NCBI GenBank assembly: GCA_001899635.1
Contig: MKVQ01000043.1
Coordinates: 617,962-681,961 of the forward strand
Source: Myxococcales bacterium 68-20
GTDB lineage: Bacteria; Myxococcota_A; Polyangia; Polyangiales; Polyangiaceae
DNA: 64,000 nt
Direction of reading: 5' to 3'
Positions within the stretch are counted from its first letter, which is position 1; each line of letters opens with the position of its first letter. Both the position numbers and the translations under genes were made by a program. The notes beneath the pieces are model-generated. The model was not told where the DNA came from. It saw only the letters and a list, made by a program, of their open reading frames with translations, and searched no databases. Positions 1 to 64,000 of this stretch are shown here, piece after piece.

Positions 1-254
1 AACGTCGTCGCGAGCTCCAGCACGATGGCGAGGCGGATGTTCGTCAGCCTATGCCGAAGGTAGGACGCAGCGCTCCCGCACGAGCAGGCGATGACCGACA
101 CGATGCTCGCGGCGATGGCCTGGCGGATGTCGACACCGCAGAACATCGTCAACATGGGCACGACGAAGATCCCGCCCGCCATGCCAAGCATGCCTCCAAG
201 CGCGCTCGCGCCCAGAGAAATCGAAAAGAGTATTGCGACGTGCGCGAAGCTCAT
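1..254 (-). CDS. TauE/SafE-family membrane permease, 5' part
   Basis: The first 84 codons of an integral-membrane protein that runs off the left edge of the window. The N-terminus has a hydrophobic helix, a Gly-rich turn (GGMLGMAGGIFVVPML), then DIRQAIAASIVSVIACS. This matches the opening repeat of the TauE/SafE sulfite-exporter/anion-permease family, which carry small anions or organosulfonates across the inner membrane. The ATG overlaps the stop codon of the upstream GntR gene by 4 nt (ATGA), so the two are probably translationally coupled and the regulator probably controls this transporter. The substrate cannot be told from the fragment. Family call is fairly sure; substrate unknown. Confidence 0.8.
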   Translation of the reverse strand, partial: MSFAHVAILFSISLGASALGGMLGMAGGIFVVPMLTMFCGVDIRQAIAASIVSVIACSCGSAASYLRHRLTNIRLAIVLELATT

Positions 255-1027
255 CGCCTCGCGCCCTTCGACACCGCACGCGAGGGTGCCGAGGTTCGCC
301 GGTTCAGTCGAGTCACGAAACTGACCTGATCGCCGCGGTAGTAGAGCCTCTCGTAGTCGATGGGCTCGTGTCCGGCGCCATACGACGTGCGCTCGATGAA
401 GAACACAGGACTGCCGACACGAACGCCGAGCGCGCGCGCGACGACACCGTTGGCCGCGATGGCTTCGAGCCGATACTCGGCCTCGACCAAGGGGATCGAG
501 TACTTCTCCTCGAGCAGCGAAAAGATCGGTTCCGCTTCCAGGTCGTCGCTCATGATCTTCTCGCCGATGGCGCGTGGCAGGTAGGTCTCGTCGAACGAGA
601 CGGTGTTGCCGTCCGCCAAGCGCACGCGCCGAATGCGCACCACTTGCGAACCTTCACGGAGCGCGAGGTGACGCGCGACGGCCTCGCTCGCCACGACGAC
701 CTTCTTTTCCAGTAGGCGAGCCGTCGGCCTGCGTCCGGCCGCGTGCATGTCCTCGACGAAGCCGGTGAGCGCGGTCAGCTCCTGGACGATCTTCGGCCGG
801 GTGACGAACGTGCCCTTGCCACGCCGAATCTCGACGAGCCCGCGGTTCGTGAGGTTCTGGATCGCCTGACGGATGGTCGTTCGGCTGACGGCGAACCGCC
901 GGATCAAGCTCTCCTCGGACGGGAGCTGGCTTCCTTCAGGGAGCTGGCCTCCGGTGATCTCTTCCGTGAGCGTGGCCTCGACCCGTGCATAGAGCGGCAG
1001 TGCGCTCGTCGACCTCGAAGACATCAT
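251..1027 (-). CDS. GntR-family (HutC-type) transcriptional regulator
   Basis: A 258-residue regulator. Residues about 10-78 form the winged HTH (LPSEESLIRRFAVSRTTIRQ, followed by the wing GLVEIRRGKGTFV). Residues about 95-245 match the UTRA ligand-binding domain of the HutC subfamily (VVRIRRVRLADG, DETYLP, ERLYYRGD). Length is normal for the family. It is the first gene of a two-gene unit with the TauE/SafE permease, sharing an ATGA overlap, so it probably represses that transporter and itself. The start codon lies inside a repeated/palindromic sequence (see 1020-1049), which suggests autoregulation. A second ATG one codon downstream is an equally possible start. The effector is unknown. Confidence 0.9.
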   Translation of the reverse strand: MMSSRSTSALPLYARVEATLTEEITGGQLPEGSQLPSEESLIRRFAVSRTTIRQAIQNLTNRGLVEIRRGKGTFVTRPKIVQELTALTGFVEDMHAAGRRPTARLLEKKVVVASEAVARHLALREGSQVVRIRRVRLADGNTVSFDETYLPRAIGEKIMSDDLEAEPIFSLLEEKYSIPLVEAEYRLEAIAANGVVARALGVRVGSPVFFIERTSYGAGHEPIDYERLYYRGDQVSFVTRLNRRTSAPSRAVSKGARR

Positions 1028-1049
1028 GACATCATGACATCATGATGTC
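1020..1049. promoter_or_regulatory. Candidate GntR operator: three GACATCAT repeats plus palindrome
   Basis: Three consecutive copies of GACATCAT (1020, 1028, 1036). The last runs into GATGTC, making the perfect 14-bp palindrome GACATCATGATGTC (1036-1049). It overlaps the start codon of the GntR gene. GntR/HutC proteins bind short palindromes as dimers, so this is a likely autoregulatory operator. Inference from sequence symmetry and position. Confidence 0.6.
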
Positions 1050-1310
1050 TCAGCGATCAAGCAGCCGCCCTGTCGAGCTTCGACTCCCTCCGGCGAGCAT
1101 CGCGAGTCGGGAAGCGCCTTCGCGGCAGAAGGTGCTCGTCACCACGGCCCGCGCAAGCCTACGGCTCGGCTCGGCTCGGCGAGGCGCGCGCGACGATCGA
1201 GTCACCGACCGACGAGCGCCAGGTGACGAGCGAGGTCGTCACCTCGGCGCCGAGTGGCGATGAGCGGACTGCGGGGCGCCGCTCGCGCCGGCGTGATACG
1301 CTCGACCATC

Positions 1311-2126
1311 GTGCGCTCCAGGGCCGTCGCCGTCACGTTGGCGCTCCTCACAGGATGTGGCTCCTTCTCGGCCGGTGAGGCGCCGATCGCCGACGCGGGC
1401 GCCGAAGATTCGAGCTCAGCCGATGCAAGTGCGCCCGAGGCGAATGCGCCCGACGCGAGCGGAGACGATGCCGGCGCCCTCGTCCCTTTGCCGCCGGACT
1501 GCGTGGAACGGGGGACGAGCTTGCTCGATGAGGTCTTCGACGCGCTTCCGCCAGAGGGCTGGAGCATGGACGACCCACAGAACCTCCTCGTCCTCGACCT
1601 CGACCCCGAAGACGTCGTCTCCCAACCGGCATCGTTCCGTGCGGGCATCACGCCGCGCCCCTCCGGCACGGCCACTGGGTTGATCCAACGCGTCCTCCAG
1701 GAGAACCTCGGTGAGACGATCTGCGTCACCTTCCAGGGGCGCCTCTTCGTGCAGGGCCCGTTCGGCACGGGCCGAGACAACGCCGTCTCCATCGCCAACG
1801 TCGAGCTCGGAGTGAGCAGCGACGATTCAACCCGGGCCGGTGTCGCGCTCGTCGTCGGCCGGGAGGGCCTACGCCTGCGCGTGCAGAAGAACGAGACGCT
1901 CCCCATCGCCTATGGCGACGACGTCAACTTCCAGCGATGGACGATCGTGATCGGCCGCGAAGCACGCAAGGTGACGTTCTGGATCGGCGCGAACAGCGTC
2001 ACGCTGCCCCTCGAGATGCCGGTCCGCCCCGAAGCCGCGACCCTCGCGTTCGGCATCCACGCGACGGGCCAAGTGCCCGCCGTCATCTTCCACATGGATG
2101 ATTTTCGCGTCGCGGTCCTGCCATGA
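1311..2126 (+). CDS. Putative lipoprotein of unknown function
   Basis: I chose the GTG at 1311 because it gives a compact signal peptide (MRSRAVAVTLALLTGC) with lipobox LTGC; a longer reading from ATG 1254 adds 19 unlikely residues. The mature protein starts with an Asp/Ala/Glu-rich low-complexity linker of about 45 residues, typical of myxobacterial lipoproteins, followed by about 200 residues without a motif I recognise. The alternating hydrophobic pattern (RWTIVIGREARKVTFWIGA) suggests a beta-sandwich, perhaps laminin-G/concanavalin-like; this is a guess. It lies between the GntR unit and the LuxR-type gene with no obvious operon partner. Confidence 0.7.
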   Translation: MRSRAVAVTLALLTGCGSFSAGEAPIADAGAEDSSSADASAPEANAPDASGDDAGALVPLPPDCVERGTSLLDEVFDALPPEGWSMDDPQNLLVLDLDPEDVVSQPASFRAGITPRPSGTATGLIQRVLQENLGETICVTFQGRLFVQGPFGTGRDNAVSIANVELGVSSDDSTRAGVALVVGREGLRLRVQKNETLPIAYGDDVNFQRWTIVIGREARKVTFWIGANSVTLPLEMPVRPEAATLAFGIHATGQVPAVIFHMDDFRVAVLP

Positions 2127-2241
2127 GCACCTTCGTCGAGCCGATGGCAGGAGCACGCGCTCCGGCTCCAATCGGCGCTCCACCGGTTCGCAGACCGTCG
2201 AAGCTTCACGCACACTCGTCTACGCTCGTCGTCGCACCCGC

Positions 2242-3510
2242 ATGACGCGAAGGCGTGACATCCGAGCGACGAGGGCGATCGACATCGTCGAGACCGCTTA
2301 CCGGCTCGACGGTAGCGAAGCAGATTGGCTCGATACTCTCCTCGGGTGCGCACGCTCGGAGCTCGACACCGGCTGCGGCGTCTACGCGTTCACGGGCAAC
2401 GAGCAGGTCCCGAACCTCGCGGCGAGCCCGGTCTTCACTCAGCACGCTCTCGACCCCGGCTACGCCGAACGCCTCGGACGGCTCAACCAGGAGGCCCCGG
2501 ACGCGATCTACGATCTGCTCCGCCCGCGGCTCGTGACGTGTGGTGGTCTCGAGCAGACCCTCGGCGCCGACTCACCCGTCGTCGAGCACTTTCGCGCTCT
2601 CATGCAGCCGACCGGCGTGAAGGACGGCTTCTCCTTGTTCGCCCAGGAGGCCGAAGGCGGGAGCATCACGATCTCGGCGCCGTCTCGCTGGGTCGTCGCT
2701 CCGGGGCCCCGGGTGCGCGGGATCTGGCAGCGCGTCGGGCTGCACGTCGCTTCGGCACTCCGGCTTCGGCGCAAGCTTGCGGCACACGCGACGGCACGCG
2801 ACGCGCTCCTCGATCCTTCGGGGAAGCTCGAGGACGTGAGCGGTGACGTCGAGAACGACGGGACGGCACGCGATGTCCTCGTTCGCGCAGTCCGTGCAAT
2901 GGAGCAAGCGCGCAGCGCGGACGGGCGTGCGTCGCCGGAGAGCGCGCTCGCGCTCTGGCGTGGGCTCGTCGGAGGCGAGTGGTCTCTCGTCGACCACTGG
3001 GAGCGCGGAGGCCGGCGCTACGTGGCCGCCTACCAGAACCGACCGAATGTTCGCGACCCGCGTGCCCTCACGCCCGGCGAGGCCGCCGTGCTGAAGTACC
3101 TCGCGCTCGGCGCGACGAACCGAGAGATCGGCTACACCCTCGGTCTCCCGGATGGGACGGTATCTTCGTGCGTCACGCAGATCCTGAAGAAGCTCCGCGT
3201 GAAGAGCCGCGTCGACCTTGCAGCGCTCCTCCAGCATTCGCGCTCCTCACGCTTCGACGTCGGACTGGGAGAGCACAACGTCAGCGTCGTCGCCGTCGAC
3301 GCTCGACCGCAGGACGACATCGCCGCCCTCCTCTCTCCTGCCGAGCGCGACGTCGCGACGTACGTGGCGCGCGGTTGGACCAACGAGCGCATCGCCTCGG
3401 CGCGCCGCGTCTCACCGAACACGATCGCGAATCAGCTCCGCGCCATCTACGAGAAGCTCGACATCACGACACGAAGCCAGCTCGCTCGCCTCGTCACCAA
3501 CGGCAGCTGA
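2242..3510 (+). CDS. Transcriptional regulator with two LuxR-type HTH domains
   Basis: Start taken at ATG 2242 (MTRRRDIRATRAID); an in-frame extension to 2098 overlaps the previous gene and is low complexity. The 422-residue protein has an N-terminal sensory-like region of about 270 residues without a recognised family, then a LuxR/FixJ-type HTH at about 275-330 (LTPGEAAVLKYLALGATNRE ... GTVSSCVTQILKKL). A second complete LuxR-type HTH follows at about 363-420 (LSPAERDVATYVARGWTNER ... NTIANQLRAIYEKL). Both keep the usual helix-turn-helix spacing. LuxR-type proteins normally have one such domain, so the tandem arrangement is unusual. The nearest downstream gene, a PhyH-family dioxygenase, is a possible target; a palindrome lies between them. 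Confidence 0.85.
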   Translation: MTRRRDIRATRAIDIVETAYRLDGSEADWLDTLLGCARSELDTGCGVYAFTGNEQVPNLAASPVFTQHALDPGYAERLGRLNQEAPDAIYDLLRPRLVTCGGLEQTLGADSPVVEHFRALMQPTGVKDGFSLFAQEAEGGSITISAPSRWVVAPGPRVRGIWQRVGLHVASALRLRRKLAAHATARDALLDPSGKLEDVSGDVENDGTARDVLVRAVRAMEQARSADGRASPESALALWRGLVGGEWSLVDHWERGGRRYVAAYQNRPNVRDPRALTPGEAAVLKYLALGATNREIGYTLGLPDGTVSSCVTQILKKLRVKSRVDLAALLQHSRSSRFDVGLGEHNVSVVAVDARPQDDIAALLSPAERDVATYVARGWTNERIASARRVSPNTIANQLRAIYEKLDITTRSQLARLVTNGS

Positions 3511-3534
3511 TCGCACCGCCCGTGCGCTTGCCGG

Positions 3535-3556
3535 CGCTAGCGCGATCGCGCTAGCG
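3535..3556. promoter_or_regulatory. 22-bp perfect palindrome downstream of the LuxR-type gene
   Basis: A perfect 22-bp inverted repeat centred on GCGATCGC, with outer arms beginning CGCTAGC. It lies 24 bp after the stop of the dual-HTH regulator and about 160 bp before the PhyH gene. There is no following T-run, so an operator is as likely as a terminator. Dyads of this size suit LuxR-type dimers; function is inferred. Confidence 0.5.
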
Positions 3557-3716
3557 TTCGTAGACACCATGATGACTCTCTTCATCGCGTCGGCATTCTT
3601 CCTCGCCTGACGGTTCTCCGTCCTGGGCTCGAAGGGACAGGTGCTCGCACCTGAAGACCATTTGCCAGCCTCGCTCGAGCACGAGTGGCGTGCTGGCAGC
3701 GATGAGGGAGATCCAC

Positions 3717-4544
3717 ATGTCGAATCATGGCCACGACGCGCGCAAGCTCGATGACGCGCACGTCGAACAGTTCATCGAACAAGGCTTCGTGAAGCTCGAA
3801 GGTGCCTTTCCGCGGGAGACCGCAGGTCGGGCACGAGCGCTCCTCTGGAACGACACCGGCTGCGATCCGGACGATCCGTCGACGTGGAGGCAGCCCGTCA
3901 TCCGACTGGGGATGTACACGCAGGAGCCTTTCGTTTCGGCTGCCAACACGGCCGTCCTCCACGCCGCGTTCGACCGCCTCGTCGGCGCGCGCCGCTGGCA
4001 ACGCTGCATGAGCATGGGGACGTTTCCGGTCCGCTTTCCCTCGCCGGACGATCCGGGCGATGCGGGCTGGCACGTCGACGCGAGCTTTGGATACGAGGAC
4101 CCCGACTTCATGTCCTGGCGGGTCAACGTCGGCTCGAAGGGGCGAGCGCTGCTGATGCTGTTCCTCTTCTCCGATGTCGGAACCGAGGACGCACCAACGC
4201 GGATCCGGGTCGGCTCGCACGTCGACATCGCTCGCGTCCTCGCCCCGGCAGGAGACGAGGGGCTGACGCTACGCGAGCTGGCGGTCAATCGGTTCGACGA
4301 GACCGCGCATCGCGACGAGGTCCTGGCGACGGGCGAAGCCGGGACCGTCTACCTATGCCATCCGTTCCTCGTCCATTCGGCCCAGCCTCACCGAGGGACG
4401 CAGCCTCGCTTCATGGCGCAGCCACCGCTCCTCCCCTCCACGCCGCTCCGCCTCGATCGAGAGCACGACTCCTCAGCGGTCGAGATCGCCATCCGGCGGG
4501 CGCTGCTCGGCCCACCGGCTCGTGAGCGTGACGCCGCTCGCTGA
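3717..4544 (+). CDS. Phytanoyl-CoA dioxygenase (PhyH) family protein
   Basis: A 275-residue Fe(II)/2-oxoglutarate-dependent oxygenase of the PhyH family, hydroxylating an unknown small molecule in the cytoplasm. The iron facial triad is visible as H-x-D in GWHVDASFG and a distal His in the segment YLCHPFLVHSAQPHRG, followed by Arg residues (QPRF) suited to bind 2-oxoglutarate. Start at ATG 3717 (MSNHGHDARKL) because a good ribosome site, GAGGGAG, lies just upstream; the longer reading from 3690 lacks one. Length is normal for the family. The gene converges on the lipoprotein gene at 4551, with both stop codons inside one 14-bp palindrome. Substrate unknown; the family spans lipid and secondary-metabolite hydroxylases. 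Confidence 0.85.
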   Translation: MSNHGHDARKLDDAHVEQFIEQGFVKLEGAFPRETAGRARALLWNDTGCDPDDPSTWRQPVIRLGMYTQEPFVSAANTAVLHAAFDRLVGARRWQRCMSMGTFPVRFPSPDDPGDAGWHVDASFGYEDPDFMSWRVNVGSKGRALLMLFLFSDVGTEDAPTRIRVGSHVDIARVLAPAGDEGLTLRELAVNRFDETAHRDEVLATGEAGTVYLCHPFLVHSAQPHRGTQPRFMAQPPLLPSTPLRLDREHDSSAVEIAIRRALLGPPARERDAAR

Positions 4545-4554
4545 TCGCGATCAG
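4541..4554. other. Palindrome spanning two convergent stop codons
   Basis: CTGATCGCGATCAG is a perfect 14-bp palindrome. It contains the TGA stop of the PhyH gene and, on the other strand, the TGA stop of the lipoprotein gene at 4551. The genes are only 6 bp apart, so there is no room for a classical bidirectional terminator. The symmetry may be chance from the shared stop sequence. Confidence 0.4.
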
Positions 4555-5186
4555 TGCTTCATGCCCGGGATGCCGTTCTTCACGGCGCCGGTGCACGCGT
4601 TCTGCTGAGAAAGCGCGGAGAGCATTCGCCAGTCGTTCGGGGTGACCGTCTCGGTCTCGATCGACCCGTCGCCGCCGAGCGCAAGGCGGTAGCAGTGGGT
4701 GCTGTCGCGAACGACCCACACGTGCTTCTTGCCGTCCTCCACCCACGTCGGCTTGCCGAGCCGAACGACGAGCTTCTTCACGGCCTCGTCATACGTCTCC
4801 GCCTTCTCGGCGATCTTGCGGCCGTCCTCGAGGTCACGCACCGACTTCGTACGAAGCTGGCGCGCCGGCGTGAGCTCGATCTTCGTCGTCACCGCCGACT
4901 CCATCGCGTCGCCGATGGCCAGCGGATCTGCAGCCATCGCGTCCGTAGACGACGGCGGCGCCGCGGCGGCTTCCTCGCGGGACCGCTTCTCTGCCCAGGC
5001 CTCGGCGCTGCTCTGCTTCGGCGGCTCCGGCGCGGCCTCCTCTTCCTCGCCCGGCGTCGGCGCTTCTTCGACTGGTGCGGCAGACGAAGCCGGGGCCGGG
5101 GTCGTCGGAGAGCTCGCCGGTGCCGAAGCACATCCGGAGAGAGCGAGGACGGACATGCCGAGACTGAGCGCGTACTTCATCTGCAC
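4551..5186 (-). CDS. Putative lipoprotein with Pro/Ala/Glu-rich linker
   Basis: A 211-residue protein with a lipoprotein signal peptide (MKYALSLGMSVLALSGC, lipobox LSGC; a preceding MQ could be the start). About 80 residues of Pro/Ala/Ser/Glu linker follow, then a globular C-terminal part of about 100 residues. That part contains KLVVRLGKPTWVEDGKKHVW and two cysteines (HCYRLALGG, NACTGAVKN) that could form a disulfide. The residue after the lipidated Cys is Ala, not Asp, which favours the outer membrane under the enterobacterial rule. No family recognised. It is a single gene convergent with the PhyH gene. Confidence 0.75.
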   Translation of the reverse strand: MQMKYALSLGMSVLALSGCASAPASSPTTPAPASSAAPVEEAPTPGEEEEAAPEPPKQSSAEAWAEKRSREEAAAAPPSSTDAMAADPLAIGDAMESAVTTKIELTPARQLRTKSVRDLEDGRKIAEKAETYDEAVKKLVVRLGKPTWVEDGKKHVWVVRDSTHCYRLALGGDGSIETETVTPNDWRMLSALSQQNACTGAVKNGIPGMKH

Positions 5187-5845
5187 AGACTCTTAATGCC
5201 GCGAGAACGTCGCTCCTTACAAAGGAAACGAACGCGTTTGGTCGATTGTGACGCACACCGCAATGCGTCACTCGCGTTTGAAACACGGCAATGAAGCTCA
5301 GCCTGAAACTACGGCCGCGCTAGATGACCGGTTCACACCCGCGCGGTTCCCCTCTCGATGAGCAGCCAAGCGCAGGACGCGTGCGTTCCGGAGCACTCTC
5401 CTTCGTCGGTAACGCACTGCGACGCGCTGATCGACGCGACCTCAGCCATGGTGCGGTCCTCGATACAGGCCGCCTTGGAGCCGCCGCGCTGGACGATTCA
5501 GCGATGCCGCCCGTCGGCCGGCTTCCACGAGCACACCGAGGACGGCGTCGCTCCGTTCACCAAGACGGTGCTCGACGCCCCTCGGACAGCCCCAAATCTC
5601 CAAAAGCCTTGAAATACGGACTCCGACATTCATCAACGATTTTTGGAATATCGGCAATACCCATTCATCGCCCACGAGAATCAACAGAACCGCGGAGCAA
5701 AAGAAGAACGTGCTCGACAAGACATGCCAGGGACGAATGCCCCCGGCATCCGGACTGCGGTCGTGGACGAGCACGCCCCGGGCGTCGCTCGCGGTCGAGC
5801 TCCCCCAGCTCGGTCGCGAGCGGCTATAGCGGTGCTCACTTGGAG

Positions 5846-5898
5846 TGACCTCCGATTCACGCCCGCCCGTTGGGCGAGCGGGCGTGAATCTCCGGTCA
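5846..5898. terminator. Long hairpin downstream of alpha/beta hydrolase gene
   Basis: The 13-bp perfect arms GATTCACGCCCGC (5854-5866) and GCGGGCGTGAATC (5878-5890) enclose an 11-nt loop. They are extended by TGACC (5846-5850) pairing with GGTCA (5894-5898) across a TCC/TCC internal loop. Terminator or stable RNA element; no T-run on either side. Confidence 0.5.
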
Positions 5899-5940
5899 AC
5901 GCGAGTACGTGTGAGCCGACCGCTTCGAGCTTTCAGGATC

Positions 5941-5959
5941 GGCGCAACTGAGTTGCGCC
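5941..5959 (-). terminator. Hairpin directly after the hydrolase stop codon
   Basis: GGCGCAACTGAGTTGCGCC forms an 8-bp stem with a 3-nt loop and begins immediately after the TAA of the minus-strand hydrolase gene. Position suggests transcript termination or 3'-end protection, though no U-tract follows. Confidence 0.55.
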
Positions 5960-6931
5960 TTAGTGCTGCTCGACCTGCTTCGCCCAGCTCGGGGCGACGC
6001 GCTTGCCGTCGAGGAACGGCAGTACCGTCGTCGCCATCGCCGGCGACATGAAGATCTCGTAGTGGGTGAGGTCGGGGAGGATCGCAAGCCGGTTCGGCGA
6101 CATGTGCTCGCGCATCCAGCCGGCGTCCTTCTGCCCGCCGCCAAGCAGCTTGTAGAACTCCACGACGTGCTCGGGGCGGAACATGTCGCTGTCGCCGTAG
6201 ACCAGCATCACCGGCATCTTCAGCTTCTTGACGTCGTCCGCCCAGTTGAAGGGCGTCCTCATCAGCTCGCCCATGCGATCGAGCAACTTCGGGAAGTCCG
6301 ACGGGTTCGGTGCGACCGCCGCGTACGACTTGTACATTGGCGTGTCCTTCATCATCTCGGCCATCGCGGCCCCGACCTGCGCCTGCTGCGGCAGCATCTC
6401 GGAATGGAACCCGTCCTGCGCGAAACCGGCCGAGACCAGCGCGAGCCGACGGACCTTGTTCGGATGCTGGACCGCCAGCCGGAACGCCGCGCCGGCGCCG
6501 AACGAATACCCGAGCACGTCGACCTGGCCGTGGCCGAGCTGCTCGAGCACCCCCGCCAGGTCATCGCCGATGTCGATCAAGCTGATCTTCCGGTCGCCGA
6601 GCGCGGTGCGGCCATGACCGTGGAGATCGATACCGATCACCTGCCGCGTCTTCGCGAGGTAGGGCAGCACCGGACCGAACATGTCGATCGAGCCGAGCCC
6701 GCCGTGGAGGAGGAGGAGCGGCTCCCCCTGGCCGTGGACCTCGTAGTAGTAGCGAAGGCCGTTGACGGCGACGTGACCGGTGCGGACAGGGGACGACTTG
6801 TGTTCGACGGCCTGGGTCATGACGGGCTCCTTGGATTCTCTCGGCTGCTGATGGGCGCCGCATCCGCTCGCGCCGATGAGGCTGGCGAGCGCGAAGAGCG
6901 GCACCCAGAGGGTGGACAGGATCTGTCGCAT
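5960..6931 (-). CDS. Alpha/beta hydrolase, predicted lipoprotein
   Basis: A 323-residue hydrolase of the alpha/beta fold. HGGLGS forms the oxyanion region, GYSFGAG carries the nucleophilic Ser, YGDSDMF the acid and LTHYEIF the His. Start at 6931 (MRQILSTLWVPLFALASL) because it supplies a signal peptide ending at a lipobox-like ASGC; the frame stays open further upstream, but that part is low complexity. Periplasmic, lipid-anchored hydrolases of this fold are less common than cytosolic ones. Substrate unknown. A hairpin follows the stop codon. An A-tract (T-run 6978-6986 on the plus strand) lies about 47 bp before the start and may be part of its promoter. Confidence 0.85.
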   Translation of the reverse strand: MRQILSTLWVPLFALASLIGASGCGAHQQPRESKEPVMTQAVEHKSSPVRTGHVAVNGLRYYYEVHGQGEPLLLLHGGLGSIDMFGPVLPYLAKTRQVIGIDLHGHGRTALGDRKISLIDIGDDLAGVLEQLGHGQVDVLGYSFGAGAAFRLAVQHPNKVRRLALVSAGFAQDGFHSEMLPQQAQVGAAMAEMMKDTPMYKSYAAVAPNPSDFPKLLDRMGELMRTPFNWADDVKKLKMPVMLVYGDSDMFRPEHVVEFYKLLGGGQKDAGWMREHMSPNRLAILPDLTHYEIFMSPAMATTVLPFLDGKRVAPSWAKQVEQH

Positions 6932-7255
6932 GCCCACTCGACAACCGAGCGGTCCCGGGATCGACACGCACGAGCACTTTTTTTTTGAAGCTCGGCCCCA
7001 ATGGCCCGCCCCGTCACCGCGATGCGGGGGCCGCTGGTCGTTCAGCGAGCAGACGACGTCGGAAGAGGCTACCGACTCCGTAGCGAGGCACGAGAGCGTC
7101 CGCGGAGCGAGCGAGCCTCGTCGCGGCGCGCAAGCCGGGTGACGACGCGGCGCCGCCAACGGGCGGCATCTGGTGATAGCCTGACAGGGATGCCATCGGT
7201 TCGGGCGTCGGCAGCAGCGCAGCGCTCGATGCGCCACGGACCATGATCGTCGTCG
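6932..7255. promoter_or_regulatory. 324-bp divergent intergenic region with a 9-T tract
   Basis: Between the divergent hydrolase gene and the first gene of cassette A. The striking item is a run of nine T at 6978-6986, rare in such GC-rich DNA; read from the hydrolase side it is an A-tract upstream of the start. No gene is supported here, and no clear -35/-10 pair could be fixed. Confidence 0.4.
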
Positions 7256-8194
7256 ATGCTGCTCGATTGGATTGCCCCGCCTGAATGTCCGACCGAGCAA
7301 GCCGTCGTCTCGCAGGTGACGACGCTCGCGGGCGAATCGCTCATCGCCCAGCCGCTCGTCGTCCGCGCGCGGGTCGAGCACGGCACCACGCGGCGCTTCA
7401 AGCTCGACCTGCGCATCGGCGCCGACGGGGAAGGTTCACGCACGCTCGAGAGCGACGATTGTGGCGAGCTCGCCCAGGCGACCGCGCTCATCGTGTCATT
7501 CGATCTGCAATCGCGCGCGAAGGCAGCAAGGAGCGAACAGCCGACTCCCGCGCCCACGACGGAGACCACGCCCGCGCAGCCGCCATCCGGCGACACCGGC
7601 TCGACGCTCCATCTCCCGGCTGCAGCTCCTGCCGTGACGCCCCCTCCGATACGAGGAAGAGGCGCCGCGTCGGCGCTACCGCGGCCGGCGGTCTTCGGGA
7701 TCGGAGCTGATGTCTTCATGGATGCTGGCTCCCTCCCGACCGGCGCGTGGGGATCGGGGGTACTGGCCTTCTTCACGCAAGGGCGCTTCCGGGGAGAATT
7801 CGGCGCGACGCTCTGGCCGCGGACCCGGGCCCTCTCGAGCGACCAGCCGGGAGCAGGAGCATCGCTGTACCTTCGGACGGTCGGGCTTCGCGCGTGCTTG
7901 GTCGCCCTGCCCTCGCTCCACGTCGACGCGTGCCTCCATGCCGAAGGCGGCAGCACGCGGGCGACTGGCTTCGGGATCAGCCGCCCGAGCACCTCGAACG
8001 GGCGATGGCTCGCGACGTTCGTGGGGTTGACGGCGCGGCCGTCTTTCTGGAGCGACCTCGCGCCCCGGTTCACGGTCGAGCTCGGCGCGCCCGTGCACTA
8101 CGCGACGGTCACCATCGAGGGCGTCGGCCACGTGCACGCACCGTCGCCGGTCGTGCTCCGGGTCGGCTTCGGCCTCGAGAGCAAGCTCTTCTGA
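7256..8194 (+). CDS. Cassette A gene 1: putative outer-membrane barrel-type protein
   Basis: A 312-residue protein homologous to the first gene of cassette B (28635). Both have an N-terminal domain with an ECP(T/S)E motif and a later Asp/Asn-Cys then A-(Q/E)-A segment, a Pro/Ala-rich linker (about 90-140), and a C-terminal half of short amphipathic strands. It ends ...VLRVGFGLESKLF; a C-terminal Phe after a beta strand is typical of outer-membrane barrels. Unlike the B copy, no signal peptide is visible: an in-frame TGA at 7244 limits the start to ATG 7256. The 5' end may therefore be damaged by a frameshift. It stands 84 bp before the ECF sigma gene. The barrel assignment is inference; no family recognised. 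Confidence 0.6.
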   Translation: MLLDWIAPPECPTEQAVVSQVTTLAGESLIAQPLVVRARVEHGTTRRFKLDLRIGADGEGSRTLESDDCGELAQATALIVSFDLQSRAKAARSEQPTPAPTTETTPAQPPSGDTGSTLHLPAAAPAVTPPPIRGRGAASALPRPAVFGIGADVFMDAGSLPTGAWGSGVLAFFTQGRFRGEFGATLWPRTRALSSDQPGAGASLYLRTVGLRACLVALPSLHVDACLHAEGGSTRATGFGISRPSTSNGRWLATFVGLTARPSFWSDLAPRFTVELGAPVHYATVTIEGVGHVHAPSPVVLRVGFGLESKLF

Positions 8195-8278
8195 GCCGCT
8201 GACGGCCGCGTCCGAACGCTTTTCGTCGTCGCCGGAAGAAAGTTTGATAGTTCCTTCTCGACGCTGCACTTACGCGAC

Positions 8279-8857
8279 GTGAAGGGCGGCGCGTTGGCTT
8301 CAGTGTTCGGGGCGCCGATGTCCACGCCGGACCACGAGCAAGACGTGTCCTCCGCGCTCACGTCGTTCGACGAAGTCTACGATCGCTACGTCGTTTTCGT
8401 CTGGCGCACTCTTCGAGCGCTCGGCCTACCCGATGCCGCGCTCGAGGATGCCGTCCAGGACGTCTTCATCGTCGTCCACCGGCGTCTACACGAGTTCGAG
8501 GGACGCGCGAAGCTGACGAGCTGGCTCTTCGCCATCGCCCGTCGTGTCGCCAAGAACCATCGTCGCACACGGCAGCCGAGCAGCGAGCTCCGCGACGTCG
8601 AAGAGCAGGTCCGGGATGACGGGCCGACCCCCTACGAGGCGGTGGTCCAGACCGAGGCGGTCGCCCTGCTCGAGCGAATTCTCGATCGACTCGATGACAA
8701 GCAACGCGTTTGTTTCGTCTTGATGGATATCGAACAGATGACGGCCGAGGAGGTCGCCTCGCTGCTCGAGATCAACGTCCACACCGTCTATTCGCGGCGC
8801 CGCCTGGCTCGCCTCGAGTTCAACCGACTCGCCGCCCACTACGGGCGCGGCGAGTAG
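8279..8857 (+). CDS. Cassette A gene 2: ECF-type RNA polymerase sigma factor
   Basis: A 192-residue sigma-70-family protein of ECF size with only regions 2 and 4. Region 2 lies at about 30-100 (FDEVYDRYVVFVWRTLRALG, DAVQDVFIVVHRRL, LTSWLFAIARRVAKNHRR). Region 4 lies at about 140-185 (RILDRLDDKQRVCF ... MTAEEVASLLEINVHTVYSR). GTG 8279 is taken as start; ATG 8318 (MSTPDHEQD) is an alternative. It is followed by a single-pass membrane protein that is its likely anti-sigma factor, and by the lipoprotein operon it probably controls. The equivalent gene in cassette B is at 29754. No promoter consensus for this sigma could be fixed by eye. Confidence 0.92.
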   Translation: MKGGALASVFGAPMSTPDHEQDVSSALTSFDEVYDRYVVFVWRTLRALGLPDAALEDAVQDVFIVVHRRLHEFEGRAKLTSWLFAIARRVAKNHRRTRQPSSELRDVEEQVRDDGPTPYEAVVQTEAVALLERILDRLDDKQRVCFVLMDIEQMTAEEVASLLEINVHTVYSRRRLARLEFNRLAAHYGRGE

Positions 8858-8933
8858 CCCGCAGAGCGACCATGCACACCTCCTTCAACCCCCGCCGCTC
8901 TCCGTCGCGCTCTCGCGGTTGTGGAGCACGCTC

Positions 8934-9731
8934 ATGAGCGACCTGACCCCCTCGGCTCGTAAGCTTCTCGCAGATGCACGCCCGGCCTTCGGTCCGAGCG
9001 CCGCGGCTCGCGAACGGATGCGCGGCGAAGTCCTCCGGCACGCGGCGAGCACCGGAAGCGCGGCGAGCGAGGCGCCCCCGTCGGGCGTGAGGCTCTCGCT
9101 CAAGGCGCACGGGGGAAAGCTCCTCGGCGCTTCGCTCGTGGCGCTGGTCGCTACCAGCTACGGGGTCGTGCGCAGCTCGGCGTCCGACCCGGTGACGGTC
9201 GCGCCGGCGCCCGCCGTCATGGCCGCTCCTTCCGAAGAAACGTCTCGAGCGGCCGAGGAGCTCGCCTCGCCCCATCTCCTTCCGGAAGCGCCGATCGCCG
9301 TCGCGGCGGTCGCGTCGACGATCGCTCCCGAGCCGAGCGCAGGGCGGCGGCCGGCAGCATCGCCGAAGAGCAGCGCGGTACGAGCCGGGAGCGTCGTGGG
9401 CGAAGCACCGCCCGAGCTCCCGCTCCCTGCCGGGTCGCTCGGCGCGGAGATGCGACTCCTTCGTGATGCTCAGAGCGCGTTCAAGTCCGGCGACCTCGCT
9501 CTCGCGAGCCGCAAGGTCGACGAACACGCACGCTCGTTCCCCGACGGCGTGCTGCGCGAGGAGCGCCTCGTCCTCGGCGTGCTGCTCGCGTGCGCTGAAG
9601 GGCGGGTCGAGCGCGCACGTCGCGCGGCCGACGAATTCGCGGCGTCACACCCGCGCTCCTCCCATCTCGATGCGCTTCGCGGCTCGTGCGCGGGCGCTAG
9701 CGCATCCGCTCCGGCGGCCACGAACGACTGA
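8934..9731 (+). CDS. Cassette A gene 3: single-pass membrane protein, likely anti-sigma factor
   Basis: A 265-residue protein starting at ATG 8934 (MSDLTPSARKLL). It has a cytoplasmic N-terminal part of about 60 residues, one membrane segment (LLGASLVALVATSYGVV, about 65-80), a long Ala/Pro/Glu-rich stalk, and a C-terminal helical region. That region has two TPR-like pairs (LRDAQSAFKSGDLALASRKV, and ACAEGRVERARRAADEFAAS). The topology and position directly after an ECF sigma gene suggest a transmembrane anti-sigma factor sensing the periplasm. It lacks a recognisable zinc-binding HxxxCxxC anti-sigma motif, so the assignment rests on context. The cassette B homologue (30389) has the same layout. 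Confidence 0.7.
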   Translation: MSDLTPSARKLLADARPAFGPSAAARERMRGEVLRHAASTGSAASEAPPSGVRLSLKAHGGKLLGASLVALVATSYGVVRSSASDPVTVAPAPAVMAAPSEETSRAAEELASPHLLPEAPIAVAAVASTIAPEPSAGRRPAASPKSSAVRAGSVVGEAPPELPLPAGSLGAEMRLLRDAQSAFKSGDLALASRKVDEHARSFPDGVLREERLVLGVLLACAEGRVERARRAADEFAASHPRSSHLDALRGSCAGASASAPAATND

Positions 9732-9817
9732 CTCCGCCGCGAGCAGCTCATCGAGCGTACCCGTCGGATCTCACCGCCGGGCATCCTTCATCCGTCACCC
9801 CCACTGGACACACGGAC

Positions 9818-11116
9818 ATGCCGAAGCAACCGAGCCGAGGACTTCGCACGCCCATCGTCATCGCACTCTTCGTCGTCGGGACGATCGCCTGCGCCGAGAC
9901 GATGAGCGCCGGGATCGAGGACAAATCGAACGACGCTGGAACGTCTCCGCCGTCGTTCACGCCGCCGCCGGACGAAGCCGGGACGAGCCCCGACGTCGAG
10001 GTCCCGGACTCGCTGAAGCTCTGCATCGCGACCGAGTGCCCAGCGCCGTACGCGACGTGCGGATTCAGCGCCGATCGCTGCCGGGACAACCTCTCCAACG
10101 ACATCAACAACTGCGGCGCCTGCGGGAACAAGTGCCCGTCGGAGATCTTCTCGCCCCTCGGCGGCGTCAACGTCGACTTCCGCCATCTCTCGCCGAGATG
10201 TGTGGACGGTCAGTGCACGGTCGAATGCAACAGCACCGAGTGGGCAGACTGCAACGGCAAGCTCGACGACGGCTGCGAGACGTCGGTCAAGGGCAATCCC
10301 GATCATTGCGGTGGCTGCGGGATCAAGTGCGCCGAGGGTGAGCCGTGCGTCATCCTCACGACGGGGCAGTCGAAGTGCGGGTGCGCGGCCGGCATGACGT
10401 ATTGCCCGGCGACGAGCAAGTGCGTCAACCTCCAGAGCGACGACAACAACTGCGGCGCGTGCGGAACGGTCTGCCCATCGGCGGCCGTCGACGGCGGCGC
10501 TCCGCTCCCCCCGAACACGAAGTACGGCTGCGCCGCCGGCACGTGCGGGACCGACGCGAGCCACATCAAGTGCTCGAGCACGACCTGGGCCGACTGCAAC
10601 GGCGACCTCCCTTCCCCAACGGGCGACGGCTGCGAGGTGAACGCCGGCACGACGTACACACTCGTGAACGGACTGCCGATGTACCTCGGCGATCCCGACA
10701 ACTGCGGGGCATGCGGCAACGCTTGTAAGCCGGGGCAGACCTGCGCGCTCCTCCGCCAGGGAGGCGTCCAGTGCGCGTGCGCTCCGGGAGAATCGCTGTG
10801 CCAGAGCCGGCGAGCCACCTGGTGCGCCGACCTGCTCACGTCACCCGCCGACTGCGGGGCATGCGGAAACGCCTGCACGAACGATCCGGCCAAGAACCTC
10901 GAGGGAGTCTGCAAGAAGGGCATGTGCGTGAACGAGTGCGCCCCGGGTTGGGGCGACTGCGACGGCAATCCGGACAACGGATGTGAGACGAACCTCGAGA
11001 CCAACATCGCGCACTGCGGCGCGTGCGGGAGTCGATGTGACACCGCCGCCGGGCAGCCGTGCATCGACGGTCAGTGCCTGATGACCGAATGCGACGGCGG
11101 AACGGTCACCAAATGA
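9818..11116 (+). CDS. Cassette A gene 4: Cys-rich repeat lipoprotein (NCGxCGxxC repeats)
   Basis: A 432-residue lipoprotein (signal peptide with lipobox TIAC, then a Pro/Asp/Ser linker). The mature protein carries repeated DxxNCGACGxxC units (for example NNCGACGNKCP, DHCGGCGIKCA, NNCGACGTVCP, DNCGACGNACK, AHCGACGSRCD). They alternate with DCNG..DGCE segments, giving dozens of cysteines likely paired in disulfides. Such myxobacterial proteins are often mislabelled tryptophan synthase alpha chain in databases, which the sequence does not support. It is probably an extended, disulfide-stabilised surface protein. Its stop codon overlaps the next start (ATGA at 11113). The cassette B homologue is at 31247. 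Confidence 0.85.
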   Translation: MPKQPSRGLRTPIVIALFVVGTIACAETMSAGIEDKSNDAGTSPPSFTPPPDEAGTSPDVEVPDSLKLCIATECPAPYATCGFSADRCRDNLSNDINNCGACGNKCPSEIFSPLGGVNVDFRHLSPRCVDGQCTVECNSTEWADCNGKLDDGCETSVKGNPDHCGGCGIKCAEGEPCVILTTGQSKCGCAAGMTYCPATSKCVNLQSDDNNCGACGTVCPSAAVDGGAPLPPNTKYGCAAGTCGTDASHIKCSSTTWADCNGDLPSPTGDGCEVNAGTTYTLVNGLPMYLGDPDNCGACGNACKPGQTCALLRQGGVQCACAPGESLCQSRRATWCADLLTSPADCGACGNACTNDPAKNLEGVCKKGMCVNECAPGWGDCDGNPDNGCETNLETNIAHCGACGSRCDTAAGQPCIDGQCLMTECDGGTVTK

Positions 11117-12333
11117 GCCATCTCCTGAAGCACGACACCATGCGTCGACTGAGCGTCTTGGCAGGCCTCGCCCTGCTCAGCATGCCTCCGCTCGTCATCG
11201 CGAGCTGCGCCGAGTCCGCACCGGACGTGGACGTCAACCCCGACGCGGAGCCGCCGCACACGATCGGCGATTCGAGCGACCCGATCGATGCCGGCGCCCC
11301 CGTGGAGGACGCAGGGTGCGAAGCGGGCGACCCGCGTTGCGTGGAGACGGAGCTCCCCTGCGCCGAGACCGACTTCTGTCCTGTGAAAGGCGCCATCGAC
11401 GCACGCTTCGCGCTCACCGCGATCTGGGGAAACGGGAAGAACGACGTCTGGGCCGTGGGCGCCGCGGGGACGGCGATCCACTGGGACGGGCAGACCTGGA
11501 AACCGTATCCAGTCCCGACCAACCACACGCTGTTCGGTGTGTGGGGCAGCGGCGCCGGCGATCTCTGGACGGCGAGCACCTATACGGCAGCGTTCCGCGG
11601 GACGATCCATGAAGCGGACGCCTCGGTCGAATGGACGCCACTCCCGGCGCTCCCCGTCCCGCTCATCAGCGACCTCTACCCTGCCCTCGCAGCGGTGTGG
11701 GGGCGCGCACCGGACGACGTGTGGATCGGCGGCGGCGAGAAGGTCACCGGCTTCCCCCAGCCGCGAGTCTGGCGCACGAGGCCCGCTGCCGACGGCGGCA
11801 TCGCGTGGCAGACGCTCTCGCCGTGCGCTCTGAGCAGCGACTGCCCCGCCGTCCGCGCGATCTGGGGACGTGCCGACGACGACATCTGGCTCGTCGGCGA
11901 CAAGGGCCGCACGTACCACGCGGCCCTCGCCGATGGCGGCGTCGCGTTCACGGCCCTCGAGAGCCACACGACACGACCGCTACGGGCCGTGTGGGGGGCA
12001 GACGCGGACAACGTGTGGGCCGCGGGCGACGACGGCGTCGTCCGCAAGGCATCCGCGACCGCGAGCTCGTGGACCAGCGTGAACGTCCCGACCAGCCACG
12101 ATCTCCGCGGGCTGTGGGGCTCGAGCGCGAGCGACGTCTGGGCCGTCGGCGCCCACGGGACGCTCCTCCACTTCGACGGCAACGAGTGGTCGGAGGCGAG
12201 CGCAGCGTTCCCGGCGGGCCTGAAGCCGAACCTGTACGCCGTCTGGGGCAGCGGCCCGGACGATGTGTGGATCGTCGGAGACGGAATCGTTCTTCATCGA
12301 ACGGCCAAGGCGAAGACAGGAGGGCAGCCGTGA
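11113..12333 (+). CDS. Cassette A gene 5: seven-repeat WG..DVW propeller lipoprotein
   Basis: A 406-residue lipoprotein. The ATG at 11113 overlaps the previous stop by 4 nt; ATG 11140 (MRRLSVLAGLALL) is an alternative closer to the signal peptide ending IASC. After an Asp-rich linker comes a short two-cysteine motif (CAETDFC). Seven repeats of the form (A/G)-(V/I/L)-W-G-x4-D-(V/L/I)-W-x-x-G follow (AIWGNGKNDVWAVG, GVWGSGAGDLW, AVWGRAPDDVWIGG, AIWGRADDDIWLVG, AVWGADADNVWAAG, GLWGSSASDVWAVG, AVWGSGPDDVWIVG). Such repeats are usually annotated BNR-like, and seven of them suit one seven-bladed beta-propeller. Binding partner unknown. It is joined to the next gene by a GTGA overlap. Confidence 0.85.
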   Translation: MSHLLKHDTMRRLSVLAGLALLSMPPLVIASCAESAPDVDVNPDAEPPHTIGDSSDPIDAGAPVEDAGCEAGDPRCVETELPCAETDFCPVKGAIDARFALTAIWGNGKNDVWAVGAAGTAIHWDGQTWKPYPVPTNHTLFGVWGSGAGDLWTASTYTAAFRGTIHEADASVEWTPLPALPVPLISDLYPALAAVWGRAPDDVWIGGGEKVTGFPQPRVWRTRPAADGGIAWQTLSPCALSSDCPAVRAIWGRADDDIWLVGDKGRTYHAALADGGVAFTALESHTTRPLRAVWGADADNVWAAGDDGVVRKASATASSWTSVNVPTSHDLRGLWGSSASDVWAVGAHGTLLHFDGNEWSEASAAFPAGLKPNLYAVWGSGPDDVWIVGDGIVLHRTAKAKTGGQP

Positions 12334-13562
12334 GGCTCGAGAGATTCGCGTCGTTCTTCATCCCCACCCTTGCCGCAACGGCGGTGCTCTTCGCGTGTGG
12401 AGACGATCCGGCCGCGACCGGTTCATCGACGCCCCCGGACGCGAGCGACACCGATGCGCGCGCGGACGCCGAGGAGGTCGACGTCGACGGCGCGACCGAG
12501 GACGAGGACGCTGGTGACGCCGACGCCGACGCCGACGTCGCGACTCCCCCGAAGACCTGCAGCGACGAAGGCTGGTGCCACACGGCGGTTCCGGCAGGGC
12601 AAGTCCTGCGCGACGTCTGGTCAGACGGCGCCGGCACCGCGTGGGCCGTGTCCGATCAAGGCGCCATCCTTCGCTACGACGGCATGGCGTGGACCGTGGT
12701 GCATACGCGGACCGCGACGGACGCGAGGCTCTTCTCGATCTGGGGCAGCAGCGCGACCGACATGTGGGTCGGCGCGTACGGCGCGATCCTGCACGGCACC
12801 GGCACGACACCGGCGACCATCACGTGGACCGAGATCACGCTCGATCAAGTTGCGCCGGGGGCCGGTGCAGTCTCGGTCTACGGCACGAGCAAGAGCGACG
12901 TCTTCGCGGCTGTTCGTACCGCGGTCCTGCATCTCGCCGACGACGGAGCGAGCTGGGAGGTCGATCCCGTCACTTCCGAGATCGCCGGCACGGCAGTCGC
13001 TGTCTGGGGACGCGCAGGAACGAGCGACGTCTGGATCTCGACCATGAACACCGCGACGAAGAAGAGCGTCCTCTTCCACCGGAGCGGCGGAGCGGGCAGC
13101 CCCTTCAGCGCAGTCCCGGGTGTGAGCGAGGTTCCGTTCAACGTCTCCGGGCGCGCATGCGCCACTCCTGGTGAGCCGCGGCGCGGATGGATGCTCGACG
13201 ATCGAACGATCTGGCTCGTCGGCACGCGCGTGAACTTCACCAACACCTGCTACTACGCATTCCGCGGGGTCGAGAATCCCGAGGCCGGAGCGATGGACGC
13301 CGGCGCGTTCGTCTTCAGCGGCACGGTCTTCTACGACCCGTACGTCGCGCAGAACGACATCTGGGGTACCTCACCCAACGACGTATGGCTCGTCGGCGAG
13401 TTTGGCGCGCTGAACCACTGGGACGGCACACGCTGGCAGCTCGCCGCCATCTCGATCGGAACGCAGCCCGTCAAGAAGAACCTCACCGCGATCCATGGCC
13501 GTGGGCCCGGAGACATCTGGGTCGTCGGCGACGGCATCGCGCTCCACAAAGGTGCACCGTGA
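12330..13562 (+). CDS. Cassette A gene 6: second WG..DVW propeller lipoprotein
   Basis: A 410-residue lipoprotein beginning at the GTG that overlaps the previous stop (GTGA). Signal peptide ends VLFAC, followed by an Asp/Ala/Glu-rich linker, a short Cys pair (CSDEGWC), and about seven propeller repeats. Examples are DVWSDGAGTAWAVS, SIWGSSATDMWVGAYG, AVWGRAGTSDVWIS, DIWGTSPNDVWLVGEFG and AIHGRGPGDIWVVGDG. It is paralogous to gene 5 but more diverged in the middle, where extra cysteines (SGRACATPG, FTNTCYY) occur. Probably exported and lipid-anchored. It shares a GTGA overlap with the RCC1 gene, so the two are probably co-translated. The counterpart in cassette B is at 33738 and in C at 63239. 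Confidence 0.83.
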   Translation: MRLERFASFFIPTLAATAVLFACGDDPAATGSSTPPDASDTDARADAEEVDVDGATEDEDAGDADADADVATPPKTCSDEGWCHTAVPAGQVLRDVWSDGAGTAWAVSDQGAILRYDGMAWTVVHTRTATDARLFSIWGSSATDMWVGAYGAILHGTGTTPATITWTEITLDQVAPGAGAVSVYGTSKSDVFAAVRTAVLHLADDGASWEVDPVTSEIAGTAVAVWGRAGTSDVWISTMNTATKKSVLFHRSGGAGSPFSAVPGVSEVPFNVSGRACATPGEPRRGWMLDDRTIWLVGTRVNFTNTCYYAFRGVENPEAGAMDAGAFVFSGTVFYDPYVAQNDIWGTSPNDVWLVGEFGALNHWDGTRWQLAAISIGTQPVKKNLTAIHGRGPGDIWVVGDGIALHKGAP

Positions 13563-14977
13563 AGACGCACGCTCGACCCTTTCTTCGTAGCGCGACGGTT
13601 TGGGGCGCGCTCCTCGCGACCGGCGGCCTCGCTGCGCTCGCGTGCGGCGACCCCGACGTGAGGATCGGCTACATCGAGCCTTCGGAAGCCTCCACGGAAG
13701 CGACGACCGAGGCCTCGCTACCCCCGACCGACGACGGCGGTAACGTCGTCCCGGTCGACGCGACCCCGCCGGAGGACGCGGGCATTCCGTTCGACGGCGC
13801 GGGGGAGGACGTCGTCTGCGCGACGACGCCGTGTGCGACCCAGCTTGCCGGCGGAGAGACGTACTTCTGCGCGCTCATCGACGACGGCACCGTGCGTTGC
13901 TGGGGGACCGACCTGCGCGGCTCGCTCGGGAGACCCGAACTCGACGCTGGCGCCGACGCTGCTGCCGTGCGGCCGGCACCGGTCGAAGGGCTCGAGGGCG
14001 TCACTCAGCTCACCGCACGACAGGCGGTCTGCGCTCGTCTCGACGACGGTACGGTGCGTTGCTGGGGCTCGAACAACTTCGGACAGCTCGGGGTCCGGAC
14101 GCCCCCGGCGTCGGACACGCTCTCGCATCCGATCCCGAGCGAGGTGCCGCTCCACGAGCCGGCGCTGCGCGTCGACACGCACGACATGACGACGTGCGCG
14201 GTGCTCGCCTCGGGCAAGGTCGAATGCTGGGGGAGCACTTCGTACGCCCAGCTCGCGCGCACCGCGACCGGATTCGTGGGCGGCCCCGACATCGCGACCA
14301 AGGTCGCTCCGAAGGTCGTCAGGACGACGACGGGAACCGCGATCACCGAGGACGCGGAGCTCTTGACGTGGGCTGGGCTCCTCGGGCGCGAGGTGTCGAT
14401 TCAGCCGCTCGACCCGGCGTTCAAGCCGATGACGATCCCGAACCTCGGCAGCGTCCACGACGTCGCGTCGGAGGTGGCGTACGTCTACGATCAGGCCGCC
14501 GCCGCGTACGTGCCCGCCGGCCACACCTGCGCCGTCATCGCGGGCGCGATCTACTGCTGGGGGACCGCGAGTACGTCCGGCGTGCTCTGCACCGGCGTCG
14601 GCATCGCGGAGCCCATGCCGGTCCGCGCCCCGATGTCGCTCGACGCCGGGGTCTTCGCGCAGCAGATCACGGTGTCGAAGCGGAATACGTGTGCGCGCCT
14701 CACCGACGGATCGGTGCGGTGCTGCGGGGGGGACGCCTTCGGTCAGCTCGGGCGCGGGACCGTGCCCGACGGCGGAGCTACGCCGGTCGAACCCATCTTC
14801 GTCGCTGCATCGGCCGTCACCGGCGATGTCGTCCAGGTCGCGCTCGGCGGTGATGCCGCTTGCGCGCTGCTCAAGGACGGGTCCGTCGAATGCTGGGGCA
14901 GCAACGTCTTCGGTCAGCTCGGGAACGGCACGCGGGACTCCGCCCCGCATCCCGCCCCCGTTCGCGTCGAATTCTGA
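13559..14977 (+). CDS. Cassette A gene 7: RCC1-type propeller lipoprotein
   Basis: A 472-residue lipoprotein starting at GTG 13559, overlapping the previous stop (GTGA). Signal peptide ends LAALAC, then an Asp/Glu/Pro linker, a Cys pair (CATTPC), and seven RCC1-like repeats of the form C-A-x3-DG-x-V-x-CWG. Examples are FCALIDDGTVRCWG, VCARLDDGTVRCWG, TCAVLASGKVECWG, TCARLTDGSVRCCG and ACALLKDGSVECWG, each followed by a GQLG turn. Each repeat holds two cysteines, so each blade may be cross-linked, unlike cytosolic RCC1. One repeat reads RCCGG instead of RCWG, and one blade (around EDAELLTWAG) lacks cysteines. Seven repeats fit a closed propeller. Ligand unknown. Confidence 0.87.
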   Translation: MKTHARPFLRSATVWGALLATGGLAALACGDPDVRIGYIEPSEASTEATTEASLPPTDDGGNVVPVDATPPEDAGIPFDGAGEDVVCATTPCATQLAGGETYFCALIDDGTVRCWGTDLRGSLGRPELDAGADAAAVRPAPVEGLEGVTQLTARQAVCARLDDGTVRCWGSNNFGQLGVRTPPASDTLSHPIPSEVPLHEPALRVDTHDMTTCAVLASGKVECWGSTSYAQLARTATGFVGGPDIATKVAPKVVRTTTGTAITEDAELLTWAGLLGREVSIQPLDPAFKPMTIPNLGSVHDVASEVAYVYDQAAAAYVPAGHTCAVIAGAIYCWGTASTSGVLCTGVGIAEPMPVRAPMSLDAGVFAQQITVSKRNTCARLTDGSVRCCGGDAFGQLGRGTVPDGGATPVEPIFVAASAVTGDVVQVALGGDAACALLKDGSVECWGSNVFGQLGNGTRDSAPHPAPVRVEF

Positions 14978-14995
14978 GTCGAGAGGACGAGCCTG

Positions 14996-16804
14996 ATGAA
15001 TAGCGGACGAGGAATATCGCCCTGGGCTTCGAGCGTCGTGGCCGGATCACTTACCGTCCTCGTCGCTGCCGCGTGCGCCGGCAACCGGCAAGAGTTCGAC
15101 GACCGCGACGCGGGACCGCCCACGCCCATCGTCCCCGACGAGGGAGGAGCGCCGCCGGAGACCTGCACCGGACAGCGTTGCTCTCGCGATCTGAAGAAGG
15201 TGCTGAGCAGCTGCGATGATCGCGTGATCAAGGAGTGTGGCGTCGGCTACGCTTGCGGCGATGGCGAGTGCCTCGAGCCGTGCAAGGCGGTCGAGCTCTC
15301 GCAAGGATCGACGGGCTGCTCGTTCTGGACCCTCCCGCCCGACGCCGCGGTCGAGGGCGAGCAGGGCTCCTGTTTCGCGGCGATGGTCGCGAACTCGTGG
15401 GAGCAGCCGGTGACCCTCTCGGCCGACTACGGCGCCGAGCCGCTCGACATCTCGCAGTCCGTCTACGTGGCCAAGCAGGAGAACGGGAAGGTCACGTACA
15501 CGCGTCTCGACGGACCGCTCCCGGTCGGCGAGGTCGCAGTCGTGTTCCTCGCGCAACGCGCCAGCGCCAAATACGCGTGCCCGTCGGGGGTCACACCGGC
15601 GCTCGCCGCGGATCCGATCACGCACGGGACGAGCATCACGAAGGCCTTTCACCTGAAGACCGATCTTCCGGTGACCGCCTATTCGATCTTCCCCTACGGC
15701 GGAGCCACCTCACAGGTCCCGAGCGCGACATTGCTGTTGCCGGTGTCCTCGTGGTCGAAGAGCTCGATCCTCGTCAACCCGTCGTCCGGCTACGTCATCA
15801 GCTCCACCAGCGGCACGTACACCGCCCGTACGTTCATCCAGATCGTATCGGACGAGGACGATACGGAGGTGCGGATCGCTCCCAACACCGACATCAGCGA
15901 TGGCTGGGGCGTCACGGGGACGGGAACGGGCACCTCGAAGACCTGGACCCTCGCGCGTGGCGAGGTGCTCCAGATCAAGCAGATCCCGGAGCTGTCCGGC
16001 AGCCCGATCGAGTCGAACAAGCGCGTCGGGATCTTCAGCGGAGCCGACTGCATCACGTATCCGACCAACATTGGCTTCTGCGACTCGCTCCACCAGCAAA
16101 TCCCGGGTCTGTCGAGCTGGGGCAACGACTACGCGCTCGTCCCCTACAAGCCGCGCGTCAACGGACGTGAGAAGGGTGTGCCCTTTCGCTTCGTCGGCGC
16201 GGCGAACGGCACGAAGCTCACCTACGATCCTGCACCTCCGATCGGCGCCCCGCTCACGCTAGAGAGCGGGCAGGTGGTGACGTTCAGCACCGATCAGATC
16301 GTGACGGTGAAGAGCCAGGACAGCGCACATCCGTTCTACGCCGCCTCGTACATGACCGGCTCGATGTACAACGCCGGGACGACGAACCCGACCTCGCGAA
16401 CGATCGGAGACCCGGACTTCGTCAACGTCGTGGCCTCGGACCAGTTCCTCGACCGCTACGTCTTCTTCACCGATCACACCTACGCCAACACGACGCTCAC
16501 GTTCGTGCGCAAGAAGACGGACAAGGGCTTTCTCCCGATCGAGCTCGAGTGTGGGGGCGAGATCACCGGCTTCGTTCCCATCGGCGAGGGCGGCGAATAC
16601 GAGTACGCTTGGGTGGATCTCACGAAGTCTTTCCAGCCGCAGTCGTTCGCGAAGGGCAAGTGTGGATACGGCCGTCACGCGGCCTCGAGCGATGGGCCTT
16701 TTTCGGTCACCGTCTGGGGTACCGATCTCGATGCGAGCTACGCCTACCCCGGAGGTATGGGCCTTCGCCCGATCAGCGAGGTGCAGGTGACCGTCCCGAA
16801 GTGA
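14996..16804 (+). CDS. Cassette A gene 8: IgGFc-binding-domain lipoprotein
   Basis: A 602-residue lipoprotein (signal peptide ending VAAAC). After a Pro/Asp linker and a Cys pair (CTGQRC) comes a small Cys-rich head (SSCDDRVIKECGVGYACGDGECLEPC). The rest, about 170-600, resembles the IgGFc-binding-protein N-terminal domain family: YGGATSQVPSATLLLPVSSW, SDEDDTEVRIAP and SNKRVGIFSGADC, and later DPDFVNVVASDQFLDRYVFF and DASYAYPGGMG. In animals this domain is in mucus proteins; in myxobacteria it recurs in surface proteins of unknown role, probably adhesion. It starts 18 bp after the RCC1 gene and is followed 97 bp later by a PNGase F-like gene. Homologues are at 36444 and 60098. Confidence 0.85.
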   Translation: MNSGRGISPWASSVVAGSLTVLVAAACAGNRQEFDDRDAGPPTPIVPDEGGAPPETCTGQRCSRDLKKVLSSCDDRVIKECGVGYACGDGECLEPCKAVELSQGSTGCSFWTLPPDAAVEGEQGSCFAAMVANSWEQPVTLSADYGAEPLDISQSVYVAKQENGKVTYTRLDGPLPVGEVAVVFLAQRASAKYACPSGVTPALAADPITHGTSITKAFHLKTDLPVTAYSIFPYGGATSQVPSATLLLPVSSWSKSSILVNPSSGYVISSTSGTYTARTFIQIVSDEDDTEVRIAPNTDISDGWGVTGTGTGTSKTWTLARGEVLQIKQIPELSGSPIESNKRVGIFSGADCITYPTNIGFCDSLHQQIPGLSSWGNDYALVPYKPRVNGREKGVPFRFVGAANGTKLTYDPAPPIGAPLTLESGQVVTFSTDQIVTVKSQDSAHPFYAASYMTGSMYNAGTTNPTSRTIGDPDFVNVVASDQFLDRYVFFTDHTYANTTLTFVRKKTDKGFLPIELECGGEITGFVPIGEGGEYEYAWVDLTKSFQPQSFAKGKCGYGRHAASSDGPFSVTVWGTDLDASYAYPGGMGLRPISEVQVTVPK

Positions 16805-16901
16805 TCCGCTGTGTGCGAGCAGCCCGGCAACGTACGGAGGCGCCAGCTCTTCGCTTGACGACCGTGACCCGAACGACTTCCCTTCGACGACGAGGTTGAA
16901 G

Positions 16902-18662
16902 ATGGTCCTACGAGCCTCGCAACGGCTGCTCTTCTTCACGGTTTCGATCGCCCTGACGTCGGCGGCGTCTGCTTGTTCGGACGCTGCTTCCACCGGGAGC
17001 GGCGCAGGCCCCTGTGTCGACGGGGCATGTTTGCCCGACGCCGATGAAGACGGCGTTGCCGACGGCGTCGATCAGTGCCCGGACACGCCCGCGAACGAGC
17101 CCGTCAACGACGTCGGCTGTCCGATCCGGCTCGAGGCGGTCCCGTGGTCGACGGGGCCCTACGGGACGAACATCCGCGACACCGCCGGAGACTTCACGCT
17201 CGAGACGCTCGACGGCAAGGTCACCTTCTCCGAGGCCTGGACCGGCCAGGACTCGTGGGTCTTCTTCGCCCGCTCGCCGACCTCCCCCGAGCTCGAGCAG
17301 GTTTGGGCGTCCGATCCCGTCGCCCTGCTCAAAGAGTCACCCGCGAACGTTCATTACGTCTTCTTCTCGGCCGGTACCGACCCGGCAACCGACGTCGCCG
17401 AGCTGAAGTCGCGGTTCACCAAGGCGCTCGGGAAGATCAAATCCCCCGATCAATGGACCGGGCGGCTTCACTTCGTGCCGACGCCGTTCGAGCAGGTCGA
17501 CTCCGTGCTCAAGACCTTCAGCGTCGCGCATGCCAAGCACCGATCCACTTCGCGAGCTTTCGCGGTGGATCGATTCCAGCGCTGGCGCGAGGTCGGCATG
17601 CTCGGGGCGCTCGGTTCGGGGGGAGTGAGGGGCGAGATGCGCTTTCTCTCCCGCGTACCGCACGGGTTCAACTACGAGCGGTCGGTCGAGCGCGAGCGGG
17701 CAGCGCTGAAGCCCGTCGAGGTCGTGATCGCCGACGGGTTCGTTCATCCTGGTGGATGGGAAGGCGGCAACAAGAGCCGGCTCGAAGCGACGTTTCCGTC
17801 TGCGGAGCAGATGAAGTCGTTCGACTCGATGGCGATCCACGCCTTCACGAGCTGCCCGAAGCACCTCGACGGCGCCGAGAACGGCTGCCCCGAGTGGGAC
17901 ATGGCCCATCACCTGATGCTCTGCGACGAGGCCGATCCGAGCTCGTGCGATACCGAGCTCGTCCGGTACATCACCACTTACCATCGAGAAGGCGAGTGGC
18001 GAACGGACATCTCGCCACTGCTTCCGCTCCTTGCATCAGGCGGCAAGCGGACGCTCGAGTACCGCGGGCCGAACAGCTACGGGCTTCACCTCACGATCCA
18101 GCTCTGGAACGACCCTGCGAAGACCGAGCGGCCGATCGCGATCCAGAAGCTGTGGGGCGCTGCGCCGAACGAGACGCGCTGGGACGAAAAGTACAACGAC
18201 ACCCTGGCGCCCGTGAGCTTCGACTTCGACTCTCAGGCCGCCTCGCGCGTCGAGATCGTCGCCGCGCTCACCGGGCACGGGTTCGGATCCACGAACGAGA
18301 ACTGCGCCGAGTTCTGCAACCACCAGCACCAGTTCACGCTCAATGGCTCGCCGCTCTCGCTCCTCGAGTATCCGAACGCCGGCAAGCGCGAGGGCTGCTA
18401 CGCGCAGGTGAAGCAAGGCGTCGTCCCGAATCAATTCGGGACCTGGCCGTTCGGTCGCGCGGGCTGGTGCCCCGGACAGGACGTGAAGCTCGAGACGGTC
18501 TCGATGAGCGATTCGCTCCAGTCGGGCAAGAACGCCCTCGACTACCGGGTGCTCTTCGAGAACGCGAGCTACACGCCCAACTACCTGGATCCGGAGCCCA
18601 AGGATCCGTACTTCCCGCACCTCCGGACTCAGATCTGGCTCGTGACCTACGGCCGCGAGTAG
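16902..18662 (+). CDS. Peptide-N-glycosidase F-like lipoprotein
   Basis: A 586-residue lipoprotein (ATG 16902 after GAGG; a TTG two codons earlier is less likely). Signal peptide ends SACS-type. Residues about 40-75 hold a thrombospondin-3/OmpA-type calcium motif (DADEDGVADGVDQCPD). Residues about 280-400 include SCPKHLDGAENGCPEWDM, like the C-x-x-WD segment of PNGase F N-terminal domains. Around residue 460, HGFGSTNENCAEFCNHQHQF matches the PNGase F C-terminal domain. PNGase F removes N-glycans from glycoproteins; here a secreted, lipid-anchored de-glycosylating enzyme is likely, perhaps for prey or self glycoproteins. It directly follows the IgGFc-domain gene on the same strand and may belong to the cassette A operon. 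Exact activity is unproven. Confidence 0.8.
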   Translation: MVLRASQRLLFFTVSIALTSAASACSDAASTGSGAGPCVDGACLPDADEDGVADGVDQCPDTPANEPVNDVGCPIRLEAVPWSTGPYGTNIRDTAGDFTLETLDGKVTFSEAWTGQDSWVFFARSPTSPELEQVWASDPVALLKESPANVHYVFFSAGTDPATDVAELKSRFTKALGKIKSPDQWTGRLHFVPTPFEQVDSVLKTFSVAHAKHRSTSRAFAVDRFQRWREVGMLGALGSGGVRGEMRFLSRVPHGFNYERSVERERAALKPVEVVIADGFVHPGGWEGGNKSRLEATFPSAEQMKSFDSMAIHAFTSCPKHLDGAENGCPEWDMAHHLMLCDEADPSSCDTELVRYITTYHREGEWRTDISPLLPLLASGGKRTLEYRGPNSYGLHLTIQLWNDPAKTERPIAIQKLWGAAPNETRWDEKYNDTLAPVSFDFDSQAASRVEIVAALTGHGFGSTNENCAEFCNHQHQFTLNGSPLSLLEYPNAGKREGCYAQVKQGVVPNQFGTWPFGRAGWCPGQDVKLETVSMSDSLQSGKNALDYRVLFENASYTPNYLDPEPKDPYFPHLRTQIWLVTYGRE

Positions 18663-18711
18663 CAGGCCGTCTCGGTGGCCGGCGCGTCGACGACGTGCCG
18701 GCTGCAAAGCC

Positions 18712-19548
18712 TCACGCGCGACGCATCGAACGCGCAAAGCGCTCGCCGTCGCGCAGACCGAGCTCGTACGCGCGGACGATCCCTTCCGGGCTCGTGATGT
18801 CGAACTGCCCCACGCCGATCGTCTCCGACGGCTCGACATACTGTCGATGCGTGACCGTCGGCGTCGTCCGGTAGCGACGTGTCAGAAGGACGAGCGTCCG
18901 TCCGCCCGCCTCTTCGATCGTGCGAAGAGGCTCCACCGGTACGTTGTCCGAAAAGCCGCCGTCCATCGCCGGATGCCCGCCGATGCTCTGGAGTCGGATG
19001 ATCGGCGGCACGTAGGCGCTGGCGAACGTCACGTCGGCCCATGCGCGCGCATCGGGAAGCTCGCGCACCGAGACGTGCGCGGGCGCAAACCCGAGCTTCG
19101 TTCCCCACTGCGGGTGGACAGGCCCGAGCAGCTTCTTCTCGAGCTGGTAGCTCGCGAGCCCCACGAGCGCAGCGAATGCGCCCGGCCAGCCTCGAGGTGG
19201 ACGCGCGATGGACACCACGAGGTCCGCCTTCGCGTTGATCGCCTCGAACGCCGCGGGGCTCAGGACCTCGTCGAGGAGCTCGCGGTACATCTCGGCGACC
19301 GGAAACGGCACCCCGCGTGCGATGCCACGCCAATCGAAGTTCGGGAGCCCGCGCTTGCATCCCTCGAGCACGAGCTCACGCACGCGCGGTCCGAGACCGA
19401 GGAGAGAATACGCCGCGGCGAAGGCGCCCCCACTGACACCGACCACACGAGCAGGCGCGAGATCGAGCGACTGTGCGGCGGCCTCCCAGAAGCCACCTTG
19501 CCAGTAACAGCGGTTGCCCCCACCGGGGAAAGAGACGGCGTCGAACAC
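18712..19548 (-). CDS. Patatin-like phospholipase
   Basis: A 278-residue patatin-family lipid acyl hydrolase. The oxyanion-hole motif is FPGGGNRCYWQGG near the start, the nucleophile elbow is GVSGG (about residue 37-41), and the catalytic Asp is in AMDGGFSDN. This completes the Ser-Asp dyad. Length and motif spacing suit a compact bacterial patatin. No signal peptide, so cytoplasmic or secreted by another route. A GTG start is used because the oxyanion motif lies only seven residues in, leaving no room for a later start. The gene is convergent with the PNGase F-like gene and divergent from the ferritin-like gene. Substrate lipids unknown. Confidence 0.88.
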   Translation of the reverse strand: MFDAVSFPGGGNRCYWQGGFWEAAAQSLDLAPARVVGVSGGAFAAAYSLLGLGPRVRELVLEGCKRGLPNFDWRGIARGVPFPVAEMYRELLDEVLSPAAFEAINAKADLVVSIARPPRGWPGAFAALVGLASYQLEKKLLGPVHPQWGTKLGFAPAHVSVRELPDARAWADVTFASAYVPPIIRLQSIGGHPAMDGGFSDNVPVEPLRTIEEAGGRTLVLLTRRYRTTPTVTHRQYVEPSETIGVGQFDITSPEGIVRAYELGLRDGERFARSMRRA

Positions 19549-19695
19549 GTGGCTCGCACGCTAGTCCGGGCATCGCGAGCGTCAACGACATCGGGATCCT
19601 GCTTCCCGTCCCGCTCGCGCTGCGCAGGCGTCGGATCTCGCCAGGCTGGCCCAGGGGCATAGCGGGCGCGCGGCATCGGGCCTAACCTCACCGCG

Positions 19696-20358
19696 ATGTC
19701 CCTCTCTCCCGAAGCCTTCGTCGCCGAGCTCGACGCCGAGAACCGGATCGCGCTCGACCGCATCGCCGCCGCGGCCTGCGCCGGCGCGCCCGATCCCGGG
19801 CTCTCCGTGCAGAAGCTGCTCCTCCTCGCGCTGAAGAACGAGCTCGAGGCGACCGAGTGCGCCGCTGCCTGGCTCCCGACGACGAAGGAGGTCGCGGTGA
19901 AGCTCGCCCTCGCACGGCAAGCGGGAGACGAGGCGAAGCACTACAAGCTCATCCAGGCCCGGCTCTCGGAGATGGGCGTCGACACGTCGAGCTTGGATCC
20001 GCTCGCCTCGGGCAGAAGCCCTCTGCTCGCATACCTCGTCGCGCTCGAAGGTACGGTCGCGCGCGTCGCGGCCGGACAGTTCACGCGCGAGGCGCTCGCG
20101 CTCGTGCGGAACGCCGAGTTCATCCGGTTCTGCCGCGCGCAGGGCGACGAGGGCACCGCGCGGCTCTACGAGGAGACGATCCAGCCGGACGAGAAGCACC
20201 ACCACGAGCTCGGTCGACGGCTCCTCCTCGACCTCGCCGTCTCGGAGGAGGCCCAGGCCGCGGCGCGCGAGGCAAGCCAGCGCGTGCTGTCGATGGCGGA
20301 GGAGCTGCAAGAGATCGCGCGCCTCAAGACGGGCATCTCGCGGGCGCCTGGCTGCTGA
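19696..20358 (+). CDS. Ferritin-like di-iron domain protein
   Basis: A 220-residue all-helical protein with a ferritin-like metal pattern. Carboxylates in the first helix are NELEATE (about 48-54), followed by E-x-x-H in DEAKHYKL (79-82), a third-helix Glu (ALEGT) and a second E-x-x-H in DEKHHHELG (166-169). This E, ExxH, E, ExxH order is typical of the ferritin-like superfamily (rubrerythrin, MiaE or di-iron oxidase types). I cannot choose the subfamily. Cytoplasmic, no signal peptide. It is divergent from patatin and convergent with the lipoprotein at 20384; no operon partner. Function (oxidase, iron storage, peroxide defence) is open. Confidence 0.75.
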   Translation: MSLSPEAFVAELDAENRIALDRIAAAACAGAPDPGLSVQKLLLLALKNELEATECAAAWLPTTKEVAVKLALARQAGDEAKHYKLIQARLSEMGVDTSSLDPLASGRSPLLAYLVALEGTVARVAAGQFTREALALVRNAEFIRFCRAQGDEGTARLYEETIQPDEKHHHELGRRLLLDLAVSEEAQAAAREASQRVLSMAEELQEIARLKTGISRAPGC

Positions 20359-20383
20359 ACGTCATCCCCGCGCGGCGAGCGCG

Positions 20384-21955
20384 TCAGCGGAAGCCGGTGT
20401 TCGCACCGGGGACGTTGTTCATGACCCAGAGCATCATCTCCCGATCGTGCTGCGGCACCTTCGAGGCCATGTCGTAGATCGCGCGACCGAGCGCCCTCGC
20501 ATTCCCTTCACCCGCCTTCAGCTTTCGCATCACGGCCCGGCGCGCGAAGCGATACGCGGCCGTCACCATCTCTCGCTCCGGGACGCTCGGATACGGGCGG
20601 CCGTTCATCATGCGCACGAGCCCCAGTGGAAGCACCGCATCGGCATACCCGACGACGTTGCCCGCGCCACGCTCGATCGCTCGCTGCGCCTCGTCGAAGC
20701 GACGCGCGAGACCGTCGATGAACCGGTAGACCTCGAGAGACGGCGCGAGCGCGAGAAACTCCGAGGCGATCGCATCACGGGCATCGGCGAGGGCGCGCAC
20801 CGCCGCCTTCGGGTCGTTTCGCCCGAACGCCCTCGCCGCACGAGCGAGCGAAAGACGGTAGCGCTCCCTTGCCCGCTGCCAGCCGACCATGTCGACGGTG
20901 TGCTCGATCTCCTCTGCGTCGAGCTCGTAGACACGACCGGCTTCGGTCCACTCCTTCAGTCGAAGCGCCCCCCTTACACGCGCCACGACGGGTGAAGCCG
21001 GGGCCGTGATGAACAGACGATCGCCGCCCAGGCTTCCCATCGCCTCGAGCATCGTGGTCCGAAGGAGGGCGGGGTCGTCGAAGTGCTCTCCACTGCCGAC
21101 CAGCGGGAAGCTCGTCACGCCGGCGATACGCTGCGCGAGCTCGTCGCCCTTCGTCCCGCGAAGACGCACCGTCGTTCGCCCCGGGAGCGCCGACGACGAC
21201 ACGAGCGCGATCGTGCCGTCGTCTTCGCGGACGAGGTAGCCGGAGACGCTCGCCCCACGTCCGTCGATGTCGATCCCGCGCTCGAGCGGCAGCAGGCCGA
21301 GACGAGGCGCATCGGGCACCGGGAGCGCGCCCAGCGACGCGCGGACGATGGCGTGGTGCTCCACGCGGTCACCACCGAGAGACCGCACGAAGACCTTCGC
21401 GTTCCCCCACTCGTGTGCTCCTGCGTGCGCGGAGGCGCCGTCTTCGACCCAGCGCGCGACGACGACACCTCCGTTGCCAGCCAGGACGGCCCACGGCAGG
21501 TCCAACCAATCACGCCGGGCCGGAGCAGCGTGCTCGGGATCGATCACGACGACGATGTCGCGCATGTTGCCCGCTCCGGCTGCGCGGAGCGCGTCCACGC
21601 GCACGTCGAGGCGCGACTTCGCGAGGGCTCGAACGTCGATCGCGATCGCATCCGTCTCGAAGCCCGCCCTCTTCGCCGCGTTCACGGCGAGCGCGCGGAG
21701 CTCGTCGTCCGGTGAGAGCATGGCGATCACGGCGGTCCGCGCGTTCGGCGCGCTCGCACGCGCGAGCTTGAACAGCGGCGCGAGATGAAGGACGTCCGGG
21801 GCGGTCGACTCGTCCCGAGCGGGAGCATCGGGCGGCGGAGCGGCACCTGGAGACGACGGAGACGACGGAGACGGACGCGCCGTCGGGCTCGGCCCCGAGC
21901 ATGCAACGAGGAGCATCGAAAGCGTGACGAGGAGGCGGTGCGCGAGGAGGTTCAT
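20384..21955 (-). CDS. Large lipoprotein paired with a caspase-like gene
   Basis: A 523-residue lipoprotein; start at ATG 21955 (MNLLAHRLLVTLSMLLVAC) to give a clean signal peptide and lipobox LVAC. The frame begins 7 codons earlier and overlaps the upstream gene. After a Ser/Pro linker there is a globular domain with a Rossmann-like rhythm (NARTAVIAMLSPDDELRAL ... MRDIVVVIDPEHA) and a helical C-terminal half (ALADARDAIASEFLALAPSL, RFDEAQRAIERGAGN). No family recognised. It lies 8 bp downstream of the putative cysteine-peptidase gene and is surely co-transcribed with it, so the two may act together, for example as protease and periplasmic partner. That role is inference. Confidence 0.7.
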   Translation of the reverse strand: MNLLAHRLLVTLSMLLVACSGPSPTARPSPSSPSSPGAAPPPDAPARDESTAPDVLHLAPLFKLARASAPNARTAVIAMLSPDDELRALAVNAAKRAGFETDAIAIDVRALAKSRLDVRVDALRAAGAGNMRDIVVVIDPEHAAPARRDWLDLPWAVLAGNGGVVVARWVEDGASAHAGAHEWGNAKVFVRSLGGDRVEHHAIVRASLGALPVPDAPRLGLLPLERGIDIDGRGASVSGYLVREDDGTIALVSSSALPGRTTVRLRGTKGDELAQRIAGVTSFPLVGSGEHFDDPALLRTTMLEAMGSLGGDRLFITAPASPVVARVRGALRLKEWTEAGRVYELDAEEIEHTVDMVGWQRARERYRLSLARAARAFGRNDPKAAVRALADARDAIASEFLALAPSLEVYRFIDGLARRFDEAQRAIERGAGNVVGYADAVLPLGLVRMMNGRPYPSVPEREMVTAAYRFARRAVMRKLKAGEGNARALGRAIYDMASKVPQHDREMMLWVMNNVPGANTGFR

Positions 21956-21963
21956 GGTTCCGC

Positions 21964-23319
21964 TCAGTGGGTGCACCAGCGCGTCGGGATGACGTCGCTG
22001 TCGAGGTTGCGGATGGCCATCGAGATCTCGATCGCACGCATCGTCTCGGCGCTGGGCGCGGTCCGCGAGACCGCCGCCTCGAACGCAGCGAGGCGCGCGA
22101 TCGATTCGCTCCGTGACGTCGTAGCGAGGCTCAGCGGCGGAAGGCCGACCTCCCGGAAGGCCTTCGCGAGCACCGCTCCGTACTCACGTTCGAGCCCGCG
22201 GCGGACTGCGCCGTCGTAGTAGCGAACACGGAGGAGCGTCTCGGCCTTGGCGCCGAGGTCGGAGCGCTCGGAGAGATGAAGATCGCTCCGCCCGTAGAGG
22301 GCCTTGTAGGTCCGATAGTCCTCCACGAGCGCCGGGTCGTCGCTGCCGTTTGCACGACGCGCGCCGCTCACCCAGGCGTCGAAGCGAACGTCGGCTGTGG
22401 CCTGACGTGCTCGCGCCTTTTCGAGCGGCTCGGAGCCGTCGCGATATCCGCTCGAGCGATCCCAGACGCCGACGTGCTCTTTCGCACGGCTCGGCGAGAG
22501 CTCGAGGTTCGTCGCTCGGCCCCGAGTCGCACGCGCCCATTCGCCGAGATGCCCTCCGCCCTCGAGCGGCGCCGAACCGTTGTAGGCCCAGAGCGTCTTC
22601 AGATTGGGGAACGCAGCGACCCAGGCCGCCCGGTTCTCGTCGATCGCCCCCTGCATCCCGGTCGAGCAAGCGGAGATGTGAATGTCCTCGATCTGGGCCG
22701 CCGCGCGAGGCATCACCCACGCGAGGCGCTGGACGTCGGCGAAGGCCAGCTCTCCGTCGCCCTTCCCGTCCCAGATCGTCGTCCCGCTGGAATGCCCCGA
22801 GAGCACGATGCGCGACGGCACCGTCCCTCCGGCCTCGCCCTGCGCCCAGAGGAGCGCGAGGTGCGCCATCTCGTCGGCTCCGGTCGGGTTGGTCTGCGCG
22901 ATCGCCGCGACGACGAGCTGCGCTTGCATCTCGGACATCCCTCTGGCGTGAAGTAGTCCCACGAACGCCCCCTGCCCCTCCGGCTTCGCGAGCTCGTAGC
23001 TCTTCCCGTCGACCGAGATGACCGCAGCGCGCTCGCTGTGCGCCAGTTCCGTGACCTTGGCGAGCTTCGAGAGCTTTGCCTCCTCGGCGGGCGCCGAGCT
23101 TCGGTTCATCCCGATATGGAGGATCTCGTCGTTCGGAGGCGGGCTCTTCGACGCGTTTCGTACGAAGTCGGCGAGGCCGGCATCGATGCGCGCGTCGACT
23201 GCGCTGCCGACGTAGGCGACCGCAGGCGAGCTCTCGTGCCGCGCCGGGTCGGCTGCTCGGTCATCGTCGCTGCGATCGAGGTCGGGCCGACGGGACGCTC
23301 CTGAAATCCGCTCGAACAT
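21964..23319 (-). CDS. Putative clan CD (caspase/CHAT-like) cysteine peptidase
   Basis: A 451-residue protein without a recognised name. The core (about 165-245) shows the His and Cys of a clan CD peptidase in the right order and spacing: RIVLSGHSSGTT (His176) and, about 42 residues on, IEDIHISACSTGMQG (Cys218), each after a hydrophobic strand. A third strand, LKTLWAYNGSAP, follows. This resembles caspase, CHAT and gingipain-like folds (SGH...SAC), but overall similarity is low. The N-terminal 60 residues are Asp/Arg-rich and disordered; the C-terminal 200 residues are helical. No signal peptide is visible, yet it is followed at once by a lipoprotein gene. Peptidase activity is a prediction only. 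Confidence 0.55.
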   Translation of the reverse strand: MFERISGASRRPDLDRSDDDRAADPARHESSPAVAYVGSAVDARIDAGLADFVRNASKSPPPNDEILHIGMNRSSAPAEEAKLSKLAKVTELAHSERAAVISVDGKSYELAKPEGQGAFVGLLHARGMSEMQAQLVVAAIAQTNPTGADEMAHLALLWAQGEAGGTVPSRIVLSGHSSGTTIWDGKGDGELAFADVQRLAWVMPRAAAQIEDIHISACSTGMQGAIDENRAAWVAAFPNLKTLWAYNGSAPLEGGGHLGEWARATRGRATNLELSPSRAKEHVGVWDRSSGYRDGSEPLEKARARQATADVRFDAWVSGARRANGSDDPALVEDYRTYKALYGRSDLHLSERSDLGAKAETLLRVRYYDGAVRRGLEREYGAVLAKAFREVGLPPLSLATTSRSESIARLAAFEAAVSRTAPSAETMRAIEISMAIRNLDSDVIPTRWCTH

Positions 23320-23427
23320 GGCCCGTAGTTCGGCCGGCGAGCGCCCCGGTTGCGCGCAATCTCGATCGGTGCGGGAACTTCGCGCCGAGGCGCTTCAGGG
23401 ACGAGACCGTCGCCGCGCGAGCGCTGC

Positions 23428-24599
23428 TTAGTTCACCGGCTTGAAGACGCTATCCATGCACCCGCAACGAATCGTGTTGGCCGCATTCGCATAACAGACC
23501 AGCCCTCGGTCGGCAGCGAGGGCCGACCAACCGAACGCGGCGTTCGGCGTGTCCGTGGCGGTCTCCGGCCACTCCTCGAGCTTGCCCGAATGGATGTGGA
23601 TACGGAACATCCGCGGCGCGTCGTTCTTGAACCCGGGGAACACGAGCGATCCCTGCGTGCCGTTGGTATGGACCATCCGCGCGCTCGAGGCCGCGGCCCG
23701 GAAGCCAGGCGGGAGCACCGTGAGATCGCGCTTCTGCGTCGCCAAAGCGGGCGTGTACCGCGTGACGACCCCCTCTGGGCTGACGCCGAAGAACGTGGTC
23801 GCGTTGAGATCGTCGGCAGGCGTTCGCCACGAGAGCGGGGCCCACGTCACCACCTTCCCAGGTGCGAAGCCGTCTGTTCCACGCGGCCCGACCGCGAAGG
23901 CTCGCCAGCCCCCTTCGCCATCGGCTCGAATGATCGTCTGGCTCGACCCTTGATACACGACGACGTCGCTGCGCGCGAACGAAGCGGGGGCGAGCGGTAT
24001 CGAGCTCCTCGTGAGCAGAGGCGAGAGGGTCACCTGCCCATTGTCGATGCGTGCGCTTCGGAGGCTACCGGCGTCCGCGCCGAGTGACGGCCAGCTGAGG
24101 ACCATGGCGACGGCTCCGTTCGTGTTGCCGTCCTGCAGGTCGACGGGGGGGAAGATGCCGTCCACCGAGTCGTCGACGCCCGGGATGAGCGCAGCGCTGG
24201 ACGGGAGCGCCTCGTCGAGAGGTCCAACGGGGACGACGCCGCCCGCCGACTCCACAACGCTGCCGTCGTCCTCGACGTACTCCCGACGCAGATAGCTCAC
24301 GAAGAGGTAATCCTTGCCGGCGAGCTTCACCGTCTGAAGGCGGGGGGATTGGTCGAATTCGGACCGGCGGGCCGCCCGACGTCCGTGACGGAGCCGGCGA
24401 CGCCCGTCGCCAGATCGAATGTCTGCAGCGGAATCGTGGGCGGCGCGCGGTCGGCGATCGTGAGCACGGAGGAGCGGACGAGGATGCTCCGCACGACGCT
24501 CGCCGAGCTCGCCGACCACTCGCGTTGCCCCGTCGTCAGCGGACAGGCTTCGTCCGGCGTGTCGAGGTCAGGCCCCGCGTCGGAAGGATGGCGGGGCAT
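23428..24599 (-). pseudogene. Frameshifted, 5'-truncated remnant of a surface-type protein
   Basis: The coding sense continues across two frames. The 5' part reads SDAGPDLDTPDEACPLTTG ... PLQTFDLATGVAGSVTDVG and ends at a stop just after a run of six C (24342-24347 as G on the plus strand). The 3' part resumes in the next frame with LQTVKLAGKDYLFVSYLRREY and runs 330 residues to the stop at 23428. One extra C would join both, so a one-base deletion (real or sequencing) is likely. The 5' end also lacks a signal peptide: the Asp-rich linker typical of lipoproteins abuts a foreign sequence at about 24583-24600, where a CPBP-like fragment starts on the other strand. The body looks like a propeller-like surface protein; family not recognised. 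Confidence 0.65.
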
Positions 24600-24843
24600 T
24601 CTGCAGGACCGGCTCGTGCCCCTCTTCGGAGTGGGCGGCGCAATTGTGCTCCAGGCGGCGTCGTTCGGCCTGCAGCATGCGTGGGGATTCCCCCGCGGGC
24701 CCGTTGGCGTCGTGCTCGCCGGCGGCTGGGCGGTGATGCTCGGACTCCTCCGTCGCCACTCGGGCGGCCTGCTCAGCCCCATTCTCGCGCACGTCGTCGC
24801 CGACGCGACGATCGCGGTGCTGGTCCTGGGCTGCCTTCGATGA
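24583..24843 (+). pseudogene. C-terminal fragment of a CPBP (CAAX-type) membrane protease
   Basis: About 87 codons matching the C-terminal half of a CPBP/Abi-family intramembrane metalloprotease. It has EGWRGILQDRL (the tail of the EExxxR motif 1, with the first Glu lost), ASFGLQHAWGF (motif with His), two membrane helices, and SPILAHVVADATIAVL (final H-x3-D-type motif). The 5' half of the gene is missing. Upstream on this strand the open frame only mirrors the minus-strand remnant. The fragment abuts that remnant head to head, as expected if a deletion removed both promoters and 5' ends. The frame is otherwise intact to its stop, but it is probably not expressed as an active protease. Confidence 0.7.
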
Positions 24844-24889
24844 GCCGTGCACGAGATCGGCGGTCGACGACAGCAGGGAGCGATCGGGC

Positions 24890-25816
24890 CTAGAACGGAA
24901 CTGTCACGCGGAGCGTGCCGGGCCCGGCGGCAATCTGGGGCGAGCTCGAGGTCGCGCGCGGCGCGATGAGGAAGGCGATGCCGCCGCCGAGGATGGCGCC
25001 GGCCCCGACGATGACTCCGACCGTGCTGACGTCTCGAAGGGTCTCCGCGGTACGCGCATCGTCGACCTCGTCTTCGGGGCAAGTCGGCTTGCAGTGCTGG
25101 AGACGCGAAACCGAGTGGTCGGCCGACCAGCTCAATCCGGCGATCGAGCCTCCCAGCAGGACCGCGCCTCCGATCATCGACACGATGCCGACGGTGCGCT
25201 GCCTGCTGCCATCGGCGCGGCGACGCTCGCCCAACGCGGGAGCAGCGTCCAGCGCGGGAACGGCGACACGAATGCTCTCCCCTTCCGTCACCGTGACGTG
25301 AACCTCCGCCGCGACCTTTCCCGGGGCGCGCGCCGTGATTGCGTGCTCGCTCGGGTCGACGGCGACCGGCGTCCCCCACGCCTCCACCGGCAACGTCACG
25401 CCGTCGAGCTGGACAACGAGGCCCTCGGGGGCTCCCGCGCCCACGTCGATCGCGAGATGGGGCAAACGAGGGCGGAGCGCATCGAGATGCTCGCGCGCAA
25501 GGGCAGCGCGGTCCTGGCGCTGGTCGAGAGTAGCCTGCGCGAGCGCACGTTCGAACGCGGCATTCGCCGTCGCGAGGCGCCCCTCTCGCTCGCGACAGAC
25601 CGCAAGGTTGAGGAGCGTGCCCCCGCTCGGATCGAGCGCGTGGCTCCGCGCGAGCTTCGCGCACGCCTCAGGGAACCGCCCCGCTTCCATCAATGCGCGA
25701 CCCTCCTCGAACAAGGACTGCGCGACGAGCGCCTCACCTTCGGTTGCATGCGCGAGGGACGCCGCACAGAGGCTCGCGGCGATGATGGCGACACGACAGA
25801 GAAGCGACGGACGCAT
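24890..25816 (-). CDS. Periplasmic TPR protein with PEGA-like domain and two membrane segments
   Basis: A 308-residue exported protein with signal peptide MRPSLLCRVAIIAASLCAASLAHA-T. Two TPR-like units follow (LFEEGRALMEAGRFPEACAKL and NLAVCREREGRLATANAAFE). Next is a beta-rich PEGA-like domain (about 125-195: VVQLDGVTLPVEAWG ... EVHVTVTEGESIRV). Two hydrophobic segments (IVSMIGGAVLLGGSIAGL and VGVIVGAGAILGGGIAFLI) are separated by a short Cys-containing loop (HCKPTC). This architecture is common in Myxococcota as a TPR/PEGA cell-envelope protein of unknown role. It is a single gene between the CPBP remnant and the MFS gene. Confidence 0.8.
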   Translation of the reverse strand: MRPSLLCRVAIIAASLCAASLAHATEGEALVAQSLFEEGRALMEAGRFPEACAKLARSHALDPSGGTLLNLAVCREREGRLATANAAFERALAQATLDQRQDRAALAREHLDALRPRLPHLAIDVGAGAPEGLVVQLDGVTLPVEAWGTPVAVDPSEHAITARAPGKVAAEVHVTVTEGESIRVAVPALDAAPALGERRRADGSRQRTVGIVSMIGGAVLLGGSIAGLSWSADHSVSRLQHCKPTCPEDEVDDARTAETLRDVSTVGVIVGAGAILGGGIAFLIAPRATSSSPQIAAGPGTLRVTVPF

Positions 25817-25991
25817 GTGCAGTCTCTACTAGAGCCTTCGTCTTGCCGCCGGTCGCGCAAAATCGACGGAGCCACCTGAACGCGCACGCGCACGCGGAGC
25901 GGATCCCACGAAGGCCGGCCAGAAGTTGGAAGGCCACGTCGGTTGAAGCTCGTCGTCCCCGTTCTCACCAAGCCAGCCGCAAACCGTGCCG

Positions 25992-27299
25992 TTACCGAAG
26001 GGTGGACGGGGCAGTCGGTTCCCCCCCGGGGTCATGGGGCAAGTGGTGAGCTCGATGGCTCGCCCCGCGCGTCTCGTTCTTCAGGAACGCGATGCTGAGC
26101 AGTGTGGAGGTTCCTATGACGGGCCACATCGCAGCGTAGCCATCGGTCGACGCGAAGAGCGGATGCAAGACGTCGATCGCCACGCCCGTGAGCAGCGGTC
26201 CAAGGAGCGACCCCGCTCCGCTGCTCACGTCGAAGAGCCCCGCCGACGCGCCGTGGCTCTCCCGGGGCATGATGCGCATGAGGATCGTGTACGGCATCGA
26301 CAGCGCCATCGCTCCTCCCAACCCGGTGATCGGGAGCACGGCGAGCAGCCAGACGATCGATCGGGTGAAGGTCGGGATCCAGAGGCCGATCCCGAAGACG
26401 ACGAGCACGACGCGCATCACGACGAACGGCCCATACCGGTCGGCGAGCTTGCCAGCGACGGGCGCCGCGATGATCGCGGCGGCCCCGACCATCCCCATCG
26501 CGAAGGCGGCGAAGGAGAACGACCGATGCAACCCCTGGGTCAGGTAGAGCACGATGAAAGCACGGAGCCCGGTCTGGGTGAGCTGCCAGAGCACATTCGC
26601 CATCATGAAGCATCGGATGTCGGCGTGGTCGCGGATCAGCGACCAGACGCGTGTGGCTGCAGATCCCTCGGGAGCGTCGGGACTCTTTCGGGTCGCCAAC
26701 CGGCGAAGCCCGACGACCGCAACTGCAGTCGTCAGGATGAGGATCGCCGCGGCGCCCCAGAACGGTAGTGGCTTCCAGAGCTGAAGGAGGAGCGCGCCCC
26801 CGACGAGCCCGCCGCCCATCCCCAGGACGCGGAAGATCCCCACGACGGCGTTCGCGCGGCCGCTATGTTGTCGGGATACGAGGTCCGATTCGAGCGCACG
26901 ATACGGCGCGTAATACGTGAAGTACGCGAGGTAGTAGATTCCGACCGCGACCGCGAGCACCGGGATCGATCGCGCGAAGGGCATGCATGCGAGCGCGAGC
27001 GCCGCGACGGGCGCTGTGCCGATCATGAACGGCAAGCGCGCGCCGAGTCGCGTCTCGACGCGGTCGGATGCGGCGCCAATCCAGATGGGAAGGAGCAGCG
27101 AGACACAGCCTTCCCCGCTGACGAGAGCCCCGATGACGGCGCGCGAGCTGGTGAGCTCCCGCGCAAGCACGGGCACGAAGGCGTTGAGCGTCGTCGCCGC
27201 GATCGAGAGCCCGAGCGCAGGCACGCCGATCAGCACGAACTTGCGGAGCTCGCCAGACGGGAGCTTCGTCGAGGTCGGACGCCTGGGACGCAAGCTCAT
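25992..27299 (-). CDS. MFS transporter
   Basis: A 435-residue permease with about 12 hydrophobic segments. It has typical MFS loop motifs: GAASDRVETRLGARLPFM between helices 2 and 3, and AGKLADRYGPFV in the second half. Start at ATG 27299 because a strong ribosome site (GAGGAGGA) is just upstream and the first membrane helix follows 20 residues later; the longer reading to 27638 is low complexity. The early segment resembles sugar/cation (GPH-like) or SLC45-like symporters, but the substrate cannot be fixed. The C-terminus is a short basic/His tail. Divergent from the methyltransferase gene. Confidence 0.88.
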   Translation of the reverse strand: MSLRPRRPTSTKLPSGELRKFVLIGVPALGLSIAATTLNAFVPVLARELTSSRAVIGALVSGEGCVSLLLPIWIGAASDRVETRLGARLPFMIGTAPVAALALACMPFARSIPVLAVAVGIYYLAYFTYYAPYRALESDLVSRQHSGRANAVVGIFRVLGMGGGLVGGALLLQLWKPLPFWGAAAILILTTAVAVVGLRRLATRKSPDAPEGSAATRVWSLIRDHADIRCFMMANVLWQLTQTGLRAFIVLYLTQGLHRSFSFAAFAMGMVGAAAIIAAPVAGKLADRYGPFVVMRVVLVVFGIGLWIPTFTRSIVWLLAVLPITGLGGAMALSMPYTILMRIMPRESHGASAGLFDVSSGAGSLLGPLLTGVAIDVLHPLFASTDGYAAMWPVIGTSTLLSIAFLKNETRGASHRAHHLPHDPGGEPTAPSTLR

Positions 27300-27630
27300 C
27301 ACGTCCTCCTCGAAAGAAGTCGTTCGAAACGAGTGCAACCCACATTCCACAGTGCCAGTAGTTCTTCCCGAGCTCGGCGCCACATGCCTCCCGCCTGCAT
27401 TCGCCCGCCTCGTTGCCCCCACCGTGGCGCGCGCGAGGGGCCACGCTTGACCGTCCCTCGCTTCTGGATCATCGTGTCCTTCGGCCGCCGCTCCGGCCTC
27501 ACCTCGCACCGGCGGCCCCCCCGCGGTCCTCGCGCGAGGCGAAGAGGGATGACCTCGGAGCCGGGTGAAGCGTCTCTTCGCCACGATCGCCAGCAGGGGG
27601 GTGCACGGCGCGTGGCTGGAGCAGACGATC
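27300..27630. other. 331-bp divergent intergenic region
   Basis: Between the MFS gene (minus) and the methyltransferase gene (plus). It must contain both promoters. The MFS ribosome site (GAGGAGGA on the minus strand) sits at its left edge. I see no gene, clear palindrome or repeat in it. Confidence 0.4.
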
Positions 27631-28539
27631 ATGCCCACTCATCTCAAGAGACTGGTCCACGCCCGCATGGAGAAGACGGGCGAGAGCTACCAGCAAGCCC
27701 TCCGCCACGTCCGCGCGCAGGCGCCCGATGCCGGCGCAGCGGACGCGCCGCCGAGCCAGGAGCGGATCGCGCGATCCCGAACGCTCGCGGACACGGCGTT
27801 CTCGATCGCGGTCGTGCGCGCCGAGGAAGCGACCCGCCCCGACGCCGACCGCCTCTTCGGCGACCCCTACGCCGCCATGTTCGCCGCGGCCGGCACCCAC
27901 GTCGCCGAGTCGACGCAGCGCTTTCTCGAACTGCCGTTCTTCCGTGACGGCGTGCGCCTACGCACGCGCTACATCGACGACGCGGTACGCGCGGGCCTCG
28001 CCGCCGGGCTCGATCAGATCGTGCTCCTCGGCGCCGGTTTCGACGCGCGCGGGCTGCGTATGCCGGAAATCGTCGCGCGGAGCGCGTCGGTCTACGAGGT
28101 GGACACGGCCGAGCAGCTGGCGCGAAAGCGCAAGATCCTCGCCGCGGCCGGCCTGAAGCTCCCCGCGCGGATCGCGCACGTTCCGTTCGACTTCGACGAC
28201 GCCGCCTTCGAGCAGACGCTCCTCTCAGCCCTCGAGGCAAAGGGCTTCCGCCGACACGCTGGCGCGGTCTTCGTATGGGAGGGCGTCATCGGATACATCG
28301 ATCGCGACGCGATCGAGCGAAGCCTCCGCTTCATGGCCAGCGCCGGCGGCCCGCGGAGCCGCCTCATCTTCACGTTCGGCGAAGGCAGCTTCGTCCCGAA
28401 CACCGCGGCCGAGGTCACTCAGCAAGCGGGCTTCACCTCGTGCGAGGAGCTCGGGGGAGACGAGCTCTGGCATCGCTACTTGCCGGGCGAAGCCCACCCG
28501 CACGCGTTCTTGATGAAGGTCGGTACAGCCGTCGTGTGA
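27631..28539 (+). CDS. SAM-dependent methyltransferase, leucine carboxyl methyltransferase family
   Basis: A 302-residue class I methyltransferase of the LCM/PPM1-related family common in actinobacteria and myxobacteria. Visible are the early ARSRTLADTAFSIAVVRA-type segment, the RTRYIDDAV motif, the SAM-binding strand and Gly loop QIVLLGAGFDARGLRM, the acidic strand VYEVDTAEQLARKR, and VFVWEGVIGYID. Start at ATG 27631 (MPTHLKRLVHARMEKTG); the N-terminal segment ARMEKTGESYQQALRHVR is a short domain also seen at the start of other proteins. The longer frame from 27565 is less likely. No operon partner; substrate unknown, possibly a natural-product carboxyl group. Confidence 0.85.
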   Translation: MPTHLKRLVHARMEKTGESYQQALRHVRAQAPDAGAADAPPSQERIARSRTLADTAFSIAVVRAEEATRPDADRLFGDPYAAMFAAAGTHVAESTQRFLELPFFRDGVRLRTRYIDDAVRAGLAAGLDQIVLLGAGFDARGLRMPEIVARSASVYEVDTAEQLARKRKILAAAGLKLPARIAHVPFDFDDAAFEQTLLSALEAKGFRRHAGAVFVWEGVIGYIDRDAIERSLRFMASAGGPRSRLIFTFGEGSFVPNTAAEVTQQAGFTSCEELGGDELWHRYLPGEAHPHAFLMKVGTAVV

Positions 28540-28634
28540 CACGCGGGGCTGGACCACGCTTGCACCGCGGGATTTCCGGGACGTCACTCGTACTCCAATG
28601 CGCTACGTTGAAGCCTCGCGATGGCGAGTCGGAA

Positions 28635-29690
28635 GTGAGGCGCGGGAGCAGTTCGCCCTGGTTGTGTGTCGCGAGAGGCGCCATCGTAGCCGCCGCACTG
28701 TTCGCGCCCGCACCTGCGCGTGGCGCCGAGGTCGAGCACGTCGCGCTCCTGTACGAGACCACGGGCAGTTGTCCCTCCGAGCCCGACTTCCTGTCGATCG
28801 TGCATCGCTACACGAGGCGCTGGGTCCTCGTTCCGGAGGGCACGGCGGCGACACGAACGATCCGCGTTCGACTCGCGGACGATCCAGCGGGGGCAACCGG
28901 TTCGCTCGCCGTGCGACGCGCAAACGGCGCGAGCTCGGAGCGCGAGGTCGCCGGCCCCAACTGCACGACCGTGGCCGAGGCGCTCGCCATCATGGTCGCC
29001 GTCGCGATCGACCCGCGTGCGGGCGCCCCCAGCGGCGAGCACCAGCGAGAGCCCGAAGACGACGCCAGTAGAATCGCGCCCCCGCCGACGCCGTCGGCGC
29101 CCGTCCCGCGACCGGTAGTACCCTCGAAGGAGGCGCCGCAGTCGACGTGGCGACCGCTCGCCACCATCGACGCGCGCGGCGAGGTGACCTCTGCCGTCGT
29201 GCGCGGCCCACTCCTCGCGGTCGCGGTGTCGATGAAGCTCGAGCTTCCCGAGACCGTGGGCCCCCACTGGCTCCGGACTCTCCGGCCGAGCATCGGGCTC
29301 GGCATCCGGCAGAGCTTGCCCAAAGAGCATGTCCTCCGCGGCGGCAGCGTGGAGTTCCTCTGGAGCACGGGCCATCTCCGAGTGTGCCCGTTCCGGCTCG
29401 CGCTCGGGACGACCGCCGAGGTAACGCCCTGCGTCGAGGGAAACGTCGGCCGCCTCGGCGCTACCGCGGAAGGCTACGCCCACGCACAAAGCACCTCGAG
29501 CCTCTGGCTCGACCTCGGCGGCTCGGTGTCGGCCGCGGTGAACCTCTCGCGTCGGATATTCCTGAGCTCGACCGTGCTCGTCGCTGCGCCCCTCACACGA
29601 GACGAGTTCGTGCTCGCAAGCGGGGCGTCCGTCTCGACCGTGCCCTCGCTCGGCGTCCTGGGTGGCGTGGGCGTCGGTGTTAGGCTCTGA
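28635..29690 (+). CDS. Cassette B gene 1: exported protein with putative C-terminal barrel
   Basis: A 351-residue protein starting at GTG 28635, chosen because it yields a signal peptide (MRRGSSSPWLCVARGAIV ... APARGA-EVEH). It has an N-terminal periplasmic domain of about 110 residues with Cys pair context TTGSCPSEPDF and GPNCTTVAEALAIM, a Pro-rich linker (about 125-160), then many short amphipathic strands with Gly turns, ending GGVGVGVRL. Homologous to the first gene of cassette A (7256): shared CP(S/T)E motif, linker and barrel-like end, same place before an ECF sigma gene. A role as outer-membrane sensor or exporter for the cassette is possible but unproven. No named family recognised. 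Confidence 0.75.
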   Translation: MRRGSSSPWLCVARGAIVAAALFAPAPARGAEVEHVALLYETTGSCPSEPDFLSIVHRYTRRWVLVPEGTAATRTIRVRLADDPAGATGSLAVRRANGASSEREVAGPNCTTVAEALAIMVAVAIDPRAGAPSGEHQREPEDDASRIAPPPTPSAPVPRPVVPSKEAPQSTWRPLATIDARGEVTSAVVRGPLLAVAVSMKLELPETVGPHWLRTLRPSIGLGIRQSLPKEHVLRGGSVEFLWSTGHLRVCPFRLALGTTAEVTPCVEGNVGRLGATAEGYAHAQSTSSLWLDLGGSVSAAVNLSRRIFLSSTVLVAAPLTRDEFVLASGASVSTVPSLGVLGGVGVGVRL

Positions 29691-29753
29691 CGGGTCCTGA
29701 AGTTCGGCGGACGATTTTTCGATCGGAACTCGCGGCTGCCGTCATTTGCGCGC

Positions 29754-30392
29754 GTGCTGACCCGCTCGGCAGCTCCGACGCCTGCTCCCAGCCTCCTCGT
29801 GCGCGACGACGCCGAGGAGAGCCAGCGCGTGTCCGCGCGTCGGCAACGAGAAAGCGACGAGGAGCGTGCCGAGCGCCTGCGCACCATCGTGCGTGAGCAT
29901 TTCGCGAATGTCTGGCGATTCCTCCGGCACCTCGGATTCGCATCACACGTCGTCGACGACACGGTGCAAGACCTCTTCTTGCTCGTGCTCCGCCGACTCG
30001 ACGACGTGCTGCCGGGTAGCGAACGCGCGTTCCTCTTCGCGGCCGCGATCCGCATCGCGACGAAGATGGTCGGCAAAGGCGCGCGCGAGATGCCGGTGGG
30101 CGACCGCGTTGCCGTTCCCCTCCAGCCAGTGGAGACAGCAGCAACACCGGAGACACTCCTCGCCGACGAGCGCGCGCGACAGCTGCTCATGAGCCTCCTC
30201 TCGGGTCTCGAGGAGCGCCAGCGCGCGGTGTTCGTCATGTACGAGATCGAAGAACTGACCGTGCCGGAGATCGCCGAGGTCCTCGACCTCCCCGTCGGCA
30301 CCGTGACATCCCGGCTGCGCGCGGCGCGTGAGGATTTCCGTGCACGGCTCGCCCGACACCGCGCACGTACCGAGCGTGAGGTGGGAAAATGA
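29754..30392 (+). CDS. Cassette B gene 2: ECF-type RNA polymerase sigma factor
   Basis: A 212-residue ECF sigma factor from GTG 29754. Region 2 is at about 40-105 (VREHFANVWRFLRHLGFAS, VVDDTVQDLFLLVLRRLDDV, AFLFAAAIRIATKMV). Region 4 is at about 145-200 (LLSGLEERQRAVFVMYEIEE, LTVPEIAEVLDLPVGTVTSR). An N-terminal extension of about 35 charged residues is absent from the A copy. Its stop overlaps the start of the next gene (ATGA at 30389), so sigma and putative anti-sigma are translationally coupled. The same pair exists in cassette A, but there with a 76-bp gap. It probably drives the downstream lipoprotein operon. Confidence 0.92.
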   Translation: MLTRSAAPTPAPSLLVRDDAEESQRVSARRQRESDEERAERLRTIVREHFANVWRFLRHLGFASHVVDDTVQDLFLLVLRRLDDVLPGSERAFLFAAAIRIATKMVGKGAREMPVGDRVAVPLQPVETAATPETLLADERARQLLMSLLSGLEERQRAVFVMYEIEELTVPEIAEVLDLPVGTVTSRLRAAREDFRARLARHRARTEREVGK

Positions 30393-31213
30393 CGACCGAA
30401 CAACCGACGCGGCTCGTGCACGAGGACGCAGAGTTCGCCAGCCTCGTCGCTGCCAGCAAGCGCCTGGAGCCACCGGCGGAAGACATCGAGAAGGCCCTGT
30501 CGCTCGCGAATCAGATCACCGCGACGTCGCGATGGACCTCGTGGCGCTGGCTCGGCACCAACTTCGCGATCGGCCTGGCCGTGATCGGCGCGGCGGCGTT
30601 CGGTGTGGTCGCGGGCGAGCGAGCTCTCCGCTCGGGCGCCCCTATCCCTCCACCCATCGCGGCCGCGGCCGTCGCTCAGCAGCATTGCTCCGCCAAGCCA
30701 TGCGCGCCGGAGCGCGCGGGCGAAGCAGAACGAGCGCCGAGCACCAGCGACGGCGGAACGTCCATCGTGACCGTGTCGGTGGACGACCTTGCGCCGGTGC
30801 CGCCCCCGGCAGTCGCCGTCGCAACGCGCCTTCCGAAAGCGAATGTGACGGCGCCTGCGCCCGCAGACAACGGCCCCCTGAATCTGCCGGAGAAGGCCCA
30901 ACCGAGCTCGTCGGATCCCGACGCCGGTGTGGCGCGAACGACCTTCGTCGAAGAGCTCGCGCTCGTGGCCGCGGCCCGCTCGACACTCGAGCGGGGTGAC
31001 GTTCCGTCCTGCATGCGCGCGGTGGAACGGTACCAAGAGCGATTCAGCGCGGGGACCTTCGCGGACGAGATCGAGGTGATCCGTATCGAGGCCCTCTTTG
31101 CGTCGGGCGCGCGCCCCCGCGCTCGCCCGGCGGCCGAGCAGTTCGTCGCCGCAAATCCGAACAGCCCGTATGTCGATCGCGTTCGCTCACTGATCGAGCG
31201 AAGCAGCCACTGA
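30389..31213 (+). CDS. Cassette B gene 3: single-pass membrane protein, likely anti-sigma factor
   Basis: A 274-residue protein overlapping the sigma gene by 4 nt. It has a cytoplasmic part of about 55 residues, a membrane helix (FAIGLAVIGAAAFGVVAG, about 60-77), a long Pro/Ala-rich periplasmic stalk containing a Cys pair (QHCSAKPCA), and a helical C-terminal domain with TPR-like pairs (LVAAARSTLERGDVPSCMRA, and EALFASGARPRARPAAEQFV). Topology, coupling to the sigma gene and conservation in cassette A support an anti-sigma or sigma-regulator role; no classical anti-sigma motif is seen. The periplasmic TPR domain would be the sensor or a dock for an envelope protein. Confidence 0.72.
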   Translation: MTTEQPTRLVHEDAEFASLVAASKRLEPPAEDIEKALSLANQITATSRWTSWRWLGTNFAIGLAVIGAAAFGVVAGERALRSGAPIPPPIAAAAVAQQHCSAKPCAPERAGEAERAPSTSDGGTSIVTVSVDDLAPVPPPAVAVATRLPKANVTAPAPADNGPLNLPEKAQPSSSDPDAGVARTTFVEELALVAAARSTLERGDVPSCMRAVERYQERFSAGTFADEIEVIRIEALFASGARPRARPAAEQFVAANPNSPYVDRVRSLIERSSH

Positions 31214-31246
31214 CCCATCAGAGAAACGCGGCACAAGGAATCGATC

Positions 31247-32539
31247 ATGGGTGAACAGTCTCCCCGTCGCCGTGCACACGCGCGGTCGCAAGTCCGTGCG
31301 TACGCCGCCGCCTCGTGCGTCGTCGCCGTCACGTCCGCGATTCTCGTCGCCTCGTGCAGCGAGCCGAGCCGCGTCGTGCTCGGCTATGACCTCGACGACT
31401 CCGGTTCGCCGCCGGCGTTCACGGATCCGAACGAAGCGGGAAGCGACGTCACGGCATCGTCGCTCATCACGTATTGTCCGTCGAGCAATTGTCCTGCAGG
31501 GCACACGACGTGTCCGGACTCGATCTTCGCGTGCGACGTGAACCTGAAGACGGACATCCGCAATTGCGGAGCGTGCGGCGTTGCCTGTCCCAGGGGCGAC
31601 CGTTTCTCAACGGAGCTCTTCTCCTGCGTCGACGGGCGATGCGTGATGGCGTGCGTTGGGAACACCAACGGCGACTGCGACGGCGTTACCGACAATGGCT
31701 GCGAGCGACAATTGATCGATGACGACAACTGCGGTGGCTGCGACGTCAAATGCCTGGATCCGGAGAAGCCGTGCATATTCAATGAGGCCACCAGCGCGCG
31801 ACAGTGCGGTTGTCCCGCCGGGATGAAGCCGTGCGCAACTTTCCCGCAATGCGTCAGGGTAGAGGACAACGACGCGCACTGCGGCGCGTGTGACAACAAG
31901 TGCGCTCCAGAGGGCGACGGGGGCTTGCGTCCGCCCCATACGTATTTCGGATGCTTGCAGAGCACGTGCGGCAAGCTCAAGTGCGAGCCCGGCTGGTGCG
32001 ACGGCGATGATGATATCAAGGGGACCGGCTGCGAAACGGAGCTCGGAACGGACACGAACTGCGCGGCGTGTGGCGACAACTGCCGCCTGAAGGGCCAGAC
32101 GTGCTTGCTCACGCCGTCGGGCGGTCGTCTCCCCCCCTCAACGCCGTACTGCGGATGTCCGGAGGGGCAGACGTTCTGCGGGTCCTGCGATTCGGGGGGG
32201 GTCATTATCGTCCCTGGCGGCGGGGACGGCGGCCTGACCTTCCCGCTGCCGCCGGTGTGTAGGGGGCTTTGCATCGACCTGACGAACGACGTCGACAACT
32301 GCGGTGTCTGCGGCCTGAAATGCAACGGAAGCTGCGAGTACGGCTCGTGCGTCCAGCACTGCCCGTACGGGCGAGCCGACTGCGACGGCAACCCCGACTG
32401 CGAGGTGAACACCCTGAGCGATCCGCAGAACTGTGGGGGCTGCGGCATCGTCTGCGATGCGGTCGCGGGACAGGCGTGCGTCGAAGGACGATGCGTGGTC
32501 GAGCCTTGCGATCAGAACGACGGAGGCCTCACGCGATGA
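31247..32539 (+). CDS. Cassette B gene 4: Cys-rich repeat lipoprotein
   Basis: A 430-residue lipoprotein (signal peptide ending ILVASC after a charged N-terminus), homologous to 9818. After an Asp-rich linker come CPSSNCP and repeated (D/N)NCGxCGxxC units (RNCGACGVACP, DNCGGCDVKCL, AHCGACDNKCA, TNCAACGDNCR, DNCGVCGLKCN, QNCGGCGIVCD) with intervening DGxxDNGCE-type segments. Probably a rigid, disulfide-rich stalk or binding surface outside the inner membrane. A Gly/Pro-rich insert (IIVPGGGDGG) is unlike the A copy. The TGA stop lies in the ATGA overlap with gene 5. Not an enzyme by any motif I can see. Confidence 0.85.
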   Translation: MGEQSPRRRAHARSQVRAYAAASCVVAVTSAILVASCSEPSRVVLGYDLDDSGSPPAFTDPNEAGSDVTASSLITYCPSSNCPAGHTTCPDSIFACDVNLKTDIRNCGACGVACPRGDRFSTELFSCVDGRCVMACVGNTNGDCDGVTDNGCERQLIDDDNCGGCDVKCLDPEKPCIFNEATSARQCGCPAGMKPCATFPQCVRVEDNDAHCGACDNKCAPEGDGGLRPPHTYFGCLQSTCGKLKCEPGWCDGDDDIKGTGCETELGTDTNCAACGDNCRLKGQTCLLTPSGGRLPPSTPYCGCPEGQTFCGSCDSGGVIIVPGGGDGGLTFPLPPVCRGLCIDLTNDVDNCGVCGLKCNGSCEYGSCVQHCPYGRADCDGNPDCEVNTLSDPQNCGGCGIVCDAVAGQACVEGRCVVEPCDQNDGGLTR

Positions 32540-33741
32540 TGCCTCCGATCCGACCGAACGCGCCGCCCGCGCCGTGGCTCGCCATCGTCGCGATGGGGGC
32601 CACGATCCCGACCGCCCTCCTCCTCGCATGCGCGACCGACGGCGCCTCGGCCCCGAACGAGGCGCCTCCTGAGAGCGAGACGGTGCAGGTTGCCGACAGC
32701 GGCGTCGAAGGCGGCGACGGCGACGCCTCGCTCGGTCCCTGCGACGACTGTGAGTACTTCCCCGAGCGCTGCGAGCCCGACACGCTGTGCCCGAACGGCC
32801 CCTTCGATCCGGCCACGGCGGGCGGGGCGATCGACCCACGCACGCGGGTCAACGTCATCCGCGGCCGCTCCGCGAACGACGTCTGGGTGGCTGGTGGTGT
32901 CGGCTCTATCACCCACTTTGACGGCACGTCCTGGGCCCGCTCGGACTCGGGCACGCAGGAATCCATCCATGCCCTCTGGCTGCTCGGCTCCGAGGAGGTC
33001 GCGTTCGGGCGGCTGGACTTCCTTCACACGCGTGGGATCGACGTCCCGGATGCCGGCGTGTCCACCGGCGGCTGGACGCTCCAGAACCCCACGACGATCC
33101 CGACGGATTACAAGCGCACCGCCACGTCGCTCGAAGCGGCTTGGGGTGCACCCGGCGCGGAGTGGCTTTGGGCAGCCGTGAGGCCGCTTGGTCTCTGGCG
33201 TCTGCGCCGATCGCCGTCGGACGGTTTCAAGATCGCGGTAGCGATCGACCCGAGCGCCTTCACGTATCCGATGACGGACATCCACGGCAGCTCGGCGGAC
33301 GTCTTGTGGGCCGTAGGCGATAACGGTCGTGCGGTGCGCATCACGGGGGCGCAGGGAGACAAGCCTGCCTACGAGATGTTCAACACCCAGACGTCGAACG
33401 GGCTGCGTGGCGTCTGGACGGCCTCGGAGTCGGAGGCATGGGCAGTGGGCGGGAGCGGGACGATCCGCCACTACACCGGCGATAGCGTGTTCTGGGACGT
33501 CGTCGCGGACGTCCCGACGACCCGGCACCTCAACGCGGTCTGGGGCACGTCCCCGTCCGACGTATGGGCCGTCGGCGACGACGCGGTCGTCCTTCACTAC
33601 GACGGAACGCAGTGGTCGCGCGTGAAGATCGCCGGCCTCGGCCCGCTCCGGCCCGACCTTTACGCCGTCTGGACGGGCGCGGCGGGACACGTCTGGATCG
33701 GCGGGCATGGCGTCCTTCTTTCTCTCGGAGGCAAGCCGTGA
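32536..33741 (+). CDS. Cassette B gene 5: seven-repeat WG..DVW propeller lipoprotein
   Basis: A 401-residue lipoprotein from the ATG overlapping the previous stop (ATGA). Signal peptide ends ALLLAC, followed by an acidic linker and two Cys pairs (GPCDDCE and CEPDTLC). Seven propeller repeats are recognisable (VIRGRSANDVWVAG, ALWLLGSEEVAFG, AAWGAPGAEWLWAA, DIHGSSADVLWAVG, GVWTASESEAWAVG, AVWGTSPSDVWAVG, AVWTGAAGHVWIGG). They are more degenerate than in the A copy (11113), but the number of blades is the same. The stop overlaps the next gene's GTG. Likely displayed on the cell envelope; ligand unknown. Confidence 0.83.
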   Translation: MMPPIRPNAPPAPWLAIVAMGATIPTALLLACATDGASAPNEAPPESETVQVADSGVEGGDGDASLGPCDDCEYFPERCEPDTLCPNGPFDPATAGGAIDPRTRVNVIRGRSANDVWVAGGVGSITHFDGTSWARSDSGTQESIHALWLLGSEEVAFGRLDFLHTRGIDVPDAGVSTGGWTLQNPTTIPTDYKRTATSLEAAWGAPGAEWLWAAVRPLGLWRLRRSPSDGFKIAVAIDPSAFTYPMTDIHGSSADVLWAVGDNGRAVRITGAQGDKPAYEMFNTQTSNGLRGVWTASESEAWAVGGSGTIRHYTGDSVFWDVVADVPTTRHLNAVWGTSPSDVWAVGDDAVVLHYDGTQWSRVKIAGLGPLRPDLYAVWTGAAGHVWIGGHGVLLSLGGKP

Positions 33742-35051
33742 GAGCGTGGATCCTTCTCGTCTCTGCTTCGACCGCGTCCGCGGCGTTCGCAGCGTGCGCG
33801 ACCTCGGATGAGACCGTGCCGGAGCATGCATCTCAGGACGCCTCCGTTCCGACGGTTCCGGAGGCTGCGCCGAGCGACGCCGCGTCGGATGTCGAGACGG
33901 ACGCCGCCGTCCCCATCTGCAGCGAGGCCGGCTGGTGCACGACGTCGCTCCCCGACCGCGATCTGATGATGAAAGACATCTGGCCGCTCCCGGGGCGCGC
34001 CTTTGCCATCGCGGAGAGCGCGACGCTCGGCGTGAAGGTCCTCGAGTGGCGCGATCAAGACGCCGCGTGGAAGTACATCGACGACAACACGCAGAACCAG
34101 CTCGACGGCAACTACGCCGGCACGATCTGGGCGCCGAACGACGATACCGTCTATTACGCCGTCGCGTCGTACATCTATCGCGGAGCCAGGCTCCCTCCTC
34201 CCGCGACCGGATGGTCGTGGTCACGGCAGAGGCTCGAGGACAACAGCCACGTCGGCGACCCAGCTCACGCGGCGCACGATCATGGGCGTCCTCGAAATCC
34301 AGGGACCGTCGAGGATTATCCTGCGCTTGGCGTATGGGGGATCGACGCCAACGACGTGTACGCTTGGTACTCGAACACCGTCTACCACTGGAAGAGCGAG
34401 GACGGCGGCGCCCCCTCATGGGTGGCGGAGTATGTCGCGGACGATCCGGACGTAGAGTCCGAGCACCTGTTCTTCGTGAGCGCCGCCGGCTCTGGCGCCG
34501 ACGACGTCTGGTTCGCCGGAGTGCGAAATAGCTGGTGGACTGATAATTCCCATTTTGGAAATTGCCCGTTCCTCGTTCGTAAGACTCCTGAGGGATTCGC
34601 TCGCGTTGCGGATGGAGCTCCGCCCGGCGGGCTCGGCAGCTGCGCGGAGCGGGGAGGATTGCCACGTGTCGGCGGGGCCGTAGGCTGGCTCAAGGACATC
34701 CAGTCGACCGCACCGGGCGCGATCATCGGCCTCAACGCGGGAAGAGAGATCGTGCAGATCTCCGCCGAGGGCGTCACGGTCAGCGTGGATCCGGTCCCGC
34801 AGTTCGGCGCCGTGAACCGCCCCGATGCCGAACTCCGCTCTTTCTGGCGATCGTCGAGCGATACGTGGCTGACCGCGTGGGGGCTCGTCATTCGCGGACA
34901 GGAGACAGGGGACGGCGGGACCTACGCGATCTCGCCGCTCTCGCTGAACGGAGCCCCGACCCGGGCTGCCATGCACCGGGTTCGAGGCACGTCCGACACC
35001 AACCTCTGGGCAATCGGGAACGGATATGCGTTTCACAAGACGACTCCTTGA
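33738..35051 (+). CDS. Cassette B gene 6: second propeller-type lipoprotein
   Basis: A 437-residue lipoprotein beginning at a GTG in a GTGA overlap. Signal peptide ends FAAC, then an Ala/Asp/Glu/Pro linker, the Cys pair CSEAGWC, and a beta-propeller-like body with weak repeats (ALGVWGIDANDVYAWYSNTV, SAAGSGADDVWFAGVRN, SFWRSSSDTWLTAWGLVI, RVRGTSDTNLWAIGNGYAF). It is closely related to the partial copy at 63239 and more distantly to 12330. The last 26 nt overlap the start of the RCC1 gene in another frame, and the same 26-nt overlap exists in cassette C. An insert with His/Asp (PAHAAHDHGRPRNPG) could bind metal. Confidence 0.82.
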   Translation: MRAWILLVSASTASAAFAACATSDETVPEHASQDASVPTVPEAAPSDAASDVETDAAVPICSEAGWCTTSLPDRDLMMKDIWPLPGRAFAIAESATLGVKVLEWRDQDAAWKYIDDNTQNQLDGNYAGTIWAPNDDTVYYAVASYIYRGARLPPPATGWSWSRQRLEDNSHVGDPAHAAHDHGRPRNPGTVEDYPALGVWGIDANDVYAWYSNTVYHWKSEDGGAPSWVAEYVADDPDVESEHLFFVSAAGSGADDVWFAGVRNSWWTDNSHFGNCPFLVRKTPEGFARVADGAPPGGLGSCAERGGLPRVGGAVGWLKDIQSTAPGAIIGLNAGREIVQISAEGVTVSVDPVPQFGAVNRPDAELRSFWRSSSDTWLTAWGLVIRGQETGDGGTYAISPLSLNGAPTRAAMHRVRGTSDTNLWAIGNGYAFHKTTP

Positions 35052-36447
35052 TCGACGTCCTTCGGTGCTCGTGCTCGCCGCGTGTTGCCTCATGGCAGCG
35101 GCTGGCGCGAGCTGTTCGAGCGGCGAGGAGGAGGCAGCGCTGCCCCCTCCCGATTCACCCGATGCCGCCGCCAGCCCCGAGACCTCCCAGGTCGCCGCGG
35201 ATGCCGGGGGCGAGGCTCCGCCGCTGCGCGATGCGGCGCCGTTCGACGGCGGACCGCTGCCCGTCGTGTGCACGTCCCCGCCGTGCGCCCACTCCCTCGT
35301 GACGACGCTTCCGACGCAATTTGGCGCCAACCCAACGGAGGGCTTCTGCGCGCTGCTCGACGACGGCACCGTCGCGTGCTGGGGCGCGAACGTCGACGGG
35401 CAGCTCGGTCGCGGCGAGCAGGCGGGCACTGCCGACAGCCCGCACCCCGCGCGGGTGGTCGGCCTCTCGAACGTCGTGGAGCTCGATCACAGCTGCGCGC
35501 GGACCGCGAACGGCGACGTCTTGTGCTGGGGAAGGGGATCGTACGTGCGCAACGACACAAGCGTGCCCGCGTCCGAGCTGGCGCCCGTGAAGGTCCCGAT
35601 CCCGCCTGCGAAGAAGATCGGCTGGGGGGCAGGCGTCGGATGCGCGGCCACCGATGACGAGCTCCTTTGTTGGGGGAGTAACGAAGCCAGGCAGATCGAC
35701 CGGACCGGCAGCTTCGGGATGCGCCCGCCTATGCCGATCGGCCTTCCGCCCGGCGCGCCGATCCGCGACATCTTGATCGGCCTCGCCACGTTCGTTCTTC
35801 GCGAGGACGGCTCGACCTTGAGCTGGGGCAGGAACCCACCGCTCGCCCGCGCCTCATCGCTCAGCCCTGGCGACCCTAATGGCAGCCAACAACCTGATGG
35901 CGACCCTTATCCGGCGCCCGCTGCCCTCGGCGCCGTCTCCTCGATCGACCTGACGGGCACGAGCGGATGCGCGACCGTGGGGGGCACCGGATACTGCTGG
36001 GGAGCCATCGATATCGTCGGCCTCCCACCCGCGGACGCGCCGTCGCCGCTCGTCAACGCGCTTCCCAAGCCCGTCGTGGCGCCGGAGCCCCTCGTTGGGA
36101 TCGCCACGACGTCCACCGCCGCGGTCACCGACTTTGCCGACGATCGCATCGTGTGGCCCCAGAGGTGGTGCGCCGTCGGCGCGTCGGGCGCCGTGTATTG
36201 CTGGGGCCTCAACTCGCAAGGTCAAGCCGGCGACGGCACGAAGGACCACGCCTACCACGCCGTGAAGGTGAAGGGGCTCCCCGCCCCCGCCGCAGAGGTG
36301 AAGGCGATGCCGCTCTCGACGTGTGCACTCTTGACGACCGGCAAGGTCTACTGCTGGGGGAACAACGCCTACGGTCAGCTCGGCAGAGGCATGTTTGGCA
36401 TGGCCGAGGGCGGGAGCCTCGCTCCGCAGGAAGTGGTGCTGCCGTGA
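35026..36447 (+). CDS. Cassette B gene 7: RCC1-type propeller lipoprotein
   Basis: A 473-residue lipoprotein; ATG 35026 lies inside the previous gene and gives MRFTRRLLDRRPSVLVLAAC, conserved in cassette C. Signal peptide ends AAGASC, then a Pro/Asp/Ala linker, a Cys pair (CTSPPC), and seven RCC1-like repeats (FCALLDDGTVACWG, SCARTANGDVLCWG, GCAATDDELLCWG, TFVLREDGSTLSWG, GCATVGGTGYCWG, WCAVGASGAVYCWG, TCALLTTGKVYCWG). The fourth blade lacks cysteines, as in the A copy. Very similar to 61873 and less so to 13559. Its stop overlaps the IgGFc gene by 4 nt (GTGA). Confidence 0.88.
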   Translation: MRFTRRLLDRRPSVLVLAACCLMAAAGASCSSGEEEAALPPPDSPDAAASPETSQVAADAGGEAPPLRDAAPFDGGPLPVVCTSPPCAHSLVTTLPTQFGANPTEGFCALLDDGTVACWGANVDGQLGRGEQAGTADSPHPARVVGLSNVVELDHSCARTANGDVLCWGRGSYVRNDTSVPASELAPVKVPIPPAKKIGWGAGVGCAATDDELLCWGSNEARQIDRTGSFGMRPPMPIGLPPGAPIRDILIGLATFVLREDGSTLSWGRNPPLARASSLSPGDPNGSQQPDGDPYPAPAALGAVSSIDLTGTSGCATVGGTGYCWGAIDIVGLPPADAPSPLVNALPKPVVAPEPLVGIATTSTAAVTDFADDRIVWPQRWCAVGASGAVYCWGLNSQGQAGDGTKDHAYHAVKVKGLPAPAAEVKAMPLSTCALLTTGKVYCWGNNAYGQLGRGMFGMAEGGSLAPQEVVLP

Positions 36448-38213
36448 GGCGAACGCGCATGCTTCGCAGCACCGGCTGGGTCCTCGGTCTCACGCTCGTT
36501 ACCGCCGGTGCGTGCAGTCACGACCGGGCCGAGTTCACCCAGCGCCCGGAGGGCTTCCAGACGGACGCCTCGGTGGACGCTTCCGTGTGCGGCCTCCAGT
36601 GCTCGGTGGACGGGCGTTCGGTCGTGGATACGTGCACGAACGACGTGGTCGAGACGTGCCCTCCCGAGCTCGCCTGCGGCGCCGCGCGTTGCCAGGAGCC
36701 GTGCGCGGCCGCGGCGGCGGACCGGAGCTCGAACGGCTGCGAGTTCTACTTCCAGATGCCGCACTACTCGAAAAACAACCCTCAGTCCTGTTTTGCGGCC
36801 TTCGTCGTCAACACGTCGGCGCAGCCGCTCGAGCTCTCGCTCGAGCACGAAGGCAAGGCGCTAGATCTCTCGAAGGCGCTCTTCCGGACGACCCCAGGCA
36901 GCGCCTCGCTCCTTCCGCTCGAAGGTCCCATCCCGGCCGGCGAGAGCGCGGCGCTCTTCGTCGCCGACCGAACGGGGGCCGTCAAAGCCTCGCTCATACC
37001 CAACGAAAAAAACTACACACGCTGCCCGGCGGGCGTCGTTCCGGCACTGGTCGCTGACGTCGCGCCCGGTACACGCATCAACACCGCCTTTCATCTCAAG
37101 GCGAACGTGCCCGCGAGCGTCGTCACGGTGTACCCCTGGGGCGGGGCAACGAGCTACATGCCGTCCGCGACGCTGCTGTTTCCGGTTCCAACGTGGGGCA
37201 AGGAGCACGTGATCGTGAACGCCTGGGAGGCCATGCGCGGCCTCGGCGCGGATCCCGCGGCACAGATCGTCGCCTCCGAGGACGACACCACGGTGACGAT
37301 CGACCCCGTCGCGGACATCCAGAACGGCGTCGGCGTTGCCGGCACCCGCGCTCGTACCCAAGTGACGTACCACCTCGACAAAGGCCAGTTCCTCCAGCTC
37401 GTCCAGAGCGAAGAGCTCACCGGGAGCTTCGTCACGTCGAGCAAGCCGACGACCGTCTTCGGCGGGCATGTATGCATGACGCTGCCGGTTGGAACCCCGG
37501 CTTGCGACATCCCGAACCAGCAGCTGCCGCCGTTCGAGCAGTGGGGACACGAGTACGTCGGCATCGGGTACCGGCCGCGCGTCGGCTCCGAGGGAGAGAA
37601 GATGTACTACCGGATCGTCGCCGCCAGAGACGGCACACTGCTCGATTACGACCCGGCGGTGCCGCCCGGCGCGCCGGTCGCGATGTCCGCCCGCGAGTCG
37701 GTGATCTTCACCTCGGGAGTAGGCGATGCGTTCGCCGTTCGCACCCAGGATGCGGAGCATCCGGTTTACCTCGCCGCCTACATGAGCAGCGGCGGCATTG
37801 TGGGCCTCGGAGATCCCGAGTTCGTGAACGTCGTCCCAGCGGGGCAATACCTGAGCTCGTACAGCTTCTACGCGGATCCGACGTATGCGGAGACCTCGCT
37901 CGTGATCGTGCGCCAGAGGACGAGCAAAGGTGAGCTCAAGCCTGTCTGGCTCGAATGTGCCGGCGACCTGACCACCTTCAAGCCAATCGGAACGCGGGGC
38001 GAATACGAGTTCACGCGCGTCGACCTCTCGCGGGATCACGGTCCGGGCGACAGGTTCGGCGACACTGTCTGCCAGAGCGGCCTCCACCGCATGCGGAGCG
38101 AGGGCCCGTTCACCGCCACGATCTGGGGGTGGGACCACTACGCCAGCTACGCCTATCCCGGCGGCATGGCGCAACGAAAGCTGGTCACGACACCGCTCAT
38201 CCCCGTCAACTAG
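36444..38213 (+). CDS. Cassette B gene 8: IgGFc-binding-domain lipoprotein
   Basis: A 589-residue lipoprotein starting at the GTG in the GTGA overlap (MRRTRMLRSTGWVLGL, lipobox AGAC). The Cys-rich head (CGLQCSVDGRSVVDTC ... CPPELACGAARCQEPC) is followed by the IgGFc-binding-type domain: YPWGGATSYMPSATLLFPVP, ASEDDTTVTIDP, SSKPTTVFGGHVC, DPEFVNVVPAGQYLSSYSFY and HYASYAYPGGMA. It is strongly similar to 60098 and moderately to 14996. Last gene of the cassette; the kelch/HYR gene follows after about 200 bp and is probably separate. Surface adhesion or binding role inferred from the domain. Confidence 0.87.
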   Translation: MRRTRMLRSTGWVLGLTLVTAGACSHDRAEFTQRPEGFQTDASVDASVCGLQCSVDGRSVVDTCTNDVVETCPPELACGAARCQEPCAAAAADRSSNGCEFYFQMPHYSKNNPQSCFAAFVVNTSAQPLELSLEHEGKALDLSKALFRTTPGSASLLPLEGPIPAGESAALFVADRTGAVKASLIPNEKNYTRCPAGVVPALVADVAPGTRINTAFHLKANVPASVVTVYPWGGATSYMPSATLLFPVPTWGKEHVIVNAWEAMRGLGADPAAQIVASEDDTTVTIDPVADIQNGVGVAGTRARTQVTYHLDKGQFLQLVQSEELTGSFVTSSKPTTVFGGHVCMTLPVGTPACDIPNQQLPPFEQWGHEYVGIGYRPRVGSEGEKMYYRIVAARDGTLLDYDPAVPPGAPVAMSARESVIFTSGVGDAFAVRTQDAEHPVYLAAYMSSGGIVGLGDPEFVNVVPAGQYLSSYSFYADPTYAETSLVIVRQRTSKGELKPVWLECAGDLTTFKPIGTRGEYEFTRVDLSRDHGPGDRFGDTVCQSGLHRMRSEGPFTATIWGWDHYASYAYPGGMAQRKLVTTPLIPVN

Positions 38214-38419
38214 CAGCCTCCATCGACTTCCCCCCCGTCGCGCTCGCGGAGGTACGCAAGCGGCCAGTGGCCGTCGAGCGTGCGGAGGCTTTGCCGACAG
38301 TATCCGCCTCGAATCGCGCCGGGCCGTCGAGCGCGCTGGTCGCTTATTGAGAACGCTGCTACCTCGATCGTTCTCGGCTGGTGCAGCCATGGACTCGAAC
38401 TCGGACTCGGAGCTTGTTG

Positions 38420-41400
38420 ATGTCGGTTCGCTATCGCGGCGCACGCGGAATGGCCTCGGGGATCGTGATCGGGGCCTTCTTCTTCTCTTGCACCCCTAAT
38501 CGACCGACACCGGACGACAGCGCGCCCGAGACCAGCACGCAGAGCAGCGCGCTGCTGGCCGCGCCTGGCTGGTCCGGCACCGCCGCCATGAGCGCGGAGC
38601 GCGGGCAGCATGCGGCGGTCCTTCTCCCGACCGGCAAGCTCCTCGTCATCAATGGCGTCAACCGCATGGGCTTCGTCGCCGCGTCCGAGCTCTACGACCC
38701 CGACACAAACACGTGGACCGCTGCGGGCGCCCCCGGGATCCAGGGCAACGTCACGGTGGCCGTGCTGCTGCCGAGCGGCAACGTGCTCGCGCTGAGCGAC
38801 GGCTCGACGACGGGCGCGCTCTACGATCCGATCGCTGGATCCTGGACGCCCACGGGGGCGATGTCGGCGCCCCGCTCGCTCCCGACGCTCACTGTCTTGA
38901 ACAACGGAAAGGTGCTCGTCGCGGGCGGGTCGAACCTCGCGTCGGCCGAGCTCTACGATCCCGAGACGAACACCTTCTCGCCGACGGGCTCCCTCTCCGT
39001 CGTTCGACGGGCGTTCTGCGCGACGCTCCTTCCAAGCGGACAGGTGCTCGCCGTGAGCGGATTCAACAGCACCGGAGAGGTCCCGAGCGCCGATCTCTAC
39101 AACCCGGCCACGGGGACGTGGAGCGCGGCTGCGCCGCCTCTCCACCCTCGGCACTACGCGACGAGCACGTTGCTGCCGAACGGGCGAGTCCTCGTCACCG
39201 GTGGGTTCGGAACGAGCGGCGTGCTCACGCAGTCCGAGCTCTACGACCCTGGAGCGAACACATGGACCGCGACCGGCAGCCTCGCGGCTCCGCGCAACGG
39301 ACACGCCGCGACCCTCCTCCCGAATGGAAAGCTCCTCGTCATCGGCGGTAGCGACGGCGCGCGGAACGCGCAGGCTCTCAGCGAGCTCTACGATCCGGCG
39401 ACCGGACAGTGGACCGGTGCAGGTTCGCTGGCCACCGCGCGTGAGAACGCGACGGCGACGTTGCTTCCGTCCGGCAAAGTACTGCTTGCCGGCGGGTTCA
39501 CCCTCAACCCAAGCGTCACCTTCTACGCGAGCACGGAGCTCTACGATCCCGGCGTGAACGCCTGGTCTGCGGCCGGCACGCCCGCGGGTCGGCTGGACTC
39601 CGTAGCCGCTCTCCTGCCCTCGGGCAAGGTGCTCGTCGCCGGCGGCCGGAACAGCGGCGGCAGCTCGGTCGCGTCGGCGGAGCTCTACGATCGAGGCGCA
39701 AACACGTGGTCTGCAGCGGCGGCTCTCGCGACGCCACGCGATCGTGCAACGGCGACGTTGCTCCCGAACGGCAAGGTGCTCGCGGCGGGCGGCGTGAACG
39801 GAGCGTCGGTGCTCACCGCGACCGAGCAGTACGATCCCGTCGCGAACGTTTGGAGCAACGTCGCTGCGATGACCGGCGCGCGGCACTCCCACACGACGAC
39901 GCTCCTCGCGGATGGGAAGGTCCTCGCCGTCGGCGGTCAGAACGACAGCACCGTCCTCGCGACCGCGGAGCTGTACGACCCGGGCGCCAACGCGTGGACG
40001 GCGGCAGGCTCGATCGCGTCAGCCCGTGCAGGCCATGCGGCCGTGCGACTGGCGAACGGCAAGGTCCTCGTCGCCGGTGGGCGGAACAGCGGCGGCACCG
40101 CGATCGATTCGGCCGGCATCCATGACCCGGCCACGAACACGTGGACGGCCGCGGCTCCGCTTGCGCAGGTACGTGACCGGCTCACGCTCACGCTGTTGCC
40201 TTCGGGCAAGGTGCTCGCGGCGGGCGGTGTCGCGGCCGGCGCCGCGCTCGCAAGCAGCGAGATCTACGACCCCGCGACGAACACGTGGACGGCCGGAGCC
40301 ACGCTCGCGCAAGCGCGGTACGGGCACACGGCGACGCTGATGCCGTCGGGGAAGGTGCTGCTAGCGGGAGGCCTGCGGGCGACGGCGACCTTCGCCGACG
40401 TGGCCGAGACCTACGATCCGACGAGCCGCGAGTTCACGAGCGTGAGCGCGCCGGGTGTTCGTGGCGGGGTCGTCGCCGCAGCGCTGCCTTCGGGCGAGGT
40501 GCTCGTCGCAGGCGGGACGAGCGCGCCCACCGCGCAGCTCTACGAGGACACGCGTGCGCTGGCCGCGTGGCGTCCCTCCGTCGCGGCGCCCAGCTCGCTC
40601 GTTCGCGGCTGTCCCGCTGTTCTCGAGGGCCAGGGCTTTCGGGGCATCTCCGGCGCGAGCAGCGGCAGCTACCTCGACTCGTCGACCAACTTCCCGTTCG
40701 TGCGGATGCGCGCAGCCGAAGGCGGACGGCTATGGACGCTTCCGGGGAGCTCGACGTCCGCGACGCGCGCGACGGTGACCGTCCCGGAAGACGTCCCGCC
40801 CGGAAGCTACGCCCTCTCGATCTTCGCCAACGCCATCTCCGGCGGTCGCATGGTGACGGTCGCGCCCAATTCGGCCCCCACGGCCCAAGCGATCGCCGCG
40901 ACGACGATGAACGACACGCCCGTCGTCATCACGATCACTGCAACCGATCCCGACGCCGGACAGGCATTGACGTATGCCGTCGTCACGCCGCCTCAGCATG
41001 GAACGCTGAGCGGCTCGCTTCCGTCCGTCACCTATACGCCGAACGCAGGCTACATCGGCTCGGACAGCTTCACCTATCAAGCGAGGGACTGCGGCCTCGA
41101 CAGCAACCTGGCGACCGTGAGCATCACGGTCCAGGATCGGCCGCCCGCGATTACATGCCCGGCCGACGTCGTCATCGAGGCCACGGACGCGAGCGGCGCG
41201 GTGGCCACCTGGCCTCCGGCAACGGCGACGGACACGGACGCACAGGCGCCGGAGATCACGTATTCGCCTCAGCTCGGGAGCAAGTTGCCGCTCGGAGCTA
41301 CGACCGTGACCGCCACCGCGCAAGACTCGGACGGTAACGATTCGTCATGCACGTTCCGGGTGACCGTGACGGACACGACTCCGCCGGTCATCACCTGCCC

Positions 41401-41743
41401 GGCCGACGTCGTCGTCGAAGCCACGAGGCCCGATGGGGCAGCAGCCAGCTGGCCACCGGCGACAGCTACCGACACGGCATCGACGCCCGAGATCACCTAC
41501 TCGCATCCGCTCGAAAGCACCTTCCCGCTCGGAAGCACGACGGTGACGGCCAAGGCCAAGGACCCCTCGGGGAACGAGGTCGCGTGCACCTTCGACGTGC
41601 TCGTCGAGGACACGGATGGCGGCTCTGGCGGCTGCGGCTGCCGCCAGAGCCCGAGCCGAGCCAACCTGTCACCGCTCGCACTCGTCATCGGTCTCGCTGC
41701 ATGGGTCGGGCGACGACGTTCGAGGGAACGTGCACTCGGCTGA
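38420..41743 (+). CDS. Kelch-repeat/HYR surface protein with MYXO-CTERM-like tail
   Basis: A 1107-residue exported protein from ATG 38420 (MSVRYRGARGMASGIVIG). A weak lipobox-like FFSC follows the signal peptide. About 14 kelch repeats of about 48 residues follow (ATLLPNGKVLVAGG ... SAELYDPxTNTWTAAG), enough for two propellers. Then comes a galactose-oxidase-type C-terminal beta domain (VPEDVPPGSYALSIFAN), a cadherin/Big-like module (TPVVITITATDPDAGQALTY ... TYTPNAGYIGSDSFTYQA), and two HYR modules (ITCPADVVIEATDASGA and ITCPADVVVEATRPDGA). The C-terminus is GGCGCRQ, a membrane helix and RRRSRERALG, as in MYXO-CTERM sorting signals. Likely a cell-surface adhesin or carbohydrate-binding protein. 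The catalytic residues of galactose oxidase are not evident. Confidence 0.88.
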   Translation: MSVRYRGARGMASGIVIGAFFFSCTPNRPTPDDSAPETSTQSSALLAAPGWSGTAAMSAERGQHAAVLLPTGKLLVINGVNRMGFVAASELYDPDTNTWTAAGAPGIQGNVTVAVLLPSGNVLALSDGSTTGALYDPIAGSWTPTGAMSAPRSLPTLTVLNNGKVLVAGGSNLASAELYDPETNTFSPTGSLSVVRRAFCATLLPSGQVLAVSGFNSTGEVPSADLYNPATGTWSAAAPPLHPRHYATSTLLPNGRVLVTGGFGTSGVLTQSELYDPGANTWTATGSLAAPRNGHAATLLPNGKLLVIGGSDGARNAQALSELYDPATGQWTGAGSLATARENATATLLPSGKVLLAGGFTLNPSVTFYASTELYDPGVNAWSAAGTPAGRLDSVAALLPSGKVLVAGGRNSGGSSVASAELYDRGANTWSAAAALATPRDRATATLLPNGKVLAAGGVNGASVLTATEQYDPVANVWSNVAAMTGARHSHTTTLLADGKVLAVGGQNDSTVLATAELYDPGANAWTAAGSIASARAGHAAVRLANGKVLVAGGRNSGGTAIDSAGIHDPATNTWTAAAPLAQVRDRLTLTLLPSGKVLAAGGVAAGAALASSEIYDPATNTWTAGATLAQARYGHTATLMPSGKVLLAGGLRATATFADVAETYDPTSREFTSVSAPGVRGGVVAAALPSGEVLVAGGTSAPTAQLYEDTRALAAWRPSVAAPSSLVRGCPAVLEGQGFRGISGASSGSYLDSSTNFPFVRMRAAEGGRLWTLPGSSTSATRATVTVPEDVPPGSYALSIFANAISGGRMVTVAPNSAPTAQAIAATTMNDTPVVITITATDPDAGQALTYAVVTPPQHGTLSGSLPSVTYTPNAGYIGSDSFTYQARDCGLDSNLATVSITVQDRPPAITCPADVVIEATDASGAVATWPPATATDTDAQAPEITYSPQLGSKLPLGATTVTATAQDSDGNDSSCTFRVTVTDTTPPVITCPADVVVEATRPDGAAASWPPATATDTASTPEITYSHPLESTFPLGSTTVTAKAKDPSGNEVACTFDVLVEDTDGGSGGCGCRQSPSRANLSPLALVIGLAAWVGRRRSRERALG

Positions 41744-41853
41744 CGCTCAGGCGAGCGCCTGAAGAACGGCCTCACCGTGTGCATCGGAAGAACTGCGGCC
41801 ATGATCGCCTGAACGGCTCGAGCGCATCTCGAACAACGGCGTCCAACTCCTCC

Positions 41854-42093
41854 ATGCGTCCCCTGCTCGCTTTGCTCGGTCTCGTCATGATCGTGGGGTG
41901 CGCGTCTGCCGTGCGCGAACCTCCACGCTGTGACGTCGCCTCATGTTGTCCAGGCAGCGGCTACGTGTATCAGCCTCTGGAGGGATGCGTCCGCGCAAGC
42001 CAGCCACCGCTCTGCGGATGCGTGTGCAAAGGCGGACAGCCGTATCGAACGCTGGAAGAATGTGAACACGCCGTGCGTGACGCGAACCGATAG
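41854..42093 (+). CDS. Small Cys-rich lipoprotein
   Basis: A 79-residue protein (MRPLLALLGLVMIVGC) with lipobox IVGC. The mature part of about 60 residues holds CDVASCCPG, EGCVR and CGCVCKGG, eight Cys after the lipid anchor, and ends in a charged helix. It may fold as a small disulfide knot. The CDVASCCP segment resembles the Cys pairs that open the mature parts of the cassette lipoproteins nearby. It follows the kelch/HYR gene on the same strand by 110 bp. No family recognised; the start is well placed for a signal peptide. Confidence 0.65.
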   Translation: MRPLLALLGLVMIVGCASAVREPPRCDVASCCPGSGYVYQPLEGCVRASQPPLCGCVCKGGQPYRTLEECEHAVRDANR

Positions 42094-42639
42094 GCGCACC
42101 GAGAGAGAGACAACGCTGCGTCCGCCGCTCTCGCTTCGAGCAGCTGCTCGACCGCTCGCGCACTCCCCTTCCCGGGCTCATCGGGGGTGCCGCATGCCGG
42201 ACGAATAGGCTCGCCACACGAGAGCCGAGCCCGAGCCCGTGGCAAGACACCTGCATCATCGGATCGCGCGAGGTGTGCCAATGACTCAGCCGAGACGGGT
42301 GCAAGACACGACCGCAACTCCTGGGCGGAAGCCGCATCCAGGAGCCGAAGGCGAGTCGGCGAGCCGCAGCAAAGCGCTCGAGGAGCACGGCGGTGTCCCG
42401 CTCACCGATCGGGTCGAAGGAGGTCAGCTTCGCGGCGTCGAGGAAGGTGTCCCGCTCACCGATCGGGTCGAAGGAGGTCAGCTTCGCGGCGTCGAGGAAG
42501 AAGGTCGTCCGACAACGGGAACACAGCGCGGACCGGAGAAGACGCGACCCGAGAGGTAACGGCTGCCCCCCGTCGCGCCAGGCGATCCGGCGCATCAAAA
42601 GAATGGGCGGACGGCGCTCGAAGATGGCGTGGCCCGACA
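42094..42639. other. 546-bp region without a supported gene, with a tandem duplication
   Basis: No gene is convincing. A minus-strand frame through this region contains an 18-residue tandem repeat (FLDAAKLTSFDPIGERDT, twice) but has no start, domain or codon pattern that I trust. The region carries the 54-bp duplication at 42392-42499 and may be gene debris. Confidence 0.45.
42392..42499. repeat. 54-bp perfect tandem duplication
   Basis: Two identical adjacent 54-bp units (42392-42445 and 42446-42499), each beginning GGTGTCCCGCTCACCGATCG and ending GGCGTCGAGGAA. The unit length is a multiple of three, so any frame stays open through it. This indicates a recent slippage or unequal-crossover duplication; the copies show no differences. 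Confidence 0.9.
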
Positions 42640-43008
42640 TCATCGCGGCTCGTTCGTCTCAGGCTGGCGTGGGTGAGCAGAGCGGCTGGGCCCCTTCAGC
42701 TCCACGAGGATCTCGCGATGATCGTCGGTGCCTACGTTCTCGACGGCATGGACGATTCCCGGGCCGACATCGGTGTATTGGACGAAGCCCGCCGGCTCCT
42801 CGCTCGTCTCGATAGGCTCGCTTTCGCGGAGCAGCGCGAGCTTGCTCTTCGTCAGGTAGACGAACAGGTAGTCGGCGTCGTGGATGTGCCGCGTTGACAG
42901 CTCACCCGGGCGGAGGTGCATCTCCCATACACGGACGCGGTCGTTCTCGAACAGCAGCTTGGTGCCGACCTTGTGGCTCGGCTCCGTCATCTGTCTCTCG
43001 GAGCTCAT
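42640..43008 (-). CDS. Cupin-domain protein
   Basis: A 122-residue single-domain cupin. Motif 1 is readable as ELSTRHIHDADYLFVYLTKS (paired His for metal) and a motif 2-like strand is VGPGIVHAVENVGTDDHREI with a third His. The fold is a small beta-barrel, cytoplasmic, often binding a metal and acting as a stress, binding or isomerase-like protein. Start at 43008 (MSSERQMTEPSHKVG). Next to a region of decayed sequence, with no evident operon. Substrate unknown. Confidence 0.8.
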   Translation of the reverse strand: MSSERQMTEPSHKVGTKLLFENDRVRVWEMHLRPGELSTRHIHDADYLFVYLTKSKLALLRESEPIETSEEPAGFVQYTDVGPGIVHAVENVGTDDHREILVELKGPSRSAHPRQPETNEPR

Positions 43009-43348
43009 CGCATCCTCACGTTCTCGGTTCCCTCAGAAGCGCGGCGGAAGACACGCGCCATGCTGGGTACGTTGCCCGTCCGCCCGCATCTCCGGCATGG
43101 AGTTGGGAGCACGTCGGCTCAGGCCGCAGTCCTGCGCGTCGTGATTGCAAGATCCTTGCTGCACCGAAGGGAGCTTCGATTCCGGCTACACAACGGGGGT
43201 CCACTCCCCCGCGGTCACCGGAGCTTCCACGGGCATCGGCTTTGAGCTCGCCAAGCTCTGCGGTGAGCAGCGACGACCTGGTCGTCGTCGCCGACGAGCC
43301 GAAGAGCGACGAGGCCGCGCGAACGACGACCCGCGCTGAGCTCACGGC
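43009..43348. other. 340-bp intergenic region
   Basis: Divergent space between the cupin gene (minus) and the DUF4380-like gene (plus). Short frames on both strands look random; no repeat or strong hairpin noticed. Promoters for both flanking genes are expected here. Confidence 0.35.
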
Positions 43349-44359
43349 GTGTGCGCGCCGAAGAGGCGATGCCACGTACGGCACGGCGACTGCACGGTGG
43401 ATCGTGTGGGCGTTCGAGTCGACCGTGATGTGACAGCGTTTGGCGGAGAGCACGCGATCCGCCTCTCCAATGGAGAGGTCGAGGTCCTGGCATCAACGGA
43501 TTACGGACCGAGGATCCTCCGCTACGCGTTCCGTGAGCACGAGAACGTCTTCGGCTTTGTCGCTCCCGCCGAGGAATCGTATGCGACTCCGTATGGTGAA
43601 GCGTGGCACCCGTACGGCGGGCACCGACTGTGGCACGCACCGGAGCATCCGGTACGGACGTACATCCCGGACAACAGCCCTGTTCGCGCGGACATCGACG
43701 ACGAGGACAACAGCTTGCTCCTGTCGCAAGGGGCGGAGAAGCCGACCGGGCTTGCGAAGGCCCTTCGGGTCGTCCTGAGCGAGCGAGGCTCACGGGTCGT
43801 CGTCACGCACTGGATTCGCAACGTCGGTGATGGTCCTGTCGACCTCGCTCCTTGGGCGGTGTCTCTGATGGCGCCGGGCGGCACTGCTCTACTTCCGAAT
43901 CCGCCATTCGCACCGCATCCGGCCGCGCTCCTGCCCTCGGCGCGGCTCGTCACTTGGCCCTATACCACCCTTGCGGACCCACGCTTTCGGTTCGGTTGGG
44001 GGTTCGTGCGGGTCACGCAAGACCCAACGGCGAGCTCGCCCCAGAAGATCGGACTTCTCGATACACATAATGGCTGGGCCGCCTATTCCCGCGGTGACAC
44101 CTTGTTCGTAAAGCGATATCCGCTCGCAACGCCGGACGCTCCGCTCGTCGACCTCGGCTGCAACGTCGAGCTGTTCACGAACGCCAGGTTCCTCGAGCTC
44201 GAGACACTCGGACCGGTCACGACGCTCGCCCCCGGCGACATGGTCGAGCACGTAGAGACGTGGGAGCTCTTCGAGCGCATGGCCATTCCCGACGACGACG
44301 AGGCTACCGGGAAGGTATTGGCTGACGCTCTCGACGACCCACGGCTCAACCGCATCTGA
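43349..44359 (+). CDS. DUF4380-like aldose-epimerase-fold protein
   Basis: A 336-residue protein of the galactose-mutarotase-like beta-sandwich type, similar in pattern to DUF4380 proteins. Key segments are STDYGPRILRYAFREHENVFG near the start, HPYGGHRLWHAPEHPVRTYI, a central WIRNVGDGPVDLAPWAVSLM strand set, and CNVELFTNARFLELETLGPV near the end. Such proteins probably bind or modify a sugar in the cytoplasm; the exact reaction is unknown. The start is uncertain: GTG 43349 is the longest; GTGs at 43397 or 43406 would trim a weakly conserved N-terminus. It precedes the PsiE-like gene by 90 bp and lies near the sugar-catabolic block. Confidence 0.7.
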   Translation: MCAPKRRCHVRHGDCTVDRVGVRVDRDVTAFGGEHAIRLSNGEVEVLASTDYGPRILRYAFREHENVFGFVAPAEESYATPYGEAWHPYGGHRLWHAPEHPVRTYIPDNSPVRADIDDEDNSLLLSQGAEKPTGLAKALRVVLSERGSRVVVTHWIRNVGDGPVDLAPWAVSLMAPGGTALLPNPPFAPHPAALLPSARLVTWPYTTLADPRFRFGWGFVRVTQDPTASSPQKIGLLDTHNGWAAYSRGDTLFVKRYPLATPDAPLVDLGCNVELFTNARFLELETLGPVTTLAPGDMVEHVETWELFERMAIPDDDEATGKVLADALDDPRLNRI

Positions 44360-44449
44360 CGACGCAAACAAGAGCCGCGCAGTCCGGGAAACGCCCGCAA
44401 ACAGCTCGTCAGCCACCGCGAGGTCGTCGCTCGAGCTCCGGGCGGTGGC

Positions 44450-44986
44450 TTGGGCCCTGCACGAACGCCGTCGGTGCCGGGGTCATCGCGCCACTCCGGC
44501 TCCAACAGAGGCAACTTGGAATCGACGTCCGACGTACCCCAACCCGCCTCGCAGTACACGGCTTCACGCATCGTCGAGAAGTTCGAGCACGTGGTCGTGT
44601 TCGTCTTGATGGGCCTTCTCGTCGTGGTGATCACGGTGGCGACCCTGGAGCTCGTCTGGCTCCTCTTCAAGGACATCACGACCCCGGCGGAGCTCCTCTT
44701 GAACGTCGAACAGATGTTCGAGCTCTTCGGCTTCTTTCTCATGGTGCTCATTGCAATGGAGCTTCTGGCGACCTTGAGGTCGTATCTCTACGAGCGTGTG
44801 GTCCACGTCGAGGTGGTGCTCGAGGTGGCGCTCATTGCCGTCGCACAGAAGGTGATCATCCTCGATACAGCGAGGGCCGGCGGGCTCACGCTCATCGGCT
44901 TGGCAGGCCTGCTCCTGGCACTCGCCGCAGCGAGCTGGGCAGTACGCACAGTCCGGCGGCGCGGAGGCAGTCCGGATGGCCAATGA
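44450..44986 (+). CDS. PsiE-family (phosphate-starvation-inducible) membrane protein
   Basis: A 178-residue protein with four membrane helices: EHVVVFVLMGLLVVVITVAT, MFELFGFFLMVLIAMELLA, HVEVVLEVALIAVAQKVIIL and LIGLAGLLLALAAASWA. The segment RSYLYERVVHVEVVLEVALI is characteristic of the PsiE/YjbA family. Function of the family is unknown; in E. coli it is induced by phosphate starvation. The TTG at 44450 is a possible but unusual start; a TTG near 44516 (MESTSDVPQP) would also fit before the first helix. It ends 3 bp before the convergent GH15 gene. Confidence 0.82.
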   Translation: MGPARTPSVPGSSRHSGSNRGNLESTSDVPQPASQYTASRIVEKFEHVVVFVLMGLLVVVITVATLELVWLLFKDITTPAELLLNVEQMFELFGFFLMVLIAMELLATLRSYLYERVVHVEVVLEVALIAVAQKVIILDTARAGGLTLIGLAGLLLALAAASWAVRTVRRRGGSPDGQ

Positions 44987-44989
44987 GAA

Positions 44990-46825
44990 TCAGTGCAGCT
45001 GCGCCGTAGCGGGATACACAATCTCTCTTCCCGCTCGCTTCGCCTCGATGAGATGTGCCGTGTTCACGAGCCCGATGTGCGAGAAGGCCTGGGGGAAGTT
45101 GCCTAGTTGCCGGTGGCGCTCCGGGTGGTACTCCTCCGCCAGCAGGCCCAGGTCGCTGGAGAGGGAGACGAGGCGCTCGAGGAGGGCCTCCGCTTCATCG
45201 AGGCGACCGACCATCGCGTAGTTGTCGGCAAGCCAGAAGCTGCAGATGAGGAATGTTGCTTCGTGTCCTGGCAGGCCGTCCACACCGGTTTCGCTCGAAT
45301 ATCGGAGAACGAGGCCGTCCCACGTGAGGCCCTTCTCGATCGCTGCCACGGTGGAGAGCATCCGGGGATCGTCGGCAGGCAAGAAGCCCATGTGCGGGAT
45401 CAAGAGAACGCTCGCGTCCAGGGCCTCCGAGCCGTACGACTGAGTGAACGCTCCGATGCGCTCGTTGTAGCCTCGCTGAAGCAGGTTGCTTCGGATCTGT
45501 TCGCGAAGGGCACGCCAGCGGGGGAGGCGTGTCTCCACTCGGTGGTGTCCTTGGACGCCGAACTCCTCGATCATGCGCACCGCCCGATCCACCGCCACCC
45601 AAGCCATCAGCTTCGAGTGAGTGAAATGGCGATGGCCCTCGCCGCGAACCTCCCAGATGCCCTCGTCCTTCCGTTGCCAGGCCTGTTCGACGAAGTCGAC
45701 GATCGCCAAGATCGGGCCCCAGGTGTCCGCTAGATCCGGCACACCGTAGACGTGTGCGTCGTACAGCGTGTTGAGCACCTCGCCGTAGACATCGAGCTGG
45801 AACTGGTCGTACGCGCCGTTGCCGATGCGCACGGGGCGTGAGTCCTCGTAGCCTGGAAGCCAGGGCAGCTCGATCTCCTCGAGGCGATGCTCGCCAGCAA
45901 CTCCATACATGATCTGCAGCTGGGCCGGTGCACCCGCGACCGCGCGCATCAACCAATCCCGCCACGCTGTTGCTTCGTCGATGTAGCCGCTGCGCATGAG
46001 CGCATCGAGCGTGAGCGTCGCGTCGCGTAGCCAGCAGTACCGATAATCCCAGTTTCGAACGCCGCCGAGCTCCTCGGGAAGCGAGGTCGTCGGGGCAGCG
46101 ACGATCCCGCCAGTTGGCTCGTACGTGAGCGCCTTCAGCGTGAGAAGCGAGCGGACGACGGCGTCACGAAAGCGGCCTTGGTAGGGGCAACGGGTCGCCC
46201 AGTTTTGCCAGTAGCGCTCGGTACGTTGAAGCTCCTTGCCTGCGTCGATGACGTCGTGGGAAGGGCGTTCGTGCGACGGGTAGAACGTGAGCGTGAATGG
46301 CAGGCGCTCACCTGCGCGGACGGTGAAGTTCGCCTCCAGTCGCGCAACGTCCCAGTCCGGCTCGATGGGGACAGGGCTGTTGAACAGGAGCGCGCTCGGT
46401 CCCGACGTCAACGTCGCGCGCATGCCGTCCACCTTGATCCACGGAATGTGGGCGCCGTACCCGAAGCGCGCCTTCAGATCGACGTGCATCGGGACCTCCC
46501 CCTCGATGCCCTCGACGATTCGGATGATGTCGTGCTCGGTCTCGCCCGGCGGCATGAAGTCGATGACACGCGCTCGGCCCTTGTCCGTCGTGATCTCGCT
46601 CTCGAGGATGAGTGTGTCCTGCCGGTAGTGACGCTCGATGCTACGTACCGGCGCGGCAGGTCGCATTGCCCAGTACCCGTTCTGATCGTTCCCAAGGAGC
46701 TTTGCGAAGCACGCATCCGCGTCGAAGCGCGGGAGACAGAGCCAGTCGATGGATCCGCCGAGCGAGATCAGAGCCACCGTGGTCGCGTCACCGATGAGCC
46801 CGTAGTCTTCGATGGGGGCAGGCAT
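44990..46825 (-). CDS. GH15 glycoside hydrolase (glucoamylase/trehalase type)
   Basis: A 611-residue enzyme of the bacterial/archaeal GH15 family, cytoplasmic (no signal peptide). Start at ATG 46825 (MPAPIEDYGLIGDATTVAL), the usual family N-terminus. The N-terminal beta domain (about 1-230) opens GGSIDWLCLPRFDADACFA. The (alpha/alpha)6 catalytic domain has NWDYRYCWLRDATLTLDALM, the general acid region DEGIWEVRGEGHRHFTHSK, and the base LLAEEYHPERHRQLGNFPQA. It would release glucose from alpha-glucans, oligosaccharides or trehalose. It is divergent from the sugar-oxidation operon at 46951, sharing the 125-bp intergenic space, so it may feed glucose to it. Glucoamylase versus trehalase cannot be told apart by eye. 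Confidence 0.9.
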   Translation of the reverse strand: MPAPIEDYGLIGDATTVALISLGGSIDWLCLPRFDADACFAKLLGNDQNGYWAMRPAAPVRSIERHYRQDTLILESEITTDKGRARVIDFMPPGETEHDIIRIVEGIEGEVPMHVDLKARFGYGAHIPWIKVDGMRATLTSGPSALLFNSPVPIEPDWDVARLEANFTVRAGERLPFTLTFYPSHERPSHDVIDAGKELQRTERYWQNWATRCPYQGRFRDAVVRSLLTLKALTYEPTGGIVAAPTTSLPEELGGVRNWDYRYCWLRDATLTLDALMRSGYIDEATAWRDWLMRAVAGAPAQLQIMYGVAGEHRLEEIELPWLPGYEDSRPVRIGNGAYDQFQLDVYGEVLNTLYDAHVYGVPDLADTWGPILAIVDFVEQAWQRKDEGIWEVRGEGHRHFTHSKLMAWVAVDRAVRMIEEFGVQGHHRVETRLPRWRALREQIRSNLLQRGYNERIGAFTQSYGSEALDASVLLIPHMGFLPADDPRMLSTVAAIEKGLTWDGLVLRYSSETGVDGLPGHEATFLICSFWLADNYAMVGRLDEAEALLERLVSLSSDLGLLAEEYHPERHRQLGNFPQAFSHIGLVNTAHLIEAKRAGREIVYPATAQLH

Positions 46826-46950
46826 GTTTGGATCATGGGGACGCACGCACGCCGCGCAATTAGCCAATGCGCGCTTCGCTCCTCAGCTCTAGGGCGGTCG
46901 ACGGCGGCATGCCGGATGCTTCCCCTAGAAGACCCCTACAGGAGGCGTCC
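46826..46950. promoter_or_regulatory. Divergent promoter region GH15 / sugar-oxidation operon
   Basis: 125 bp between two divergent starts. It holds the ribosome site GGAGG at about 46941-46945 for the dehydrogenase. An imperfect dyad with arms GCGCA (46854-46858) and TGCGC (46868-46872) flanks an AT-rich centre and is a candidate operator. No -35/-10 pair can be fixed with confidence. Confidence 0.4.
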
Positions 46951-48036
46951 ATGCGAGCGCTGGCGGTATTCCCAGACCGACGCGAGCTGCGAATGATCGA
47001 CGTCCCCGAGCCCGTGCGCCGGGGCGAGCGCGAGGTGACGGTACGAATCCGGGAAGTCGGCATTTGCGGCACGGATCGCGAAATCGGCGCGTTCCACTAC
47101 GGCGCACCGGCACCAGGAGCCGAACGGCTCGTGCTCGGCCACGAGGCACTCGGCGAGGTCATCGAGGTCGGTTCGAGCGTCAGCACCCTCGCCCCCGGCG
47201 ATCTGGTCGCGCTCACGGTGCGCCGGCCCTGCGACGCCGTCTCGTGCGTGGCCTGCCGAGCGGGTCGTCAGGACTTCTGCGTCTCCGGACGTTTCGTCGA
47301 ACGCGGGATCCACGGCGCCGACGGCTACCTGACCGAGCTCGTGGTGGAGGACGAGCGGTACCTCGTCAAAGTGCCCCATGGGCTCGCGGAGGTCGGCGTC
47401 CTGATCGAGCCGCTCACGATTGCCGCCAAGGCCGCGGTCGATCTCGACGCGATTCTGCGCCGCTATCCCTGGGAGCCGGTCGGCCTCCGGGCGCTCGTGC
47501 TCGGCGCGGGCCCCATCGGTCTGCTCGGTGCGATGATGCTCGTGGCGCGAAACGTCACGACGTTCGTCTACTCGCGCGAGGCCGCGGACAGCGATCGCGG
47601 TGAGCTCACCCGCTCGTTCGGGGCCGAGTATGTTTCTGCGGGCGACACGCCGTTGTCGGAGCTTCCGCCCCGCATCGGCAACGCGGACGTCGTGTTCGAG
47701 GCGGTCGGTGCGGCCAGAGTCGCATTCGGTGCACTTCCCGCGCTCGCGCCCAACGGCGTCTTCATCCTGAGCGGTGTCCCCGCGGCCGGCACGCCAATCG
47801 AAATCGACCTCGACGGCATCATGCGAGACATCGTGCTCAAGAACCAGGTGCTGTTCGGAACCGTGAACGCGTCCCGCGCTGCATTCGAAGCGTCGGTGCG
47901 TCAGCTCGAACAGTTCATGGGTCTGTTCCCGGACGCGCTCCGCAGCCTGATCACGCATCGCGCGACGCTCGAGGACGCACCCGAGCTCTTGCACCGTCCG
48001 GGCGGCATCAAGCAGGTCGTGTCGCTCGCCGCGTGA
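46951..48036 (+). CDS. Glucose/galactose 1-dehydrogenase-type zinc alcohol dehydrogenase
   Basis: A 361-residue medium-chain dehydrogenase of the glucose-1-dehydrogenase subfamily. GICGTDREI and LGHEALGEV supply the catalytic zinc ligands. The structural zinc cysteines are in RRPCDAVSCVACRAGRQDFC, and the typical VERGIHGADGY segment follows. The nucleotide-binding motif is ALVLGAGPIGLLGAM. It oxidises an aldose to the aldonolactone with NAD(P)+ in the cytoplasm, step 1 of the non- or semi-phosphorylative Entner-Doudoroff route. Start at ATG 46951 with GGAGG six bases upstream. First gene of an operon running to 53467 or 54534. Exact sugar (glucose, galactose or a pentose) is not readable. Confidence 0.88.
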   Translation: MRALAVFPDRRELRMIDVPEPVRRGEREVTVRIREVGICGTDREIGAFHYGAPAPGAERLVLGHEALGEVIEVGSSVSTLAPGDLVALTVRRPCDAVSCVACRAGRQDFCVSGRFVERGIHGADGYLTELVVEDERYLVKVPHGLAEVGVLIEPLTIAAKAAVDLDAILRRYPWEPVGLRALVLGAGPIGLLGAMMLVARNVTTFVYSREAADSDRGELTRSFGAEYVSAGDTPLSELPPRIGNADVVFEAVGAARVAFGALPALAPNGVFILSGVPAAGTPIEIDLDGIMRDIVLKNQVLFGTVNASRAAFEASVRQLEQFMGLFPDALRSLITHRATLEDAPELLHRPGGIKQVVSLAA

Positions 48037-48151
48037 GCCGTGCGGACCTTGCCGTAGACGTCAGCGTCGAGCGGACCGGAGTGTTCGACATCAACTTCGA
48101 ATTCATGCCTGTGTTGGCGATGGGCGCGTCGCATGCATCCCACGGGACGCC

Positions 48152-48865
48152 GTGCATCCCTTGGAATCGAACGAGTCGGACGAGTCGTGGATCGACGTGA
48201 CTGTGCCGATCCGGAACGGCATGCTCCACTGGCCAGGCAATCCTGAGATCGTCGTCACCCAAACGGAGCATCTCCGGCGTGGCGATGAGGCGACAGTTTC
48301 GTGTGTCTCGCTCGGGGTTCACACCGGAACGCACGTCGATGCTCCGGTACACTTCATCATCGACGGCGCGGGCGTCGACTCCATTCGCCTGGACCGTCTG
48401 ATCGGACCGGCCCGCGTTCTCGACCTGGGCGAAGTCGATCGTATCCGGCAGAGTGAGATCGAGGGGCGGGAGATCCGCGCGGGCGACCGAGTTCTCTTCA
48501 AGACCCGCAATTCTCGGTATTGGAACGAGAAGGATTTTCGCTCCGACTACACCTGTTTGGTGCCGGAGTCGGCACGTTGGCTCGCCGCGCAAGGCGTATT
48601 GACGGTCGGGATCGACTACCTGTCGATAGCGAGCATGGACTCCGGCCCCGAGACACACCGAGCTCTCCTCAGCGCCGGCGTCTGCATCATCGAGGGACTC
48701 GACCTGTCGGGGGTCGGCCCCGGTCTCTACGACCTCATCTGCTTGCCGCTGCGGCTCGAAGGACTCGACGGCGCTCCGGCGCGGGTCCTCCTTCGTAAGT
48801 CGCGGCTCGCAGACGAGCAAGGAACTCGGGGCTCGCGCCCCAATCCCCCGCAGAGGAGACTCTGA
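48152..48865 (+). CDS. Cyclase-family metal hydrolase, possible aldonolactonase
   Basis: A 237-residue protein of the cyclase/kynurenine-formamidase-like family. The defining metal motif HTGTHVDAPVHF is at about residues 56-67, with DVTVPIRNGMLHWPGNP near the N-terminus and VGIDYLSIASMDSGPETHRA in the C-terminal half. Family members hydrolyse amides or lactone-like bonds. It sits between the sugar dehydrogenase and the dehydratase. The pathway needs a lactonase at that point and no gluconolactonase (SMP-30 type) is present, so opening the aldonolactone is the likely job (inference). It overlaps the next gene by 1 nt (TGATG), with SD GAGGAGA inside its 3' end. Confidence 0.8.
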   Translation: MHPLESNESDESWIDVTVPIRNGMLHWPGNPEIVVTQTEHLRRGDEATVSCVSLGVHTGTHVDAPVHFIIDGAGVDSIRLDRLIGPARVLDLGEVDRIRQSEIEGREIRAGDRVLFKTRNSRYWNEKDFRSDYTCLVPESARWLAAQGVLTVGIDYLSIASMDSGPETHRALLSAGVCIIEGLDLSGVGPGLYDLICLPLRLEGLDGAPARVLLRKSRLADEQGTRGSRPNPPQRRL

Positions 48866-51777
48866 TGGCTTTCGACGCACGAAACCTCCGAAGTCAGAAG
48901 CTCCGGAACGTCAACTTCCAGGGTGATGCGCTCCGCATGGGGATGAACTGGACGGAGGAGGATCTCGGCAAGCCACAAGTCCTCGTCGACAGCGCGTACG
49001 GCATGGGCCACCCCGGAACGTTTCACTTCCGACCGCTCATCGAGGAGATCTCGAACGGCGTCTTCGAAGCGGGGGGCAAGCCGGGAGTCTTCAACGTGAG
49101 CGACATCTGCGACGGCGTCGCGCAGGCGACGAGCGGGATGAGCTACTCGCTCGTATCGCGTGACGTGATGGCGGCAATGGTGGAGATCCACGCGCTCGGG
49201 CACCCGCACGACGGGATCGTGCTCTTGTCGGGGAACGACAAATCGGTCCCCGCACACCTCATCGCGATCGCGCGCTGCAATCTCCCGGCGATCCATGTGC
49301 CCGGCGGCACGCAGCTCAACGCACCCGACTACTTCACCTCGAACAGGCTGTGGCCGCTGGGGATGCACGTCTCGCGAGGCGAGAAGACCCACGAGGAGCT
49401 CTTCGAACGACAGAAGAACGCGTGCCCTACCTGCGGCGCGTGTCAGTTCATGGGCTCGGCGTCGACGGGTCAGGTCCTCGCCGAAGCGCTCGGGCTGGCG
49501 CTGCCAGGCTCGGCGTTGATCCCGGCGCCGCTGACGATGCTCCTCAGGTACGCGCGCGCGGCAGGGAAGCAGATCCTGAAGCTCGTCGAAAAGGGCCTCC
49601 TCCCACGCAACATCCTCACTCGAGACGCGTTCGAGAATGCCGTCGTGGTCCACGCCGCGGTCGGCGGCTCGACGAACGCGCTCCTGCATCTGCCCGCCGT
49701 AGCGCGTGAGGTCGGGATCGACCTCAGCGTCGACGACTTCGATCGGATCCACCGGCGCGTGCCCGTCCTCGCGAACGTGAAGACCACTGGGAAGTATCCG
49801 GTCGAGTACTTCTATTACGCCGGCGGCGTTCCGAAGGTGATGCTCGAGCTCAAGGACCTGCTCCACCTCGACTGCATCACCGTGACCGGCAAGACGCTCG
49901 AAGAGAACCTCGACGAGATCGAGCACTCGACGTTCTTCGAAGAGCGCCTCGGTTACCTTCACAACTACCGCATACCCGCTACGGAGATCATCCGCCCGCG
50001 CACCGAGCCGTTCTGCGCCGAAGGCGGGCTCGCCATCCTGCGGGGCAACATCGCGCCGGAGGGAGCCATGATCAAATCGTTCACGATACCCGAGGACATG
50101 CACGTCCACGTAGGGCCGGCGCGCGTCTTCGACCGAGAGGCCGACTGCCTCGAAGCGTTGAAGCACCACACGATCGTGCCGGGCGACGTGATCGTGATCC
50201 GATACGAGGGCCCGCGCGCCAACGGGATGCCGGAGATGTACTTCGCCTCGGCCGTACTCGACGCCGATCCTGTGCTCGGCCAGACCACGGCGCTCGTCAC
50301 GGACGGCCGCTACTCGGGCGCGATGAAGGGACCGTGCATCGGTCACGTGTCGCCCGAGGCGGCCCTCGGAGGCCCGATCGCACTCGTGGAAGATCGCGAC
50401 CTCATCGAGCTCAACATCCCGGAGCGCAAGCTGGCGCTCGTCGGCCTTCACGGACGTCGGGCCACGGAGGCGGAGATCGCGCAGGCGCTGGCGGACCGGC
50501 GTGCGCGCTTCAGCCCTCCACCTCCGCGTCACAGCGATGGCATCCTGGCGCTCTACGCGCGTGTCGCGAGCACGGCCTCGTCGGGTGCGTCGCTGACGCC
50601 CTCGGCGGCCGAGGGCGAGAAGCCTGCAGAGCCCCCGCGTGTTTCGCCCGAGCGCGAGCCCGCAGCTCCAAGCCCCGCGGCTCCTGCAACGGCGTCCGAG
50701 TTGGCGCAGACTCCATTCGAGGGGGAGGAGTCGGCGGCGGTAGCGGACCCGACGCCGCCGGAGGTCCTGCGCGAGGGGCACATCAAGGTGGTCGTCCTCG
50801 ACTACGACTTCGGTGACGTCGACATCGAGCGATCGATCATCGAAGGCGCCGGATTCGAGCTCGCTCTAGCCCAGTGCAAGAGCGAGGAAGAGGTCATCGC
50901 GGCTGCGCATGATGCGTACGGAGTCCTCTGTCAGTACGCCCCCGTGGGCGCACACGCGATCGACTCGTTCGAGCACTGCCGTGTGATCGCTCGGTACGGG
51001 ACGGGCGTCGATATCGTCGACGTCGACACCGCGACCAAACATGGGATTCAGGTCACGAACGCCCCCAACGACTGGTGCTCCGACGAGGTCGCCGATCACG
51101 CCGTGACCCTGTGGCTCACGGCAGCACGCAAGATCGTGAAGTACGACGCGGCGACGCGACGTGGTGAGTGGCATTGGCAGACCGGCAGGCCGATCAAGCG
51201 GCTCCGTGGAAGTGTCTTCGGGCTGCTCTCCTTCGGGGCGATCGCGCGCACGATCGCCGAACGAGCACGGGCCTTCGGGGTCGAGCTCTGGGCACACGAC
51301 CCGTTCGTCGACGCCGAGGAAATGCGGGCGCTCGGTGTGCGGCCGGTCTCGTTCGTCGAGCTGGTGGAGGGCTCGGACTATCTCGTGATCCAGTCTCCGC
51401 TGACCGACGAGACGCGCGGGCTCTTCGACGAGGACGTGCTTCGTCGGATGAAGCGAAGCGCCATCCTCGTCAATACCGCGCGTGGGCCGATCGTCAGCGA
51501 TCGCGCGCTCTACCGCGCCCTCACGGAGGGCTGGATCGCCGGAGCGGCGCTGGACGACCTCGAAGAGGAGCCCGCAAAGCATCGCGATTGGCGGCCGGAG
51601 AACCCGCTCCTTCGGCTCGACAACGTCATCGTGACGCCGCACGCAGCGTATTACTCCGAAGAGTCGCTCCGCATGGTCCGCACGATCGCGGCGAACGAGG
51701 TCGTGCGCGTGCTGACGGGTCAACGCCCACGCTCCCCCGTGAACGTCGTCGAAGAAGCGGAGAGGAACAGCGCATGA
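48865..51777 (+). CDS. Fusion: IlvD/Edd dehydratase + CtBP-like D-2-hydroxyacid dehydrogenase
   Basis: A 970-residue two-enzyme fusion. Residues about 1-565 are an IlvD/Edd sugar-acid dehydratase: SDICDGVAQATSGMSYSL, ACPTCGACQFMGSASTGQVL, NAVVVHAAVGGSTNALLHLP and ALVTDGRYSGAMKGPCIGHV. It resembles the YjhG/YagF (xylonate) branch. The usual CDK motif, whose Cys helps hold the Fe-S cluster, reads GNDKSVP. A Pro/Ala/Glu linker (about 565-632) joins a D-2-hydroxyacid dehydrogenase (about 635-965). That part has an altered Gly loop (FGLLSFGAIARTIA), Arg in NTARGPIV, Glu in LDDLEEEP and His in VTPHAAYYSEES, the last as in CtBP-like proteins. The first half should dehydrate aldonate to 2-keto-3-deoxyaldonate; the reductase substrate is unknown. 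The start follows SD GAGGAGA; the stop overlaps the aldolase gene. Confidence 0.88.
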   Translation: MAFDARNLRSQKLRNVNFQGDALRMGMNWTEEDLGKPQVLVDSAYGMGHPGTFHFRPLIEEISNGVFEAGGKPGVFNVSDICDGVAQATSGMSYSLVSRDVMAAMVEIHALGHPHDGIVLLSGNDKSVPAHLIAIARCNLPAIHVPGGTQLNAPDYFTSNRLWPLGMHVSRGEKTHEELFERQKNACPTCGACQFMGSASTGQVLAEALGLALPGSALIPAPLTMLLRYARAAGKQILKLVEKGLLPRNILTRDAFENAVVVHAAVGGSTNALLHLPAVAREVGIDLSVDDFDRIHRRVPVLANVKTTGKYPVEYFYYAGGVPKVMLELKDLLHLDCITVTGKTLEENLDEIEHSTFFEERLGYLHNYRIPATEIIRPRTEPFCAEGGLAILRGNIAPEGAMIKSFTIPEDMHVHVGPARVFDREADCLEALKHHTIVPGDVIVIRYEGPRANGMPEMYFASAVLDADPVLGQTTALVTDGRYSGAMKGPCIGHVSPEAALGGPIALVEDRDLIELNIPERKLALVGLHGRRATEAEIAQALADRRARFSPPPPRHSDGILALYARVASTASSGASLTPSAAEGEKPAEPPRVSPEREPAAPSPAAPATASELAQTPFEGEESAAVADPTPPEVLREGHIKVVVLDYDFGDVDIERSIIEGAGFELALAQCKSEEEVIAAAHDAYGVLCQYAPVGAHAIDSFEHCRVIARYGTGVDIVDVDTATKHGIQVTNAPNDWCSDEVADHAVTLWLTAARKIVKYDAATRRGEWHWQTGRPIKRLRGSVFGLLSFGAIARTIAERARAFGVELWAHDPFVDAEEMRALGVRPVSFVELVEGSDYLVIQSPLTDETRGLFDEDVLRRMKRSAILVNTARGPIVSDRALYRALTEGWIAGAALDDLEEEPAKHRDWRPENPLLRLDNVIVTPHAAYYSEESLRMVRTIAANEVVRVLTGQRPRSPVNVVEEAERNSA

Positions 51778-52436
51778 TCCCCCGCTCGCGGCTCGACTCG
51801 CTCCGAACGATCGAACGAGAGCGCGCGCTCGCCGTGGTTCGCCTCGAAGACGCGGCGCCGCTCCTGCCCGTCGTCGAGGCGCTGGCCGCCGGTGGCGTCC
51901 ATATCGTCGAGATCACCGTGACGATCCCGGGCGCTCTCGAGGCCATGGCACCGCTCGGTGCAAAGCTCGGTCCTCGGGTGTTGATCGGCGCGGGCAGCGT
52001 GCTCGACGCCGAGACGGCTCGACTCGCCATCCTTGCAGGCGCCCGATTCGTCGTCGGTCCGACGTTCCGGCCGGCCGTCGTCGAGCTCTGCCACCGCTAC
52101 GACGTCCTGGCCATCCCGGGTGCCTACACGCCGACGGAGATCCTGAGCGCATTGGAGGCCGGAGCCGATCTCGTCAAAGTGTTTCCCGCGGTCGCCCTCG
52201 GTCCCGCCTACGTGAGGAACGTGCTCGGGCCGCTGCCTCATCTCAGGCTGCTGCCAACGGGAGGAGTGACCACCGAGAACGCTGCGGAGTTCCTCGACGC
52301 CGGAGCCGTCGCGGTCGGGGTCGGCGGAGCCTTGCTCGACGGCGAGGCCTTGGCGCGAGGCGACTACCCGCGCGTCACGGAAGCGGCCCGTCGCCTGACG
52401 AGCGCCATCAGCGCGGCATGCGGGAGGTCCCGATGA
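51774..52436 (+). CDS. eda: KDPG aldolase (2-keto-3-deoxy-6-phosphogluconate aldolase)
   Basis: A 220-residue class I aldolase. Start at the ATG that overlaps the previous stop (ATGA); the frame upstream is only a shadow. The general acid/base Glu is in GGVHIVEITVTIPGA, AGSVLDAETARLAILAGA and FVVGPTFRP follow, and the Schiff-base Lys is in ADLVKVFPAVALGPAYV; RLLPTGGVTTENAAEFLDAG is the phosphate-binding loop. It splits KDPG to pyruvate and glyceraldehyde-3-phosphate in the cytoplasm. Next to a KDG kinase, this indicates that phosphorylation happens before cleavage, the semi-phosphorylative Entner-Doudoroff scheme. Also possible: 2-keto-3-deoxy-6-phosphogalactonate aldolase activity. Confidence 0.9.
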   Translation: MIPRSRLDSLRTIERERALAVVRLEDAAPLLPVVEALAAGGVHIVEITVTIPGALEAMAPLGAKLGPRVLIGAGSVLDAETARLAILAGARFVVGPTFRPAVVELCHRYDVLAIPGAYTPTEILSALEAGADLVKVFPAVALGPAYVRNVLGPLPHLRLLPTGGVTTENAAEFLDAGAVAVGVGGALLDGEALARGDYPRVTEAARRLTSAISAACGRSR

Positions 52437-53467
52437 CGCGCCCGAAGACGGTCACCTTCGGAGAGGTCGTTCTCCGTCTCACCCCGCCCGGATACGAGCG
52501 GTTCATGCAATCCCCGACGCTGAATGCGCACTTCGGCGGCGCGGAAGCGAACGTGGCCGTGAGCCTGGCCCATTTCGGACTGAACAGCCACTTCGTCAGC
52601 CGTGTGCCTCGGAATCCCATCGGCGATGCAGCGTTGCGGGCGTTGCGGGCAGAGGGCGTCGACGTCCGATCCGTCCAGCGCGGCGGCGAGCGTCTGGGCA
52701 TCTACTTCACCGAAACGGGGGCGAGCCAGCGTCCATCGCTCGTCGTGTACGATCGCGCGCATTCGGGATTCAGCGAGCTCGAGCCGGAGCGCATTCCTTG
52801 GTCCGACGTCCTCCGCGGCGCCCGCTGGTTTCATACGACGGGGATCGTCCCGGCTCTCGGAAAGGGCGTGGCCGAGTGCACGAGGGAAGCGCTCGTAGCC
52901 GCGCGCGCGACTGGAGCCAGGGTGAGCTTCGACGTCAACTATCGACGCAAGCTGTGGTCCGAAGGCGAAGCACGACGGGTCCTCCGACCGCTCCTCGAAC
53001 ACGTTCACCTCTTGATCGCGAACGAGGCGCACCTGACGGACCTGCTCGGCGCCGCCCCCGCAACTGCCGAAGAGACGACGACGCAAGGTCGGCTGGAGAC
53101 TCTGCGCATGGCCGCGGAGCGCGTTGCTTCCGAGCACGGCATCGAACAAGTGGCGATCACGCTGCGCGAGAGCCGGACGGCGAACACGAACGCATGGAGC
53201 GCCCTTCTCTACGACAGCGCGAGCAAGACACTTTATCGAGGCCCCCGGCACGTCGTCCATCTCGTCGAACGGATCGGTGGAGGGGACGCGTTTGCGGCAG
53301 GCCTCATCTTCGGCCTGCTCGACGGAAGGTCGCCCGAAGCCGCGCTGCATTTCGCGATCGCCGCAGGTGCGCTCAAGCTGACCGTCGTCGGGGACTTCAA
53401 CCGCGTCTCCGTCGAAGAGGTAGAACGCCTCGTCTCGGGCGACGAGGGAAGTCGGATGCTTCGGTGA
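52433..53467 (+). CDS. kdgK: 2-keto-3-deoxygluconate (KDG) kinase, PfkB family
   Basis: A 344-residue sugar kinase. ATG 52433 overlaps the aldolase stop (ATGA) and is preceded by SD GGGAGGT; the longer frame from 52418 would place the SD inside the gene. PfkB signs: TFGEVVLRLTPPGYERF and FGGAEANVAVSLAHFGLNS at the N-terminus, VSFDVNYRRKLWS in the middle, and the catalytic/ATP loop RIGGGDAFAAGLIFGLL. The N-terminal signature fits KDG kinases. It phosphorylates 2-keto-3-deoxygluconate (or -galactonate) for the neighbouring aldolase. Last clearly coupled gene; the aldo/keto reductase follows after 38 bp. Confidence 0.88.
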   Translation: MTRPKTVTFGEVVLRLTPPGYERFMQSPTLNAHFGGAEANVAVSLAHFGLNSHFVSRVPRNPIGDAALRALRAEGVDVRSVQRGGERLGIYFTETGASQRPSLVVYDRAHSGFSELEPERIPWSDVLRGARWFHTTGIVPALGKGVAECTREALVAARATGARVSFDVNYRRKLWSEGEARRVLRPLLEHVHLLIANEAHLTDLLGAAPATAEETTTQGRLETLRMAAERVASEHGIEQVAITLRESRTANTNAWSALLYDSASKTLYRGPRHVVHLVERIGGGDAFAAGLIFGLLDGRSPEAALHFAIAAGALKLTVVGDFNRVSVEEVERLVSGDEGSRMLR

Positions 53468-53505
53468 ACGAACGTCGATAACGAACGTCGGAGAGGAGGC
53501 CCGCG

Positions 53506-54534
53506 ATGGTCATGGAGACGACGAAGATTCCGGATATTCCGATTCCAGCCAGCCGGGTCGGTCTCGGGACCTGGGCCATCGGCGGATTTCAATGGGGCGG
53601 CGCCGACGACGACGAATCCGTCCGAACGATCCATGCTGCGCTCGACCTCGGCATCAACCTCATCGACACCGCGCCAGCGTACGGCTTCGGGCACTCCGAA
53701 GAGGTCATCGGACGTGCCATCGCCGAGCGAGGCCAGCGCGATCGCGTGATCATCGCCACCAAGGGCGGCCTCGAGCGCCGCGGTGACGCCTTGTTCAGGA
53801 ACGGGACGCGAAGGCAGATCTTCGAAGAAGTCGAGCTATCGCTTGCCCGCCTTCGCACCGATTACATCGATCTCTATCAGGTCCACTGGCCGGACCCGCA
53901 GACGCCCTACGAGGAGACCGCGGAGGCGCTTCGTGACCTCAAGCGCGAGGGCAAGATCCGCGCGGTCGGCGTCTCGAACTATTCGATCGAGGCGATGGAA
54001 CGCTTCCGCCGCGTCACGCCGATTGCGTCGGCACAGCCACCGTTCAATCTGTTCGAGCGAGAGGCGGAGGTGGACATCATCCCGTGGTGCCGTGCGCACG
54101 GCGTGGCCACCCTGACCTACGGCGCGCTCTGCCGCGGGCTCTTGAGCGGCGCCATCAATAAGGAGACCCAGTTCTCCGGAGACGACCTGAGGAAGGTCGA
54201 TCCGAAGTTCTTGCCGCCTCGATTCGAGCAGTACCTGAAGGCCGTCGAGCTCCTCGAGCGGTATGCGCGTGAGCGATACCAGACCGGAGTCCTCGCGCTG
54301 GCGGTGCGCTGGGTGCTCGATACGCCCGGCGTATCCGTCGCGCTCTGGGGCACGCGGCACCCGGGCGAGCTCGCCCCCCTGGAGGAGGTGATGCGCTTCC
54401 GACTCGACGACGAGGCACGCGCCTACGTCGAGGCCGTCGTGGCCGAAACCGTCCACGATCCCGTCGGTCCCGAGTTCATGGCTCCGCCGGAGCGTCCAGC
54501 CGAAGCGGCTCCGCACATGGGCGCGCCACTCTGA
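53506..54534 (+). CDS. Aldo/keto reductase
   Basis: A 342-residue NAD(P)H-dependent reductase of the AKR superfamily ((beta/alpha)8 barrel). The catalytic tetrad is complete: Asp and Tyr in LIDTAPAYGFGHSEE, Lys in IIATKGGLERRG, His in LYQVHWPDPQTPYEE. ALAVRWVLDTPGVSVALWG binds the cofactor. A good ribosome site (GAGAGGAGG) precedes ATG 53506. Placed after the KDG kinase and very likely in the same transcript, it may reduce a sugar aldehyde or act reversibly on an aldose, as in some pentose/deoxysugar pathways. Substrate is inferred from context only. Confidence 0.88.
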   Translation: MVMETTKIPDIPIPASRVGLGTWAIGGFQWGGADDDESVRTIHAALDLGINLIDTAPAYGFGHSEEVIGRAIAERGQRDRVIIATKGGLERRGDALFRNGTRRQIFEEVELSLARLRTDYIDLYQVHWPDPQTPYEETAEALRDLKREGKIRAVGVSNYSIEAMERFRRVTPIASAQPPFNLFEREAEVDIIPWCRAHGVATLTYGALCRGLLSGAINKETQFSGDDLRKVDPKFLPPRFEQYLKAVELLERYARERYQTGVLALAVRWVLDTPGVSVALWGTRHPGELAPLEEVMRFRLDDEARAYVEAVVAETVHDPVGPEFMAPPERPAEAAPHMGAPL

Positions 54535-54552
54535 CTCCAAGCGGCAGCTGGC

Positions 54553-55650
54553 TTACCCCCCGCGTTCGCATAGCTGGCGGATACTCGTCCGCATCTCGCG
54601 CTCCAGCTCGGCGAACAGCTCTGCGGCCGGGACTGCACGCGCGAGCGCTGCTGCCTGCCCAGCCCACTGGGCACCATAGCCGAACTCGCCTCTCGCCTTT
54701 GCCGCCGCGTGCAGCGCCTTCCCCGCGTCGTAGGCGCGCGGATAGTCGGGCGTCGCTGGCGCGTCCGGAGCGTTTGCCAGCGCCGTGAACCGATTTTCGA
54801 TGGAGCGGGCGATGCGCCCGGAGATCCCCGCCGTGAAAGCGGTTCGACGTGCGGCGTCGCTCAGGAGTGCACGGCGATACCCTTCGTCGATCGAGGTCTC
54901 AGGGCACGCGACGAACGCGGTGCCGAGCTGCGCCGCCTGCGCGCCGAGGGCGAGCGCAGCCGCGATCCCGTCTCCGTCCATGATGCCTCCCGCGGCGATG
55001 ACGGGCAGCGAGCAGTTTCGAACGAGCAGGCGTGTGAGAGCAAAGGTGCCGAGGCGATCATCGGCTGCTTCAGGATCGAACACACCACGATGTCCGCCCG
55101 CCTCGATCCCCTGCGCGACGATCGCGTCGACTCCTGCTGCCTCAATCTGAACCGCCTCATCGCAGTTCGTGGCGGTGGCTAGAATGCTGATGCCCGCTCG
55201 CTTGAGCTCCGCGACGACGTCGTCCGGCGGAAGTCCGAAATGGAAGCTCACGACGTGCGGTCGCTCTTCGAGGAGTACCTGCTTCATCTCGCGATCGACA
55301 GCGAAGCTCGTATAGATCTCCGACAGCGACTGCGGAGGCACGGCGCCGAACTTCTCGAACTCCGGTGCGAGCCAGTCCAGCCATGCGCGCTCGACGGACA
55401 GGTTCGCCTTCGCTGGGGCATGGCAGAAGACGTTGACGTTGAACGGATTGCTCGTGAGCGCACGCGTCTCGCGAATCGCGCGCCGCGCGGCCTGAGCGTT
55501 CATCGCGCCGACGCCGAGCGCGCCGAGTCCGCCGGCGTTGGAGACGGCTGCCGCGAGCGCCGGTGTGCTGACGCCCGCCATCGGCGCTTGAAGGATCGGG
55601 ACCCTGATTCCGATCGTCTGCAACAGCGGCGGAGGGCTTCCGTGGCTCAT
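54553..55650 (-). CDS. Nitronate monooxygenase / 2-nitropropane dioxygenase family
   Basis: A 365-residue FMN-dependent TIM-barrel protein. The opening LQTIGIRVPILQAPMAGVST, SNAGGLGALGVG, SFHFGLPPDDVV, QGIEAGGHRG, IAAGGIMDGDGIAAALALGA and the phosphate loop AQLGTAFVACPETS are standard for the NMO family, which detoxifies nitronates such as propionate-3-nitronate. The second motif includes the catalytic His (EAGGHRG). Cytoplasmic. It is transcribed opposite to the sugar operon, 18 bp from the aldo/keto reductase stop, and is not part of that operon. Some members are enoyl-reductase-like instead, so substrate remains open. Confidence 0.88.
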   Translation of the reverse strand: MSHGSPPPLLQTIGIRVPILQAPMAGVSTPALAAAVSNAGGLGALGVGAMNAQAARRAIRETRALTSNPFNVNVFCHAPAKANLSVERAWLDWLAPEFEKFGAVPPQSLSEIYTSFAVDREMKQVLLEERPHVVSFHFGLPPDDVVAELKRAGISILATATNCDEAVQIEAAGVDAIVAQGIEAGGHRGVFDPEAADDRLGTFALTRLLVRNCSLPVIAAGGIMDGDGIAAALALGAQAAQLGTAFVACPETSIDEGYRRALLSDAARRTAFTAGISGRIARSIENRFTALANAPDAPATPDYPRAYDAGKALHAAAKARGEFGYGAQWAGQAAALARAVPAAELFAELEREMRTSIRQLCERGG

Positions 55651-55716
55651 TTCTACGCTCCTCCAGGTTCCGGATGAGGATATTCTCGTTCGCTCGAGGC
55701 GCGCGCGCTCGAGGCT

Positions 55717-56745
55717 TCAGCGCCCACGCTCCAGGCGCGCGGCTTCGCGCTCGACGAGCAAGGCGCATTGGTCCGCGACCGTCTTGGCGAGCGCCAGGTC
55801 CACGGCGTACGGCGGCGGACCTGCATAGTCGAAGAACAACGCGCCGACGAGATGACCGTCCACCGCCATCGGTGCACAGATGGCCGCGTCGATCCCACGG
55901 CTTTCGAACCATCCCTCCTCCGCACGCTCGGCGTGGGCGGCGGTGAAGTGACAGGCTTCGTTCGCGGCGATGGCGCGCGCAACGTTCGGCCATTGTTCGA
56001 GGTCGGTGACGAAGCTGCTTCGCGTCCAGTCCCATCCGACGAGCGCCCCATGAAGGCTCTTGCCGTCGGGACCGAGCAGGAACAGCGACGCCGCGCTCGC
56101 GCCGAGCGCCTCCTTCGCGTGCGCCACAGCCGCACGGATCGCGCTCGCCTCGTCGACGTCCGTGGACATGTCGCGCGCAAGAAGAAGGAAGAGCTCCGCC
56201 ATGCGTTCGTCGTGGAGCTCGCTGGATACGTCTCGAGCGAAGACGAGGATCGCGTCGCCGGCGGGTGTCAGGGACCGAACAGGGAGGAGAGTGAACGTCA
56301 CGTACCTGGGCGAGGCTGTCGTTTCGCCGTCGCTGGTGACGAGCGCGACTCTCGGGACGCGAGCGGCATGACCTGTCGAGACGACCGCTTCGAGCCTCGT
56401 GTCCGATACGGCCTCCGGGATGACGACGTCGGAGAAGGGTCTACCCGTCGTCGGCTCTCCCGCGCTCATCAGGGCGTCGTAAGCCGCGTTCGCCATGAGG
56501 TGCACCCAGTCCCCCGCGCGGAGGAGCGCGACTCCGAGCAAGTCGCTGTCGAGGAGCGCCTGGACGACCGCGCGCGCGACGTCATCCGAGACGGGCGACT
56601 GCTCCGGCTTCGCAGTGGTCGACGTCGCGGCCGTCGAGCTGATCATGACGGCTCCTACGAAAGCACCACTCGTGCCGTCGATCCGTGTCGATGCTGTCGA
56701 TCGTGACGAGCTCACGGTTGCCCCCGGCTCATGAGCTTTTGCCAT
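55717..56745 (-). CDS. PAS-GAF sensor-type protein
   Basis: A 342-residue soluble protein. A Ser/Thr-rich N-terminus precedes a PAS-like domain (about 50-170: LLDSDLLGVALLRAGDWVHL ... YVTFTLLPVRSLTPAGDAIL) and a GAF domain (about 185-335: AAVAHAKEALGASAASLFLL, ESRGIDAAICAPMAVDGHLV, VADQCALLVEREA). There is no kinase, cyclase or phosphatase domain after the GAF, so output must come through a partner. The N-terminal 33 residues are poorly conserved-looking; ATG at 56646 (MISSTAATST) is an alternative start. Upstream genes are RRM-type, on the same strand 120 bp away. Confidence 0.78.
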   Translation of the reverse strand: MAKAHEPGATVSSSRSTASTRIDGTSGAFVGAVMISSTAATSTTAKPEQSPVSDDVARAVVQALLDSDLLGVALLRAGDWVHLMANAAYDALMSAGEPTTGRPFSDVVIPEAVSDTRLEAVVSTGHAARVPRVALVTSDGETTASPRYVTFTLLPVRSLTPAGDAILVFARDVSSELHDERMAELFLLLARDMSTDVDEASAIRAAVAHAKEALGASAASLFLLGPDGKSLHGALVGWDWTRSSFVTDLEQWPNVARAIAANEACHFTAAHAERAEEGWFESRGIDAAICAPMAVDGHLVGALFFDYAGPPPYAVDLALAKTVADQCALLVEREAARLERGR

Positions 56746-56867
56746 GCTCTGCGTGCTTCACCGGTGGTCAGCTGCGCAATGAATGAGAGAACGGACTCGA
56801 GCTCGGCCTCGGCCTGCTCGACGTCGTTCCGTGCATCCTCGAGATTCGAGACGTCGCGTCGGCAACG

Positions 56868-57455
56868 TCAGATCGCACGGACTTCACCCAGGGCCTCCAT
56901 CACCTCCTGCCAGTCGATCGCGTTGGCTGCAGAGCCCGGCTCTTGCCCCCACGACCGCGCCAGCTCCTGCAACGCAGCGGCGCGCGTGGCATGCGCAGCG
57001 GTCGTCACGTGGATGGCTTGGCCGGCGGCATCGGTCGTGCTCGCCTCCATTCGCCAGCTCTCTTCCGCGCCGTCGAGCGGGAATACGCGAATGGCAAGGG
57101 TCATCCCTCCACGACCGAGCTCGTAGGTCATGTTCTGGCGCTCGCGGAACTGCGAGGTGATTTGTACGCTCCGTCGGGCTTGTTTCGTACGCGGCCCGGA
57201 TTGGTCGCGGTCCGCTCCTGCTTCGGTCACGCGAAGCGCGCGATGCTCGAACATGGCGCCGTCGAGGCGATCGATCGCGACGCGAGCGTCTTCGCCGCTT
57301 GCCATCGTGACGAACGCATAGCCGCGTGAACGTCCGCTCGAGCGGTCGATCGCCATGTGCACGTCCGCGACGGCACCGTGCTGCGCGAAGCGTCTCCGCA
57401 ATGCGTCAGCGCTGACGTCCTCAGCAAGATTTCCAACGTAAAGTCTCGGGGCCAT
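56868..57455 (-). CDS. RRM-type RNA-binding protein
   Basis: A 195-residue protein. Residues 1-80 are an RNA recognition motif with RNP2 (RLYVGNLAEDV) and RNP1 (SRGYAFVTMASG), as in bacterial glycine-rich-like RNA-binding proteins. A basic linker (GPRTKQARR) follows. The C-terminal part (about 105-190) is a second small domain of unknown type (TYELGRGGMTLAIRVFPLDG ... WRMEASTTDAAG ... AAALQELARSWG). Bacterial RRM proteins are usually one RRM with a short tail, so this added domain is notable. Probably binds single-stranded RNA in the cytoplasm. The start fits the family (MAPRLYVGNL). Confidence 0.88.
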   Translation of the reverse strand: MAPRLYVGNLAEDVSADALRRRFAQHGAVADVHMAIDRSSGRSRGYAFVTMASGEDARVAIDRLDGAMFEHRALRVTEAGADRDQSGPRTKQARRSVQITSQFRERQNMTYELGRGGMTLAIRVFPLDGAEESWRMEASTTDAAGQAIHVTTAAHATRAAALQELARSWGQEPGSAANAIDWQEVMEALGEVRAI

Positions 57456-57788
57456 CGTCGCTCTCCTTGGCGTCTTGGCGTCCGGTCACGGTGGAACGCT
57501 CATCACGAGATGGCGCGGCGTCCGATCGCCCGCGCTCTCTCGTCGACGAAGACTGCGAGCGAGAAGCGATCTCTTGGAGAGCGTCGCTCGCGGGCAACGA
57601 TGTCGGTGGACTCCAAAGCGTACGCTCCAACGCGGAACATGCAATCGCTTTCCTTTGGCTTTTTCTCGATGCAGTGAACGCGAAGAGATGACGGAACTGT
57701 GACGGGCTACCGAGCGCATGCGCCGCGACAGCCGGCTCTCCTTCCTGCGACGCAGCGACAGCAGCGACGACGTCGGAGCTCGGCGGTG
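57456..57788. other. 333-bp intergenic region
   Basis: Upstream of the RRM gene (minus) and before the histidine-kinase remnant (plus). Frames present are short and overlapping, with no domain. No H-box of the truncated kinase was found in any frame here, so the missing part of that gene is truly absent. Confidence 0.35.
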
Positions 57789-58308
57789 TCAGTTCGGCTC
57801 ACGCGCGGCGATGCCACGCTCCAGAGCCGCGCCGTCGTGTTGGATGACCCCGCGAAGCTCATCGAAGAGGCCGTCGACAATGCTCGCCCTCTCGCGGTGT
57901 CCAACGGCATCGCGATCTGCTGGCACGCCCCGGTCGAGCCGATACGCGCATTTTATGACCGAGAGCGAATCCACCAGGTACTCGGCAACTTGATCGGGAA
58001 CGCACTCAAGTTCACCGGAGCGGGCGGACGCATCGACGTGTCCGTCGAGGGCCCCGGACGAGGTCCGGTTTACGGTGGCCGACACCGGCTGCGGTATCCC
58101 GGAGGAGAAGCTGGCAGGCATCTTCGAACGCTTCTCACAAGGCGCGAAGCCAGACCGCACGGGGCTTGGGCTCGGGCTGTACATCGTCAGACGCATCGTC
58201 GAGGCGCACGGCGGCCGGGTTTGGGTCGAGAGCCAGCCGCGTAAGGGAAGCGCGTTCCATTTCGCGCTTCCTAAAGCGCCCCGGCGTGCGCCGGACGACG
58301 ACACGTAG
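57789..58308 (+). pseudogene. Histidine kinase fragment, frameshifted
   Basis: The ATPase end of a sensor histidine kinase. The first frame reads VRLTRGDATLQSRAVVLDDP ... RIHQVLGNLIGNALKFTGAG (N box) up to VSVEGPG at about 58050. Then the frame shifts, and the rest continues in the next frame as DEVRFTVADTGCGIPEEKL (G1), GIFERFSQGAKPDRTGLGLG (F and G2) and GGRVWVESQPRKGSAFHF. One extra base around 58051-58057 explains it. The sensor and H-box region is also missing 5'. So this is a truncated, frameshifted kinase relic, unless a sequencing error restores the frame. Confidence 0.8.
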
Positions 58309-58371
58309 CCGGTCACGCGTCGTAGCGTCGACGCGCGACTGCCTCGGCACGCGCGGTGCGAGCATCGCGGC

Positions 58372-59346
58372 ATGCGCAGCGCTCCGTCCCACGCTCATGC
58401 GCTGGTCGACGGCGTCCGCCTTCACTGGGTGGAGCTCGGAGACGCGCGCGGCCCGGCACCACTGCTCCTGCTGCACGGTCTCTACGATTCGCATCGAACG
58501 TGGAAGCACGTCGCACCGGACCTCGCGGCCGATCGCCGCGTCCTCATGCCCGATCTGCCGGGCCATGGTCTGTCCGAGCGGCCCGACGCGAGCTACGAGC
58601 TCGTCTGGCACGCAAGCGTCGTCGCACACTGGCTCGATTCGCTCGGCGTCGGACAGGTGGACATCGTGGGGCACTCGTTCGGCGGTGGGGTCGCGCAGAT
58701 GCTCTTGCGCGAGTTCCCCGAGCGAGTTCGAAGGCTCGTCCTCGTCGCGTCTGGAGGCCTTGGGAGGGAGATCCGTGCAGCGCTTCGCCTCGCGTCGATG
58801 CCCGTCGTCGTCGAAGCGTTCGGGCAGCCGTTCATGGGGATCGGGACACACCTCGCGCTTCTCCGGAACCCTGCCTTCACCAAGGATGAGATCCGAGAGC
58901 TCGCGACGATGAACGCCGAGCCCGGTTCCGCCCGCGCGTTCGCGAGGACCGTCCGGGACATCATCGACTGGCGCGGACAGCGCCGGGCATTCTTCGACCA
59001 CGCACACGAGATCGCTCAGCTCCCGCCGATCGCCGTCCTCTGGGGCGTCCGCGACAGGATCATCCCGATCGCCCACGGGCGAGCGCTCGTCGAGTCTCTC
59101 GAGGGTGTCCGCTTCGTCCCGTTCGAGGGCTGCGGGCACTACCTGCATCGTGAGAAGCCGGCGGCGTTCGTCGAGGTCGTGCGCGAGCTCCTTGGTGCGC
59201 CTTCACTGTGCGCGGCGCACCTCCGAAAGCAGAAGGCCGAGATCGCGACGGGCCAGCGCGCTCTGAGGGGACGTTTTGCAGAAGCGATCACGCGAGTCGT
59301 GCGCGTCAACCGACAGCTCGGGCCTCGCGTCACCCCGCGCCAATGA
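58372..59346 (+). CDS. Alpha/beta hydrolase
   Basis: A 324-residue enzyme. The oxyanion region is LLLLHGLYDSHRTW, the nucleophile elbow GHSFGGGVAQMLL, the acid VLWGVRDRIIP and the catalytic His GCGHYLHREKP. Closest in pattern to the haloalkane-dehalogenase/epoxide-hydrolase/PHB-depolymerase-like superfamily; no halide-stabilising Trp is evident, so an esterase or lipase role is more likely. The core ends near residue 285; about 40 basic residues follow and look disordered. Cytoplasmic. 63 bp after the kinase remnant, with no operon partner. Substrate unknown. Confidence 0.88.
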   Translation: MRSAPSHAHALVDGVRLHWVELGDARGPAPLLLLHGLYDSHRTWKHVAPDLAADRRVLMPDLPGHGLSERPDASYELVWHASVVAHWLDSLGVGQVDIVGHSFGGGVAQMLLREFPERVRRLVLVASGGLGREIRAALRLASMPVVVEAFGQPFMGIGTHLALLRNPAFTKDEIRELATMNAEPGSARAFARTVRDIIDWRGQRRAFFDHAHEIAQLPPIAVLWGVRDRIIPIAHGRALVESLEGVRFVPFEGCGHYLHREKPAAFVEVVRELLGAPSLCAAHLRKQKAEIATGQRALRGRFAEAITRVVRVNRQLGPRVTPRQ

Positions 59347-59606
59347 TCGGCTGCACGCTCGAAGAGTAGCCGAGGACGAGCTCGGGCGCGCCCTTCATGA
59401 CCGCAACGGTCTCGCTCCGGCGTCACGCTCCAGCGGAGCGCCCCCGCCGGACGCGTCCACGCTCACTGCATCACGAATGGGTGAGCCATCACCTGACGGG
59501 GCCATGGTCCGATGGCGAATGCCGAGAGGTGGCAGAGCAGAGCGGAACGAACACGATCGGGAGTCGCCAATACACCAGCGATGGATCAATTCATGCGTCG
59601 ACGGTG

Positions 59607-59996
59607 ATGGTGAGAACGAAACGTTCGTCGAATCTTGCTTTCCTGGTCGGTGTCACGGTCGGCGGCGCCGTGGCCACTGCTGTGACGCGTCTCACCGCAG
59701 GCGCCAAACGCCGCATGCGGCCAGGTCGCTCTTCTACCGAAAGCGCGGCTTCGCTCGAGGTCTACGGTCCGGCGAGCGCTACGCCGCCCGGCCCATCCGT
59801 CACGCAGGGTATCCAAGGGCCTCGAGGGCCGGCCGGTCCGATGGGAGCTCGCGGTCCAGCCGGTCCCCAGGGAGCGCGCGGCCCGCAAGGCGCCGCCGGA
59901 GCGCAGGGACCGCAGGGACCGCAGGGCGCGGGAGCGTCCAGCGGGCCCCTCGAGAGCGAAATCGGTGAGTACGCTTCGAACAGGCAGCGGTGGTAG
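59607..59996 (+). CDS. Collagen-like (Gly-X-Y) small membrane protein
   Basis: A 129-residue protein. Start at ATG 59607 (MVRTKRSSNLAF), ahead of a hydrophobic segment (LAFLVGVTVGGAVATAVTRL) that could be a signal anchor. A basic stretch follows, then 14 Gly-X-Y triplets (about 68-109: GIQGPRGPAGPMGARGPAGP ... GAQGPQGPQGAG), and a short tail ending GEYASNRQRW. The repeats are rich in Pro and Gln/Arg/Ala, like bacterial collagen-like stalks. Longer frames upstream look random. It lies convergent with cassette C, separated by a hairpin region. Probably a membrane-anchored extracellular triple-helix stalk; no ligand known. Confidence 0.75.
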   Translation: MVRTKRSSNLAFLVGVTVGGAVATAVTRLTAGAKRRMRPGRSSTESAASLEVYGPASATPPGPSVTQGIQGPRGPAGPMGARGPAGPQGARGPQGAAGAQGPQGPQGAGASSGPLESEIGEYASNRQRW

Positions 59997-60060
59997 CAGA
60001 GCCGCTTCGAGACGGAGCTCGGCGTTTCCACCGCCAGGCCCACCTCTGCGGGTGGTTGGG

Positions 60061-60085
60061 GCGCGGGCCCCAAATTCGCCCGCGC
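60061..60085. terminator. Possible bidirectional hairpin terminator
   Basis: GCGCGGG (60061-60067) and CCCGCGC (60079-60085) form a 7-bp GC stem with an 11-nt loop between two convergent genes (stops at 59996 and 60098). No T-run follows. Placement between convergent genes is the main support. Confidence 0.4.
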
Positions 60086-60097
60086 GTGCGGGGCCGT

Positions 60098-61876
60098 CTA
60101 CTGCACGGACACGAGCGGCGTCGTGACGAGCTTCCGTTGCGCCATCCCACCGGGATAGGCGTAGCTGGCATACTTGTCCCAACCCCAAAGCGTCGCGGTG
60201 AACGGGCCTGTGCTCCGCATGCGCTGTAGGCCGTTCTGACAGACCTTGTCGCCGAAACGGTCGCCGGCGCCATGGCCTCGCGCCAGGTCGACGCGCATGA
60301 ATTCGTAGTCGCCCCGGGTGCCGATCGGCTTCCAGCCAGTCAGGTCACCCGCGCATTCGAGCCAGACGTCCTCGAAGTTGGCTCCCCGCGCCTTCGCCGC
60401 CTTCGCACGCACGACGACGAGCGACGTCTCCGCATACGTCGGATCCGCGTAGAAGCTGTACGAGCTCAGGTACTGCCCCGCCGGAACGACGTTGACGAAC
60501 TCAGGATCGCCGTAGCCTCCGACGTCCTGGCCGTTGGCCATATAGGCAGCAAGATAGATCGCATGCTCCGCGTCCTGGGTGCGAACGACGAATGCATCCC
60601 CCACCCCCGAGGTGAACGTCACGGCCTGACGGGCGGACATCGCGATGGGGGCGCCGGGAGGCGGCGCGGGATCATAGTCGAGGACGGTGCCGTCTCTCGC
60701 GGCGACGATCCGGTAGTACATGGTCTCGTGCTCATTGCCGACGCGCGGCCGGTAGCCGACGCCGACGTACTCGTGGCCCCACTGCTCGAACGGCGGGAGC
60801 TGCTGATTCGCGACTTCACAAGCCGCCTTCGAGGACGGCACCATCATGCATGAATGCCCGCCGAAGACCGTCGTCGGCTTGTTGGATACGACGACGCTGC
60901 CGGTCAGCTCCCGCGACTGAACGAGCTGGAGGAATTCGCCCTTGTCGAGGTGGTACGTGGTCGGGACTCGCGCCGCGGTGCCCTTCACGGCAAGTCCTCC
61001 CTGGACGTCTTCGGTCGGGTCGAGCGTCACCTCCGTGCCGTCTTCGCTGGCGACAATCTGAGCCGACGGAACGCCGGTCGTTGCCGACTCCCACGCGTTG
61101 ACGATCACGTGCTCCTTCCCCCAAGTCGCGGGCGGAAAGAGGAGCGTCGCGGAGGGCACGTAGCTCGCTGCCCCGCCCCACGGGTACATCGTGACCACGC
61201 TCGCCGGCACGTTCGCCTTCAGATGGAAGGACGCGTCGAAACGCGTGCCGGTGGCAAAGTCGGCGACCAGCGCGGGAACGACGCCCACGGGGCAAGGTTG
61301 GTACTTGTGGTCGAACCAGGTGGTCGCCAGAGCTACCTCCCCCGTCTGATCGGCAACGAATAGGATCGCGCTCTCTCCCGCGGGGACGGGGCCCTCGAGG
61401 GGTAAGAGCGACGCGTCCCCCGGATTCGTCCTGAAGAGGGCCTTCGACAGATCGAGCACCTTGCCTTCGCGCTCGAGCGAGAGCTCGAGCGGCTGCATCG
61501 AAGTGTTGACGACAAATGCCGCGAAACACGATTGCGGTGCTCGGGGGTCATTCGGGATAGCCGGCAGTTGGAAATAGAACTCGCAGCCGTTCGAGCTTCG
61601 GTCCGCAGCTGCAGCCGCGCATGGCTCCTGGCAACGCGCAGCGCCGCAGGCGAGCTCCGGTGGACACGTCTCGACCACCTCGTCCGTGCAGGTATCGACG
61701 ATCGAACGGCCGTCGACCGAGCATTGAAATCCGCATACGGCCGCCTCCGTCGAGGCGTCGATCTGAAAGACCTCCTCCCGCTGCGTGAACGAGGTCCGGT
61801 CGTCCCCGCAGGCGCCGGCGGCGCCGAGCACGAGGACGACGACGCAACCAGCGCGAAGCACGTGAGCCCACCTCAT
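60098..61876 (-). CDS. Cassette C: IgGFc-binding-domain lipoprotein
   Basis: A 592-residue lipoprotein starting at ATG 61876, which overlaps the RCC1 stop (ATGA). Signal peptide ends LGAAGAC; then the Cys head (CGFQCSVDGRSIVDTC ... ACGAARCQEPCAAAAADR) and the IgGFc-binding-type domain (YPWGGAASYVPSATLLFPPA, ASEDGTEVTLDP, NKPTTVFGGHSC, GYGDPEFVNVVPAGQYLSSY, KYASYAYPGGMA). Very close to the cassette B copy (36444), more distant from A (14996). It is the last gene of cassette C and is convergent with the collagen-like gene. Predicted surface lipoprotein; ligand unknown. Confidence 0.87.
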   Translation of the reverse strand: MRWAHVLRAGCVVVLVLGAAGACGDDRTSFTQREEVFQIDASTEAAVCGFQCSVDGRSIVDTCTDEVVETCPPELACGAARCQEPCAAAAADRSSNGCEFYFQLPAIPNDPRAPQSCFAAFVVNTSMQPLELSLEREGKVLDLSKALFRTNPGDASLLPLEGPVPAGESAILFVADQTGEVALATTWFDHKYQPCPVGVVPALVADFATGTRFDASFHLKANVPASVVTMYPWGGAASYVPSATLLFPPATWGKEHVIVNAWESATTGVPSAQIVASEDGTEVTLDPTEDVQGGLAVKGTAARVPTTYHLDKGEFLQLVQSRELTGSVVVSNKPTTVFGGHSCMMVPSSKAACEVANQQLPPFEQWGHEYVGVGYRPRVGNEHETMYYRIVAARDGTVLDYDPAPPPGAPIAMSARQAVTFTSGVGDAFVVRTQDAEHAIYLAAYMANGQDVGGYGDPEFVNVVPAGQYLSSYSFYADPTYAETSLVVVRAKAAKARGANFEDVWLECAGDLTGWKPIGTRGDYEFMRVDLARGHGAGDRFGDKVCQNGLQRMRSTGPFTATLWGWDKYASYAYPGGMAQRKLVTTPLVSVQ

Positions 61877-63264
61877 GGTAGCGCCACTTCCTGGGGCGTC
61901 AGGCTCCCGCCCTTGATCGTGCCGGTGCCGAGCTGCCCGTAGAAGTTGTTCCCCCAGCAATAGACCTTACCGGTCGTCAGCAGCGCGCATGTCGAAAGCG
62001 GCATCGTCTTCACCTCTGCGGCCGGGGCGGGAAGCCCCTCCACCTTCACGGCGTGGTACGCATGGTTCTTCGTGCCGTCGCCGGCCTGTCCATGCGAGTT
62101 GAGCCCCCAGCAATACACGTCACCCGACGCGCCAACGGCACACCACCGCTGCGGTCGCACCGTGCGCGAGCTGGGCGTGCTGGTCGCGCTGGTCTCGGTC
62201 GTAGCGATCTGCACGAGAGGCTCCGGCGCGACGACGGGCTTCGGAAGAGCGTTCACGAGCGGGGACGGCGGATAGTCCTCGGGCAGTCCGGTCGTATCGA
62301 TCGCTCCCCAGCAGTAGCCAACGCCCTTCGACGTGGCGCACGCGCTCGTGTTCGTCAGGTCGAGCGACGAGATCGCGGCGAGCCCCGTGGGCGCCGGATG
62401 AGGATCGGGGTCGAGAGAAGACACGCGTCCAAGCGGCGGGCTACGACCCCAGCTCCACGTCGACCCGTCCTCGCGGATGACGAACGTGGCGTCGCCGACG
62501 ACGACGTCGCGGATCGGCGCGCCGGGCGGGAGGTCGACCGGCGTGGGTGGAAGTAATCCGCCGCGGGGGATCGGGTCGATCTGCAGGAATGCGTTCTGCC
62601 CCCAACAAAGGAGCCCGTCGTCGGTTGCCGCGCATCCGACGAGACGTCCCAGGCCGATCCGCTTTGCAGGCGGGATCGGGACCCTCACGGGCGCGGGCTC
62701 AGACGCGTACGCGCCAGCGTCGCCGCGGACGTACACTCCCAGTCCCCAGCACCAGACGTCGCCGCTCGCGCTCCGCGCGCAGTTATGAGCAAGCTCGACG
62801 ATGTTCGAGAGGCCGACTACGCGCGCAGGTATCGCGCTTTCGGTGATCCCCGCATCGTCACCGCGACCGAGCTGCCCATCGTTGTTTGCGCCCCAGCACG
62901 CAACGGTACCGTCGTCGAGCAGCGCGCAGAAGCCCTCTGCCGGGGCGATTGTCGACGGCCCGCTCAAGACCATCGTCGGGAGCGTCGTCACGAGCGACTT
63001 CGCGCACGGTTGGGACGTGCACACGACGGGGCGGGAGCCACCGTCGAACGCCGCGGCATCACGGAGCGGCGGACCATCGACCTCGGCGTCGACGGCGGGC
63101 TCGGACGTCTCGGGCCCGGCGCCGGCGTCGAGCGAGTCGGAAGGCAGCAGCGGGCCATCCTCCTCGCTGCTCGAGCAGCTTGCGCCGGCTGCTGCACACA
63201 GAGAGCACACCGCGAGCACGACCACCGAAGGACGTCGATCAAGGAGTCGTCTTATGAAACGCAT
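61873..63264 (-). CDS. Cassette C: RCC1-type propeller lipoprotein
   Basis: A 463-residue lipoprotein. Start at ATG 63264 (MRFIRRLLDRRPSVVVLAVC), the same N-terminus as in cassette B; the frame upstream lies inside the preceding gene. Signal peptide ends AAGASC, Cys pair CTSQPC, then seven repeats (FCALLDDGTVACWG, NCARSASGDVWCWG, GCAATDDGLLCWG, TFVIREDGSTWSWG, ACATSKGVGYCWG, WCAVGASGDVYCWG, TCALLTTGKVYCWG). As in B, blade four has no cysteine. The 26-nt overlap with the upstream gene and the ATGA overlap with the IgGFc gene are conserved. Confidence 0.88.
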   Translation of the reverse strand: MRFIRRLLDRRPSVVVLAVCSLCAAAGASCSSSEEDGPLLPSDSLDAGAGPETSEPAVDAEVDGPPLRDAAAFDGGSRPVVCTSQPCAKSLVTTLPTMVLSGPSTIAPAEGFCALLDDGTVACWGANNDGQLGRGDDAGITESAIPARVVGLSNIVELAHNCARSASGDVWCWGLGVYVRGDAGAYASEPAPVRVPIPPAKRIGLGRLVGCAATDDGLLCWGQNAFLQIDPIPRGGLLPPTPVDLPPGAPIRDVVVGDATFVIREDGSTWSWGRSPPLGRVSSLDPDPHPAPTGLAAISSLDLTNTSACATSKGVGYCWGAIDTTGLPEDYPPSPLVNALPKPVVAPEPLVQIATTETSATSTPSSRTVRPQRWCAVGASGDVYCWGLNSHGQAGDGTKNHAYHAVKVEGLPAPAAEVKTMPLSTCALLTTGKVYCWGNNFYGQLGTGTIKGGSLTPQEVALP

Positions 63265-64000
63265 AGCCGTTCCCGGTTGCCCAGATGTTGGTGTCGGAGG
63301 AGCCTCGAACTCTGTACATCGGGGAGCTGATTGGCCTTCCATTCAGCGCGATCGTCGAGACCGCGTAGGTCCCGGCGTCTCCCGTACCCTGTCCTCGAAT
63401 CACGAGACCGAAGGACGTCAGCCAAACGTCGGTGGACGAGCGCCATAGAGAGCGGATGAGGGGGAGCCCGTTGGCGTTGACCGCATTGAACGTCGGGACG
63501 TTGTCCACGGCGGCAGCGACGGTGTCGCCCTCCGCGGAGATCCGCACGATGTCCTTCGACCCCTTCAGACCAGTGATCTGGCCCGGTCCTGTCGCCTGGA
63601 TGTCCGTGAGCAACCCGTGAGCTCCGTCGAGGCGCAGGAAGCCGGCGCGCTCCGCACAGCCGCTACTCCGAACGATTCCATCGGCAACTCGAGCGAATCC
63701 TGCCGGTGTCTTGCGGACGAGCACCGCGCAGTTCGGTTCTACGAGATATTCCCCGATGGCGTCGCTTCGCACCGCGGCGAACCAGACGTCGTCGGCGCTG
63801 GATCCGGCAGCGCTCACGAAGAACAGGTGATCGGACGCCACGTCCAAATCGTCGGCCACGTACTCCGCGACCCACTCGGGAGCGCCGCCGTCGTTACTCG
63901 TCCAGTGGTAGACGGTATTCGAGTACCAGGCATAGACGTTGCTCCCGTCTGTCCCCCATACGCCGAGCGCTGGATATTTCTCCTGCAACGACGGGTTCCT
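63239..64000 (-). CDS. Cassette C: second propeller-type lipoprotein, 3' part
   Basis: The C-terminal about 253 residues of a homologue of 33738; the 5' end is outside the window. The reading frame is open to the edge, where RNPSLQEKYPALGVWG aligns with RNPGTVEDYPALGVWG in cassette B, so no start codon inside the window should be used. Blades visible: LGVWGTDGSNVYAWYSNTVY, SAAGSSADDVWFAAVRSD, SLWRSSTDVWLTSFGLVIRG and RVRGSSDTNIWATGNGYAF. The gene and the rest of cassette C are expected just beyond the right edge. Confidence 0.85.
   Translation of the reverse strand, partial: RNPSLQEKYPALGVWGTDGSNVYAWYSNTVYHWTSNDGGAPEWVAEYVADDLDVASDHLFFVSAAGSSADDVWFAAVRSDAIGEYLVEPNCAVLVRKTPAGFARVADGIVRSSGCAERAGFLRLDGAHGLLTDIQATGPGQITGLKGSKDIVRISAEGDTVAAAVDNVPTFNAVNANGLPLIRSLWRSSTDVWLTSFGLVIRGQGTGDAGTYAVSTIALNGRPISSPMYRVRGSSDTNIWATGNGYAFHKTTP

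Follow-up and report, generated by a model that had tools for sequence, protein, structure and literature searches.

Dehydratases of the IlvD/Edd family have been compared with each other, and the published comparison describes the cysteine of the CDK motif as fully conserved. The first PROSITE motif of the family, as quoted in PMC5770437, includes Cys-Asp-Lys as well. For the sugar-acid dehydratase class of PuDHT, CcXylDHT and RlArDHT, the accessible part of the original report describes PuDHT as most active on D-gluconate and the class as taking (2R,3S) acids only (PMC9314677).

We analysed a window of 64,000 nucleotides from Myxococcales bacterium 68-20 (contig MKVQ01000043.1), in which ORF, Pfam and AlphaFold2 analyses identify one reading frame of 970 residues (48865–51777; coordinates are window positions on the + strand unless marked otherwise) comprising an IlvD/Edd-type dehydratase, a linker and a D-2-hydroxyacid dehydrogenase. 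D-2-hydroxyacid dehydrogenases give products of the same C2 configuration (2R) as the substrates of the sugar-acid dehydratases.

One frame encodes both enzymes

The fusion frame is real. It runs from ATG to TGA with no in-frame stop inside and is preceded by a clear ribosome-binding site (AGAGGAGA); its ATG shares one nucleotide with the TGA of the preceding cyclase gene, and in the ATGA at 51774–51777 its TGA overlaps the ATG of the KDPG aldolase gene. Pfam places ILVD_EDD_N at residues 36–348 (5.1e-106), ILV_EDD_C at 374–575 (1.9e-56), 2-Hacid_dh at 658–960 (7e-22) and 2-Hacid_dh_C at 748–928 (3.5e-51), and the AlphaFold2 model (mean pLDDT 86.9) consists of two well-predicted domains. Since two other genomes carry the same frame and both domains at 81–83% identity with linkers of different length, chance is excluded, and a sequencing artefact or frameshift as the source of the fusion is ruled out as well. 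The fusion described by the original prediction is therefore confirmed by a single ORF, its ribosome-binding site and both domain sets, and the sugar-acid assignment holds. A long antisense ORF (48727–50781) is a putative high-GC shadow frame.

The linker (residues 580–633, 50602–50763) is rich in Pro, Ala and Glu, predicted to be disordered (pLDDT <50), and varies in length among the fused orthologues. A real stop or restart within it had been named as an objection to the fusion; no stop is present, while GTG 642 is a possible, unproven restart site. Candidate restart codons between codons 571 and 670 are TTG 613, with no Shine-Dalgarno-like stretch seen in the 20 nt examined, and GTG 642 (50788–50790), which sits at the beginning of the dehydrogenase domain as a putative internal start. 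GTG 642 is preceded at 9 nt by the Shine-Dalgarno-like GAGGGG. A GTG also stands at the equivalent position in loci L009 and L013, preceded by CGGAG and AGAGGGGAG, respectively, and each linker there contains one ATG. A free dehydrogenase may possibly be made from GTG 642 besides the fusion. At the G+C content of the window, GTG is also expected as a Val codon.

A dehydratase without the CDK cysteine

The dehydratase domain (residues 1–579, 48865–50601) contains both domains of the IlvD/Edd family and matches the fold of M. tuberculosis IlvD (6ovt, Z 48.5, 545 residues). In the first PROSITE motif it deviates from the family, having GNDK in place of Cys-Asp-Lys: within GNDKS (residues 123–127, 49231–49245) Asn124 stands for the CDK cysteine, while Asp125 and Lys126, which bind Mg in relatives, are kept. 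HPGTF (residues 49–53, 49009–49023) has Gly51 at the position of the first [2Fe-2S] cysteine of the PCN type. Of the second motif, TDGRxSG(A/G)-(S/T), the T-D, R and S are present in TDGRYSGAM (50299–50325), which retains the catalytic Ser484 and ends in Met487 where Ser/Thr is usual. Asp83, Asp125, Lys126 and Ser484, i.e. the Mg ligands, including the Lys that is carbamylated in the family, and the catalytic Ser, are conserved in the alignment. Candidate cluster ligands are Cys82 of a CDG motif (49108–49110), as in Edd and YagF, together with Cys190 and Cys193 of CPTCGAC (49423–49443), which also contains Cys187. Cys82, Cys190 and Cys193 are the likely ligands in the GNDK dehydratase. An ordinary Edd or IlvD identity is ruled out by scores and residues; for the 6-phosphogluconate dehydratase model TIGR01196 the fusion reaches 262 bits against a curated cut-off of 708.

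Asn124 is found in 39 alignment rows, selected by this residue, and the same 39 form one branch (100/100) of a separate dehydratase tree, from which their clade status was taken. Ser/Thr is lost at position 487 in all 38 rows that cover it, and Cys138 is invariant in the 39 rows and absent in 13/13 four-cysteine relatives. Matches of <380 residues (both L051 pieces, L052 and the first L071 piece) were left out of the alignment; L001, which duplicates the window, was excluded from the row count, and L001 and L071 from the tree. The loss of the CDK cysteine in the dehydratase of the fusion was previously unnoticed and had escaped the original prediction, too. Taken as a whole, it is quite possible, if somewhat short of probable, that the GNDK clade, spread over five phyla, gave up the CDK cysteine, holds its Fe–S cluster on CDG Cys82, CPTC Cys190 and GAC Cys193 with Asn124 facing the vacated site, acts on gluconate, and became fused in Polyangia to the neighbouring 2-keto-acid reductase. 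The clade contradicts full conservation of the CDK cysteine in the family and, as a natural variant, lends itself to studying which cysteines bind the cluster and whether this is [2Fe-2S] or [4Fe-4S]. Cluster ligands and type bear on the oxygen stability of dehydratases for cell-free gluconate conversion.

A dehydrogenase with exchanged partners

The CtBP-like D-2-hydroxyacid dehydrogenase domain (residues 636–965, 50770–51759), assigned by Pfam and fold matches to McyI (Z 36.0) and CtBP2 (Z 35.3), carries both Pfam domains of these enzymes. It retains Arg873, Glu900 and His926, the catalytic residues that had been predicted as kept; their roles are presumably those of the CtBP counterparts. 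The Gly-rich loop GLLSFGAIA (residues 786–794, 51220–51246) has SFGAIA instead of GxGxxG, with the first and third Gly replaced in the subfamily (Ser/Ala in 28 of 31 rows). The altered loop was thus recognised correctly before, but it is a conserved subfamily feature, which rules out decay caused by the fusion. Matches of <200 residues (L073, the end of L015) were omitted from this alignment, and L001 and the extra distant dehydrogenases of L028 and L061 from the tree.

Fusion is rare: besides the window it occurs in three of 66 related loci, two from Polyangiaceae and one on a Kofleriaceae contig whose end lies within the dehydrogenase. All four cases, the window included, belong to a single clade. 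The 66 loci were retrieved with the fusion's own peptides and are therefore a biased sample, many cut by contig ends. In the phylum sample two of 57 genomes have the fusion. These counts rule out a widespread fusion, and the literature searches made for a characterised example found none; a widespread and already characterised fusion had been named in the original prediction as a refutation. A 1015-residue open frame with both matches in genome G029 was considered as a second independent fusion and rejected; a stop codon follows ...RHSH, and the dehydrogenase has a gene of its own.

Separate adjacent dehydratase and dehydrogenase genes are present in 27 of the 66 loci, and a dehydratase of the superfamily adjoins or is fused to the dehydrogenase in 29/29 loci, a sample biased by the fusion as query. 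In 12 of these 29 the partner belongs to another IlvD/Edd class, which bears GCDKTT (12/12 rows), GHCNT (11/12, GHCNV in L062) and a C-terminal His (four rows examined and G029), the marks of the PuDHT class. The dehydrogenase is kept while its dehydratase partner is swapped among loci. Only the GNDK class was found fused, which may be due to the inactivation of PuDHT by lengthening by one residue, as reported in the available part of PMC9314677. Fusion, adjacent pairs and dehydratase swap together tie this previously unassigned CtBP-like subfamily to sugar-acid catabolism, so that the substrate of the dehydrogenase becomes testable.

For plasmid-borne relatives of the dehydrogenase (41–55% identity) 16 of 17 records were examined; L085 and L095 lacked annotation in the stretch, so that the counts refer to 14. 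In three of the 14, the dehydrogenase adjoins a kinase and an aldolase of sugar-acid type, as KDGal kinase and KDP(G/Gal) aldolase on the Marinovum and Pantoea plasmids and as sugar kinase and KDPG aldolase on the Priestia plasmid; the other 11 have no such pair. A gene annotated as MR/MLE family, DgoD or UxaA occurs in seven of the 14, and Azospirillum, Bradyrhizobium, Haloarcula, Halocatena and Metabacillus have neither the pair nor such a gene. Where kinase and aldolase or MR/MLE, DgoD or UxaA genes are present, KDG-type acids would already be consumed within the cluster.

Operon context and proposed function

Upstream of the fusion lie a glucose-dehydrogenase-type MDR protein (Glu_dehyd_C in Pfam, 46867–48036) and a cyclase-family hydrolase (PF04199, 48152–48865), possibly a lactonase; downstream follow, all by domain match, a KDPG/KHG aldolase (51774–52436), a PfkB-family KDG-kinase-like protein (52418–53467) and an aldo/keto reductase (53506–54534). 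A GH15 trehalase/glucoamylase-like hydrolase (44990–46867, − strand, domain match) diverges from the operon. Glucose dehydrogenase, aldonate dehydratase, KDG kinase and KDPG aldolase are together by family, and the operon reads as semi-phosphorylative Entner–Doudoroff catabolism. An Edd-model search found two IlvD/Edd proteins in this genome, the fusion and a separate IlvD carrying PCN and CDK, and no Edd over cut-off in the four genomes searched; the fusion is therefore the genome's only candidate sugar-acid dehydratase of the superfamily. The KDG kinase is single in the genome at E 1e-20. The scan of 17 window ORFs gave no match to a transporter family. For the gluconate 2-dehydrogenase subunit (PF13618), genomes G000 and G002 had no hit, and the hits in G001 and G029 barely exceeded the cut-off. 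On both counts, 2-ketogluconate has no evident source.

Our preferred, still tentative, reading is a bifunctional catabolic gluconate dehydratase and 2-ketoaldonate reductase, with substrates, direction and cluster type as we infer them. The N-terminal half would form 2-keto-3-deoxygluconate (KDG) by dehydration of an aldonate, with D-gluconate as the likeliest substrate, and would rely on Mg2+, the catalytic serine and an Fe–S cluster on the unusual ligands Cys82, Cys190 and Cys193, Asn124 occupying the vacated CDK position. The NAD(P)-linked C-terminal half would be the reductase of a C6 2-ketoaldonate, for example 2-ketogluconate, and would supply the dehydratase with the (2R)-aldonate; KDG would be phosphorylated and cleaved by the adjoining kinase and aldolase. 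Channelling between the halves may occur. This reading is favoured by the overlapping genes and make-up of the operon, the pairing of the dehydrogenase with two different dehydratase classes, the sole superfamily candidate, the plasmid kinase-aldolase neighbours and the (2R,3S) substrate configuration. Against it count the missing evident source of 2-ketogluconate, without which glucose dehydrogenase would make gluconate anyway, the presence of KDG kinase and aldolase near the dehydrogenase in only six of 29 loci, the 11 of 14 plasmid stretches without the pair, and a dehydrogenase sequence nearer to PGDH, glyoxylate reductase and CtBP than to a chain labelled 2-ketogluconate reductase, whose PDB title is glyoxylate/hydroxypyruvate reductase.

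The original prediction had the dehydratase act first and channel KDG to the dehydrogenase. This order is not established, since KDG is also the expected substrate of the kinase and aldolase route, and the opposite sequence, with a 2-ketoaldonate reductase feeding the dehydratase, fits about equally. On the predicted order KDG would be reduced to 3-deoxyaldonate in a redox-neutral branch from glucose, in which glucose dehydrogenase supplies the NAD(P)H that the dehydrogenase spends; this appears unlikely. It would suit the recurring set of GH15, glucose or glucose-6-phosphate dehydrogenase (GH15 and one of these dehydrogenases together in 15 of 29 loci), dehydratase and dehydrogenase, mostly without kinase or aldolase. 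It would likewise suit the 18-kb stretch of L107, where glucose dehydrogenase, dehydratase, dehydrogenase, cyclase, aldo/keto reductase and GH15 occur but neither the kinase nor the aldolase of the window has a match (three distant kinase relatives lie elsewhere in that genome). However, the kinase and aldolase within the operons of the window, L009 and L013, and likewise those of Pantoea and Marinovum, would compete for KDG, and we know of no pathway ending in 3-deoxyaldonate.

We regard it as rather improbable that the dehydrogenase uses another 2-keto/2-hydroxy acid of the operon, e.g. D-glycerate/hydroxypyruvate from a GH15-split glucoside, the fusion merely ensuring equal levels of two enzymes from a common regulon. 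GH15 does track the dehydrogenase (present in 20 of 29 loci that have the dehydrogenase and in one of 37 that lack it, many contigs being cut), and glyoxylate/hydroxypyruvate reductases and PGDH are among the best matches of known structure; however, some relatives with no listed GH15 nearby sit in sugar-acid operons, and the superfamily dehydratase is beside or fused in all 29 loci of the biased sample. That one half is catalytically dead and acts as scaffold or sensor, be it the dehydratase lacking the CDK cysteine or the altered-loop dehydrogenase in CtBP-like NAD(H) sensing, would agree with Cys→Asn at 124 across the 39-row clade, the lost Ser/Thr at 487 in the 38 rows having that position and the two replaced loop Gly, but is very unlikely given the conserved Asp83, Asp125, Lys126, Ser484 and dehydrogenase Arg/Glu/His, the Chloroflexota GNDK members with no dehydrogenase match in the stretch examined, and the fusion as the only superfamily candidate.

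Comparison with known systems

With IlvD (6ovt and 6nte, Z 48.5 and 47.5) the fusion dehydratase shares the fold, the Asp/Lys Mg ligands, the catalytic Ser and the third cysteine, but it lacks the PCN and CDK cysteines and has those of CDG and CPTC instead. The CDG cysteine is shared with Edd and YagF/YjhG, whereas E. coli Edd and YagF retain the CDK cysteine. PuDHT, CcXylDHT and RlArDHT resemble it in the proposed reaction, the operon role and the same dehydrogenase partner (the partner class in Streptomyces, L107); GCDKTT, GHC(M/N)T and the active-site C-terminal His are features of their own that the fusion dehydratase does not have. The dehydrogenase agrees with CtBP, archaeal PGDH (1wwk) and glyoxylate reductases in fold and Arg/Glu/His and differs in the SFGAIA loop, the WCxxEVADHA motif and HAAYYSEE.

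Fusion of two same-pathway enzymes is also known from KHG/KDPG aldolase–sugar kinase (NF041633), the kinase part of which the window's kinase matches with 454 bits, but other enzymes are joined there, and aldolase and kinase of the window are separate genes. The plasmid dehydrogenases of Pantoea (annotated C-terminal binding protein, 52% identity) and Marinovum (annotated lactate dehydrogenase, 55%) are not fused; an enolase-superfamily protein belongs to the Pantoea cluster and is not listed beside the Marinovum gene. What both clusters share with the window is the neighbourhood, where genes carry the annotations KDGal kinase and KDPGal or KDPG aldolase.

Results

The dehydratase–dehydrogenase fusion described in the original prediction was borne out. 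Positions 48865–51777 of the plus strand form a single open frame of 970 residues, in which Pfam places both halves of the IlvD/Edd dehydratase at residues 36–575 and both D-2-hydroxyacid dehydrogenase domains at 658–960. The AlphaFold2 model, calculated from a 47-sequence alignment, has a mean pLDDT of 86.9, with residues 580–633 below 50. In fold searches, residues 2–578 matched M. tuberculosis IlvD (Z 48.5) and residues 635–968 matched McyI and CtBP (Z 35–36). A stop in the linker can be dismissed, as the frame is open throughout, while a restart is possible. Codons 571–670 hold two alternative starts, TTG 613 and GTG 642, of which the latter (50788–50790) opens the dehydrogenase domain and has a Shine-Dalgarno-like GAGGGG 9 nt ahead. 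Since the related loci L009 and L013 carry a GTG at the matching position, with purine-rich stretches ahead, free dehydrogenase may additionally be made from this putative internal start.

The fusion lies in an Entner-Doudoroff-type operon. The gene order in this region is GH15 (minus strand), glucose dehydrogenase (GDH), cyclase-family hydrolase, fusion, KDPG aldolase, 2-keto-3-deoxygluconate (KDG) kinase and aldo/keto reductase. The ATG of the fusion, preceded by AGAGGAGA, overlaps the cyclase stop codon by 1 nt, and its 3' end falls within the start of the aldolase gene. A search of this genome with an Edd model returned two IlvD/Edd proteins, the fusion and IlvD, and no Edd above the cut-off. 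Elsewhere in the window, IgGFc-binding-domain proteins are encoded at 35967–38213, beside a Kelch/HYR/Ig repeat protein (38381–41743), and at 60098–61960, beside an RCC1-repeat protein (61873–63342). The match of a bacterial RRM protein (56868–57455) covers residues 5–75 of 195, the rest having no Pfam match at E 1e-4.

Scanning contigs from genome assemblies, we obtained 66 loci related to the fusion. Both enzymes share one frame in L009 and L013, and in L015 (Kofleriaceae) the frame runs into the dehydrogenase before the contig stops. In 27 other loci a separate gene of the same dehydrogenase subfamily adjoins a dehydratase, which is partial in L052; both genes are partial in L073. Around the dehydrogenase (29 loci) we counted GH15 in 20, KDG kinase in 6, the cyclase in 3 and the aldolase in 6 by match to the window protein or 5 by clustering, all, like the counts that follow, lower bounds because contig ends cut many loci. 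A glucose-6-phosphate-dehydrogenase-like gene, whose product may act on free glucose, is found near the module in Actinomycetota (11 of 29; L042 6508–7977 and 10 others); Polyangia, Ktedonobacteria and Acidobacteriota have GDH instead (7 of 29, actinobacterial L020 among them). GH15 occurs in one of the 37 loci lacking the dehydrogenase, L048, a contig of the same MAG as L052, which carries the dehydrogenase. In L107, a 705-residue ORF (13344–15461) between the aldo/keto reductase and GH15 genes has no Pfam match at E 1e-4 and may be a spurious frame.

Discussion

The fusion joins two enzymes that are encoded side by side elsewhere, and it is real and rare. Fused frames were present in 3/12 genomes of the genus, 2/41 of the family sample and 2/57 of the phylum sample, counts that overlap, since genomes G001 and G002, with frame lengths equal to those of L009 and L013, are probably the same genomes. 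By this kinship, the window itself would belong to Polyangiaceae. A widespread fusion is thus not what we found. In searches of the open-access literature we found no report of such a fusion or of the GNDK variant discussed below, although absence there is not proof. In the dehydratase tree, the four rows from fused proteins are monophyletic (100/100), and a single origin within Myxococcota is therefore most likely; the tree does not resolve where within the GNDK clade this group branches. Acidobacterial and solirubrobacterial dehydratases (L031, L016, L020, L024) with short tails beyond the domain, followed by a stop, plausibly represent a halfway state.

In the dehydrogenase tree, the sequences from fused proteins have as their sister group (99/99) the dehydrogenases from Streptomyces, Nonomuraea and Nocardia, whose genes adjoin not a GNDK-type but a sugar-acid-class dehydratase. 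Of the 29 loci in which the dehydrogenase occurs, 12 have such a partner (GCDKTT in 12/12, GHCNT in 11/12, C-terminal RDSH in all four rows shown). Within the family of the window, genome G029 encodes GDH, a sugar-acid-class dehydratase, a dehydrogenase 65% identical to that of the fusion, cyclase, aldo/keto reductase and, farther off, GH15, each as a separate gene. Since the class of the partner differs among related loci, the dehydrogenase seems to follow the reaction rather than any one dehydratase. According to Melse et al. 2022 (PMC9314677), PuDHT, a sugar-acid-class enzyme, is inactivated by a C-terminal lengthening of one residue because its terminal His lies in the active site. The GNDK class does not end in this His, and this may explain why only GNDK enzymes were found fused. 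Distant D-2-hydroxyacid dehydrogenases also adjoin related dehydratases in L043 (7872–8963, 39% identical) and L074 (8795–9733, 32%), which may reflect more than one origin of the association. In seven Chloroflexota stretches (L018, L019, L021–L023, L025, L039) an SDR-cluster gene lies near the GNDK dehydratase, with no matched dehydrogenase in the stretch.

The predicted alteration of the Gly-rich loop, with catalytic Arg, Glu and His kept, was confirmed and is typical of the subfamily: the first and third Gly are Ser/Ala in 28 of 31 rows, Ala/Ala in 2 and Gly/Ala in 1. Among solved structures, the nearest chains belong to archaeal PGDH, glyoxylate reductases and CtBP. D-2-hydroxyacid dehydrogenases yield products of 2R configuration. 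Since sugar-acid dehydratases require this configuration, as stated in PMC9314677, and since some relatives sit where kinase and aldolase already consume KDG-type acids, we favour a 2-ketoaldonate as the candidate substrate. Against this reading, no clear gluconate 2-dehydrogenase was found in the genomes searched, and the operon has its own GDH; the GH15 link leaves room for other substrates.

Dehydrogenases 41–55% identical to that of the fusion also occur on plasmids. Beside them, Marinovum has genes annotated as KDGal kinase and KDPG aldolase, Pantoea has KDGal kinase with KDPGal aldolase and a member of the enolase superfamily, and Priestia has a sugar kinase with KDPG aldolase; the Geobacillus stretch combines a member of the enolase superfamily with a gene labelled glucose 1-dehydrogenase. 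Of 14 annotated plasmid stretches, three carry the kinase–aldolase pair, seven an MR/MLE, DgoD or UxaA annotation, and five neither. Directly 3' of the dehydrogenase, three proteobacterial plasmids (L087, L088, L089) carry an RraA-family gene; in Marinovum (L086) the gene at this position is annotated as demethylmenaquinone methyltransferase, as RraA-like proteins frequently are.

The fusion is a variant of families already known, and its most interesting feature is an unexplained change at the cluster site. In the 2018 D-xylonate dehydratase structure paper (PMC5770437), the Cys of Cys-Asp-Lys is called fully conserved in the family and the first [2Fe–2S] cysteine conserved in one subfamily only, while in 6-phosphogluconate dehydratase the Cys-Asp-Gly cysteine may replace the latter. 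Our 70-row alignment, which took in E. coli IlvD, Edd and YagF, places Gly51 at the first [2Fe–2S] cysteine position and Asn124 (GNDK, 49231–49245, plus strand like the following sites) at that of the CDK cysteine. Asn124 occurs in 39 rows (one duplicate excluded) from Chloroflexota, Actinomycetota, Myxococcota, Acidobacteriota and Thermomicrobiota, and the same 39 form one tree branch (100/100). All 39 have Cys82 of the CDG motif (49108–49110) and Cys187, Cys190 and Cys193 of the CPTC region (49423–49443), and Cys138 (49267–49281) is invariant in the GNDK clade only. Asp83, Asp125, Lys126 and Ser484 are kept; position 487, usually Ser/Thr, is Met in 28 and Ala in 10 of the 38 rows having it. 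Since 13 relatives, 11 of them Bacillota, hold C82, C124, C190 and C193 together, it looks as if one of four possible cluster ligands became dispensable. Judged from the alignment, C82, C190 and C193 are candidate ligands; both the binding cysteines and the cluster type are inferred. The corresponding cysteine motifs are CDK, CPTC and GSC in E. coli IlvD and CDG, CDK and GTC in Edd. The set of C82, C190 and C193 is absent from E. coli IlvD, Edd and YagF alike.
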